Assembly (NCBI GenBank): GCA_026874595.1
Contig: CM049313.1
Location: forward strand, 48,037,659-48,101,658
DNA from: Sipunculus nudus
Taxonomy: Eukaryota > Annelida > Sipuncula > Golfingiida > Sipunculidae
Reading direction: 5' to 3'
Length of the DNA stretch: 64,000 nt
The notes below the pieces were generated by a model, which saw only the letters and a program-made list of their open reading frames with translations, was not told where the DNA came from and did not search any database. Positions within the stretch are counted from its first letter, which is position 1. Each line of letters begins with the position of its first letter. A program made the translations under genes and the position numbers. Shown here one piece after another: positions 1-64,000 of the stretch.

Positions 1-299
1 AGTACCTCTGTATGCTAATGATGCATAGAAACATAAGCACCACACGGTACTGGGGTTAATCGCCGAAGTCTCACCTAAAATATCTGCTGCCAACTATAAT
101 AATGGTATCAAATAGCACCTGAGACGGAATTTTCATCGCACCTTTTATGGCAGTTATCTTGTGGAGCCCGTAGGCACTGGTGTATTTTTCAATTAGCACC
201 TAGAGGTACATCAGTATGATTGCTTCAATCCAGCCTGAAATGAAGCAGTATGAACATTTTATTTCATGTATAAAAGAGATAAAGAACCAAAATGACAAT

Positions 300-3200
300 G
301 TTTTCAGATCGAAAGTGTTATCGGTTGATTAAGTGTAGTACCTGTGTATGCTAATGATGCATAGAAACATAAGCACCATAAGCTACTGGGCTTAATCGCC
401 GAAGGTTTAACAGTTAGAGCTTCTGCCGCCTATCGATAAGGTGTCAAATAGAAACTATGACATGATTTCCATTGGACACTTTAAGTGGCAGATATCCTGT
501 GGAACCTGTGGTCACTGGTGTATATTTTCAACTAGCACCTAGGGGTACTACAGTAAGACTGCTTCAATCCAGCCTGAAATGAAGCAGCATTAAGGTTTTA
601 ATTAATGTAACAAAATGATGAAAAAATAAAATGACAATGCTTTAAGATCGAAAGTGTTATCGGCTGATTAAGTCTAGTACCTGTGTATACTTATGATGCA
701 TAGAAACATAAATACCATAATGTATAAAAGAGATAAAGAACCAAAATGACAATATTTTAAGATCGAAAGTGTTATCGGCTGATTAAGTCTAGTACCTGTG
801 TATGCTAATGATGCATAGAAACATAAACACTATGAGGTACTGGGGTTAATCGCCAAAGGTTCAACAGTTACAGCTTCTGCCGCCTATCGATATGGTGTCA
901 AATAGAAACTCTGACATAATTTCCATTGGACACTTTTTTTGTCAGATATCGTGGTGTATTTTTCAATTAACACCTAGGGGTACTACAGTATATTTGCTTC
1001 AATCCAGCCTGAAATGAAGCAGTATGAACATTTTAACTAATATATGAAACAGATAAAGAAACAAAATGACAATGTTTTAAGATCGAAAGCGTTATCGGCT
1101 GATTGAGTGTAGTACCTGTGAATGCTAATTATGCATAGAAACATAAGCATCACAAGGTACTGGGGTTAATCGCTGAAGTTTCAACTGTTTTAGCGCATGC
1201 CGATTATAATGATTGTTTCAAATCGGAACTCAGACATAATGTCCCTCGGAGCCTTTTGTGGCACCTGGGGTTACAAAAGTAAGTTTGTTTCAATCTAGCC
1301 TGCAATTAAACAGCATGAAAATTTTATTTAATGTATAAAAGAGATATAGAACCAAAATGACAATGTTTTAAGAACGATAGTGTTATCGGCTGATTAAGTC
1401 TAGTATCTGTGTATGCTAATGATGCAGAGAAACATAAGCACCATAAGGTACTGGGCTTAATCGCCGAAGGTTCAACAGTTAGAGCTTCTGCCGCCTATTG
1501 ATAAGGTGTCAAATAGAAACTATGACATAATTTCCATTGGACACTTTTTTGGCAGATATCCTGTGGAACACGTGGGCACAGGTGTATATTTTCAACTAGC
1601 ACCTAGGGATACAACAGTAAGACTGCTTCAATCCAGCCTGAAATGAAGCAGCATTAAGGTTTTAATTAATGTAACAAAATGATGAAAAAATAAAATAACA
1701 GTGTTTTAAGATCGAACGTGTTATCGGCTGATTAAGTCTAGTACCTGTGTATGCTAATGATGCATAGAAACATAAGCACCACACGGTACTGGGGTTAATC
1801 GCCGAAGGTTCAACAGTTAGAGCTTCTGCCGCCTATCGATAAGGTGTCAAATAGAAACTATGACATAATTTCTATTGGACACTTTTTTTGGAAGATATCC
1901 TGTGGAACCCGTAGGCACTGGTGTATAATTTCAACTAGCACCTAGGGGTACTACAGTATGCCTGCTTCAATGCAGCCTGAAATAAAGAAGCATTTAGGTT
2001 TCGATTAATGTAACAAAATGATGAAAAAATAAAATAACAGTGTTTTAAGATCGAAAGTGTTATCGGCTGATTGAGTCTAGTACCTGTGTATGCTAATGAT
2101 GCATAGAAACATAAGCACCACACGGTACTGGGGTTAATCGCCGAAGGTTCAACAGTTAGGGCTTCTGCCGCCTATCGATAAGGCGTCAAATAGAAACTAT
2201 GACATAATTTCCATTGGACACTTTTTTTGGAAGATATCCTGTGGAACCCGTAGGGACTGGTGTATAATTTCAACTAGCACCTAGGGGTACTACAGTAAGC
2301 CTGCTTCAATGCAGCCTGAAATAAAGCAGCATTTATGTTTCGATTAATGTAACAAAATGATGAAAAAATAAAATAACAGTGTTTTAAGATCGAAAGTGTT
2401 ATCGGCTGATTGAGTCTAGTACCTGTGCATGCTAATGATGCATAGAAACATAAGCACCACACGGTACTGGGGTTAATCGCCGAAGCCTCACCTAAAATAT
2501 CTGCTGCCAACTATAATAATGGTATCAAATAGCACCTGAGACCGAATTTTCATCGCACCTTTTATGGCAGTAATCTTGTGGAGCCCGTAGGCACTGGTGT
2601 ATTTTTCAATTAGCACCTAGAGGTACTACAGTATGATTGCTTCAATCCAGCCTGAAATGAAGCAGTATGAACATTTTAACTAATATATGGAACAGATAAA
2701 GAAACTAAATGACAATGTTATAAGATCGAAAGCGTTATCGGTTGATTGAGTGTAGTGCCTGTGAATCCTAATGATGCATAGAAACATAAGCACCACAAGG
2801 TACTGGGGTTAATCGCCGAAGTTTCAACTGTTTTAGCGCATGCCGAGTACAATGATTGTTTCAATTTGGAACTCAGACATAATGTTCCTCGGAGCCTTTT
2901 GAGGCAATTTTTGTGCAGCCCGAAGCCGCTGTTGTACTTTTAAACTAGCACCTAGGGTTTCAAAAGTAAGATTGCTTCAATCAAGCCTGCAATGAAGAAG
3001 TATGAACATTTTATTTCATGTATAAAAGAGATAAAGAACTAAAATGACAATGTTTTCAGATCGAAAGTGTTATCGGTTGATTAAGTCTAGTACCTGTGTA
3101 TGCTAATGATGCATAGAAACATAAGCACCATAAGGTACTGGGCTTAATCGCCGAAGGTTCAACAGTTAGAGCTTCTGCCGCCTATCGATATGGTGTCAAA

Positions 3201-4280
3201 TAGAAACTATGACATGATTTCCATTGGACACTTTTAGTGGCAGATATCCTGTGGAACCCGTGGTCACTGGTGTATATTTTCAACTAGCACCTAGTGGTAC
3301 TACAGTAAGACTGCTTCAATCCAGCCTGAAATGAAGCAGCATAAAGGTTTTAATTAATGTAACAAAATGATGAAAAAATAAAATGACAATGTTTTAAGAT
3401 CGAAAGTGTTATCGGCTGATTAAGTCTAGTACCTGTGTATACTAATGATGCATAGAAACATAAATACCATAATGTATAAAAGAGATAAAGAACCAAAATG
3501 ACAATATTTTAAGATCGAAAGTGTTATCGGCTGATTAAGTCTAGTACCTGTGTATGCTAATGATGCATAGAAACATAAACACTATGAGGTACTGGGGTTA
3601 ATCGCCAAAGGTTCAACAGTTACAGCTTCTGCCGCCTATCGATATGGTGTCAAATAGAAACTCTGACATAATTTCCATTGGACACTTTTCTTGTCAGATA
3701 TCGTGGTGTATTTTTCAATTAACACCTAGGGGTACTACAGTATATTTGCTTCAATCCAGCCTGAAATGAAGCAGTATGAACATTTTAACTAATATATGAA
3801 ACAGATAAAGAAACAAAATGACAATGTTTTAAGATCGAAAGCGTTATCGGCTGATTGAGTGTAGTACCTGTGAATGCTAATGATGCATAGAAACATAAGC
3901 ATCACAAGGTACTGGGGTTAATCGCTGAAGTTTCAACTGTTTTAGCGCATGCCGACTATAATGATTGTTTCAAATCGGAACTCAGACATAATGTCCCTCG
4001 GAGCCTTTTGTGGCACCTGGGGTTACAAAAGTAAGATTGTTTCAATCTAGCCTGCAATTAAACAGCATGAAAATTTTATTTAATGTATAAAAGAGATATA
4101 GAACCAAAATGACAATGTTTTAAGAACGATAGTGTTATCGGCTGATTAATTCTAGTATCTGTGTATGCTAATGATGCAGAGATACATAAGCACCATAAGG
4201 TACTGGGCTTAATCGCCGAAGGTTCAACAGTTAGAGCTTCTGTCGCCTATTGATAAGGTGTCAAATAGAAACTATGACAT
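300..4280 (+). repeat. Higher-order repeat, period ~2.75 kb
   Basis: The stretch from about 300 to 1530 recurs almost unchanged from about 3052 to 4280, offset 2751-2752. Diagnostic shared features are the truncated unit 'cataatgtataaaagag' (716 and 3467), the deletion joining 'gtcagatatc' to 'gtggtgtattt' (~945 and ~3695), the shortened 'gtggcacctggggttac' unit (1257 and 4008) and the 'gatgcagaga' variant (1413 and 4164). This shows the array grew by copying blocks of eight or so monomers rather than single units. Confidence 0.8.
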
Positions 4281-5389
4281 AATTTCCATTGGACACTTTT
4301 TTTGGAAGATATCCTGTGGAACCCGTAGGCACTGGTGTATATTTTCAACTAGCACCTAGGGGTACTACAGTAAGGCTGCTTTAATGCAGCCTGAAATGAA
4401 GCAGCATTTAGGCTTGGATTAATGTAACAAAATGATGAAAAAATAAAATAACAGTGTTTTAAGATCGAAAGTATTATCGGCTGATTGAGTCTAGTACCTG
4501 TGCATGCTAATGATGCATAGAAACATAAGCACCACACGGTACTGGGGTTAATCGCCGAAGTCTCTTCTATAATATCTTCTGCCAACTATAATGATGTTAA
4601 CAAATAGCACATGAGACGTCATTTTCATCGGACATTTTATGGCAGTTATCTTTTGGAGCCGTAGGCACTGGTGTATTTTTCAATTAGCACCTAGAGGTAC
4701 AACAGTATGATTGCTTCAATCCAGCCTGAAATGAAGCAGTATGAACATTTTAACTAATATATGGAACAGATAAAGAAAAAAAATGACAATGTTTTAAGAT
4801 CGAAAGCGTTATCGGCTGATTGAGTGTAGTGCCTGTGAATGCTAATGATGCATAGAAACATAAGCACCACAAGGTACTGGGGTTAATCGCCGAAGTTTCA
4901 ACTGTTTTAGCGCATGCCGACTATAATGATTGTTTCAAATCGGAACTCAGACATAATGTCTCTCGGAGCCTTTTGTGGCACTTTTTTGTGGAGTTCGAAG
5001 CCGCTGTTGTACTTTTAAACTAGCACCTAGGGTTACAAAAGTAAGATTGCTTCAATCTAGCCTGCAAGTAAGCAACATGAACATTTTATGTAATGTATAA
5101 AAGAGATAAATAACCAAAATGACAATGGTTTAAGATCGAAAGTGTTATCGGCTGATTAAGTCTAGTACATGTTAATGCTAATAATGCATAGAAACATAAA
5201 CACCATAAGGTACTGGGCTAAATCGCCGAAGGTTCAACAGTTAGAGCTTCTGCCGACTATAGATAAGGTGTCAAATAGAAACTATGATATAATTTCCATT
5301 GGACACTTTTTTTGGCAGATATCCTGTGGAACCCGAGGGCACTGGTGTATATTTACAACTAGCACCTAGGGGTACTACAGTAAGTCTGC

Positions 5390-8087
5390 TTCAATCCAGG
5401 CTGAAATGAAGGAGTATGAACATTTTAACTAATATATGTAACAGATAAAGAAACAAAATGACAATGTTTTAAGATCGAAAGCGTTATCGGCTGATTGAGT
5501 GTAGTGCCTGTGAATGCTAATGGTGCATAGAAACATAAGCACCACAAGGTACTGGGGTTAATCGCCGAAGTTTCAACCGTTTTAGCGCATGCCGACTATA
5601 ATGATTGTTTCAAATCGGAACTCAGACATAATGTCTCTCGGAAACTTTTGTGGCACTTTTTTGTGGAGTTCGAAGCCGCTGTTGTACTTCTAAACTAGCA
5701 CCTAGGGTTACAATAGTAAGATTGCTTCAATCTAGCCTGCAATGAAGCAGCATGAACATTTTATTTAATGTATAAAAGAGATAAAGAACCAAAATGACAA
5801 TGCTTTTAAGATCGAAAGTGTTATCGGCTGATTAAGTCTAGTACATGTTTATGCTAATAAAGCATAGAAACATAAACACCATAAGGTACTGGTGTTAATC
5901 GCCGAAGGTTCAACAGTTAGAGCTTCTGCCGCCTATCGATAAGGTGTCAAATAGAAACTATGACATAATTTCGATTGGACACTTTTTTTGGCCGATATCC
6001 TGGTGTATTTTTCAATTAGCACCCAGGGGTTCTACAGTCTGATTGCTTCAATTCAGCCTGAAATGAAGCAGTATGAACATTTTAACTAAAATATGGAACA
6101 GATAAAGAAACAAAATGACAATGTTTTAAGATCGAAAGCGTTATCGGCTGATTGAGTATAGTGCCTGTGAATGCTAATGATGCATAGAAACATAAGCACC
6201 ACAAGGTACTGGGGTTAATCGCCGAAGTTTCAACTGTTTTAGTGCATGCCGACGATAAAGATTGTTAAATCGGAACTCAGACATAATGTCCCTCGGAGCC
6301 TTTTGTGGCACCTAGGGTTACAAAAGTAAGATTGCTTCAATCAATCATGCAATGAAGCAGCATGAACATTTTATTTAATGTATAAAAGAGATAAAGAACC
6401 AAAATGACAATGTTTTAAGATCTAAAGTGTTATCGGCTAATTAAGTCTAGTACCTGTGTATGATAATGATGCCTAGAAACATAAACATCATAAGGTACTG
6501 GGCTTAATCGCCGAAGGTTCAACAGTTAGAGCTTCTGCCGCCTATCGATAAGGTGTCAAATAGAAACTATGACATAATTTCCATTGGACACTTTTTTTGG
6601 AAGATAACCTGTGGAACCCGTAGGCACAGGTGTATATTTTCAACTAGCACCTAGGGCTTCTACAGTAAGCCTGCTTCAATGCAGCCTGAAATGAAGCAGG
6701 ATTTAGGTTTGGATTAATGTAACAAAATGATGAAAAAATAAAATAACAGTGTTTTAAGATCGAAAGTATTATCGGCTGATTGAGTCTAGTACCTGTGTAT
6801 GCTAATGATGCATAGAAACATAAGCACCACACGGTACTGGAGTTAATCGCCGAAGGTTCAACAGTTAGAGCTTCTGCCTGCCGCCTATCGATAAGGCGTC
6901 AAATAGAAACTATGACATTATTTCCATTGGACACTTTTTTTGGAAGATATCCTGTGGAACCCGTAGGGACTGGTGTATAATTTCAACTAGCACCTAGGGG
7001 TACTACAGTAAGCCTGCTTCAATGCAGCCTGAAATAAAGCAGCATTTAGGTTTCGATTAATGTAACAAAATGATGAAAAAAATAAAATAACAGTGTTTTA
7101 AGATCGAAAGTGTTATCGGCTGATTGAGTCTAGTACCTGTGTATGCTAATGATGCATAGAAACATAAGGACCAGACGGTACTGGGGTTAATCGCCGAAGG
7201 TTCAACAGTTAGAGCTTCTGCCGCCTATCGATAAGGTGTCAAATAGAAACTATGACATAATTTCCATTGGACACTTTTTTGGCAGATATCCTGTGGAACC
7301 CGAGGGCACTGGTGTATTTTTCAATAAACACCTAGAGGTACTACAGTATGATTGCTTCAATCCAGCCTGAAATGAAGCAGTATGAACATTTTAACTAATA
7401 TATGTAACAGATAAAGAAACAAAATGACAATGTTTTAAGATCGAAAGCGTTATCGGCTGATTGAGTGTAGTGCCTGTGAATGCTAATGGTGCATAGAAAC
7501 ATAAGCACCACAAGGTACTGGGGTTAATCGTCGAAGTTTCAACCGTTTTAGCGCATGCCGACTATAATGATTGTTTCAAATCGGAACTCAGACATAATGT
7601 CTCTCGGAAACTTTTGTGGCACTTTTTTGTGGAGTTCGAAGCCGCTGTTGTACTTTTAAACTAGCACCTAGGGTTACAAGAGTAAGATTGCTTCAATCTA
7701 GCCTGCAATGAAGCAGTATGAACATTTTATTTAATGTATAAAAGAGATAAAGAACCAAAATGACAATGCTTTTAAGATCGAAAGTGTTATCGGCTGATTA
7801 AGTTTAGTACATGTTTATGCTAATAATGCATAGAAACATAAACACCATAAGGTACTGGTGTTAATCGCCGAAGGTTCAACAGTTAGAGCTTCTTCCGCCT
7901 ATCAATAAGGTGTCAAATAGAAACTATGACATAATTTCCATTAGACACTTTTTTTGGCAGATATCCTGGTGTATTTTTCAATTAGCACCCAGGGGTACTA
8001 CAGCATGATTGCTTCAATCCAGCCTGAAATGAAGCAGTATGAACATTTTAACTAAAATATGGAACAGATAAAGAAACAAAATGACAA
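5390..8087 (+). repeat. Higher-order repeat, period ~1.97 kb
   Basis: The segment at about 5390-6120 is repeated at about 7356-8087 (offset 1966-1967). Both copies carry the same private variants: 'aatatatgtaac', 'gctaatggtgcatag', 'gcttttaagatcg', 'gtacatgtttatgc', and a deletion joining 'gatatcc' to 'tggtgtattt'. This is a second block-duplication size within the same array. Confidence 0.75.
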
Positions 8088-9279
8088 TTTTTTCAGATCG
8101 AAAGTGTTATCGGCTGATTAAGTCTAGTACCTGTGTATGCTAATGATACATAGAAACAAAAGCACCACAAGGAACTGGGGTTAATCGCAGAAGATTTAAC
8201 AGTTTTAGTGTATGCCGACTATAATGATTGTTTCAAATCGGAACTCAGACATAATGTCCCTCGGAGCCTTTTGTGGCACCTAGGGTTAAAAAAGTAAGAT
8301 TGCTTCAATCTATCCTGCAATGGAGCAGCATGAACATTTTATTTAATGTATAAAACAGATAAAGAACCAAAATGACAATGTTTTAAGATCGAAAGTGTTA
8401 TCGGCTGATTAAGTCTAGTACCTGTGTATGATAATGATGCCTAGAAACATAAACACCATAAGGTACTGGGCTTAATCGCCGAAGGTTCAACAGTTAGAGC
8501 TTCTTCCGCCTATCGATAAGGTGTCAAATAGAAACTATGACATAATTTCCATAGGACACTTTTTTGGCAGATATCATGTGGAACCCGTAGGCACTGGAGT
8601 ATATTTTCAACTAGCACCTAGTGGTACTACAGTAAGACTGCTTCAATCCAGCCTGAAATGAAGCAGCATTAAGGTTTTAATTAATGTAACAAAATGATGA
8701 AAAAATAAAATAACAGTGTTTTAAGATCGAAAGTGTTATCGGCTGATTGAGTCTATAGTTACCTGTGCATGCTAATGATGCATAGAAACATAAGCACCAC
8801 ACGGTACTATGGTTAATCGCCGAAGTCTCACCTATAATATCTGCTGCCAACTATAAAATTGGTATCAAATAACACCTGAGACGGCATTTTCATCGGACAT
8901 TTTATGGCAGTTATCTTGTGGAGCCCATAGGCACTGGTGTATTTTTTAATTAGCACCTAGGGGTACTACAGTATGATTGCTTCAATCCAGTCTGAAAAGA
9001 AGCAGTATGAACATTTTTACTAATATATGGAACAGATAAAGAAACAAAATGACAATGTTTAAGATCGAAAGCGTTATCGGCTGATTGAGTTTAATGCCTG
9101 TGAATGATAATGATGCATAGAAACATAAGCACCACAAGGTACTGGGGTTAATCGCCGCAGTTTCAACTGTTTTAGCGCATGCCGAATACAATGATTGTTT
9201 CAATTTGGAACTCAGACATAATGTCTCTCGGAGCCTTTTGTGGCACTTTTTTGTGTAGCCCGAAGCCGCTGTTTTACTT

Positions 9280-9296
9280 TTAACACATTCGCTGCC
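9280..9296 (+). repeat. piggyBac left end: TTAA plus 13 bp TIR
   Basis: TTAA followed by CACATTCGCTGCC. It pairs with the right end at 11119-11135. Removing the element and one TTAA restores a normal monomer reading 'gtactttTTAAagtagcacc'. Confidence 0.92.
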
Positions 9297-9305
9297 CAGC
9301 CAAAT

Positions 9306-9319
9306 ATTCCCCCAGTGCC
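9306..9319 (+). repeat. Subterminal inverted repeat, left copy
   Basis: ATTCCCCCAGTGCC, exactly complementary to GGCACTGGGGGAAT at 11076-11089. It lies 22 bp inside the left terminus; the partner lies 42 bp inside the right. Such asymmetric subterminal repeats are typical transposase-recognition architecture in piggyBac-type elements. Confidence 0.85.
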
Positions 9320-9555
9320 AGGGCTTGCAACAGTCTCGGAGAGGTCCGGGTGAGTAAGTTCTAGGTGTGAAAAGCTGATAACGAGGGTGTGAAGTCCACC
9401 TGGTGCAAGGGCCATAAAACTTGCCTGAGGTGTTATGCATAGAAGGACGTCATAACCCTGTTCGGCCTAATTAGCTAATAAGGCCTACAGCCAGAAAGGA
9501 CTTCAAAGGAAACAAGCGCACACAAACACAGATACGCCCTCACATGAACAAATAC

Positions 9556-9692
<137 letters not shown>

Positions 9693-9937
9693 TATGTTTA
9701 CACCAGGACCGGGAAAGTCCAGCGGTTCACGCAATAGCGGCTCCTGTACCGATCGGATCGACTTTTGATATATTAGTTGAAATAATAGATGAAGATTTAT
9801 AAAACGTCACAGTTATCATCATGTATGATCATCAAAGTTCTAATATCACTTCATCGATCTGGTAGAACTCGCGAGGGTTTGTGTCTTTTTCTGGTTTATG
9901 ATTGCCATAAACTTTCAATTAGAGATTCATATGTGGA

Positions 9938-10030
9938 AAGATGGCTCAGGGGTTATGTAGTATGTCAAAGTGATGCGAGACGGAACACCGCGCAAGTTCG
10001 GATCCCCGTTCCTTCTTTTTTCTTTTTCTT
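9938..10030 (+). other. tRNA-like / SINE-head sequence inside the piggyBac element (tentative)
   Basis: TGGCTCAGGGG (about 9942-9952) fits a pol III A box. AGTTCGGATCC, about 45 bp downstream at 9995-10005, fits a B box. A T-rich run starting at about 10015 could end pol III transcription. The arms do not fold into a proper tRNA (acceptor and T stems fail to pair), so this is at most a decayed tRNA-derived SINE head. The rest of the element interior (9320-9555 and 10030-11050) shows nothing I recognise. Confidence 0.3.
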
Positions 10031-11054
10031 TCATTTTAAAAACTTCCATTTTTACTGAAAAAAATTACTATTTTGCTTTTCATTACAAACAAAGCGATTT
10101 TTACCAATCATTATAATTCTAAAAATTGTTTTATCTTTTATTACACACAGTCATAGAGTTATTTACATACCGTGGCGACAGCATGATACCTGGATACGAT
10201 GGACCTCGTCATTGTCACCGTCAAACGAAGCCGGGAATTATACGAAAAATGCGTGTGATCAAAGTGTAACCTAATATGATCAACTCTAGGGCTCATGATA
10301 TAATACTTTATTATGAATTGTCTGAAAGTCATACGTCGGGGTGCATATGGTGAATTCCAAAGTGCGGTTGGGATTGTCGGTGCACAAAAGGGCCAACATG
10401 TTCCGCAAGTGATCGTCCGAGTTTTCTTTCAGAATTTTACAATTTACATGCACTTGTTGGCGAAGGTACTTACACAAGCATATTGCTTTCTCTAAATGTA
10501 TAGGATACGTGAGACAGCCAAATATGCCAAACCAATAATATGCAGCCGCGTTCTGATTACCCTGCCGATCTGTGTGTCAGGCATGTGGCACGCGCCCTAT
10601 TGTTGTAGATTGCGCAATAGGCTGTCCTCGCGGGGCAATAAACCTGAACGACTTCACGCCTCGCTATCTCGAGTTCACACCTAAGGTGCGATCTGTCACA
10701 CCTCCGTCTCACCAGCGGGTTTGCCGCAAGTAAGTGGATAAAATACGCCCAAATATAAAACAAGAAAGATTTTTATGCGGTCCTCGCTTTCGTTTGATTC
10801 TAAGGAATACTCCTACACGGTATCAATTTTACACTACAGCGGGTCATGAACTTATTTCACGGTAAAGGACGAGAGCCGTGGATATTTTCACGCTCCCAAA
10901 ACCTTTCTTGCTTTCGAGTAATCAAGCGCACTGATGAATTACAAATTTTACTATTTCATGACAAGAAACCAATTTATAAATGAACTACTACTCACCTGCA
11001 CAGAGTTTATTGATAAATTTAAGAGATTTCTTACTGAAAATTGCTGATAAATTC

Positions 11055-11118
11055 ATGACGAGTATACCCGTCATAGGCACTGGGGGAATCAGAAAATATG
11101 ACGAGTATACTCGTCATA
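11055..11118. repeat. Paired palindromes at piggyBac right end
   Basis: Two copies of a palindrome lie 23 bp apart. ATGACGAGTATACCCGTCAT (11055-11074) is imperfect and ATGACGAGTATACTCGTCAT (11098-11117) is perfect. They flank the subterminal repeat GGCACTGGGGGAAT at 11076-11089. They may be transposase binding sites, and their presence only at the right end makes the element asymmetric. Confidence 0.85.
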
Positions 11119-11135
11119 GGCAGCGAAAGTGTTAA
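11119..11135 (-). repeat. piggyBac right end: 13 bp TIR plus TTAA
   Basis: GGCAGCGAAAGTG followed by TTAA, the inverted partner of the left end with one mismatch (A/T at the fourth position). Confidence 0.92.
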
Positions 11136-12114
11136 AGTAGCACCTAGGGTTACAAAAGTAAGATTGCTTCAATCTAGCCTGCAATGAAGCAGCATGGACA
11201 TTTAATGCATGTATAAAAGATATGAAAAACCAAAATGACAATGTTTTCAGATCGAAAGTGTTATCGGCTGAATGAGTCTAGTAACTGTGCATGCTAATGA
11301 TGCATAGAAACATAAGCACCCCAAGGTACTGGGGTTAATTGCCGAAGTCTCACCTATAATATCTGCTGCCAACTGTAATAATGGTATCAAATAGCACCTG
11401 AGACGGCATTTTTATCGGACATTTTATGGCAGTTATCTTGTGGAGCCCGTAGGCACTGGTGTATTTTTCAATTAGCACCTAGGTGTACTACAGTATGATT
11501 GCTTCAATCTAGCCTGAAATGAAGCAGCATGAATATTTTAACAAATATATGGAACAGATAAAGAAACAAAATGACAATGTTTAAGATCGAAAGCGTTAAC
11601 GGCTGATTGAGTTTAATGCCTGTGAATGCTAATGATGCATAGAAACATAAGCACCACAAGGTACTGGGGTTAATCGACGAAGTTTCAACTATTTTAGCGC
11701 ATGCCGACTATAATGATGGTTTCAAATCGGAACTCAGGCATAATTTCCATCAGAGCCTTTTCTGGCACTTATTTTGTGGAGCCCGAAGCCACTATTGTAC
11801 TTTGAAACACGCGTCTGGGTTACAACAGGAAGATTGCTCAATCAAGCTTGAAATGAAGGAGCATGGACATTTTATTTAATGTATAAAACAGATAAAGAAC
11901 CAAAATGACAATGTTTTAAGATCGAAAGTGTTATCGTCTGATTAGGTCTAGTACCTGTGTATGCTAATGATGCATAGGAACATAAGCAGTTAACAGTTAC
12001 AGCTTCTTCCCGCTATCAATATGGTGTCAAATAGAAACTCTGACATAATTTCCATTGGACACTTTTTTTGGCAGTTTTCCCGTGGAACCCGTTAGCGATG
12101 GTGTATATTTTCAA
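11136..12114 (+). repeat. Satellite array A1, second part
   Basis: About three further A-orientation monomers continue in register from the interrupted unit and run to the inversion point. Their phasing and length (about 980 bp) match the equivalent stretch 41023-42006 of array A2, although the monomer types differ in places (around 11346 versus 41223). Confidence 0.9.
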
Positions 12115-12135
12115 AAATTTTCGATGAAAATACCA
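12100..12135. other. Satellite inversion point A|B, copy 1
   Basis: The array flips strand here. 'ggtgtatattttcaa' (A) runs directly into 'ttttcgatgaaaatacc' (B, complement of the A-strand 'attttcatcgg'). The fusion yields a small local dyad, TATTTTC...GAAAATA. The same fused sequence occurs at about 42001-42025, so both junctions descend from one event. The 63-codon ORF crossing it (12055-12246) is satellite translation. Confidence 0.85.
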
Positions 12136-15100
12136 TCTCAGGCCCTATTTGATAGCAACATTATACCCCAGTACCTTGTGGTGCTTATGTTTCTATGCAT
12201 CATTAGCATTCACAGTACTAGACTTAATCTGCCGATAACATTTTAGATCTGTCATTTTGTTTTTAGTTCTCTTTGATAGATTAATTAAAACGTCCATGCT
12301 GCTTCATTTCAGACTGGATTGTAGCAATCGTAATGATTTACCCCTAAGTGCTAAATGAAAAATACACCAAAGCCTACGGCTCCACAAGAAAAGAACCACA
12401 AAAATGTCCGATGAAATACCGTCTTAGGTCCTATTTGATACCATTTTTATAGGTTACAGAAGTTATTACAGATGAAACTTGGCGATAAACCCCAGTACAT
12501 TGTCATGCTTATGTTTCTATGCATCATTAGCGATCACAGGTTCTAGACTTAATCTGGCGATAACATTTTCGATCTGTCATTTTGTTTCTTGGTCTCTTTG
12601 ATAAATGAATCAAAAAAGTGTTCATGCTGCTTCATTTCAGACTGGATTGTAGGAATCGTAATGAAGTACCCATAAGTGCTACTTGAAAAATACACCAAAG
12701 CCTACGGTTCAACAAGAAGTGCCACAAAAATGTCCGATGAAAACACCGTCCCAGGTCTTATTTGATAACATCGTTATAGTTGGCAAAAGTTTTTACAGAT
12801 GAAACTTTGGCGATAAACCCCAGTACCATGTGGTGCTTATGTTTCAATGGATCATTAGCATTCACAGGTACTATACTTAATCAGCCGATAATACTTTCGA
12901 TCTGTCATTTTGTTTCTTGGTCTCTTTGATAAATTATTTAAAATGTTCATGCTGCTTAATTTCAGACTGGATTGTAGCAATCGTAATGATTTACCCTAAG
13001 TGCTCCTTGAAAAATACACCAAAGCCTACGGCTCCACAAGAAAAGAGCCACAAAAATGTCCGATGAAAATACCGTCTCAGGTCCTATTTGATACCATTTT
13101 TATAGGTGACAGAAGTTATTACAGATGAAACTTGGCGATAAACTCCAGTACCTTGTGGTGCTTATGTTTCTATGCATCATTAGCATTCACAGCCGATAAG
13201 CCGGTAACTTTTTTGATCTGTCATTTTGTTTCTTGGTCTCTTCGATAAATTAATCAAAATGTTCATGCTGCTTTATTTCAGGTTGTATTGGAGCAATCGT
13301 AATGAAGTACCCCGAAGTGCTACTTGAAAAATACACCAAAGCCTGCGTGCTCCACAAGATAACTGCCACACAAATGTCCGATGAAAATAACCGCTGAGGT
13401 CGTATATGATACCATCGTTATAGTTGGCAGAAGTTATTACAGATGAAACTTCGGCGAAAAACTCTAGTACCTTGTGGTGCTTATGTTTCTATGCATCATT
13501 AGCATTCACAGGTACTAGAATTAATCGGCCGATAATATTTTTGATCTGTCATTTTGTTTCTTTGTCTCTTTGATAAATTGAGCCTTCGGGCACCACAAGA
13601 TAACTGCCAAAGAAATGTCCTATGAAAAAAACCGTCACAGGTCCTATTTGATACCATCGTTATAGTTGGCAAAAGTTTTTACAGATGAAACTTTGGCGAT
13701 AAACCCCAGTACCATGTGATGCTTATGTTTCTATGGATCATTAGCATTCACAGGTACTATACTTAATCAGCCGATAATACTTTCGATCTGTCATTTTGTT
13801 TCTTGGTCTCTTTGATAAATTATTTAAAATGTTCATGCTGCTTCATTTCAGACTGGATTGTAGCAATCGTAATGATTTACCCCTAAGTGCTACTTGAAAA
13901 ATACACCAAAGCCTACGGCTCCACAAGATAAGTGCCACAAAAAATGTCCGATGAAAATACCGTCTCAGGTCCTATTTGATGCCATCTTTATAGTTGGCAA
14001 AAGTTTTTACAGATGAAACTTTGGCGATAAACCCCAGTATCATGTGGTGCTTATGTTTCAAATGATCATTAGCATTCACAGGTACTAGACTAAATCAGCC
14101 GATAATATTTTCGACCTGTCATTTTGTTTCTTGGTCTCTTTGATAAATTGATTAAAATGCTCATGCTGCTTCATTTCCGGATGAATTGTAGCAATCTTGC
14201 TGTAGTACCCCTAAGTGCTAAATGAAAAATACACCAGTGCCTGCGGACTCCACAAGATAGCTGCCACAAAAAAATCAATTAAAAATACAGGTACTAGACT
14301 CAACAAGCCGATAACATTTCCGATCTGTCATTTTGTTTCTCCCCTCTTTGATAAATTAATTATAATGTTCATGCTTCTTCATTTCAGACTGGATTGTAGT
14401 AATCGTAATGAAGTACCCTTAAGTGCTATTTGAAAAATACACCAAAGCCTACGGCTCCACAAGAAAAGAGCCACAAAAATGTCCGATGAATATACCGTCT
14501 TAGGTCCTATTTGATACCATTTTTATAGGTGACAGAAGTTATTACAGATGAAACTTTGCGATAAACCCCAGTACATTGTGGTGCTTATGTTTCTATGCAT
14601 CATTAGCATTTACAGGTTCTAGACTTAATCTGGCGATAATACTTTCGATCTGTCATTTTGTTTCTTGGTCTCTTTGATAAATTATTTAAAATGTTCATGC
14701 TGCTTCATTTCAGACTGGATTGTAGCAATCGTAATGATTTACCCTTAAGTGCTACTTGAAAAATACACCAAAGCCTACGGCTCCACAAGAAAAGAGCCAC
14801 AAAAATGTCCGATGAAAATACCGTCTAAGGTCCTATTTGATACCATTTTTATAGGTGACAGAAATTATTACAGATGAAACTTGGCGATAAACCCCAGTAC
14901 CTTGTGGTGCTTATGTTTCTATGCATCATTAGCATTCACATCCGATAAGCCGGTAACTTTTTTGATCTGTCATTTTGTTTCTTGGTCTCTTCGATAAATT
15001 AATTAAAATGTTCATGCTGCTATATTTCAGGTTGTATTGGAGCAATCGTAATGAAGTACGACGAAGTGCTACTTGAAAAATACACCAAAGCCTGCGTGCT

Positions 15101-18100
15101 CCACAAGATAACTGCCACACAAATATCCGATGAAAATAACCGCTCATGTCCTATATGATACCATCGTTACAGTGTGCAGAAGTTATTACAGATGAAACTT
15201 CGGCGATAAACTCCAGTACCTTGTGGTGCTTATGTTTCTATGCATCATTAGCATTCACAGGTACAAGACTTTATCAGCCGATAATATTTTTGATCTGTCA
15301 TTTTGTTTCTTTGTCTCTTTGATAAATTGAGCCTTCGGGCACCACAAGATAACTGCCAAAGAAATGTCCCATGAAAAAACCGTCACAGGTCCTATTTGAT
15401 ACCATCGTTATAGTTTGCAAAAGTTTTTACAGATGAAACTTTGGCGATAAACCCCAGTACCATGTGGTGCTTATGTTTCTATGGACCATTAGCATTCACA
15501 GGTACTATACTTAATTAGCCGATAATACTTTCGATCTGTCATTTTGTTTCTTGGTCTCTTTGATAAATTATTTAAAATGTTCATGCTGCTTCATTTCAGG
15601 ATGTATTGTAGCAATTGTGCTGTAGTACCCATAGGTGCAAAATGAAAAATACACTAATGTCTAAGGGATCAACAAGAAAAGTGCAACAAAAATGTCCGAT
15701 GAACATACCGTCTCAGGTCCTATATGATACTGTCTTTATAGTTGGCAGAAACTATTAAAGATGAATCTTCGGAGAAAATCCCCTGTAATTTGTGGTGCTC
15801 ATGTTTTTATGCATCATTTGCATTCACAGGTACTAGAATTAATAAGCCGATAACATTTTGGATCTGTCATTTTGTTTCTTTGTCTCTTTCATAAATTAAT
15901 CAAAATGTTCATGCTGCTTTATTTCAGGTTGCATTGGAGCAATCGTTATGAAGTATGCTGAAGTGCTAGTTGAAAAATACACTAAAGCCTACGTGCTATA
16001 CAAGATAACTGCCACAAAAATGTCCGATGAAAATAACCGCTCAGGTCCTATATTATACCATCGTTATAATTGGCAGAAGTTATTAGAGATGAAACTTCGG
16101 CGATAAACCCCAGTACCTTGTGGTGCTTATGTTTCTATGAATCATTAGCATTCACAGGTACTAGAATTAGTCAGCCGATAATATTTTTGATCTGTCATAC
16201 TGTTTCTTGGTCTCTTTGATAAATTAATTAAAATGTTAATGATGCTTCATTTCAGGCTGGATTAAAGTAATCTTACTGTAATACCCCTAGGTGCAAGTTG
16301 AAAAATACACCAGTGCCTGCGGACTCCACAAGATAGATGCCAAAAAAATATCCGATAAAAATACAGGTACTAGATTCAACAGGCCGAAAACACTTTCGAT
16401 CTGTGATTTTGTTTCTTGGTCTCTTTGATAAATTAATTATAATGTTCATGCTGCTTCATTTCAGACTGGATTGTAGCAATAGTAATGAAGTACCCTTAAG
16501 TGCTACTTGAAAAATACACCAAAGCCTACGGTTCCACAAGAAAAGTGCAACAGGAATGTCCGATGAAAACACCGTCCCAGGTCCTATTTGATAACATCTT
16601 AATAGTTGGCAAAAGTTTTTACAGATGAAACTTTGGCGATAAACCCCAGTACCATGTGGTGCTTATGTTTCTATGGATCATTAGCATTCACAGGTACTAT
16701 ACTTAATCAGCCGATAATACTTTCGATCTGTCATTTTGTTTCTTGGTCTCTTTGATAAATTATTTAAAATGTTCATGCTGCTTCATTTCAGACTGGATTG
16801 TAGCAATCGTAATGATTTACCCTTAAGTGCTACTTGAAAAATACACCAAAGCCTACGGCTCCACAAGAAAAGAGCCACAAAAATGTCCGATAAAAATACC
16901 GTCTAAGGTCCTATTTGATACCATTTTTATAGGTGACAGAAATTATTACAGATGAAACTTGGCGATAAACCCCAGTACCTTGTGGTGCTTATGTTTCTAT
17001 GCATCATTAGCATTCACATCCGATAAGCCGGTAACTTTTTTGATCTGTCATTTTGTTTCTTGGTCTCTTCGATAAATTAATTAAAATGTTCATGCTGCTA
17101 TATTTCAGGTTGTATTGGAGCAATCGTAATGAAGTACGACGAAGTGCTACTTGAAAAATACACCAAAGCCTGCGTGCTCCACAAGATAACTGCCACACAA
17201 ATATCCGATGAAAATAACCGCTCATGTCCTATATGATACCATCGTTACAGTGTGCAGAAGTTATTACAGATGAAACTTCGGCGATAAACTCCAGTACCTT
17301 GTGGTGCTTATGTTTCTATGCATCATTAGCATTCACAGGTACAAGACTTTATCAGCCGATAATATTTTTGATCTGTCATTTTGTTTCTTTGTCTCTTTGA
17401 TAAATTGAGCCTTCGGGCACCACAAGATAACTGCCAAAGAAATGTCCCATGAAAAAACCGTCACAGGTCCTATTTGATACCATCGTTATAGTTTGCAAAA
17501 GTTTTTACAGATGAAACTTTGGCGATAAACCCCAGTACCATGTGGTGCTTATGTTTCTATGGACCATTAGCATTCACAGGTACTATACTTAATTAGCCGA
17601 TAATACTTTCGATCTGTCATTTTGTTTCTTGGTCTCTTTGATAAATTATTTAAAATGTTCATGCTGCTTCATTTCAGGATGGATTGTAGCAATTGTGCTG
17701 TAGTACCCATAGGTGCAAAATGAAAAATACACTAATGTCTAAGGGATCAACAAGAAAAGTGCAACAAAAATGTCCGATGAACATACCGTCTCAGGTCCTA
17801 TATGATACTGTCTTTATAGTTGGCAGAAACTATTAAAGATGAATCTTCGGAGAAAATCCCCTGTAATTTGTGGTGCTCATGTTTTTATGCATCATTTGCA
17901 TTCACAGGTACTAGAATTAATAAGCCGATAACATTTTGGATCTGTCATTTTGTTTCTTTGTCTCTTTCATAAATTAATCAAAATGTTCATGCTGCTTTAT
18001 TTCAGGTTGCATTGGAGCAATCGTTATGAAGTATGCTGAAGTGCTAGTTGAAAAATACACTAAAGCCTACGTGCTATACAAGATAACTGCCACAAAAATG

Positions 18101-21100
18101 TCCGATGAAAATAACCGCTCAGGTCCTATATTATACCATCGTTATAATTGGCAGAAGTTATTAGAGATGAAACTTCGGCAATAAACTCCAGTACCTTGTG
18201 GTGCTTATGTTTCTATGAATCATTAAGATTCACAGGTACTAGAATTAGTCAGCCGATAATATTTTTGATCTGTCATACTGTTTCTTGGTCTCTTTGATAA
18301 ATTAATTAAAATGTTAATGATGCTTCATTTCAGGCTGGATTAAAGTAATCTTACTGTAATACCCCTAGGTGCAAGTTGAAAAATACACCAGTGCCTGCGG
18401 ACTCCACAAGATAGATGCCAAAAAAAATATCCGATAAAAATACAGGTACTAGATTCAACAGGCCGAAAACACTTTCGATCTGTGATTTTGTTTCTTGGTC
18501 TCTTTGATAAATTAATTATAATGTTCATGCTGCTTCATTTCAGACTGGATTGTAGCAATAGTAATAAAGTACCCTTAAGTGCTAGTTGAAAAATACACCA
18601 AAGCCTTCGGGCTCCACAAGATAACTGCCACAAAAATGTCCGATGAAAATAACCGCTCAGGTCCTATGTGACACCATCGTTATAGTTGGCAGAAGTTATT
18701 ACAGATGAAACTTCGGCGATAAACCCGAGTACCTTGTGGTGCTTATGTTTCTATTAATCATTAACATTCACAGGTACTAGACTTAATCTGTCGATAACAT
18801 TTTCGATCTGTCATTTTGTTTCTTGGTCTCTTTCATATATCAATTAAAATGTTAATGCTGCTTCATTTCAGGCTGGAATAAAGAAATCTTACTCTAATAC
18901 TCCTAGGTGCAAGTTGAAAAATACACCAGTGCCTGCGGACTCCACAAGATAGCTGCCACAAAAATATCCGATGAAAATACAGGTACTAGACTCAACAGGC
19001 CGAGAACACTTTCGATCTGTCATTTTGTTTCTTGGTCTCTTTGATAAATTAATTATAATGTTCATGCTGCTTCATTTTAGACTGGATGGTAGCAGTCGTA
19101 ATGAGGTACTCGTAAGTGCTACTTGAAAAATACACCAAAGCCTACCGCTCCACAAGATAAGTGCCACAAAAATGTCCGATGAAAATACCGTCCTAGGTCC
19201 TATTTGATACTATCTTTATAGTTGGCAGAAGCTATTAAAGATTTAAATTCGGCGATAAACCCCAGTACCTAGTGGTGCTTATGTTTCTATGCATCATTAG
19301 CATTCACAGGTACTAGACTTAATCAGCCGATAATACTTTCGATCTGTCATTTTGTTTCTTGATATCTTTGATAAATCATTTAAAATCTTCATGCTGCTTC
19401 ATTTCAGGATGAATTGTAGCAATCTTGCTGTAGTACCCCTAAGTGCTAAATGAAAAATACACCAGTGCCTGCGGACTCCACAAGATAGCTGCCACAAAAA
19501 AAATCAATTGAAAATACAGGTACTAGACTCAGCAAGCCGATAACATTTCCGATCTGTCATTTTGTTTCTTGGCCTCTTTGATAAATTAATTATAATGTTC
19601 ATGCTTCTTCATTTCAGACTGGATTGTAGCAATCGTAATGAAGTACCCCCAAGTGCTACTTGAAAAATACACCAAAGCCTACGGCTCCACAAGAAAAGAG
19701 CAACAAAAATGTCCGATGAAAATACCGTCTAAGGTCCTATATGATACCATTTTTATAGGTGACAGAAAATAATACAGATGAAACTTGGCGATAAACCCCA
19801 GTACCTTGTGTTGCTTATGTTTCTATGCATCATTAGCATTCACAGGTTCTAGACTTAATCTGGCGATAACATTTTCGATATGTCATTTTGTTTCTTGGTC
19901 TCTTTGATCAATTAATAAAAAAAGTGTTCATGCTGCTTCATTTCAGACTGGATTGTAGGAATCGTAATGAAGTACCCATAAGTGCTACTTGTAAAATACA
20001 CCAAAGCCTACGGCTCCACAAGAAAAGTGCCACAAAAATGTCCGATGAAAATACCGTCTCAGGTCCTATTTGATACCATTTTTATAGGTGACAGAAATTA
20101 TTACAGATGAAACTTGGCGATAAACCCCAGTACCTTGTGGTGCTTATGTTTCTATGCATCATTAGCATTCACAGCCGATAAGCCGGTAACTTTTTTGATC
20201 TGTCATTTTGTTTCTTGGTCTCTTCGATAAATTAATCAAAATGTTCATGCTGCTTTATTTCAGGTTGTATTGGAGCAATCGTAATGAAGTACCCCGAAGT
20301 GCTACTTGAAAAATACACCAAAGCCTGCGTGCTCCACAAGATAACTGCCACACAAATATCCGATGAAAATAACCGCTCAGGTCCTATATGATACCATCGT
20401 TATAGTTGGCAGAAGTTATTACAGATGAAACTTCGGCGATAAACTTCAGTACCTTGTGGTGCTTATGTTTCTATGCATCATTAGCATTCACAGGTACTAG
20501 ACTTAATCAGCCGATAATATTTTTGATCTTTCATTTTGTTTCTTTGTCTCTTTGATAAATTGAGCCTTCGGGCACCACAAGATAACTGCCAAAGAAATGT
20601 CCCATGAAAAAACCGTCACAGGTCCTATTTGATACCATCGTTATAGTTGGCAAAAGTTTTTACAGATGAAACTTTGGCGATAAACCCCAGTACCATGTGG
20701 TGCTTATGTTTCTATGGATCATTAGCATTCACAGGTACTATACTTAATCAGCCGATAATACTTTCGATCTGTCATTTTGTTTCTTGGTCTCTTTGATAAA
20801 TTATTTAAAATGTTCATGCTGCTTCATTTCAGGATGGATTGTAGCAATTGTACTGTAGTACCCATAGGTGCAAAATGAAAAATACACCAATGTCTAAGGG
20901 ATCAACAAGAAAAGTGCAACAAAAATGTCCGATGAACATACCGTCTCAGGTCCTATATGATACTGTCTTTATAGTTACCAGAAACTATTAAAGATGAATC
21001 TTCGGGGAAAATCCCCTGTAATTTGTGGTGCTCATGTTTCTATGCATCATTTGCATTCACAGGTACTAGAATTAATAAGCCGATAACATTTTGGATCTGT

Positions 21101-22807
21101 CATTTTGTTTCTTTGTCTCTTTCATAAATTAATCAAAATGTTCATGCTGCTTTATTTCAGGTTGCATTGGAGCAATCGTAATGAAGTACGCTGAAGTGCT
21201 AGTTGAAAAATACACTAAAGCCTACGTGCTATACAAGATAACTGCCACAAAAATGTCCGATGAACCGCTCAGGTCCTATATTATACCATCGTTATAATTG
21301 GCAGAAGTTATTAGAGATGAAACTCCGGCGATAAACTCCAGTACCTTGTGGTGCTTATGTTTCTATTAATCATTAGCATTCACAGGTACTAGAATTAGTC
21401 AGCCGATAATATTTTTGATCTGTCATACTGTTTCTTGGTCTCTTTGATAAATTAATTAAAATGTTAATGATGCTTCTTTCAGGCTGGATTAAAGTAATCT
21501 TACTGTAATACACCTAGGTGCAAGTTGAAAAATACACCAGTGCCTGCGGACTCCACAAGATAGATACCACAAAAATATCCGATGAAAATACAGGTACTAG
21601 ATTCAACAAACACTTTCGATCTGTCATTTCGTTTCTTAGTCTCTTTGATAAATTAATTATAATGTTCATGCTTCTTCATTTCAGACTGGATTGTAGCAAT
21701 CGTAATGAAGTACCCCCAAGTGCTTCTTGAAAAATACTCCAAAGCCTACGGGCCCCACAAGATAACGGCCACATAAATGTCCGATGAAAATACCGTCTCA
21801 GGCGCTATTTGATATCAACATTATAGTTGGCAGAAAATATTACAGATGAAACTTCGGCGATGAACCCCAGTACCTTGTGGTGCTTATGTTTCTATGGATC
21901 ATTAGCATTCACATGTACTAGAATTAATCAGCCGATAATATTTTCAATCTGTTATTTTGTTTCTTGGTCCCTTTGATATATTAATTAAAACGTTAATGCT
22001 GCTTCATTTCAGGCTGGATTGAAGTAATCTTACTGTAATACCCTTTAAGTGCAAGTTGAAAAATACACCAGTGCCTGCGGACTCCACAAGATAGCTGCCA
22101 CAAAAATATCCGATGAAAACACAGGTACTAGACTCAACAGGCCGATAACACTTTCGATCTGTCATTTTGTTTCTTGGTCTCTTTGATAAATTAATTATAA
22201 TGTTCATGCTGCTTCATTTTAGACTGGATGGTAGCAGTCGTAATGAGGTACTCGTAAGTGCTACTTGAAAAATAGACCAAAGCCTTCGGGCTCCACAAGA
22301 TAACTGGCAAAAAAATGACCCATGAAAAAACCGTCACAGGTCCTACTTGATACCATCGTTATAGTTGGCAGAAGCTATTACAGATGAAACTTCGGCGAAA
22401 ATACCCTGAACCTTGTGGTGCTTATGTTTCTATGCATCATTAGCATTCACAGGTACTAGACATAATCTGCCGATAACATTTTTGATCTGTCATTTTGTTT
22501 CTTGGTGTCTTTGATAAATTAATTAAAATGTTCATACTGCTTCATTTCAGGCTGGATTGAAGCAATCATACTGTAGTACCTCTAGGTGCTAATTGAAAAA
22601 TACACCAGTGCCTACGGGCTCCACAAGATAACTGTCACAAAAATGTCCGATGAAAATAACGTCTCAGGTCCTATTTGATACCATCATTATAGTAGGCAGA
22701 AGCCATTACTGATGAAACTTCGGCGATAAACCCCAGTTCCTCGTGGTGCTTATGTTTCCATGCATCATTAGCACTCACAGGTACTAGACTCAATCCGCCG
22801 ATAACAC
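12115..22807 (-). repeat. Satellite array B1 (inverted monomers, ~323-331 bp)
   Basis: Reverse-complement monomers marked by GTGCTTATGTTTCTATGCAT, CGATAAACCCCAGTACC and GATCTGTCATTTTGTTTC. The anchor recurs at about 12179, 12509, 12832, 13155, 13478 and 13717, mostly 323-331 bp apart, with deleted units of about 239 bp that join 'gataaattga' to 'gccttcgggc'. Monomers are on average slightly shorter than in A1. No gene is visible; ORFs of 60-72 codons are monomer translations. About 10.7 kb without other content. Confidence 0.93.
14640..18580 (-). repeat. Block duplication in B1, period 2,078 bp
   Basis: About 14640-16500 recurs at about 16718-18580 with very few differences. The 219 bp at 14929-15147 and 17007-17225 appears identical. 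A related block, marked by 'aagggatcaacaagaaaag', appears again near 20894 and in B2 near 46466. The near-identity indicates a very recent copying event. Confidence 0.85.
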
Positions 22808-23505
22808 GCGATAGTCAAAGACACTAACTTTTTACTTGATATCTTGGATGACTTCATTTCAAATTTTGAGTGTCCTTCATTTTAAACTGGATTGAAGCTA
22901 CCTGACTGTAGTAACCATACATTTTAGTTGAAGACACACTAGTATCTATAGATTTCACAATATTACTGCCACAAAAATATTCGGTGTAAATTCCGTCTGT
23001 GTTATAGTCTGACACCATCAATACAGTATGCATAACTACAAGAGATGAAACTTCGGCGATTAACCCGAGTACCAGTTTCTCCGATTTCATTACATTAAAG
23101 TTACACAAATGTAATTTTTCTGCTTAAATATGCCGTAAAATGGATGCCGCTGTAAATATTTCAGAATTACTTCCAGTCTTAGGTTAGATTTACTGTATAG
23201 AACTTTCATAAGAATGCTTGATAAAAAATGTCCCACGTGCTTATTTCTGATTAAAATCAGCTACGTTGTTTTATCAGAAAATCACACCAGCATTTTGTAG
23301 TGCTTATATTTTAACGCATGATTAGTTTTCGCAGGCAGTAGCCTCAATCGGCCGATAACAGTATCGATCCTTAAAAAAAACTAAATTTTCTTTTTTGTGT
23401 TTGTGTTTTTTTTTATCTTGGATGTAATGAATTTAAAATATGAAAGTTTCTTAATTTAAAGCTGGGTTGAAGCAACCTGACTGTAGTACCCTTAGGTGTC
23501 AGTTA
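22808..23505 (-). repeat. Degenerate satellite edge, copy 1
   Basis: Two strongly diverged B-type monomers. Recognisable pieces are 'gatgaaacttcggcgatta' (~23045), 'actgccacaaaaatattcgg' (~22970), 'cggccgataaca' (~23349) and 'ctgactgtagtaccctta' (~23475). The 84-codon minus-strand frame 22854-23108 is a monomer translation. Against copy 2 (50381-50635) it shows three amino-acid changes and one silent change, which looks neutral. Arrays usually decay at their edges because homogenisation fails there. Confidence 0.8.
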
Positions 23506-23769
23506 AAGAATACATACGGGCCTCATATTCTGAAGCTGTAATTCCGCATTTGAAACTTGGAGTGTTTTGAGTGTTTCGTTTTGTTTATTTTATTGTGTTT
23601 GAAATTTTCACCACAAAGTTTTTCCTGTAGATTCCTTGTATTTCCATCCTTGTGGATCTGTAAACCGGTGAAATTTAAAGACTGGTATAAAGATTACGGT
23701 CTGCACAAGTACTGGTAATTTTAGTTAAAGCGTCTCACTCTTGTGTTCACAGTATCAAACCTCGCTTTA

Positions 23770-23800
23770 ATACCCCCCCCACCCCCCACCCCAAAAAAAA
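23770..23800 (+). repeat. Poly-C/A tract
   Basis: C-rich run interrupted by A, length-variable versus copy 2 (51298-51328). The following 23,800-24,230 is AT-rich, with T-homopolymers and nothing else I can identify. Confidence 0.85.
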
Positions 23801-24233
23801 ACTTATTAAATGGCTGAACTATTCCCTCCAATAATATCTTTTACGCATTTTTTATTTACAATTAAAAGTATCCACGAATCGTTTATTGCGATCATCTTTA
23901 ACCCTATTAATATTTACATTTTTGATATTTTTTTTTTAATTTTCAAAGATTTTTAAATTTAACTATACAGTGAATCTTTATTTTTTTAAGAAATTTTTTC
24001 TTTGATGAAATGTGTATTCAGTAAATGAGAAAGTTATTCTTAAGGTGCAATAATCAAAATTACATAAGTCATTTTTTTTTTTTTTGCTTCCTGGTTTTTA
24101 ATAAAGACCCTGCATGAGGGATATATTCTTTTTTTTTTAATTCAAAGTAATCCAAAATATTAAAACATAGCACAAATCATACTCAGGTTTTGTTATCCAT
24201 GTTTTATGTTATGAAAAAGAGATACAAGCTTAC

Positions 24234-24308
24234 CTCAGAATGCGGTTTCTCATTTACAAACGTGCGGTCAACTGCAAACCGTATTCACTTTCCATGATAT
24301 TATCTGGT
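24234..24308 (-). other. Candidate first exon of left outward transcript, copy 1
   Basis: Downstream of the TATA box on the minus strand come ACACCAG, then ATG at 24295 opening a 13-codon frame (MESEYGLQLTARL, stop). An overlapping ATG at 24253 leads into GAG|GTAAGC, a good 5' splice site with intron starting at 24233. The arrangement parallels the right module at 33615-33722. With an early stop in the first frame the transcript may be non-coding. The next sequence downstream on this strand is the satellite edge. Confidence 0.4.
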
Positions 24309-24332
24309 GTCCCGTGGTTCAAAGTTCATTGC

Positions 24333-24457
24333 CCTTTATATATCTTAATATATCAACATTTAACCAATGACAACGGGTCGATAAGATTTGTCATCATTTA
24401 AACAAGCTGCGGCCCGCCCAGCCACTTGATTAGCATCGTTCATAAGTGCTAATTAAC
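24333..24457 (-). promoter_or_regulatory. Left outward promoter-like module, copy 1
   Basis: Read on the minus strand, a 34 bp block (24457 to 24424) begins GTTAATTAGCA and continues through GAACGATGCT and ATCAAGT. About 105 bp from the start of that block comes TATATTAAGA (24352-24343), followed immediately by a canonical TATATAAAGG (24342-24333). The same block is found at 33492-33525 in opposite orientation with 31 of 34 matches. The CTAAT/TTAATTA motifs are homeodomain-like. Promoter function is inferred from motif order and duplication. Confidence 0.5.
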
Positions 24458-24459
24458 TC

Positions 24460-24870
24460 GTAACAGTTCCGAACATGTTTGAGATCGTGCACCATGGTCA
24501 TAGGTTTACGCACATTATTCCAATGGATAATAATACATAAAGTCCCAGCAGTTAAAGAGAGCAATATTTTCTTCAACAGATTCGTCCATTCTTTACAATT
24601 ATGCATGATCCGATATTATATTAAATTTCCTCATCCATTGGAATATTTGAACCCTGGTTTCTTGGTGTTATTCTCGGAACAAATATCAGATCTTATTTGT
24701 GGAAATTATAACGATCTGCGGTTGACAAATGAATATAATACATATATTATTTTTATGTTTTAAAGTAATCGTTTTAAAAATTGTACACTGATAACTTCAG
24801 TTAATAATTAGTAAAGATTATTTCAGTATTTTACTAATTAAACTAATGTTTAGAAAGGTTTATCTGAACA
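24460..24870. other. No recognisable feature
   Basis: AT-rich single-copy DNA. The 94-codon plus-strand frame at 24479-24763 does not persist at the same length in copy 2, so it is unlikely to be coding. Confidence 0.5.
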
Positions 24871-25049
24871 CAGGTATATATATATATATATAATAACAAT
24901 AATAATATCAATAATAATAACTAATACATGTATAGCCGTGAGAGTCTGTAATTGAAGCGTAGGTAAAGATAAAGAGCGACGTCTTTAAGATAGAGTTACT
25001 TATTTATTAACACACGAGCTTTCGAAGCGCAAACGCTTCTTCGTCAGGT

Positions 25050-25110
<61 letters not shown>
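24871..25110. repeat. (TA)n microsatellites flanking a PLE-like repeat tail, copy 1
   Basis: (TA)n at 24871-24892 and 25052-25109. Between them, on the minus strand, a short frame reads PPDEEAFALRKLVC then stop (about 25046 to 25002). At DNA level this includes the hairpin GAAGCG-caaa-CGCTTC (25024-25039). Similar 'cctgacgaag...gcttcgaaagct' tails are, from memory, widespread in invertebrate dispersed repeats, possibly Penelope-like elements, so I read this as a fossil 3' end. No reverse transcriptase is visible nearby. Confidence 0.45.
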
Positions 25111-25112
<2 letters not shown>

Positions 25113-25312
25113 ATTCATGTGTTAGTGTAAGCGTGTCTTTCAGGTCAACTTAGTGCCACTGACATCCTTCAACTGACAAAACATTGGAAGTATCGTCTGT
25201 GGACCGTGACGGGTGGTGACGAACTGAAGCCCGACGTTAATTATATTTAAAATTATAATGAATAATTACCCTGTTTTAATAAGATTAAATATATTCAATT
25301 TACGTGGAGGAA

Positions 25313-25513
25313 ATGTTTCTACCCGGAGATGATCCATATATATATCCAGAGGATGACCGTGTACCGTCTTCACCGTCCCGGTTCTCCTGGTCCATCTTCA
25401 TCAAGGTCGTCAGGCAGGTACGTAGTCTGAGAAAAACTCTGTACAAGAACTCCGCATGTTGGACCTTGGTGGAGGTATGCCCCAACCTTAAGTCCTTGAA
25501 TCATCCGTGTTAA
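25313..25513 (+). CDS. Small conserved ORF, copy 1 (doubtful)
   Basis: A 66-codon frame from ATG at 25313 (an upstream GTG at 25304 adds three codons). It starts MFLPGDDPYIYPEDD, is rich in P, S and D early, then basic. The two copies differ at two positions, CTA/CTC and GGA/GGG, both silent, so the protein is identical. The same changes are also silent in the overlapping minus-strand frame, which weakens that argument. An internal CAG|GTACGT splice donor follows FIKVVRQ and could make this a first exon. I do not recognise the product; chance conservation in young duplicates is quite possible. Confidence 0.18.
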   Translation: MFLPGDDPYIYPEDDRVPSSPSRFSWSIFIKVVRQVRSLRKTLYKNSACWTLVEVCPNLKSLNHPC

Positions 25514-25611
25514 ATATTTACGTTTACAGGATTAGTTCAATCGGTATTAAGACAAGGGGAAAGTGAGGTTTCTGCTGAAACCCGTTTGTATACTCGTTAA
25601 TCGTCGTCCTT

Positions 25612-25677
<66 letters not shown>

Positions 25678-25837
25678 TATAATGGAATTCAATTTCGAAA
25701 GGGAAGCATATGCCACCTTTCACCTGCACTTTCACCTGCAATAAATATGTACATAAAGACATATCCAGGGGATGCTATTTCGAAACTGCCATAAGATAAC
25801 AAAGAAAGTGAAGATAAAGAATCATGCATCTCGAACG

Positions 25838-25872
<35 letters not shown>

Positions 25873-26000
25873 AAAGTGCTCGATACATAAAAGTAGAGCT
25901 GCTATAATTTCATAAATACAATATTGCATAACTGTCACTACCCGCAGGTTTCGTGATCACTCTGTACTCATTAGGTCACCCTGGAATTATATATATATAT

Positions 26001-26038
<38 letters not shown>

Positions 26039-27135
26039 TACAATTCATATAATATATTAAATGGATTTCAATTTCGGAAGGGAAGCATATGCCATAACAT
26101 CTGTTGTATATAAAAATGAAATCGGCATTAGTATGAATTTTGCCGTAACTTTATCAAAACTAAATCATGCAAAAGGTTATGTTAAGGTTATCTTTGGAAT
26201 ATTTTGTCATTATCCGTAATCCTATTCATCTTCATTTATTTTGTGAACACAGATCAGTCAATCAATCAACCGTAGATTAATTAATCCATCATTCGGTGCT
26301 CACCGTTCGGCCCATTGTACCGTTAAAGAACAATAGTATTTGTCATATCGCGAAATATATAAAATGAAGGAAAGTGTCTTAAATTATATAAAAATAAGAA
26401 AGTTCCTAGAACCGTTTTGGAGGCTGCTATCGAGGCTTGTCGCATGTGTCTTATTTCACTTTACAAAACCCTGGAGGAAGACTCCGTCACGGGCAGTGCA
26501 CATGCTCGATAAAAGGTTTTTTAATTAAGCAACTTAATTGTTATATATTTCAATACTGCGAGATACATTTAAGCTTCATGTCACAGAGAAATGTCCGAGA
26601 GCAGCTTAATTGAGCTCAGGGGAATCGCGCCTTAGATGTTTTGTTGGTTATTCAAATCAGAACCGTTTAAAATGCCCTAAACACGATATATACGGACGCC
26701 CTATTATATTGTTGATAATGTTACATTCAGATATTAAAATTATATTCAAACGAAAAAACCCAGTGAATTTGTAATAGTTTTTCAACCCGCATATCACTAG
26801 TATAAGTATTTATAGTAAATATAAAGTATAAATATATAGAGTTTATTTATATTTGTTACAAGGGCCTTTCCCCAACCCATCATTTTATATGATATTGAGG
26901 ATTGCCTTTCCCGGTGCTATTCCCCTCAATGTGGTAAATTTCAATGGTATTTGAAAAGTATTTTTTTTTAAACTGTTGAGAAATTGCACAGCTTAGAAAC
27001 GTGACCCTTATATCTACGATAAAGGTAAGCCATATCAACACGCATAGCAATTAAAAAAACTGCTATTTATCAGTCGAGAAAAAACAACACTTCTGGATAT
27101 GATCTCTCGTATGAAACCCTTCCGCAAACCTCTGT
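25514..27135. repeat. AT-rich stretch with (TA)n microsatellites, copy 1
   Basis: (TA)n at 25614-25674, 25841-25869 and 25988-26038. A ~25 bp phrase, 'gaattcaatttcg' then 'agggaagcatatgcca', occurs at 25684 and, as 'ggatttcaatttcgg' with the same continuation, at 26063. This suggests a small dispersed or duplicated sequence around the microsatellites. The 62-codon frame at 26340-26528 is interrupted by a stop and indels in copy 2. Nothing else is recognisable. Confidence 0.6.
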
Positions 27136-27149
27136 CCCTAGCCCCGTTT

Positions 27150-27186
27150 ACTCTCTCTGTCTCTCCCTGCCTCTCTCTCTCCTCTC

Positions 27187-27229
<43 letters not shown>
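27150..27229 (+). repeat. (CT)n microsatellite, copy 1
   Basis: CT-rich tract ending in about 20 uninterrupted CT units. Copy 2 (54688-54775) is longer. Minus-strand ORFs here (RERERER) are artefacts of the repeat. Confidence 0.95.
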
Positions 27230-27232
<3 letters not shown>

Positions 27233-27498
27233 GTTTACGTGTTATTGTAATAAAATGTATACTGAATGATAAACAGGTAACAGAATATATTCTGAATGAT
27301 ACACAGGTAGCACGGATGCATATTAGATAACCACTCGCCTCTTGAAGAAGGTATGTTCTTAAATGATCATGAGGCGGAGATTTCCTGGGGCTAGTAGCTA
27401 GTGAATTACATACCATAATGGTTATGAAACTAAAGAAACGTTTGCCAATTATTTGACAACTCAGTCAATTTATCAAAAGCTGACCGTCGGGCAGGCAC

Positions 27499-28531
27499 TA
27501 GGCCCCTGCGCGGGGCGGGTTTTGACCCGCAGCCAGCGGGGGCCCGTAACCCGCGGTCCCCTGCGGGCCCCCGCATAGGAATCTTTGCGGGGCGTGACGG
27601 GCTACATCTAAGAAAGTGCGGGCGGGGCGGGCTGAAATGAGTCTATGCGGAGCGGGCCGGGCTGCGCGTTGATGATCTGGCAGTTCAGTAAAAATATGAA
27701 TATAAAATTATACTTAAAAAAAACAATCATTTTAAGAAATTGGTGTTTCTGTAAAAAATGTTTTCAGGTGTCGTAACAATAGTAATATGAAAAGATAAAT
27801 TTGAAAAAAAAAAATTATTCCTGTTAATGCCTTACACTGACTGACAGTTGTAACACACTATGCAAATCTGTCTTTAATTATTATTACGTCAATTTGTTAT
27901 ACAAAATAGATGATACATCCTTAATCTGAAATCTAGACTTTAAACAATTATCCTTGCAATGGAAGCTGGTCATTACTTTGCATAAAGTTACCTGGCCTGA
28001 TGATGTATATGGACTGTAACCCTGTACACATATTATATAATATGGCTGGGAGTGAAGCAAGGGCTCGATTACCTTTGATCTTGTAATAGACAGTTTGTGG
28101 CTTCAGCTGGCTGTGTAGGTGACTCAGTTGACCTGGAACTGCACAAAGCCTAAGGTGGACTCCTTTTCTAATTGTAAATTTTTCATTCCAATCATCAAAC
28201 ATTTCATATATATCAATAATAAGCGTGTCTGATATATGTGCTGTAAAATATCTTGATATGTAAACCTTTGGATCCGAAAACTATTTTTAATTATTTTCCG
28301 GGCTGGCCTGCGGGCCGGAAACTTGAAAAACGCGGGGCGGGGCGGGTGCGGGCTGAAAGAAAATTTTTGTAGGACGAGTGCGGGCTGAAAGAAAATTTTT
28401 GTAGGACGAGTGCGGGCTGAAAGAACTGCGGGGCGGGGCGGGCTGAATTTATTTCTTTGATTGCTGGGCGGGCTGACAGAGCATGATGCGGGGCGGGTGC
28501 GGGTTCAATTTTCAGCCCTCGCAGGGCCCTA
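27499..28531. mobile_element. Non-autonomous hAT-type element, copy 1
   Basis: Ends TAGGCCCCTGCG (left) and, read inverted, TAGGGCCCTGCG (right), 11 of 12 matching. Left flank is GCAGGCAC. The right flank retains only GTAG before a 7 bp deletion, whereas copy 2 keeps a perfect 8 bp duplication. Both ends are dense in GCGGGCTGAAA and GGGGCGGG motifs, strikingly GC-rich against AT-rich surroundings, and able to form strong hairpins. A 32 bp unit starting GTGCGGGCTGAAAG is doubled at 28346-28409 but single in copy 2. An 84-codon minus-strand frame (27948-28202) is conserved but unrecognised. No hAT dimerisation domain is seen. Confidence 0.85.
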
Positions 28532-30180
28532 GTAGTTGATAGGTTGATATTGATATTAGTCAAATTGTACTTATTTAGACATAACACGAACTGTTTATAA
28601 AAGCGATTTTTAACTGTGTGGATATAAAATTATTGAGTAATTTTCCATATCTTGGAACAGCCCTTTGACAGGCCTATCCATGATCCGCAAGAGTGCCCCC
28701 CCCCCCCCCTTGGAGTACTGTTACTGAGCCTATGTAAGAAATTCTCGAAGCTGAAGGTAACAGTTTGCTAAAATTTCATAAAGAATATGTCAGGGATTTT
28801 TCAATAGTTACTTCATCCTTCCTTACATGATAGTGACATTTAGTTTAAAAAAATCAAACCCAGAAAAGCATTAAAGCACTATGGTAACAAATGATAAAAA
28901 TAAAAAAAACTGCATATGTATTGTAATATATGTGTGAACAAAATAACATGTCATATATTAAAAATATTAATTAAAAAAAATAGAAAACAGAAAAACAAGA
29001 CGAAGTGTTCATTAAATAACCCAAATAAGGATTTTTTATCATTATTATTATAACTGTTATTATTAATATTATTCGATAAACAGTAGTTTAAACATGGGTC
29101 CATAACAATAAACATGCCTTCCGGAGGACAGAGACCAGGTAATCATTTCCTCAATATTATAATGATCTACAATTGATTAATATTTTTCAAACTAGAAAAT
29201 ACACAGAGACCACATACCTCCGCCAACCTTCTTGCTCACTAGATATATTATTCGGGTCCTGATCACACTTTTGTTTGTGGTACGTGAGTAATATAATAAG
29301 CACAGGGAATATATTAACTAAAGCGAGAGAAATGGGTGTCACTGATCACCAGCTCTGAGGTTGTATCACATCTGAGCTCTGTTCGCCAGAGCAAAAGCGG
29401 CTAAATTAAAGTCATACATGTGTGCATTACCCGGCCCGAAATCCCGGCCTGTTGGAAAAAAATTTTCCTCAAGGCTCTCCCTAATGTAAGTGAATGACGA
29501 TGGTCTCACCTCGCATTCGGCTTGACAAACAAATTGCCCTAATGTCACTGATAAAGATTCCTTTGAACGAAAACATTTTGTTATGATGATTCAGATTACC
29601 AGCCTTACTGTCCACTCATGACTTTATTTTTGGTTAGGTTGCTTTTTTTGCAGAAAAACCAGTCAACGAACGGTAGTGAAATCATAACACCTCCTTGTAA
29701 TGGTATAACTTGCTGAGGTATAACCAGGTTCTCGACATTAGCGTGTTATGTTACATGTACCTATACCTGACATTTTATAATTCCCCATGCAGCTCATCAC
29801 CTCTCTGTCACGCACACACAGACAAACCCACATCAGAGGGCAACCATGCGACTGAAATTTGGAAAAAAAACTAGAACAGACAAATTCCTATGTAGAATAT
29901 TAAATGTTATGTTATGACTAACAATGCGTAATCTTTCGCTTTATTGCCTTACGTTCATTTTGTTTGAGAAACTTTTTGACCATACTTATTTCTCGGAAAT
30001 GGGAAACGGTTGGAGTTAAACAATCACTCCCAGGTTATTATGAGGTCTGTTGCGCATTATAAGTACTTTTCAAAGATTTCTTTTGTGCGAACTGGTCAGC
30101 ATATCTAACGCTACATGGTGTTTCAAAATCAGACACATAAAGAGTGCCGGATCAGGTGAGGTGAAAAGGATGCAGTTGCT
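28532..30180. other. Single-copy spacer, no gene recognised, copy 1
   Basis: Includes a C14 tract at 28696-28709. A 60-codon minus-strand frame (29366-29548) has an identical protein in both copies, but the whole 29,300-29,850 stretch is essentially identical at DNA level, so this says nothing about coding. 'acATGCCTTCCGG' near 29113 followed by CCAG|GTAATC could be a tiny exon but has no support. Confidence 0.4.
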
Positions 30181-30186
30181 CCGCTC

Positions 30187-30210
30187 ATTGGTCACGTGAT
30201 AGTGACATAA
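30187..30210 (+). promoter_or_regulatory. CCAAT / E-box / CRE-like cluster, copy 1
   Basis: ATTGG (inverted CCAAT) is followed at once by GTCACGTGAT, a USF/MYC/TFE-type E-box, then TGACATAA. In copy 2 the last motif is TGACGTAA, a full CRE/ATF half-site. Tight clustering of three classical promoter motifs suggests a promoter or enhancer. No TATA box or gene was identified next to it. The nearby ATG at 30257 opens only ten codons. Confidence 0.4.
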
Positions 30211-30219
30211 CACGCGGCT

Positions 30220-31640
30220 AGTTCCTTGGTCATGTAACTGTCATGTGCGATGAATCATGAAGGCGTTCTTTTGTGCGTTGCTTTTATGAAAAAAAAAGAT
30301 TATGTGTAACATATGTATTTTTACGAATGACATACGGAGTACACTAAAATAAGCTGTTGAACATTTTCTAGATATTTTCGTAAATATCATGGATTTACGC
30401 TTGTTTATCGTAAACTATCATTTAAAGTCATTTTCATCTGTTTAAATTATTATATTACATAAATTAGAGAAAGTTAAATCCAATGGAATGCCTTATTTCG
30501 TGCAAAGCAAAGTATCCATTGGACAACACATACTATATGAGCTAGTAATTAACAAAAGTCTGAATTGGACAAAATGGACAGTAATAGAGTTGACTGTTTG
30601 GGTATCTCATTTTCTGTAAGCATTAATCTAACCTAATTTCTCCACCGAACCAAAAATAGATACATTTAAAACATAAGCGATCAATATATGTATAATTACA
30701 AAGATTTTCTGTAAGGTAAAGTCCAAAAATATCGATAAATCGAGTTCAAAGTTAAAGAATCTTAGTTTTCACCTAGATTTACAAAAACGACACTGACCTC
30801 ACTCACCTCACTGACGCCCCCTGTCTTGGATGAATGGTACTGAGTGTTCGGGCCCGATGTGTGAGAAATATTTACATAAAACACAATTAACGGAGGACTT
30901 TTTCAGTATTTAAAGATTTTACTGAGAATATGTCAGACTCAGTAAGCACAACATGCGAACAATGCATGTTATTCTCCGTACCTACCTAACCTATACTTGT
31001 TACTTTGTATTCATATTCAGAAAAATAAATGAATAAATAGCGAAAAGTCATGAAATTTTCAAATTCGCATATGTGAAATATTCTGTTAAATAACATAACT
31101 GAATAGGTATAATTTTCTAATTCGTAATCGCCAGCACTGTATAATAAATTATAAACAATTTTTGTGTAGCATTATTTCTGACCATAAGTTCACAATGATT
31201 TGCCACACATTAATATTCTAATAAACCTGAATAATATCTGTCACGATGTAGCGATGAAAAGAGTACTAGAGCACTTCTAACCGAGTAATCAATTCAAACT
31301 TTACTCTGAAGTAGCCGTGTGTATATATTTGGATCAGTATAATAACACAAACGTATAAAAGCCTGTATAAATACAATATTTCTGGGATATTTTAAGCAGT
31401 GCTTAAATTTTTTCTGTGCTCTGAAATATTTCACTACAGCAAGTAATCACATACCAAATACATGCTGTCAAACGGTGTTATGCCCGAAACTACAATAAAT
31501 ACACATTTTGTATCGGTAAATAGCTGACTGTTTATATATTTAAGACAATGTTTTTATAGTGTTGTCATACCAACGGTTCCTAGAAGGTAAACCGAGTATT
31601 CGAGAATAAGCGGATCCTGGGGGACGGTCCATAGGGTCCG
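30220..31640. other. Single-copy spacer, nothing recognised, copy 1
   Basis: AT-rich DNA without long frames or repeats. It ends at a C-rich tract (31644-31659) that is shorter in copy 2. A 12 bp segment near 31,400 is absent from copy 2. Confidence 0.5.
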
Positions 31641-31904
31641 CATCCCCCCCCCCTCCCCCTTGTTCCGTAGCCGGGGACCTTTATTTTGGGTTTTGTCAAA
31701 TATCCTCTAGGGTTAGACCCCCCCTTTCCTTCATCCTAGTTCCGCTCTTGTCGAGTTTAAATTTGCTATACGTTTTAGTACTCTATACCTAGGCAATGAT
31801 TTACTGAAGAGAACGTTACGTTGATTTGCCATACAACTATGTCGTTCCATTGCATACACAACTGAATTGTTTATAATCTACATGACCTCCATGAATAAAA
31901 AATT

Positions 31905-32100
31905 ACTTATTTTCAAGAGCATTAGATAATTTGTGAACTGCTGACTCCACGCGAAAGAAACTCTTTCCGGGCGAAGCGGGTTCAATTCCTGGAGTGGCTA
32001 GGAGAATGAATTCTTGTGTTCCGTAAAAAAAACTGTGTTTTCCAGGCCCTGCGGTTTCCTCCACACTATATCTTACTGAACATATGGGCCATGTACAGTA
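31905..32100 (+). mobile_element. tRNA-derived SINE, copy 1
   Basis: A near-perfect pol III B box GGTTCAATTCC at 31979-31989 is preceded by 'agagcattagataattt', which resembles the D-arm to anticodon part of a tRNA. Some 45 bp further on, GTGTTTTCC and GCGGTTTCCTCC resemble the conserved central domain of SINE families common in marine invertebrates (Nin/Meta type). Antisense translation gives the familiar SINE artefact ATPGIEPASPG. The 5' end is not well defined. The downstream (TA)n at 32331 may mark the old tail. Both core copies have it, so insertion predates duplication. Confidence 0.6.
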
Positions 32101-32325
32101 TTTCGCATTGGTTATCACAACTATGTGTGCAATCCATGTTAAAAAAATACAGTTTAAAAAGTCATTATCCGGTTCAAGACATGAATGTTTATCGTAAAGG
32201 AAACCTCGGATCAGCAAGCCCATTGTTTGTGAGTAATAAACCAAAGATGAAAGAGCATCAAATAGTGTTATTGAGAGATAAAAGCCGGTCCCATTCATCA
32301 AATTAGTGTGGTAGCAACACCTCAG

Positions 32326-32392
<67 letters not shown>

Positions 32393-32493
32393 TATATATA
32401 TATAATAAATATTTGCATTTATGCAAATGCATAAATATATATATAAAATTAATATATATACCAATATATTTATATAATTAATATTTATATACA

Positions 32494-32585
<92 letters not shown>

Positions 32586-32864
32586 CGTATTTCCATCAAT
32601 CATCATGCATGGTAATGTGGTTCATCACGGTTGACTGACGAACGAGGAGGTTCCGCCAAGTGATCATTATTCAGATAAATACACATCGTCGCGTCCGTTC
32701 ATTGATTTATAATACACAATTAGTTTAACAAATTCCTAAATAATTACAAAGTGCTGTTCGTTAATGTAAAAACATAAATGTAAATCATTGAAAGTTCCCC
32801 TGTGTAAACAGAGATTTTTAAAGCGTAGGCTATTGCTATATTTCTATCTATGATATAAGTATGG

Positions 32865-32916
<52 letters not shown>

Positions 32917-33070
32917 CTATATATGTATATGTATATATATATAAATTGATTTTATTATTAAAATTTAACTTTAATATAAATATATGTATGCACGTTATTA
33001 TATGCTCGTTCTCTGTCTCTCGTCTGTCTGTCTCTGTCTCTCTGTCTCTCTGTCGCTCTCTCTCTATATA
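32101..33070. repeat. Microsatellite-rich segment, copy 1
   Basis: (TA)n then (CA)n at 32331-32401, (TA)n then (GA)n at 32495-32581, (TA)n at 32866-32942 and mixed CT/GTCT at 33003-33068. Between them is ordinary AT-rich sequence. ORFs of repeating YIYI or SLSL are artefacts. Confidence 0.9.
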
Positions 33071-33074
33071 TATA

Positions 33075-33146
33075 TGTCTGACATTCTAACCTGATGAGTG
33101 CAGAAAAAGGTTGCACGAAACTACGTCGTAGTAAACATGACTGACA
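33075..33146 (+). ncRNA. Type I hammerhead ribozyme motif, copy 1
   Basis: All core elements are present in order: CTGATGA (33091-33097); stem II GTGCA/TGCAC (33098-33102 with 33112-33116) closing a 9-nt loop; GAAA (33117-33120); a two-base-pair stem III AC/GT with a three-base loop; and GTC ending at 33127, the predicted self-cleavage point. Stem I can pair 33075-33090 with 33128-33146 discontinuously, TGTC with GACA at the far end, leaving internal bulges as is normal for loop-loop contacts. Very short stem III is the form known from Penelope-like elements and retrozymes. The motif is single rather than tandem and identical in both copies. Activity would give RNA with a 2',3'-cyclic phosphate end. 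Confidence 0.8.
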
Positions 33147-33149
33147 AAA

Positions 33150-33480
33150 TATGATTTTTTTTCTAATTATGTTTAATTATATATATATATATATATAAAG
33201 ACATATATATCAATAAGTAAAATAAAATAGGATTAAATATGTGTCTCCATATGTCCAAGTAACGCACTGCAAAAAAAAGTTGCAAACAAAATTTAGTAAT
33301 AATAATAAAAAATAATAATATTAAAACAAAAATGAAAATATTAATAATATATAAATTCACTTAAAATATAAATATAATTGATATATATATCATATATATA
33401 ATATATCATATATATAATTTTGTGATTATTTGAACAGATGATCACTTCAATGCATGCCCAAAACCTCGTAACGCGTTAGA
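33150..33480. repeat. AT-rich segment with TA and AAT tracts, copy 1
   Basis: (TA)n at 33178-33196 and 33380-33418 with an AATAATA-rich stretch between. No gene. Confidence 0.8.
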
Positions 33481-33491
33481 ACACGCTTTTG

Positions 33492-33650
33492 GTTAATTAG
33501 CATTAATGAACGATGCTCATCAAGTCACGGCCCGCTTGCAGTAACGGCCTAAGCTTGTTTATGGGTAACAAAACCCGGGCTTGTTGGCAATCGCTAACCC
33601 CTGCACCATTAAGGTATATTAAGAGGCCTTGGACAAGAACACCATCAGTT
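33492..33650 (+). promoter_or_regulatory. Right outward promoter-like module, copy 1
   Basis: A 34 bp upstream block starts GTTAATTAGCA and contains AATGAACGATGCT. TATATTAAGA (33615-33624) is the TATA box. TCAGTT at 33645-33650 is a textbook initiator whose A (33647) lies 32 bp after the TATA start. The ordered motifs recur, inverted, at 24457-24333. The TATA-to-Inr distance is exactly what TFIID-dependent promoters need. It points away from the core towards satellite A2, whose first monomer starts at 34126. Confidence 0.6.
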
Positions 33651-33722
33651 CACACCAGGTTCAAAATGATGTTGCATAGAACGGTCAATGCAGTTTGTGT
33701 GACACAGGAGCAGCTATGTCAG
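33647..33722 (+). other. Candidate first exon with CAG|GTAAGT donor, copy 1
   Basis: From the predicted start A at 33647 come ACACCAG, then ATG at 33666 opening MMLHRTVNAVCVTQEQLCQ in phase 0 to a consensus 5' splice site at 33722|33723. An upstream in-frame ATG at 33513 lies in the promoter and would not be transcribed. The peptide is not recognised and has no clear signal sequence. A candidate 3' splice site, 'actttttttggcag', sits about 500 bp downstream in the first satellite monomer (~34226-34239). A polyadenylation-like AATAAA at about 33814 could instead end the transcript early. Confidence 0.45.
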
Positions 33723-34073
33723 GTAAGTCGTGAGGGTTTATAGCAACTGTTATAAACATATTTATTTTTGCCAACATATATGATTTTATCTCTTGAAAAT
33801 GTTATGTGTATAAATAAAAGGTTTCCAGTGTACTTGAACACTGCGTAGCGGTTTATTCAAAAAGAGATTTATCGATTAAACTTTGCTGTAACAGATAAAA
33901 ATCTTAAAGCATCAACATGAAGTACAAAAAGGGAAACCATTATTTTCAAGGTTATTTTTTGTCCGATAACCAATTGAATAAAATTCAAATATAAATTATA
34001 ATATTGTATGAGATTATACAAATTAGGAATTTCTGGGACCAATATCACTGTTAGACGAGAAACAGAGGTAACA

Positions 34074-34076
<3 letters not shown>

Positions 34077-34125
<49 letters not shown>
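34077..34125. repeat. (TA)n at core/satellite boundary, copy 1
   Basis: The microsatellite abuts the first satellite base ('ggggttaatcgcc') with no degenerate monomer between. The left edge of the core, in contrast, decays gradually. The same join occurs at 61606-61677, where the tract is longer. Confidence 0.95.
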
Positions 34126-34127
<2 letters not shown>

Positions 34128-34980
34128 GGTTAATCGCCGAAGGTTCAACAGTAACAGCTTCTGCTGCCTAGCTGTCTATCAATATGGTGTCAAATAGAAA
34201 CTCTGTCTTAATTTCCATTGGACACTTTTTTTGGCAGTTATCCTGTGGAGCCCGAAGGCAATGGTGTATATTTTCAACTAGCACCTAGGGGTACTACAGT
34301 AAGACTGCTTCAATCCAGCCAGAATTGAAGCAGCATGAAGGTTTTAATTAATGTAATAAATCGATTAGGAACTCAGACATAATTTCAATCGGAGCCTTTT
34401 GTGGCACTTATTTCGTGGAGCCCGAAGCCACGGTTGTACTTTTAACTAGCACCTGCTGGTACAACAGTAAAATTGCTTTAATCCAGCCTGAAATGAAGCA
34501 GCATGAACATTTTATTTAATGTATAAAACAGATAAAGAACCAAAATGACAATGTTTTAAGATCGAAAGCGTTATCGGCTGATTGAGTGTAGTACCTGTGA
34601 ATGCTAATGATACATAAAAACATAAGCACCACAAGATATTGGGGTTAATCGCCAAGGTTTAAACTGTTTAGGGCATGCCGACTATAATCATGGTTTCAAT
34701 TCGGAAATCAGAGATAATTTCCATCGGAGCCTTTTGTGGCACTTATTTTGTGGAACCGGAAGCCACTGCTGTACTTTTAAACTAGCACCTGAGGGTACTA
34801 CAGTAAGACCCTTCAATCCAGCCTGAAATGAAGCAGCTTGAAGGTTTAAATTATTGTAAAGAAATGACGATAAAATAAATTAACAGTGTTTTAAGATCGA
34901 AACTGTTATCGGCTGATTGAGTCTAGCTTATTCTTGTGAATGCTAATGATGCATAGAAACATAAGCACCACAAGGTACTT

Positions 34981-37900
34981 GGGTTAATTGCCGAAGTTTC
35001 ATCTATAATATCGTCTACTAACTGTAAGGATGGTATCAAATAAGACCTGAGACGGAATTTTCTTCGGACATTATGTGGCAGTTATCTTGTGGAGTCCGTA
35101 GGCACTGGTGTGTTTTTCAATTACCATCTAGGGGTACAACAGTAGGATTGCTTCAATCAAACTTAAAAAGAAGCAGCATGAACATTTTAAGTAATATATG
35201 GAACAGATAAAGAAACAAAATGACAATGTTTTAAGATCGAAAGTGTGTTATCGGCTGATTGAGTCTAGTATCTGTGAATGCTAATGATACATAAAAACAT
35301 AAGCACCACAAGGTACTGGGGTTAATCGCCGAAGTTTCAACGGTTTTAGGGCATGCCGACTATAATCATGGTTTCAATTCGGAAATCAGACATAATTTCC
35401 ATCGGAGCCTTTTGTGGCACTTATTTTGTGGAGCCGGAATTAAATGTTGTACTTTTAAACTAGCACCAAGGGTTACAACAGTAAAATTGCTTCAATCCAG
35501 CCTGAAATGAAGAAGCATGAACATTCTGTTTTAAATGTTTAAAACAGATAAAAAAACAAAATTACAATGTTTTAAGATCTAAAGCCTTATCGGCTGATTG
35601 AGTGTAGTACCTGTGTATGCTAATGATACATAAAAACATAAGCACCACAAGGTACTGGGGTTAATCGCCGAAGTTTCAACGGTTTTAGGGCATGCCGACT
35701 ATAATCATGGTTTCAATTCGGAAATCAGACATAATTTCCATCGGAGCCTTTTGTGGCACTTATTTTGTGGAGCCGGAATCAAATGTTGTACTTTTAAACT
35801 AGCACCTAGGGTTCCAACGGTAAAATTGCTTCAATCCAGCCTGAAATGAAGCAGCATGAACATTCTGTTTTAAATGTTTAAAACAGATAAAGAACCAAAA
35901 TTACAATGTTTTAAGATCGAAACTGTTATCGGCTGATTAAGTGTAGTACCTGTGTATGCTAATGACGCATAGAAACATAAGCACCATAAGGTACTGGGGT
36001 TAATTGCCGAGAAACTCTGACATAATTTCCCTCGGAGCCTTTTGCGGCACTTATTTTGTGGAACCAGAAGCCACTGCTGTACTTTTAAACTAGCAACTAG
36101 GGTTACAACAGTTAGGTTGCTTAAATCCAGCCTGAAATGAAGCAGCATGAACAGTTTATTTAATGTATAAAACAGATAAAGAACCAAAATAACAATGTTT
36201 TAAGATCTAAAGTGTTATCGGCTGATTAAGTCTAGTACCTGTGTATGCTAATGATGCATAGAAAAATAAGCACCATAAGGTAATGGGGTTAATCGCCGAA
36301 GGTTCTACAGTTACAGCTTCTGCCGCCTATCGATATGGTGTCAAATAGAAACTCTGACATAATTTCCATTGGACACTTTTTTGGCATTTATCCTGTGGAA
36401 CCCGTAGGCACTGGTGTATATTTTCAACTAGCACCTAGGGGTACTACAGTAAGACTGCTTCAATCCAGCCTGAAATGAAGCAGCATGAAGGTATTAATTA
36501 TTGTAACGAAATGATGAAAAAAAAAATAACAGTGTTTTAAGATCGAAAGTGTTATCGGCTGATTGAGTCTAGTACCTGTGCATGCTAATGATGCATAGAA
36601 ACATAAGCACCACAAGGTACTGGGGTTAATTGCCGAAGTCTCACCTATAATATCTGCTGCCAACTATAATAATGGCATCAAATAGCACCTGAGACGGCAT
36701 TTTCATCGGACATTTTATGGCAGTTATCTTGTGGACCCCGTATGCACTGGTGTATTTTTCATTAGCACCTAGGGTACTACAGTATGATTGCTTCAATCCA
36801 GTCTGAAATGAAGCAGTATGAACATTTTGACTAATATATGGAACAGATAAAGAAACAAAATGACAATGTTTTAAGATCGAAAGCGTTATCGGCTGATTGA
36901 GTGTAGAACCTGTGAATGCTAATGATGCATAGAAACATAAGCACCACAATGTACTGGGGTTAATTGCCGAAGTTTCATCTATAATATCGTCTACTAACTG
37001 TAAGGATGGTATCAAATAAGACCTGAGACGGAATTTTCTTCGGACATTATGTGGCAGTTATCTTGTGGAGTCCGTAGGCACTGGTGTGTTTTTCAATTAC
37101 CATCTAGGGGTACAACAGTAGGATTGCTTCAATCAAACTTAAAAAGAAGCAGCATGAACATTTTAAGTAATATATGGAACAGATAAAGAAACAAAATGAC
37201 AATGTTTTAAGATCGAAAGTGTGTTATCGGCTGATTGAGTCTAGTATCTGTGAATGCTAATGATACATAAAAACATAAGCACCACAAGGTACTGGGGTTA
37301 ATCGCCGAAGTTTCAACGGTTTTAGGGCATGCCGACTATAATCATGGTTTCAATTCGGAAATCAGACATAATTTCCATCGGAGCCTTTTGTGGCACTTAT
37401 TTTGTGGAGCCGGAATTAAATGTTGTACTTTTAAACTAGCACCAAGGGTTACAACAGTAAAATTGCTTCAATCCAGCCTGAAATGAAGAAGCATGAACAT
37501 TCTGTTTTAAATGTTTAAAACAGATAAAAAACAAAATTACAATGTTTTAAGATCTAAAGCCTTATCGGCTGATTGAGTGTAGTACCTGTGTATGCTAATG
37601 ATACATAAAAACATAAGCACCACAAGGTACTGGGGTTAATCGCCGAAGTTTCAACGGTTTTAGGGCATGCCGACTATAATCATGGTTTCAATTCGGAAAT
37701 CAGACATAATTTCCATCGGAGCCTTTTGTGGCACTTATTTTGTGGAGCCGGAATCAAATGTTGTACTTTTAAACTAGCACCTAGGGTTCCAACGGTAAAA
37801 TTGCTTCAATCCAGCCTGAAATGAAGCAGCATGAACATTCTGTTTTAAATGTTTAAAACAGATAAAGAACCAAAATTACAATGTTTTAAGATCGAAACTG

Positions 37901-38560
37901 TTATCGGCTGATTAAGTGTAGTACCTGTGTATGCTAATGACGCATAGAAACATAAGCACCATAAGGTACTGGGGTTAATTGCCGAGAAACTCTGACATAA
38001 TTTCCCTCGGAGCCTTTTGCGGCACTTATTTTGTGGAACCAGAAGCCACTGCTGTACTTTTAAACTAGCAACTAGGGTTACAACAGTTAGGTTGCTTAAA
38101 TCCAGCCTGAAATGAAGCAGCATGAACAGTTTATTTAATGTATAAAACAGATAAAGAACCAAAATAACAATGTTTTAAGATCTAAAGTGTTATCGGCTGA
38201 TTAAGTCTAGTACCTGTGTATGCTAATGATGCATAGAAAAATAAGCACCATAAGGTAATGGGGTTAATCGCCGAAGGTTCTACAGTTACAGCTTCTGCCG
38301 CCTATCGATATGGTGTCAAATAGAAACTCTGACATAATTTCCATTGGACACTTTTTTGGCATTTATCCTGTGGAACCCGTAGGCACTGGTGTATATTTTC
38401 AACTAGCACCTAGGGGTTCTACAGTAAGACTGCTTCAATCCAGCCTGAAATGAAGCAGCATGAAGGTATTAATTATTGTAACGAAATGATGAAAAAAAAA
38501 TAACAGTGTTTTAAGATCGAAAGTGTTATCGGCTGATTGAGTCTAGTACCTGTGAATGCT
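34981..38560 (+). repeat. Block duplication in A2, period ~1,976 bp
   Basis: About 34981-36590 recurs at about 36957-38560. The 318 bp frame at 35870-36187 is repeated with identical protein at 37845-38162. The few differences include 'gggtactac' versus 'gggttctac' (~36440, ~38412). The second macro-copy (from 62520) matches the first block. Confidence 0.85.
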
Positions 38561-39001
38561 AATGATGCATAGAAACATAAGCACCACAAGGTACTGGGGT
38601 TAATTGCCGAAGTCTGATCTATAATATCGTCTACTAACTGTAATGATAGTATCAAATAAGACCTGAGACGGCATTTTCATCGGACATTTTATGGCAGTTA
38701 TCTTGTGGAGCACGTAGGCACTGGTGTATTATTCAATTAACACCTAGGGGATCTACACTATGTTTGCTTCAATCGAGCCTGAAATGAAGCAGCATGAACA
38801 TTTAACTAATATATGGAACAGATAAAGAAACAAAATGACAATGTTTTAAGATCGAAAGCGTTATCGGCTGATTGAGTCTAGTATCTGTGAATGCTAATGA
38901 TGCATAGAAACATAAGCACCACAAGGTACTGGGGTTAATCGCCGAAGTTTCAACGGTTTTAGGGCATGCCGACTATAATGATGGTTTCAAATCGGAACCT
39001 A

Positions 39002-40211
39002 GACATAATTTCCATCAGAGCCTTTTGTGGCACTTATTTTGTGGAGCCGGAATCAAATGTTGTACTTTTAAACTAGCACCTAGGGTTACAACAGTAAAAT
39101 TGCTTCAATCCAGCCTGAAATGTAGCAGCATGAACATTCTGTTTTTAATGTTTAAAACAGATAAAGAACCAAAATGACAATGTTTTAAGATCGAAAGTGT
39201 TATCGGCTGATTAAGTCTAGTACCTGTGTATGCTAATGACGCATAGAAACATAAGCACCATAAGGTACTGGAGTTAATCGCCGAAGGTTCAACAGTTTCA
39301 GATTTTGCCGCCTATCGCTATGGTGACAAATAGAAACTCTGACATAATTTCCCTCGGAGCCTTTGGCGGCACTTATTTTGTGGAACCGGAAGCCACTGCT
39401 GTACTTTTAAACTAGCACCTAGGGTTACAACAGTTAGATTGCTTCAATCCAGCCTGAAATGAAGCAGCATGAACAGTTTATTTAATGTATAAAACAGATA
39501 AAGAACCAAAATAACAATGTTTTAAGATCTAAAGTGTTATCGGCTGATTAAGTCTAGTACCTGTGTATGCTAATGATGCATAGTAACATAAACACCATAA
39601 GGTACTGACATAATTTCCATCAGAGCCTTTTGTGGCACTTATTTTGTGGAGCCGGAATCAAATGTTGTACTTTTAAACTAGCACCTAGGGTTACAACAGT
39701 AAAATTGCTTCAATCCAGCCTGAAATGTAGCAGCATGAACATTCTGTTTTTAATGTTTAAAACAGATAAAGAACCAAAATGACAATGTTTTAAGATCGAA
39801 AGTGTTATCGGCTGATTAAGTCTAGTACCTGTGTATGCTAATGACGCATAGAAACATAAGCACCATAAGGTACTGGAGTTAATCGCCGAAGGTTCAACAG
39901 TTTCAGATTTTGCCGCCTATCGCTATGGTGACAAATAGAAACTCTGACATAATTTCCCTCGGAGCCTTTGGCGGCACTTATTTTGTGGAACCGGAAGCCA
40001 CTGCTGTACTTTTAAACTAGCACCTAGGGTTACAACAGTTAGATTGCTTCAATCCAGCCTGAAATGAAGCAGCATGAACAGTTTATTTAATGTATAAAAC
40101 AGATAAAGAACCAAAATAACAATGTTTTAAGATCTAAAGTGTTATCGGCTGATTAAGTCTAGTACCTGTGTATGCTAATGATGCATAGTAACATAAACAC
40201 CATAAGGTACT
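39002..40211 (+). repeat. Perfect-looking 605 bp tandem duplication in A2
   Basis: 39002-39606 is followed directly by the same sequence at 39607-40211, joined at 'aaggtact|gacataattt', which is not a normal monomer boundary. The unit spans about 1.8 monomers, so the duplication was out of register. I see no differences by eye, suggesting a very recent event or an assembly stutter. Confidence 0.85.
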
Positions 40212-41994
40212 GGGCTTAATCGCCGAAGGTTCAACAGTTAGAGGTTCTGCCGCCTATCAATAAGGTGTCAAATAGAAACTATGACATAATTTCCATTGGA
40301 CACTTTTTTGGCAGATATCCTGTGGAACCCGTAGGCATTGGTGTATGTTTTCAACTAGCACCTAGGGGTACTACAGTAAGACTGCTTCAATCCAGCCTGA
40401 AATGAAGCAGCATTAAGGTTTTAATTAATGTAACAAAATGATGAAAAAATAAAATAACAGTGTTTTAAGATCGAAAGTGTTATCGGCTGATTGAGTCTAG
40501 TGCCTGTGCATGCTAATGATGCATAGAAACATAAGCACCACAAGGTACTGGGGTTAATCGCCGAAGTCTCACCTATAATATCTGCTGCCAACTATAATAA
40601 TGGCATCAAATAGCACCTGAGACGGCATTTTCATCGGACATTTTATGGCAGTTATCTTGTGGACCCCGTATGCACTGGTGTATTTTTCATTAGCACCTAG
40701 GGTACTACAGTATGATTGCTTCAATCCAGTCTGAAATGAAGCAGTATGAACATTTTGACTAATATATGGAACAGATAAAGAAACAAAATGACAATGTTTT
40801 AAGATCGAAAGCGTTATCGGCTGATTGAGTGTAGAGCATGTGAATGTTAATGATGCATAGGAACATAAGCACCACAAGGTACTGGGGTTAATCGCCGAAG
40901 TTTCAACTGTTTTAGCGCATGTCGACTACAATGAGTGTTTCAATTTGGAACTCAGACATAATGTCCCTCGGAGACTTTTGTGGCACTTTTTTGTGGAGCC
41001 CGAAGCCGCTGGTGTACTTTTAAAGTAGCACCTAGGATTACAAAAGTAAGATTGCTTCGATCTAGCCTGCAATGAAGCAGCATGAACATTTTATTTCATG
41101 TATAAAAGAGATAAAAAACCAAAATGACAATGTTTTCAGATCGAAAGTGTTATCGGCTGATTAAGTCTAGTACCTGTGTATGCTAATGATGCATAGAAAC
41201 ATAAGCACCATAAGGTACTGGGCTTAGTCGCCGAAGGTTCAACAGTAAGAGCTTCTGCCGCCTATCGATAAGGTGTCAAATAGAAACTATGACATAATTT
41301 CCATTGGACACTTTTTTTGGCAGATATCTTGTGGTACCCGGAGGCACTGGTGTATATTTTCAACTAGCACCTAGGGGTACTACAGTAAGACTGCTTCAAT
41401 CCAGCCTGAAATGAAGCAGCATGAAGGTTTTAATTATTGTAACAAAATGATGAAAAGATAAAATAACAGTGTTTTAAAATCGAAAGCCTTATCGGCTGAT
41501 TGAGTCTAGTACCTGTGAATGCTAATGATGCATAGAAATATAAGCACCACAAGGTACTCGGTTTAATCGCCGAAGTATCAACTGTTTTAGCGCATGCCGA
41601 CTATAATGATTGTTTCAAATCGGAACTCAGACATAATGTCTCTCGGAGCCTTTTGTGGCACTTTTTTGTGGAGTCCGAAGCCGCTGTTGTACTTTTAAAG
41701 TAGCACCTAGGGTTACAAAAGTAAGATTGCTTCAATCTAGCCTGCAATGAAGCAGCATGAACAGTTTATTTAATGTATAAAAGAGACAAAGAACCAAAAT
41801 GACAATGCTTTAAGATCGAAAGTGTTATCGTCTGATAAGGTCTAGTACCTGTGTATGCTAATGATACATAGGAACATAAGCAGTTAACAGTTACAGCTTC
41901 TTCCCGATATCGATATGGTGTCCAATAGAAACTCTGACATAATTTCCATTGGACACTTTTTTGGCAGTTTTCCTGTGGAACCAGTTAGCAATGG

Positions 41995-42030
41995 TGTATA
42001 TTTTCAAAAATTTTCGATGAAAATACCGTC
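41995..42030. other. Satellite inversion point A|B, copy 2
   Basis: The same fused sequence as at 12100-12135, differing by a few bases nearby (for example 'ccgtctcagg' versus 'ccatctcagg'). The two inversion points are about 29.89 kb apart, the cores 27.53 kb. The difference reflects satellite copy-number change and the piggyBac insertion. Confidence 0.85.
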
Positions 42031-45000
42031 TCAGGCCCTATTTGATAGCAACATTATACCCCAGTACCTTGTGGTGCTTATGTTTCTATGCATCATTAGC
42101 ATTCACAGTACTAGACTTAATCTGCCGATAACATTTTAGATCTGTCATTTTGTTTTTAGTTCTCTTTGATAGATTAATTAAAATGTCCATGCTGCTTCAT
42201 TTCAGGTTGCAATGTAGCAATCGTAATGAAGTACCCTGAAGTGCTAGTTGAAAAATACACCAGTGCCTACGTGATCCACAAGATACCTGCCACAAAAATG
42301 TCCGATGAAAATAACCGGTCAGGTCCTATTTGATACCACCATTTGGCAGAAGTGGTTACAGATGAAACTTTGGCGATAAACCCCAGTACCATGTGGTGCT
42401 TATGTTTCTATGGAAAATTAGAATTAACAGGTTCTAGACTTAATCTGCCGATAATACTTTCGATCAGTAATTTTGTTTCTTGGTCTCTTTGATAAATGAT
42501 TAAAAATGTTCATGCTGCCATATTTCAGGATGGATAGTTTCTATTTGACACCATATCGATAGGCGGCAAAAGCTGTAACTGTTGAACCTTCGGCGATTAA
42601 CCCCAGTACCTTATGGTGCTTATGTTTCTATGCATCATTAGCATACACAGGTACTACACTCAATCAGCCGATAACGCTTTCGATCTTAAAACATTGTCAT
42701 TTTGGTTCTTTATCTGTTTTATACATTAAAAAAAAGTTCATGCTGCTTCACTTCAGGCTAGATTGAAGCAATCTAACTGTTGTAACCCTAGGTGCTAGTT
42801 TAAAAGTACAGCAGTGGCTTCCGGTTCCACAAAATAAGTGTCGCAAAAGGCTCCGAGGAAATTATGTCAGAGTTTCTATTTGTCACAATAGCGAGAGGCG
42901 GCAAAATCTGTAAATGTTGAACCTTCGGCGATTAACCCCAGTACCTTATGGTGCTTATGTTTCTATGCATCATTAGCATACACAGGTACTAGATTTAATC
43001 AGCCGATAACACTTTCGATCTAAAAACATTGTAATTTTATTTTTTCATCATTTTGTTACATTAATTAAAACCTTCATGCTGCATCATTTTAAGTTTGATT
43101 GAAGCAATCATACTGTAGTACCCCTAAATGTTAATTGAAAAATGCTCCAGTGATTACGGACTCCACAAGATAACTGCCACATAATGTCCGAAGAAAATAC
43201 CGTCTAAGGTCTTATTTGATACTATCATTACAGTTAGTAGACGATATTATAGATGAAACTTCGGCAATTAACCCCAGTACCTTGTGGTGCTTATGTTTCT
43301 ATGCATCATTAGCATTCACAGGTACTAGACTCAATCAGCCGTTAACACTTTAGATCTTAAACATTGTAATTTTGGTTCTTTATCTGTTTTATACATTAAT
43401 AAAATGTCCATGCTGCTTCATTTCAGGCTTGATTGAAGTAATCTTGCTGCAGTAACTCTAGGTGCTAAATGTAAAATACACTAATGCCTAAGGGCTCCAC
43501 AAGAGAAGTGCCACAAAAATGTCCGATGAAAATACCGTCTCAGGTCCTATATGATACTATCTTTATAGTTGGCAGTAACTATTAAAGATGAAACTTCGGA
43601 TAAAATCCCAAGTACCTTGTGGTGCTCATGTTTCTATGCACCATTAGCATTCACAGCCGATAAGCCGGTAAGATTTTTGATCTGTCATTTTGTTTCTTGG
43701 TCTTTTTGATAAATTTAAAAAATGCTTCATTTCAGATTGGATTGTAGCAATCGTAATGAAGTACCCCGAAAGGGCTACTTGAAAAATACACCAAAGTCTA
43801 CGGCTCCACAAGATAACTGCCACAAAAATGTCCGATGAAAATACCGTCTCCGGTCCTATTTGATACCATCTTTATAGGTGACAGAAGTTATTACAGATGA
43901 AACTTCGGCGATAAACCCCAGTACCTTGTGGTGCTTATGTTTCTATGCATCATAAGTATTCACAGGTACTAGACTTAATCTGCCTATAACATTTTCCATC
44001 TGTCATTTTCTTTCTTGGTGTCTTTGATGAATTAATTAAAATGTTCATGCTGCTTCATTTCAGGTTGCATTGTAGCAATAGTAATGAAGTATACTTAAGT
44101 GCTAGTTGAAAAACAAATCAAAGCCTTCGGGCTCCACAAGATAATTGCCACAGAAATATCCCATGAAAAAACCGTCCAGGTCCTATTTGATCACATTGTT
44201 ATAGTTGGCAAAAGTTTTTACGGATGAAACTTTGGCGATAAACCCCAGTACCATGTGGTGCTTACGTTTCTATGGATCATTGGCATTCACAGGTACTATA
44301 CTTAATCAGCCGATAATACTTTCGATCTGCCATTTTATTTCTTGGTCTCTTTGATAAATTGAATAAAATTTTCTTGCTGCTTCATTTCAGGTTGCATTGT
44401 AGCAATAGTAATGAAGTATTCTTAAGTGCTAGTGGAAAAATACACCAAAGCCTTCGGGCTCTACAAGATAATTGCCACAGAAATGTCCCATGAAAAAACC
44501 GTCCCACGTCCTATTTGATAACATTGTTATAGTTGGCAAAAGTTTTTACAAATGAAACTTTGGCGATAAACCCCAGTACCATGTGGTGCTTATGTTTCTA
44601 TGGATCATTAACATTCACAGGTACTATACTTAATCAGCCGATAATACTTTCGATCTGTCATTTTGTTTCTTGGTCTCTTTGATAAATTATTTAAAATGTT
44701 CCTGCTGCTTCATTTCAGACTGGATTGTAGTAATCGTAATGAAGTACCCCTAAGTGCTACTTGAAAAATATACCAAAGCCTTCGGCTCCATAAGAAAAGT
44801 GCCACAAAAATGTCCGATGAAAATATCGTCTCAGGTCCTATTTGATACCATCTTTATAGGTGACAGAAGTAATTACAGATGAAACTTGGCGATGAACCCC
44901 AGTACCTTGTGGTGCTTATGTTTCTATGCATCATTAGCATTCACAGGTACTAGACTTAATCTGCCGATAACATTTTCGATCTGTCATTTTGTTTCTTTGT

Positions 45001-48000
45001 CTCTTTGATAAATTGAGCCTTCGGGCACCACAAGATAACTGCCACAGAAATGTCCCATGAAAAAAACCGTCCCAGGTCCTATTTGATACCATCGTTCTGG
45101 TTGGCAAAAGATTTTACAGATGAAACTTTGGCGATAAACCCCAGTACCATGTGGTGCTTATGTTTCTATGGATCATTAGCATTCACAGGTACTATACATA
45201 ATCAGCCGATAATACTTTCGATCTGTAATTTTGTTTTTTGGTCTGTTTGATAAATTATTTAAAATGTTCATGCTGCTTCATTTCAGGATGGATTGTAGCA
45301 TTCTTGCTGTTGTGCCCCTAGGTGCTAAATGAAAAATACACCAATGCCTAAGGGATCCACAAGAAAAGTGCCACAAAAGTGTGCGATAAAAATACCGTCT
45401 CAGGTCCTATTTGATACCATCTTTATAGGTGACAGAAGTTATTACAGATGAAACTTCGGCGATAAACCCCAGTAACTTGTGGTTTCTCTTTGATAAATTG
45501 ATTAAAATGTTCATGCTGCTTCATTTCAGACTGGATTGTAGCAATCGTAATTAAGTACCCCGAAGTGCTACTTGAAAAATACACCAAAGTCTACGGCTCC
45601 ACAAGATAACTGCCACAAAAGTGTGCGATAAAAATACCGTCTCAGGTCCTATTTGATACCATCTTTATAGGTGACAGAAGTTATTACAGATGAAACTTCG
45701 GCGATAAACCCCAGTAACTTGTGGTGCTTATGTTTCTATGTATCATTAGCATTCACAGGTACTAGACTCAATCAGCCGATAAGGCTTTCGATCTTAAAAC
45801 ATTGTCATTTTGTTTCTTTATCTGTTCCATATATTACTTAAAATGTTCATGCTGCTTCATTTTAAGTTTGATTCAAGCAATCATACTGTAGTACCCCTAA
45901 ATGTTAATTGAAAAATGCTCCAGTGAATACGAACTCCACAAGATAACTGCCACATAATGTCGGAAGAAAATACCGTCTCAGGTCTTATTTGATACCATCA
46001 TTACAGTTAGTAGACGATATTATAGATGAAACTCCGGCAATTAACCCCAGTACCTTGTGGTGCTTATGTTTCTATGCATCATTAGCATTCACAGGTACTA
46101 GACTCAATCAGCCGATAATACTTTCGATCTGTCATTTTGTTTCTTGGTCTCTTTGATAAATTATTTAAAATCTTCATGCTGCTTCATTTCAGGCTGGATA
46201 ATAATAATCTTACTGAAAGTACCCCTAGGTGCAAGTTGAAAAATACACCAGTGCCTGCGGACTCCACAAGATAGATGCCACAAAAAATATCCGATGAAAA
46301 TTCAGGTACTAGATTCAACAGACCGAAAACAGTTTCGATCTGTCATTTTGTTTCTTGGTCTCTTTGATAAATTATTTAAAATGTTCATGCTGCTTCATTT
46401 CAGGATGGATTGTAGCAATTTTGCTGTAGTACCCCTAAGTGCAAAATGAAAAATACACCAATGTCTAAGGGATCAACAAGAAAAGTGCAACAAAAATGTT
46501 CGATGAACATACCGTCTCAGGTCCTATATGACACTGTCTTAATAGTTGGCAGAAACTATTAAAGATGAATCTTCGAAGAAAATCCCCGGTAATTTGTGGT
46601 GCTCATGTTTCTATGCATCATTTGCATTCACAGGTACTAGAATTAATAAGCCGATAACATTTTGGATCTGTCATTTTGTTTCTTTGTCTCTTTCATAAAT
46701 TAATCAAAATGTTCATGCTGCTTTATTTCAGGTTGCATTGGAGCAATCGTAATGAGGTACGCTGAAGTGCTAGTTGAAAAATACACTAAAGCATACGTGC
46801 TATACAAGATAACTGCCACAAAAATGTCCGATGAAAATAACCGCTCAGGTCCTATATTATACTATCGTTATAGTTGGTAGGAGTTATTACAGATGAAACT
46901 TCGGCGATAAACTCCAGTACCTTGTGGTGCTTATGTTTCTATGAATCATTAGCATTCACAGGTACTAGAATTAGTCAGCCGATAATATTTTTGATCTGTC
47001 ACACTGTTTCTTGGTCTCTTTGATAAATTAATTAAAATGTTAATGATGCTTCATTTCAGGCTGGATTAAAGTAATCTTACTGTAATACCCCTAGGTGCAA
47101 GTTGAAAAATACACCAGTGCCTGCGGACTCCACAAGATAGATGCCACAAAAATATCCGATGAAAATACAGGTACTAGATTCAACAGACCGAAAACAGTTT
47201 CGATCTGTCATTTTGTTTCTCAGTCTCTTTGATAAATTAATTATAATGTTCATGCTGCTTCATTTCAGACTGGATTGTAGCAAAAGTAATGAAGTACCCT
47301 TAAGTGCTAGTTGAAAAATACACCAAAGCCTTCGGGCTCCACAAGATAACTGCCACAAAAATGTCCGATGAAAATAACCGTCCCAGGTCCTATATGACAC
47401 TATCGTTATAGGTGACAGAAGTTATTACAGATGAAACTTCGGCGATAAACCCGAGTACCTTGTGGTGCTTATGTTACTATTAATCATTAACATTCACAGG
47501 TACTAGACTTAATCTGCCGATAACATTTTCGATCTGTCATTTTGTTTCTTGGTCTCTTTGATAAATTGATTAAAATGTTCATGCTGCTTTATTTCCGGAT
47601 GAATTGTAGCAATCTTGCTGTAGTACCCCTAAGTGATAAAGGAAAAATACATCAGTGCCTGCGGACTCCACAAGATAGCTGCCACAAAAAAATCAAATGA
47701 AAATACAGGTATTAGACTCAATAAGCCGATAACACTTTCGATCTGTCATTTTGTTTCTTGGCCTCTTTGATAAATTAATTATAATGTTCATGCTGCTTCA
47801 TTTCAGGTTGCATTGTAGCAATAATAATGAAGTACCCTTAAGTCCTAGTTGAAAAATAGACCAAAGCCTTCGGGCTCCAAAAGATAACTGGCAAAAAAAT
47901 GTCCCATGAAAAAACCGTCCCAGGTCCTATTTGATACCATCGTTATAGTTGGCAGAAGCTATTACAGATGAAACTTCGGCGAAAATACCCTGAACCTTGT

Positions 48001-50336
48001 GGTGCTTATGTTTCTATGCATCATTAGCATTCACAGGTACTAGACTTAATCAGCCGACAAAATTTTCGATCTGTCATTTTGTTTCTTGGTCTCTTTGAAA
48101 TAATTACTTAAAATGTTCATACTGCTTCATTTCAGGCTAGATTGTAGCAATCTTATTGTAGTACCCTCAGGTGCTAGTTGAAAAATACACAAATGCCTAC
48201 GGGCTCTACAAGATAACTTCCACAAAAATGTCCGATAAAAAAACACTCTCAGGCCCTATTTGATACCATTATTACAGGTAGCAGATGGACCTACAGATGA
48301 ATCTTCGGCGATGAACCCCATTACCTTGTTGTGCTTATGTTTCTATGCATCATTAGCATTCACAGATACTAGACTTTATCAGCCGATTATACTTTCTATC
48401 TATCATTTTGTTTCTTGGTCTCTTTGATAAATTATTTAAAATGTTCATGCTGCTTCATTTCAGGATGAATTGTAGCAATCTTGCTGTAGTACCCCTAAGT
48501 GCTAAATGAAAAATACACCAGTGCCTGCGGACTCCACAAGATAGCTGCCACAAAAAATATCCAATGAAAATACAGGTACTAGACTCAACAAGCCGATAAC
48601 ATTTTCGATCTGTCATTGTTTCTTGGCCTCTTTGATAAATTAATTATAATGTTCATGCTGCTTCATTTCAGACTGGATTGTAGCAATCGTAATGAAGTTC
48701 TCCGAAGTGCTACTTGAAAAATACACCAAAGCCTACGGGCTCCACAAAATAACTGCCACATAAATGTCCGATGATAATACCGTCTCAGGTACTATATGAT
48801 ACTATCTTTATAGTTGGCAGAAGCTATTAAAGATTTAACTTCGGCGATAAACCCCAGTACCTAGTGGTGCTTATGTTTCTATGCATCATTAGCATTCACA
48901 GGTACTAGACTTAATCAGCCGATAATACTTTCGATCTGTCATTTTGTTTCTTGATATCTTTGATCAATTATTTAAAATCTTCATGCTGCTTCATTTCAGG
49001 ATGAATTGTAGCAATCTCGCTGTAGTACCCCTAAGTGCTAAATGAAAAATACACCAGTGCCTGCGGACTCCACAAGATAGCTGCCACAAAAAAAAAAATC
49101 AAATGAAAATACAGGTATTAGACTCAACAGGCCGACAACATTTTCGATCTGTCATTTTGTTTCTTGGCCTCTTTGATAAATTAATTATAATGTTCATGCT
49201 GCTTCATTTCAGGTAGCATTGTAGCAATAGTAATGAAGTACCTTTAAGTCCTAGTTGAAAAATAGACCAAAGCCTTCGGGCTCCAAAAGATAACTGGCAA
49301 AAAAATGTCCCATGAAAAAACCGTCCCAGGTCCTGTTTGATACCATCGTTATAGTTGGCAGAAGCTATTACAGATGAAACTTCGGCGAAAATACCCTGAA
49401 CCTTGTGGTGCTTATGTTTCTATGCATCATTAGCATTCACAGGTACTAGACTTAATCAGCCGATAAAATTTTCGATCTCTCATTTTGTTTCTTGGCCTCT
49501 TTGAAATAATTACTTAAAATGTTTATGCTGCTTCATTTCAGGCTGGATTGTAGCAATCTTATTGTAGTACCCTCAGGTGCTAGTTGAAAAATACACAAAT
49601 GCCTACGGGCTCTACAAGATAACTTCCACATAAATGTCCGATAAAAATACACTCTCAGGCCCTATTTGATACCATTATTACAGGTAGCAGATGGACCTAC
49701 AGATGAATCTTCGGCGATGAACCCCAATACCTTGTTGTGCTTATGTTTCTATGCATCATTAGCATTCACAGATACTAGACTTTATCAGCCGATTATACTT
49801 TCTATCTATCATTTTGTTTCTTGGTCTCTTTGATAAATTATTTAAAATGTTCATGCTGCTTCATTTCAGGATGAATTGTAGCAATCTTGCTGTAGTACCC
49901 CTAAGTGCTAAATGAAAAATACACCAGTGCCTGCGGACTCCACAAGATAGCTGCCACAAAAAAAAATCCAATGAAAATACAGGTACTAGACTCAACAAGC
50001 CGATAACATTTTCGATCTGTCATTGTTTCTTGGCACCTATGATAAATTAATTATAATGTTCATGCTGCTTCATTTCAGACTGGATTGTAGCAATCGTAAT
50101 GAAGTTCTCCGAAGTGCTACTTGAAAAATACACCAAAGCCTACGGGCTCCACAAGATAACTGCCATAAAATGTGCGATGAAAATAACGTCTCAGGTCCTA
50201 TTTGATACCATCATTACAGTAGGCAGAAGCCATTACTGATGAAACTTCGGCGATAAACCCCAGTACCTCGTGGTGCTTATGTTTCCATGCATCATTAGCA
50301 TTCACAGGTACTAGACTCAATGCGCCGATAACACGC
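42007..50336 (-). repeat. Satellite array B2
   Basis: About 8.3 kb of inverted monomers, some 2.4 kb shorter than B1. Units from 42.5 to 43.4 kb are complements of typical A2 variants ('cgataggcggcaaa', 'ggtcttatttgatac'), while later ones match B1 types. A block with 'aactggcaaaaaaatg' and 'gaaaataccctgaacc' recurs at ~47.9 and ~49.3 kb. No gene. Confidence 0.93.
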
Positions 50337-51030
50337 GATAGTCAAAGACACTAACTTTTTTCTTGATATCTTGGATGACCTCATTTCAAATTTTGAGGGT
50401 CCTTCATTTTAAACTGAATTGAAGCTACCTGACTGTAGTAACCATACATTTTAGTTGAAGACACCCTAGTATCTATAGATTTCACAATATTACTGCCACA
50501 AAAATATTCGGTGTAAATTCCGTCTGTGTTATAGTCTGACACCATCAATACAGTATGCATAACTACAAGAGATGAAACTTCGGCGATTAACCCGAGTACC
50601 AGTTTCTCCGATTTCATTACATTAAAGTAACACAAATGTAATTTTTCTGCTTAAATATGCCGTAAAATGGATGCCGCTGTAAATATTTCAAATTTCTTCC
50701 AGTCTTAGGTTAGATTTACTGTATAGAACTTTCATAAGAATGCTTGATAAAAAATGTCCCACGTGCTTATTTCTGATTAAAATCAGCGACGTTGTTTTAT
50801 CAGAAAATCACACCAGCACTTTGTAGTGCTTATATTTTAACGCATGATTAGTTTTCGCAGGCAGTAGCCTCAATCGGCCGATAACAGTATCGATCCTTAA
50901 AAAAAATAAATTTTCTTTTTTGTGTGTGTGTTTTTTTTTATCTTGGATGTAATGAATTTAAAATATGAAAGTTTCTTAATTTAAAGCTGGGTTGAAGCAA
51001 CCTGACTGTAGTACCCTTAGGTGTCAGTTA
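50337..51030 (-). repeat. Degenerate satellite edge, copy 2
   Basis: The same decayed monomers as 22808-23505 with small differences. Sharing of this slowly evolving edge shows that the duplication unit includes satellite plus core, not just the core. Confidence 0.8.
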
Positions 51031-51297
51031 AAGAATACATACGGGCCTCATATTCTGAAGCTGTAATTCCGCATTTGAAACTTGGAGTGTTTTGAGTGTT
51101 TCGTTTTGTTTATTTTATTGTGTTTGAAATTTTCACCACAAAGTTTTTCCTGTAGATTCCTTGTATTTCCATCCTTGTGGATCTGTTAACCGGTGAAATT
51201 TAAAGACTGGTATAAAGATTACGGTCTGCACAAGTACTGGTAATTTTAGTTAAAGCGTCTCACTCTTGTGTTCACAGTATCAAACCTCGCTTTAATA

Positions 51298-51328
51298 CCC
51301 CCCCCCCCCCACCCCCATCCCCCCCCCC
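51298..51328 (+). repeat. Poly-C tract, copy 2
   Basis: C-rich run of different length and interruption pattern from 23770-23800, useful as a marker separating the copies. 51,330-51,750 is AT-rich with no recognised feature. The minus-strand frame at 51513-51701 arises from homopolymer length differences. Confidence 0.85.
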
Positions 51329-51760
51329 AAAAAAAACTTATTAAATGGCTGAACTATTCCCTCCAATAATATCTTTTACCCATTTTTTATTTACAATTAA
51401 AAGTATGTACGAATCGTTTATTGCGATCATCTTTAACCCTATTAATATTTACATTTTTGATATTTTTTTTTAAATTTTCAAAGATTTTTAAATTTAACTA
51501 TACAGTGAATCTTTATTTTTTTAAGAAATTTTTTCTTTGATGAAATGTGTATTCAGTAAATGAGAAAGTTATTCTTAAGGTGCAATAATCAAAATTACAT
51601 AAGTCATTTTTTTGCTTCCTGGTTTTTAATAAAGACCCTGCATGAGGGATATATTCTTTTTTTTTTAATTCAAAGTAATCCAAAATATTAAGACATAGCA
51701 CAAATCATAGTCAGGTTTGTTATCCATGTTTTATGTTATGAAAAAGAGATACAAGCTTAC

Positions 51761-51835
51761 CTCAGAATGCGGTTTCTCATTTACATACGTGCGGTCAACT
51801 GCAAACCGTATTCACTTTCCATGATATTATCTGGT
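51761..51835 (-). other. Candidate first exon of left outward transcript, copy 2
   Basis: ATG at 51822 opens the same short frame with one change, MESEYGLQLTARM then stop. The GAG|GTAAGC donor is intact (intron starts at 51760). The change creates an extra ATG but leaves the layout as in copy 1. Confidence 0.4.
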
Positions 51836-51859
51836 GTCCCGTGGTTCAAAGTTCATTGC

Positions 51860-51984
51860 CCTTTATATATCTTAATATATCAACATTTAACCAATGACAA
51901 CGGGTCGATAAGATTTGTCATCATTTAAACAAGCTGCGGCCCGCCCAGCCACTTGATTAGCATCGTTCATTAGTGCTAATTAAC
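51860..51984 (-). promoter_or_regulatory. Left outward promoter-like module, copy 2
   Basis: The upstream block at 51951-51984 matches the right module at 32 of 34 positions, one more than copy 1 (it retains CTAATGAAC). TATATTAAGA (51879-51870) and TATATAAAGG (51869-51860) are unchanged. Confidence 0.5.
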
Positions 51985-52398
51985 TCCTAACAGTTCCGAA
52001 CATGTTTGAGATCGTGCACCATGGTCATAGGTTTACGCACATTATTCCAATGGATAATAATACATGAAGTCCCAGCAGTTAAAGAGAGCAATATTTTCTT
52101 CAACAGATTCGTCCATACTTTACAATTATGCATGATCCGATATTATATTTAATTTTCTCATCCATTGGAATATTTGAACCCTGGTTTCTTGGTGTTATTC
52201 TCGGAACAAATATCAGATCTTAATTGTGGAAATTATAACGATCTGCGTTTGACAAATGAATATAATATATATATTATTTTTATGTTTTAAAGTAATCGTT
52301 TTAAAAATTGTACACTGATAACTTCAGTTAATAATTAGTAAAGATTATTTCAGTATTTTACAAATTAAACTAATGTTTAGAAAGGTTTATCTGAACAC

Positions 52399-52400
<2 letters not shown>
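51985..52400. other. No recognisable feature
   Basis: AT-rich counterpart of 24460-24870. The frame open in copy 1 is not preserved. Confidence 0.5.
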
Positions 52401-52446
<46 letters not shown>

Positions 52447-52600
52447 ACAATAATAATATCAATAATAATAACTAATACATGTATAGCCGTGAGAGTCTGT
52501 AATTGAAGCGCAGGTAAAGATAAAGAGCGACGTCTTTAAGATAGAGTTACTTATTTATTAACACACGAGCTTTCGAAGCGCAAACGCTTTTTCGTCAGGT

Positions 52601-52656
<56 letters not shown>
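52401..52656. repeat. (TA)n microsatellites with PLE-like tail, copy 2
   Basis: (TA)n at 52401-52441 (much longer than in copy 1) and 52602-52656. The hairpin right arm reads CGCTTT (52585-52590) instead of CGCTTC, so it is weakened, and the minus-strand frame changes one residue (E to K). Confidence 0.45.
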
Positions 52657-52859
52657 TGTATTCATGTGTTAGTGTAAGCGTGTCTTTCAGGTCAACTTAG
52701 TGCCACTGACATCCTTCAACTGACAAAACATTGGAAGTATCGTCTGTGGACCGTGAAGGGTGGTGACGAAATGATGCCCGACGTTAATTATATTTAAAAT
52801 TATAATGAATAATTACCCTGTTTTAATAAGATTAAATATATTCAATTTACGTGGAGGAA

Positions 52860-53060
52860 ATGTTTCTCCCCGGGGATGATCCATATATATATCCAGAGGA
52901 TGACCGTGTACCGTCTTCACCGTCCCGGTTCTCCTGGTCCATCTTCATCAAGGTCGTCAGGCAGGTACGTAGTCTGAGAAAAACTCTGTACAAGAACTCC
53001 GCATGTTGGACCTTGGTGGAGGTATGCCCCAACCTTAAGTCCTTGAATCATCCGTGTTAA
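52860..53060 (+). CDS. Small conserved ORF, copy 2 (doubtful)
   Basis: Same protein as 25313-25513. The two base differences (third positions of a Leu and a Gly codon) are silent. The internal CAG|GTACGT donor is also conserved. Confidence 0.18.
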   Translation: MFLPGDDPYIYPEDDRVPSSPSRFSWSIFIKVVRQVRSLRKTLYKNSACWTLVEVCPNLKSLNHPC

Positions 53061-53158
53061 ATATTTACGTTTACAGGATTAGTTCAATCGGTATTAAGAC
53101 AAGGGGAAAGTGAGGTTTCTGCTGAAACCCTTTTGTATACTCGTTAATCGTCGTCCTT

Positions 53159-53222
<64 letters not shown>

Positions 53223-53529
53223 ATAGTTTATAATGGAATTCAATTTCGAAAGGGAAGCATATGCCACCTTTCACCTGCACTTTCACCTGCAATAAATATG
53301 TACATAAAGACATATCCAGGGGATGCTATTTCGAAACTGCCATAAGATAACAAAGAAAGTGAAGATAAAGAATCATGCATCTCGAACGAACATATATATA
53401 TATATATATATATAGTCAAAGTGCTCGATACATAAAAGTAGAGCTGCTATAATTTCATAAATACAATATTGCATAACTGTCACTACCCGCAGGTTTCGTG
53501 ATCACTCTGTACTCATTAGGTCACCCTGG

Positions 53530-53569
<40 letters not shown>

Positions 53570-54680
53570 CAATTCATATAATATATTAAATGGATTTCAA
53601 TTTCGGAAGGGAAGCATATGCCATAACATCTGTTGTATATAAAAATGAAATCGGCATTAGTATGAATTTGGCCGTAACTTTATCAAAACTAAATCATGCA
53701 AAAGGTTATGTTAAGGTTATCTTTGGAATATTTTGTCATTATCCGTAATCCTATTCATCTTCATTTATTTTGTGAACACAGATCAGTCAATCAATCAACC
53801 GTAGATTAATTAATCCATCATTCGGTGCTCACCGTTCGGCCCATTGTACCGACAAAGAACAATAGTATTTGTCATATCGCGAAATATATAAAATGTAGGA
53901 AAGTGTCTTAAATTATATAAAAATAAGAAAGTTCCTAGAACCGTTTTGGAGGCTGCTATCGAGGCTTGTCGCATGTCTTATTTCACTTTACAAAACCCTG
54001 GAGGAAGACTCCTTAAAAACAGCGTCACGGGCAGTGCACATGCTCGATAAAAGGTTTTTTAATTAATCAACTTAATTGTTATATATTTCAATACTGCGAG
54101 ATACATTTAAGCTTCATGTCACAGAGAAATGTCCGAGAGCAGCTTAATTGAGCTCAGGGGAATCGCTCCTTTGATGTTTTGTTGGTTATTCAAATCAGAA
54201 CCGTTTAAAATGCCCTAAACACGATATATACGGAGGCCCTATTATATTGTTGATAATGTTACATTCAGATATTAAAATTATATTCAAACGAAAAAAAACC
54301 CAGTGAATTTGTAATAGTGTTTCAACCCGCATATCACTAGTATAAGTATTTATTGTAAACATAAAGTATAAATATATAGTTTATTTATATTTGTTACAAG
54401 GGCCTTTCCCCAACCCATCATTTTATATGATATTGAGGATTGCCTTTCCCGGTGCTATTCCCCTCAATGTGGTAAATTTCAATGGTATTTGAAATGTATT
54501 TTTTTTAAACTGTTGAGAAATTGCACAGCTTAGAAACGTGACCCTTATATCTACGATAAAGGTAAACCATATCAACACGCATAGCAATTAAAAAAAACTG
54601 CTATTTATCAGTCGAGAAAAGACAACACTTCTGGATATGATCTCTCGTATGGAACCCTTCCGCAAACCTTTGTCCCTAGC
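53061..54680. repeat. AT-rich stretch with (TA)n microsatellites, copy 2
   Basis: (TA)n at 53161-53224, 53391-53414 and 53531-53568, each differing in length from copy 1. A ~12 bp insertion near 54013 relative to copy 1 accompanies loss of the short frame seen there. No gene. Confidence 0.6.
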
Positions 54681-54687
54681 CCCGTTT

Positions 54688-54728
54688 ACTCTCTCTGTCT
54701 CTCCCTGCCTCTCTCTCTCCCCTCCCCC

Positions 54729-54775
<47 letters not shown>
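54688..54775 (+). repeat. (CT)n microsatellite, copy 2
   Basis: CT-rich tract, longer than the copy 1 counterpart at 27150-27229. Confidence 0.95.
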
Positions 54776-54777
<2 letters not shown>

Positions 54778-55043
54778 GTTTACGTGTTATTGTAATAAAA
54801 TGTATACTGAATGATAAACAGGTAACAGAATATATACTGAATGATACACAGGTAGCACGGATGCATATTAGATAACCACTCGCCTCTTGAAGAAGGTATG
54901 TTCTCAAATGATCATGAGGCGGAGATTTCCTGGGGCTAGTAGCTAGTGAATTACATACCATAATGGTTATGAAACTAAAGAAACGTTTGCCAATTATTTG
55001 ACAACTCAGTCAATTTATCAAAAGCTGACCGTCGGGTAGGCAC

Positions 55044-56049
55044 TAGGCCCCTGCGCGGGGCGGGTTTTGACCCGCAGCCAGCGGGGGCCCGTAACCCGCG
55101 GTCCCCTGCGGGCCCCGCGCATAGGAATCTTTGCGGGGCGGGACGGGCTACATCTAAGAAAGTGCGGGCGGGGCGGGCTGAAATGAAGTCTATGCGGAGC
55201 GGGCCAGGCTGCGGGTTGATGATCTGGCAGTTCAGTAAAAATATGAATATAAAATTATACTTAAAAAAAACAATCATTTTAAGAAATTGGTGTTTCTGTA
55301 TAAAATGTTTTCAGTGTCGTAACAATAGTAATATGAAAAGATAAATTTGAAAACAAAAATTATTCCTGTTAATGCCTTACACTGACTGACAGTTGTAACA
55401 CACTATGCAAATCTGTCTTTAATTGTTATTACGTCAATTTGTTATACAAAATAGATGATACATCCTTAATCTGAAATCTAGACTTTAAACAGTTATCCTT
55501 GCAATGGAAGCTGGTCATAACTTTGCATAAAGTTACCTGGCCTGATGATGTATATGGACTGTAACCCTGTACACATATTATATAATATGGCTGGGAGTGA
55601 AGCAAGGGCTCGATTACCTTTGATCTTGTAATAGACAGTGTGTGGCTTCAGCTGGCTGTGTAGGTGACTCAGTTGACCTGGAACTGCACAAAGCCTAAGG
55701 TGGACTCCTTTTCTAATTGTAAATTTTTCATTCCAATCATCAAACATTTCATATATATCAATAATAAGCGTGTCTGATATATGTGCTGTAAAATATCTTG
55801 ATATGTAAACCTTTGGATCCGAAAACTATTTTTAATTATTTTGCGGGCTGGCCTGCGGGCCGGAAACTTGAAAAACGCGGGGCGGGGCGGGGCGGGTGCG
55901 GGCTGAAAGAAAATTTTTGTGGGACGAGTGCGGGCTGAAAGAACTGCGGGGCGGGGCGGGCTGAATTTATTTCTTTGATTGCTGGGCGGGCTGACAGAGC
56001 ATGATGCGGGGCGGGTGCGGGTTCAATTTTCAGCCCTCGCAGGGCCCTA
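55044..56049. mobile_element. Non-autonomous hAT-type element, copy 2, with intact 8 bp TSD
   Basis: 1,006 bp flanked by a perfect 8 bp duplication GTAGGCAC (55036-55043 and 56050-56057). Eight-base duplications are characteristic of hAT insertions. Termini are TAGGCCCCTGCG and, inverted, TAGGGCCCTGCG. GC-rich subterminal blocks enclose an AT-rich centre. The 32 bp unit doubled in copy 1 occurs once. A short plus-strand frame ends CFQCRNNSNMKR (about 55300-55344), faintly like the end of a BED zinc finger, but too short to call a transposase relic. Confidence 0.9.
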
Positions 56050-56057
56050 GTAGGCAC

Positions 56058-57705
56058 ATGTTGATAGGTTGATATTGATATTAGTCAAATTGTACTTATT
56101 TAGACATAACACGAACTGTTTATAAAAGCGATTTTTAACTGTGTGGATATAAAATTATTGAGTAATTTTCCATACCTTGGAACAGCCCTTTGACAGGCCT
56201 ATCCATGATCCGCAAGAGTGCCCCCCCCCCCCTTGGAGTACTGTTACTGAGCCTATGTAAGAAATTCTCGAAGCTGAAGGTAACAGTTTGCTAAAATTTC
56301 ATAAAAAATATGTCAGGGATTTTACAATAGTTACTTCATCCTTCCTAACATGTTAGTGACATTTAGTTTAAAAAAATCAAACCCAGAAAAGCATTAAAGC
56401 ACTATGGTAACAAATGATAAAAATAAAAAAAACTGCATATGTATTGTAATATATGTGTGAACAAAAGAACATGTCATATATTAAAAATATTAATTAAAAA
56501 AAAAATAGAAAACAGAAAAACAAGACGAAGTGTTCATTAAATAACCCAAAATATGGATTTTTTATCATTATTATTATAACTGTTATTATTAATATTATTC
56601 GATAAACAGTAGTTTAAACATGGGTCCATAACAATAAACATGCCTTCCGGAGGACAGAGACCAGGTAATCATTTCCTCAATATTATAATGATCTACAATT
56701 GATTAATATTTTTCAAACTAGAAAATACACAGAGACCACATACCTCCGCCAACCTTCTTGCTCACCAGATATATTATTCGGGTCCTGATCACACTTTTGT
56801 TTGTGGTAAGTGAGTAATATAATAAGCACAGGGAATATATTAACTAAAGCGAGAGAAATGGGTGTCACTGATCACCAGCTCTGAGGTTGTATCACATCTG
56901 AGCTCTGTTCGCCAGAGCAAAAGCGGCTAAATTAAAGTCATACATGTGTGCATTACCCGGCCCGAAATCCCGGCCTGTTGGAAAAAAATTTTCCTCAAGG
57001 CTCTCCCTAATGTAAGTGAATGACGATGGTCTCACCTCGCATTCGGCTTGACAAACAAATTGCCCTAATGTCACTGATAAAGATTCCTTTGAACGAAAAC
57101 ATTTTGTTATGATGATTCAGATTACCAGCCTTACTGTCCACTCATGACTTTATTTTTGGTTAGGTTGCTTTTTTTGCAGAAAAACCAGTCAACGAACGGT
57201 AGTGAAATCATAACACCTCCTTGTAATGGTATAACTTGCTGAGGTATAACCAGGTTCTCGACATTAGCGTGTTATGTTACATGTACCTATACCTGACATT
57301 TTATAATTCCCCATGCAGCTCATCACCTCTCTGTCACGCACACACAGACAAACCCACATCAGAGGGCAACCATGCGACTGAAATTTGGAAAAAAACTAGA
57401 ACAGACAAATTCCTATGTAGAATATTAAATGTTATGTTATGACTAACAATGCGTAATCTTTCGCTTTATTGCCTTACGTTCATTTTGTTTGAGAAACTTT
57501 TTGACCATACTTATTTCTCGGAAATGGGAAACGGTTGGAGTTAAACAATCACTCCCAGGTTATTATGAGGTCTGTTGCGCATTATAAGTACTTTTCAAAG
57601 ATTTCTTTTGTGCGAACTGGTCAGCATATCTAACGCTACATGGTGTTTCAAAATCAGACACATAAAGAGTGCCGGATCAGGTGAGGTCAAAAGGATGCAG
57701 TTGCT
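56058..57705. other. Single-copy spacer, no gene recognised, copy 2
   Basis: Counterpart of 28532-30180. The C tract at 56221-56232 is two bases shorter. A 68-codon frame at 57236-57442 exists only because of a homopolymer difference. Confidence 0.4.
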
Positions 57706-57711
57706 CCGCTC

Positions 57712-57735
57712 ATTGGTCACGTGATAGTGACGTAA
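57712..57735 (+). promoter_or_regulatory. CCAAT / E-box / CRE cluster, copy 2
   Basis: ATTGG, GTCACGTGAT and TGACGTAA within 24 bp. The CRE half-site is intact here, whereas copy 1 has A for G. The CpG-to-CpA transition in copy 1 is the change expected from cytosine methylation. Confidence 0.4.
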
Positions 57736-57744
57736 CACGCGGCT

Positions 57745-59150
57745 AGTTCCTTGGTCATGTAACTGTCATGTGCGATGAATCATGAAGGCGTTCTTTTGTG
57801 CGTTGCTTTTATGAAAAATAAGATTATGTGTAACATATGTATTTTTACGAATGACATACGGAGTACACTAAAATAAGCTGTTGAACATTTTCTAGATATT
57901 TTCGTAAATATCATGGATTTACGCTTGTTTATCGTAAACTATCATTTAAAGTCATTTTCATCTGTTTAAATTATAATATTACATAAATTAGAGAAAGTTA
58001 AATCCAATGGAATGCCTTATTTCGTGCAAAGCAAAGTATCCATTGGACAACACATACTATATGAGCTAGTAATTAACAAAAGTCTGAATTGGACAAAATG
58101 GACAGTAATAGAGTTGACTGTTTGAGTATCTCATTTTCTGTAAGCATTAATCTAACCTAATTTCTCCACCGAACCAAAAATAGATACATTTAAAAAATAA
58201 GCGATCAATATATGTATAATTACAAAGATTTTCTGTAAGGTAAAGTCCAAAAATATCGATAAATCGAGTTCAAAGTAAAAGAATCTTAGTTTTCACCTAG
58301 ATTTACAAAAACGACACTGACCTCACTCACCTCACTGACGCCCCCTGTCTTGGATGAATGGTACTGAGTGTTCGGGCCCGATGTGTGAGAAATATTTACA
58401 TAAAACACAATTAACGGAGGACTTTTTCAGTATTTAAAGATTTTACTGAGAATATGTCAGACTCAGTAAGCACAACATGCGAACAATGCATGTTATTCTC
58501 CGTACCTACCTAACCTATACTTGTTACTTTGTATTCATATTCAGAAAAATAAATGAATAAATAGCGAAAAGTCATGAAATTTTCAAATTCGCATATGTGA
58601 AATATTCTGTTAAATAACATAACTGAATAGGTATAATTTTTTAATTCGTGATCGCCAGCACTGTATAATAAATTATAAACAATTTTTGTGTAGCATTATT
58701 TCTGACCATAAGTTCACAATGATTTGCCACACATTAATATTCTAATAAACCTGAATAATATCTGTCACGATGTAGCGATGAAAAGAGTACTAGAGCACTT
58801 CTAACCGAGTAATCAATTCAAACTTTACTCTGAAGTAGCCGTGTGTATATATTTGGATCAGTATAATAACACAAACGTATAAAAGCCTGTATAAATACAA
58901 TATTTCTGGTATATTTTAAGCAGTTCTGTGCTCTGAAATATTTCACTACAGCAAGTAATCACATACCAAATACATGCTGTCAAACGGTGTTATGCCCGAA
59001 ACTACAATAAATACACATTTTGTATCGGTAAATAGCTGACTGTTTATATATTTAAGACAATGTTGTTATAGTGTTGTCATACCAACGGTTCCTAGAAGGT
59101 AAACCGAGTATTTGAGAATAAGTGGATCCTGGGGGACGGTCCATAGGGTC
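57745..59150. other. Single-copy spacer, nothing recognised, copy 2
   Basis: Counterpart of 30220-31640, lacking a 12 bp segment near 58924. It ends at a C tract (59156-59165). Confidence 0.5.
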
Positions 59151-59404
59151 CGCATCCCCCCCCCCTTGTTCCGTAGCCGGGGACCTTTATTTTGGGTTTT
59201 GTCAAATATCCTCTAGGGTTAGACCCCCCCTTCATCCTAGTTCCGCTCTTGTCGAGTTAAAATTTGCTATACGTTTTAGTACTCTATACCTAGGCAATGA
59301 TTTACTGAAGAGAACGTTACGTTGATTTGCCATACAACTATGTCGTTCCATTGCATACACAACTGAATTGTTTATAATCTACATGACCTCCATGAATAAA
59401 AAAA

Positions 59405-59605
59405 TACTTATTTTCAAGAGCATTAGATAATTTGTGAACTGCTGACTCCACGCGAAAGAAACTCTTTCCGGGCGAAGCGGGTTCAATTCCTGGAGTGGCT
59501 AGGAGAATGAATTCTTGTGTTCCGTAAAAAAAAACTGTGTTTTCCAGGCCCTGCGGTTTCCTCCACACTATATCTTACTGAACATATGGGCCATGTACAG
59601 TATTT
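59405..59605 (+). mobile_element. tRNA-derived SINE, copy 2
   Basis: B box GGTTCAATTCC at 59480-59490 and the same central-domain-like GCGGTTTCCTCC. It differs from copy 1 mainly in A-run length. Confidence 0.6.
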
Positions 59606-59828
59606 CGCATTGGTTATCACAACTATGTGTGCAATCCATGTTAAAAAAAATACAGTTTAAAAAGTCATTATCCGGTTCAAGACATGAATGTTTATCGTAA
59701 AGGAAACCTCGGATCAGCAAGCCCATTGTTTGTGAGTAATAAACCAAAGATGAAAGAGCATCAAATAGTGTTATTGAGAGATAAAAGCCGGTCCCATTCA
59801 TCAAATTAGTGTGGTAGCAACACCTCAG

Positions 59829-59911
<83 letters not shown>

Positions 59912-60005
59912 ATAAATATTTGCATTTATGCAAATGCATAAATATATATATAAAATTAATATATATACCAATATATTTATATAATTAATATTTATATACA
60001 TGAAT

Positions 60006-60092
<87 letters not shown>

Positions 60093-60381
60093 TAGCGTAT
60101 TTTTCATCAATCATCATGCATGGTGATGTGGTTCATCACGGTTGACTGACGAACGAGGAGGTTCCGCCAAGTGATCATTATTCAGATAAATACACATCGT
60201 CGCGTCCGTTCATTGATTTATAATACACAATTAGTTTAACAAATTCCTAAATAATTACAAAGTGCTGTTCGTTAATGTAAAAACATAAATGTAAATCATT
60301 GAAAGTTCCCCTGTGTAAACAGAGATTTTTAAAGCGTAGGCTATTGCTATATTTCTATCTATGATATAAGTATGGATATAA

Positions 60382-60437
<56 letters not shown>

Positions 60438-60599
60438 GTATATGTATATATATATAAATTGATTTTATTATTAAAATTTAACTTTAATATAAATATATGT
60501 ATGCACGTTATTATATGCTCGTTCTCTGTCTCTCGTCTGTCTGTCTCTGTCTCTCTGTCTCTCTGTCTCTCTGTCGCTCTCTCTCTCTATATATATATA
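59606..60599. repeat. Microsatellite-rich segment, copy 2
   Basis: (TA)n-(CA)n at 59836-59910, (TA)n-(GA)n at 60003-60092, (TA)n with TATGTA interruptions at 60378-60454, and CT/GTCT at 60520-60598. Each differs in length from copy 1. Confidence 0.9.
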
Positions 60600-60671
60600 T
60601 GTCTGACATTCTAACCTGATGAGTGCAGAAAAAGGTTGCACGAAACTACGTCGTAGTAAACATGACTGACA
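60600..60671 (+). ncRNA. Type I hammerhead ribozyme motif, copy 2
   Basis: Identical over all 72 bases to 33075-33146: CTGATGA at 60616-60622, GAAA at 60642-60645, GTC ending at 60652. The immediately flanking microsatellite and T-run differ between copies. Confidence 0.8.
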
Positions 60672-61010
60672 AAATATAATTTTTTTCTAATTATGTTTAA
60701 TTATATATATATATATATATAAAGACATATATATATCAATAAGTAAAATAAAATAGGATTAAATATGTGTCTCCATATGTCCAAGTAACGCACTGCAAAA
60801 AAAACTTGCAAACAAAATTTAATAATAATAATAAAAAATAATAATATTAAAACAAAAATGAAAATATTAATAATATATAAATTCACTCAAAATATAAATA
60901 TAATTGATATATATATATCATATATATAATATATCATATATATAATTTTGTGATTATTTGAACAGATGATCACTTCAATGCATGCCCAAAACCTCGTAAC
61001 GCGTTAGAAC
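60672..61010. repeat. AT-rich segment with TA and AAT tracts, copy 2
   Basis: (TA)n at 60703-60720 and 60906-60940 around an AATAATA-rich stretch. No gene. Confidence 0.8.
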
Positions 61011-61019
61011 ACGCTTTTG

Positions 61020-61178
61020 GTTAATTAGCATTAATGAACGATGCTCATCAAGTCACGGCCCGCTTGCAGTAACGGCCTAAGCTTGTTTATGGGTAACAAA
61101 ACCCGGGCTTGTTGGCAATCGCTAACCCCTGCACCATTAAGGTATATTAAGAGGCCTTGGACAAGAACACCATCAGTT
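61020..61178 (+). promoter_or_regulatory. Right outward promoter-like module, copy 2
   Basis: Upstream block 61020-61053, TATATTAAGA at 61143-61152, TCAGTT at 61173-61178. I see no differences from copy 1. Confidence 0.6.
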
Positions 61179-61250
61179 CACACCAGGTTCAAAATGATGT
61201 TGCATAGAACGGTCAATGCAGTTTGTGTGACACAGGAGCAGCTATGTCAG
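61175..61250 (+). other. Candidate first exon with CAG|GTAAGT donor, copy 2
   Basis: Same 19-codon phase-0 frame from ATG at 61194 to the donor at 61250|61251, with the protein unchanged. A 3' splice-like 'actttttttggcag' follows in the first monomer of A3 near 61781-61794. Confidence 0.45.
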
Positions 61251-61601
61251 GTAAGTCGTGAGGGTTTATAGCAACTGTTATAAACATATTAATTTTTGCC
61301 AACATATATGATTTTATCTCTTGAAAATGTTATGTGTATAAATAAAAGGTTTCCAGTGTACTTGAACAATGCGTAGCGGTTTATTCAAAAAGAGATTTAT
61401 CGATTAAACTTTGCTGTAACAGATAAAAATCTTAAAGCATCAACATGAAGTACAAAAAGGGAAACCATTATTTTCAAGGTTATTTTTTGTCCGATAACCA
61501 ATTGAATAAAATTCAAATATAAATTATAATATTGTATGAGATTATACAAATTAGGAATTTCTGGGACCAATATCACTGTTAGACGAGAAACAGAGGTAAC
61601 A

Positions 61602-61605
<4 letters not shown>

Positions 61606-61677
<72 letters not shown>
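61606..61677. repeat. (TA)n at core/satellite boundary, copy 2
   Basis: Same abrupt junction as 34077-34125, with a tract about 20 bp longer. Confidence 0.95.
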
Positions 61678-61679
<2 letters not shown>

Positions 61680-64000
61680 GGTTAATCGCCGAAGGTTCAA
61701 CAGTAACAGCTTCTGCTGCCTAGCTGTCTATCAATATGGTGTCAAATAGGAACTCTGTCTTAATTTCCATTGGACACTTTTTTTGGCAGTTATCCTGTGG
61801 AGTCCGAAGGCAATGGTGTATATTTTCAACTAGCACCTAGGGGTACTACAGTAAGACTGCTTCAATCCAGCCTGAAATGAAGCAGCATGAAGGTTTTAAT
61901 TAATGTAATAAATCGATTAGGAACTCAGACATAATTTCAATCGGAGCCTTTTGTGGCACTTATTTCGTGGAGCCCGAAGCCACGGTTGTACTTTCAACTA
62001 GCACCTGCTGGTACAACAGTAAAATTGCTTTAATCCAGCCTGAAATGAAGCAGCATGAACATTTTATTTAATGTATAAAACAGATAAAGAACCAAAATGA
62101 CAATGTTTTAAGATCGAAAGCGTTATCGGCTGATTGAGTGTAGTACCTGTGAATGCTAATGATACATAAAAACATAAGCACCACAAGATATTGGGGTTAA
62201 TCGCCAAGGTTTAGGGCATGCCGACTATAATCATGGTTTCAATTCGGAAATCAGAGATAATTTCCATCGGAGCCTTTTGTGGCACTTATTTTGTGGAACC
62301 GGAAGCCACTGCTGTACTTTTAAACTAGCACCTGAGGGTACTACAGTAAGACCCTTCAATCCAGCCTGAAATGAAGCAGCATGAAGGTTTAAATTATTGT
62401 AAAGAAATGACGATAAAATAAATTAACAGTGTTTTAAGATCGAAACTGTTATCGGCTGATTGAGTCTAGTACCTGTGAATGCTAATGATGCATAGAAACA
62501 TAAGCACCACAAGGTACTTGGGTTAATTGCCGAAGTTTCATCTGTAATATCGTCTACTAACTGTAAGGATGGTATCAAATAAGACCTGAGACGGAATTTT
62601 CTTCGGACATTATGTGGCAGTTATCTTGTGGAGTCCGTAGGCACTGGTGTGTTTTTCAATTACCATCTAGGGGTACAACAGTAGGATTGCTTCAATCAAA
62701 CTTAAAATGAAGCAGCATGAACATTTTAAGTAATATATGGAACAGATAAAGAAACAAAATGACAATGTTTTAAGATCGAAAGTGTGTTATCGGCTGATTG
62801 AGTCTAGTACCTGTGAATGCTAATGATGCATAGAAACATAAGCACCACAAGGTACTGGGGTTAATCGCCGAAGTTTCAACGGTTTTAGGGCATGCCGACT
62901 ATAATCATGGATTCAATTCGGAAATCAGACATAATTTCCATCGGAGCCTTTTGTGGCACTTATTTTGTGGAGCCGGAATGAAATGTTGTACTTTTAAACT
63001 AGCACCTAGGGTTACAACAGTAAAATTGCTTCAATCCAGCCTGAAATGAAGCAGCATGAACATTCTGTTTTAAATGTTTAAAACAGATAAAGAACCAAAA
63101 TTACAATGTTTTAAGATCGAAACTGTTATCGGCTTATTAAGTGTAGTACCTGTGTATGCTAATGACGCATAGAAACATAAGCACCATAAGGTATTGGGGT
63201 TAATTGCCGAGAAACTCTGACATAATTTCCCTCGGAGCCTTTTGCGGCACTTATTTTGTGGAACCGGAAGCCACTGCTGTACTTTTAAACTAGCACCTAG
63301 GGTTACAACAGTTAGATTGCTTAAATCCAGCCTGAAATGAAGCAGCATGAACAGTTTATTTAATGTATAAAACAGACAAAGAACCAAAATAACAATGTTT
63401 TAAGATCTAAAGTGTTATCGGCTGATTAAGTCTAGTACCTGTGTATGCTAATGATGCATAGAAACATAAGCACCATAAGGTACTGGGGTTAATCGCCGAA
63501 GGTTCTACAGTTACAGCTTCTGCCGCCTATCGATATGGTGTCAAATAGAAACTCTGACATAATTTCCATTGGACACTTTTTTTGGCATTTATCCTGTGGA
63601 ACCCGTAGGCACTGGTGTATATTTTCAACTAGCACCTAGGGGTACTACAGTAAGACTGCTTCAATCCAGCCTGAAATGAAGCAGCATGAAGGTATTAATT
63701 ATTGTAACGAAATGATGAAAAAAAATAACAGTGTTTTAAGATCGAAAGTGTTATCGGCTGATTGAGTCTAGTACCTGTGAATGCTAATGATGCATAGAAA
63801 CATAAGCACCACAAGGTACTGGGGTTAATTGCCGAAGTTTCATCTATAATATCGTCTACTAACTGTAATGATGGTATCAAATAAGACCTGAGACGGTATT
63901 TTCTTCGGACATTATGTGGCAGTTATCTTGTGGAGTTTGTAATCACTGGAGCATTTTTCAATTAACATTTAGGGGTACTGCAGTATGATTGCTTGAATCA
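61678..64000 (+). repeat. Satellite array A3 (runs off the window)
   Basis: Matches the start of A2 (from 34126) monomer by monomer, but the offset falls from 27,528 to 27,200 between about 62.8 and 63.1 kb, a net loss of one ~328 bp monomer. A small deletion near 62210 is also private. It continues past the window end. Confidence 0.94.

Follow-up and report, generated by a model that had tools for sequence, protein, structure and literature searches.

For many satellites, which occur at several places in the chromosomes, it is difficult to say which promoter drives transcription. In humans, satellite III is an abundant pericentromeric repeat, and the histone clusters of newts lie in satellite 1, with promoters in a ~9-kb island and lampbrush read-through into the flanking satellite. 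The descriptions that follow are taken from parts of the sources cited. The stress lncRNA of human satellite III is a non-coding RNA with a satellite body (PMC9032817), and Drosophila hsr-omega, also non-coding, was first described with an exon 1 of ~475 bp, an intron of ~700 bp, an exon 2 of ~750 bp, and 280-bp tandem repeats over ~5-15 kb (PMC9865238). The Rsp and 1.688 satellites of Drosophila have long units (260-359 bp in the 1.688 family), give long transcripts, and are piRNA sources; they are transcribed via the Rhino/Moonshiner pathway, and TATA heads are not described in the part of the source used (PMC8321551). The Balbiani ring genes of Chironomus form a family whose heads (promoter, exon 1, and intron 1) resemble one another and whose bodies are tandem repeats (PMC4192438).

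At the locus described here, some 700 satellite units lie apparently in one place, and a promoter-like module is present on every array with a readable head. Arrays that begin behind promoter-like modules and seem confined to one locus are suggestive of non-coding RNA genes made of repeats. The locus is tentatively interpreted, with a probability of roughly 0.45, as a small family of divergent Pol II units, i.e. hsr-omega-like non-coding RNA genes with satellite bodies. A search of titles and abstract openings in the open-licence literature returned no match to the layout.

Locus layout and placement of the satellite

The window, i.e. the whole stretch of 64,000 nucleotides that was analysed, belongs to a ~310-kb locus beside NSA2 in a genome of 1.43 Gb. 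The locus contains four related cores, one of them inverted and partly concealed by N; its eight satellite arrays are between 3.7 and ~95 kb long. Array limits in the window were obtained with a monomer HMM (Table 1). The layout is sharper than in the sequence-only reading, with four cores, arrays up to ~95 kb, and a satellite subtype mostly matched to promoter type. The inverted flanking arrays of a single sense that had been claimed were found, both sides of the core leading away from it in A-sense. In the three cores that can be seen in full, 9-11 kb separates the back-to-back units, the distance from donor to array is 0.4-0.95 kb, and neighbouring units point at each other through their arrays. 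Array 0R starts outside the window, 0.9 kb past the donor of the core 0 P module, and is broken by an insert at about 9284-11131. The whole unit is present twice in the window (22449-35671 and 49979-63210, 97% identity), a recurrence absent from the earlier reading, and core 1 and core 2 differ by about 1% substitutions.

Table 1. Positions of cores, satellite arrays, junctions, and module elements in the window
Feature	Position	Strand	Remark
Array 0R, distal part, P-type	1..12114	+	Array limits and subtype typing
Convergent junction of two arrays	12115..12163	.	49 bp separating HMM hits
Array 1L, M-type, A-sense on minus	12164..23523	-	Array limits and subtype typing
Core 1, unique DNA with inverted satellite arrays either side	23524..34124	.	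Array limits from monomer HMM
Putative non-coding exon 1, M type, AG|GTAAG at end	24234..24310	-	Stop in short frame, by eye
TATATAAAG (TATA), 32 nt ahead of putative start 24310	24334..24342	-	
34-bp upstream block, M-type module of core 1	24424..24457	-	
34-bp upstream block, P-type module of core 1	33492..33525	+	
TATATTAAG (TATA), 32 nt ahead of putative start 33647	33615..33623	+	
Putative exon 1, P type, AG|GTAAG at end	33647..33722	+	
Array 1R, P-type, A-sense on plus	34125..42007	+	Array limits and subtype typing
Convergent junction of two arrays	42008..42056	.	49 bp; sequence closely resembles 12115-12163
Array 2L, M-type, A-sense on minus	42057..51048	-	4/20 scored monomers P-type
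Core 2, near-identical copy of core 1	51049..61676	.	97.2% identity to core 1
34-bp block, M-type module of core 2	51951..51984	-	
34-bp block, P-type module of core 2	61020..61053	+	
Array 2R start, P-type	61677..64000	+	Continues to window coordinate 149937 (88 kb)

Unit lengths of the satellite are near 328 and 338 bp. At least 702 of the 726 genome matches to a conserved satellite 30-mer are inside the locus (702 being those placed), and the 34-bp upstream block of the modules occurs seven times genome-wide at up to 3 mismatches, always inside the locus; a reversed-pattern control gave 0. A transposon with long repeat-filled inverted ends, of the Foldback or Galileo type and with the modules as terminal or subterminal repeats, would explain why each core is flanked by inverted arrays. 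It is nevertheless very improbable, given that the block (all seven copies) and the satellite (the 702 matches placed) are at a single locus and not dispersed, that similarity between the two ends of a core covers about 200 bp and did not extend into the adjoining DNA that was tested, and that none of 11 window peptides passed the Pfam cut-off.

Subtype tracks promoter type by majority in the seven arrays with a visible module, where monomers of the P arrays were of P subtype in 60/61, 23/23, and 252/252 cases and those of the M arrays were of M subtype in 9/9, 42/44, 25/26, and 16/20. The eighth array, whose module would fall in a 2.5-kb run of N at window coordinates -64499 to -62000, is M-type (105/105 in the typed part); the inverted core predicts P. 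A further proposal, which we consider unlikely, is a satellite class that occurs solely as the body of the promoters it belongs to. The two promoter types, with one satellite subtype belonging to each, would have spread by multiplication and inversion of promoter-plus-array cassettes in which sense was never lost, giving gene-like non-coding units of up to ~95 kb in which repeat and promoter are co-inherited.

Where arrays converge, the junction is no longer than ~50 bp, so that read-through would yield long inverted-repeat RNA, and the stretches on the two sides of the 42-kb junction are about 78% alike. Both features would suit a germline small-RNA source, in which convergent A-sense transcripts and read-through into the opposite array would provide double-stranded or PIWI-bound satellite small RNAs that place heterochromatin on the locus. 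A precedent, in the part of the source used, is that Drosophila complex satellites (units > 100 bp) are transcribed and processed into piRNAs (PMC8321551). The arrays appear, however, to be rarely interrupted, unlike clusters of transposon pieces. For a promoter-driven (uni-strand) piRNA cluster, which would have a promoter at its head, the relevant observation is the promoter-like sequence of the modules. The piRNA precursor reading is not specifically favoured, and a small-RNA source is regarded as distinctly improbable.

Promoter-like modules at the array heads

The inverted, outward-facing pair of modules reported for core 1 was recovered, with both blocks in their claimed places (24457-24424 minus, 33492-33525 plus), GT of the splice donors at 33723 and 24233 in AGGTAAG context, and close similarity between M and P blocks (31/34 in core 1, 32/34 in core 2, and 31/34 in core 0). 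Of the two claimed starts, 33647 (+) was retained as A+1 of TCAGTT, 32 nt past TATATTAAG, and 24303 (-) was replaced by the equivalent point at 24310 (ACACCAG); in each core-1 module, TATA and the putative start are 32 nt apart. The matching points of core 2, by offset, are at about 61175 and 51837. When the two modules were aligned locally, the score was 78, whereas 200 dinucleotide shuffles reached 28 at most (z 21.4); with the block removed it was 40 against a shuffle maximum of 34 (z 8.2). M and P were not significantly alike in the exons alone (22, shuffle maximum 24), the 500 bp upstream (56, maximum 61), or the introns (39, maximum 50). The modules thus appear, as had been proposed, to be paralogous and TATA-promoter-like, with a splice donor, facing outward at the head of an A-sense array. 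No acceptor, exon 2, or terminal exon was identified in an unsystematic look.

Recurrence of the block beside satellite with a TATA box had been named beforehand as one of two points on which the reading could fail. On this one it passed, and all seven copies were found to head a same-sense A-sense array, although these are not seven independent events because the copies descend from few duplication events. Between the M and P types, the block has no fixed difference and 100 of 204 columns outside it differ. Seven runs of at least 5 columns free of fixed M/P difference were present among 237 columns, namely the 34-bp block, AGCTTGTTTAT, ATTAAG, the TATA stretch, the AGGTAAG donor, and two more of 5-6 columns; the longest covers 34 columns, compared with at most 24 in 20,000 shuffles. 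M and P are one base apart in the TATA stretch (TATATAAAG vs TATATTAAG), in a column excluded from the comparison that gave 100 of 204 because the M module of core -1 has a 4-bp TATA deletion.

Passive amplification is a possible though doubtful explanation of the locus. In an ancestral divergent gene pair with real promoters, a satellite that arose locally would have taken the place of the downstream parts, and the stubs, dead or dying, would have been copied together with the arrays by unequal exchange and inversion. Block change within types is near background (8/66 vs 32/427 for the rest, p 0.22), and the TATA deletion in the core -1 M module is accompanied by 3 block mismatches; both results count against active units. 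A mutation bias linked to transcription was likewise not seen among 540 monomers, in which 12 context-matched tests for strand bias among rare variants were all at |z| < 1.7, and the variable array length and the mobile-element-like inserts within cores also fit passive copying. The donor is intact in 7/7 modules and TATA in 6/7, which argues against dead stubs, as does the P module, identical in cores 1 and 2 across 291 bases, although weakly because these cores are only about 1% diverged.

Coding tests, motif balance, and database searches

In 197 kb of arrays, GTAAG occurs 352 times in A-sense and 11 times in B-sense, and AATAAA plus ATTAAA 246 and 492 times, respectively. This balance is what would be expected of long sense transcripts, with one repeat family as its basis; the counts of AGTAAA (66 A-sense, 5 B-sense) and GTGAG (9 and 21) go the opposite way. 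The suggestion that the arrays are a tandem family of decayed genes was not borne out, the repeats having no codon periodicity and stops in all six frames. The longest open frames were 89 aa (A-sense) and 114 aa (B-sense) in the 88-kb array and 76 and 99 aa in 65 kb of array -1L. The same data bear on a protein-coding repeat gene of the silk, Balbiani ring, or mucin type, with a short exon 1, an intron, and a giant repeat exon. The layout resembles that of such a gene (a short ATG-containing exon 1, a donor, and, 0.4-0.95 kb further on, kb to tens of kb of repeats), but the unit lengths are not divisible by 3, no frame is open, codon periodicity is absent, and the M exon 1 frame has a stop by eye. 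A single giant coding exon is already refuted, and any such gene is extremely improbable.

Descent of the satellite from the modules was dropped after 8 comparisons (one at 0.02, the other seven at 0.09 to 0.63). A candidate satellite hairpin of 23 pairs has 91% of cells paired; it shows 5 double changes, compared with 26-43 in slid controls, which pair far less, and 228 G-U vs 58 A-C cells, with two pairs supplying 160 of the 228. RNAalifold returned zero pairs on a 71-bp satellite segment, and 20 monomers folded singly gave a mean z of -2.4 vs mononucleotide shuffles.

No known RNA family (Rfam, gathering score) or tRNA was found in the window, and 19 sub-threshold hits in core 1 were mostly at AT microsatellites. 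For the hammerhead motif, positions 34100-37100, which belong to a single P-type array and are a part of it, gave nothing in Rfam up to E 5, and the window gave nothing at gathering score. A conserved coding exon in the core was rejected, its best frame (25312) being shifted in core 0, which has lost 2 bp, and in core -1, which has gained 4 bp. The block and the satellite 30-mer had zero exact matches in a viral contig set, and the 30-mer had zero matches in a prokaryotic contig set. In the window, the POU-like 8-mer ATGCTAAT has 94 occurrences in arrays, each of them A-sense, and 4 in cores, where every module has one (1.02 expected per core). It is missing from the core 0 and core -1 modules, and was therefore dropped as a common factor site and as a mechanism.

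Proposed units and comparison with known systems

The anatomy of the units, their recurrence, and the near-complete placement of the satellite at a single locus are established. For the satellite-bodied RNA genes, we infer transcription, splicing, and a nuclear scaffold role. Each unit would comprise a TATA promoter, the 34-bp upstream element, and a ~76-nt 5' exon with splice donor, followed 0.4-0.95 kb further on by a body in which the locus's own satellite (328/338 bp) always has the same sense. A factor would bind the block, Pol II would initiate ~32 nt downstream of TATA, and the transcript would hold about ten up to hundreds of repeat copies. The repeat RNA might then act as a multivalent nuclear RNA, a protein-binding scaffold or sink, as with hsr-omega. 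As regards current activity, the hints in the sequence are mixed to negative. With a single locus and defined heads, the sense, start site, and copy number of satellite RNA become testable one locus at a time; if it is transcribed, the locus would amount to a natural dosage series of one repeat RNA gene.

The likeness to hsr-omega is in architecture only, i.e. a non-coding tandem-repeat body behind a promoter-like head. The present locus differs in its seven visible related heads, with two promoter types back to back, and in its arrays of up to ~95 kb and exon 1 of ~76 nt, exon 2 not having been found. Balbiani ring repeats are coding, whereas those of the locus are non-coding, and the arrays differ from Rsp and 1.688, as described in the part of the source used, in being headed by TATA modules. 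Unlike in the newt histone clusters, the satellite is at a single locus, and no histone 3' stem-loop was found, as the window gave no Rfam hit at gathering score. With human satellite III, as far as the portion cited describes it, the locus would share a satellite-bodied non-coding RNA; it differs in that its satellite lies at one locus beside unique promoter-like modules.

The locus, its cores and its arrays

The window (C8:48037659-48101658 of a 1.43-Gb, 153-contig genome) was found to be part of a bigger locus, which was examined using the window, 100 kb on each side, 40 kb further to the left, and 14 one-kb samples. A unit of core plus flanks, the core being the DNA between two inverted satellite arrays, is repeated within the window (22449-35671 and 49979-63210, 97%), and the locus holds four related cores, one of them inverted. 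Differences between cores were counted in 50-base aligned windows outside 29100-30450 with at least 45 letters and at least 78% identity, a filter that omits core stretches which have diverged further or been replaced. On this count, 97/9023 positions separate core 1 from core 2, 385/5659 from core 0, and 319/3722 from core -1. The stretch 29100-29850 is less diverged from core -1 (31/699 against 319/3722 elsewhere, p 9e-5) and from core 2 (2/700 against 97/9023, p 0.05); core 0 shows no such lowering (41/697 against 385/5659, p 0.42).

Features of the locus (window coordinates unless noted; arrays named by core and side)
Feature	Position	Length	Remark
Core 2	51049-61676	10.6 kb	
Core 1	23524-34124	10.6 kb	
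Core 0	-24018 to -11559	12.5 kb	
Core -1	right end -46476		inverted; left end within N at -64499 to -62000
Array -1L	47877462-47972910 (contig)	about 95 kb	30 kb judged from one-kb samples, 3/3 satellite
Array -1R		3.7 kb	plus strand, core -1 being inverted
Array 0L		16 kb	
Array 0R		23 kb	holds an insert
Array 1L		11 kb	
Array 1R		8 kb	
Array 2L		9 kb	
Array 2R		88 kb	
TAGGSCCCTGCG insert	27499-28531; 55044-56049		GC-rich
0R insert	about 9284-11131		
L013 frames	-58450 to -53646		405 and 1185 aa
L016 frames	-26541 to -25137		
ATTTGCATTTATGCAAAT	32411-32428; 59918-59935		perfect palindrome

All eight flanking arrays have their monomers in A-sense when read outwards from the core. Three ~240-bp minus matches were also listed within 0R, where they overlap plus matches. 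Arrays meet head-on at three junctions, with gaps of 9-49 bp. Past the end of 2R lie a 437-bp minus satellite remnant and a TGACCTTTGACCT-rich tandem block (L027 about 7280-8540), and ~9 kb separates the array's end from an NSA2 gene on the minus strand, measured to the closest of its exons that was found; three joined exon peptides of this gene match NSA2 homolog chain 8fkr_NF (E 2.6e-56).

The GC-rich insert with TAGGSCCCTGCG inverted ends, which appears hAT-like, is flanked in core 2 by an 8-bp duplication, GTAGGCAC, that has decayed in core 1; core -1 carries the empty site. The 0R insert, with TTAA on either side and AACAC-TTCGCTGCC inverted ends, is piggyBac-like by motif. Core -1's likeness to its three relatives is broken by the L013 frames, an insert that looks LINE-like by eye.

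The promoter-like modules

Each module comprises a 34-bp block, a TATA, a putative exon 1 and an AGGTAAG donor. Both core 1 modules (types M and P) lie where the sequence-only reading had placed them, and their homology was upheld by local alignment, which scored 78 where the best of 200 dinucleotide shuffles reached 28; once the block was cut out, the corresponding scores were 40 and 34. Local alignment found no significant likeness between M and P in exons alone, 500 bp upstream or introns. The 32-nt TATA-start spacing fits the proposed plus start at 33647 (TATA 33615); the minus start at 24303 does not fit, equal spacing giving 24310. The palindrome ATTTGCATTTATGCAAAT, which precedes the P module by ~1.1 kb, is made of two facing octamer-like sites. 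The donor lies 0.40-0.95 kb from the array in 6 of 7 modules; at 0L the first satellite met, at 0.7 kb, is a 236-bp remnant, and a reverse-transcriptase-like piece stands between it and the main array, which begins at 3.3 kb. The L016 frames, which fall between the 0L array and the module heading it, appear to be a decayed retrotransposon piece, and one matches zf-RVT above the Pfam cut-off.

When the seven modules, four M and three P, were aligned together, fixed differences between the two types took up 0/33 columns of the block versus 100/204 elsewhere (p 3e-9). Seven runs of at least five columns lack such differences: the block (34), AGCTTGTTTAT (11), AGGTAAG (7), ATTAAG (6), six columns after the block, five counted columns of the TATA stretch, and CAAAA (5). 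The TATA is one base apart between types, in a column excluded from the count because core -1, where a 4-bp deletion has hit the TATA of the M module, is without it. The parts kept amid drift are roughly what would be required of a TATA promoter leading into a spliced 5' exon. Since the block has changed within types at the rate of the rest (8/66 vs 32/427, p 0.22) and core -1 has this TATA deletion, constraint, or copying between the two core ends, predates core multiplication, and the comparison shows no present-day constraint.

Satellite content, type and confinement

Codon periodicity was not found in the monomers, and across 88 kb open frames reach at most 89 aa in A-sense and 114 aa in B-sense. 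GTAAG occurs 352 to 11 times in A- versus B-sense, AATAAA plus ATTAAA 246 to 492; the balance is opposite for AGTAAA (66 to 5) and GTGAG (9 to 21), and all these counts, resting on one repeat family, count little. Twelve context-matched tests of rare-variant strand asymmetry, on well-conserved non-CpG columns of 204 M and 336 P monomers, all gave |z| <1.7, and thus no sign of germline transcription was detected. Monomer consensus about 213-278 is the best-conserved part (about 5% variation vs a 15% mean), and lies within an imperfect inverted repeat that could form a 23-pair hairpin.

Monomer matches >250 bp were scored against M-side and P-side consensus sequences. Arrays at P modules were P-type (60/61, 23/23, 252/252) and those at M modules, including -1R, M-type (9/9, 42/44, 25/26, 16/20); because both consensus sequences were built from the window's own arrays, the informative tests are those of -1R and 0L and of the stretches of 0R and 2R that lie beyond the window. 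The leftmost array, its head concealed in N, is an unexplained exception, being M-type (105/105, 35 kb typed) though the inverted order predicts P.

A whole-genome search for the block (33-base pattern, up to 3 mismatches; reversed control 0) gave 7 matches, all in the locus. The satellite's conserved 30-mer (up to 3 mismatches; control 0) gave 349 forward and 377 reverse matches; 349 and 288 were counted directly in the examined locus sequence and 65 more reverse matches in the remaining part of -1L, placing at least 702 of 726 in the locus. Monomer density in the -1L remainder, 30-31 per 10 kb, would account for the other 24, and the satellite is apparently restricted to one locus.

Comparison with known systems

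The units may be divergent non-coding genes with satellite bodies, hsr-omega-like in working, the preferred reading, to which we give somewhat under even odds (about 0.45); passive amplification of dead promoter stubs comes second, not far behind. The combination of apparent one-locus confinement with a promoter type matched to satellite subtype looks new; no such layout appeared in the titles or abstract starts of the open-licence literature searched, a weak test. The Balbiani ring genes (PMC4192438) likewise form a like-headed family ahead of giant repeats, but the satellite arrays do not pass their coding test. The layout of hsr-omega (PMC9865238) is similar to that of the units at this locus.
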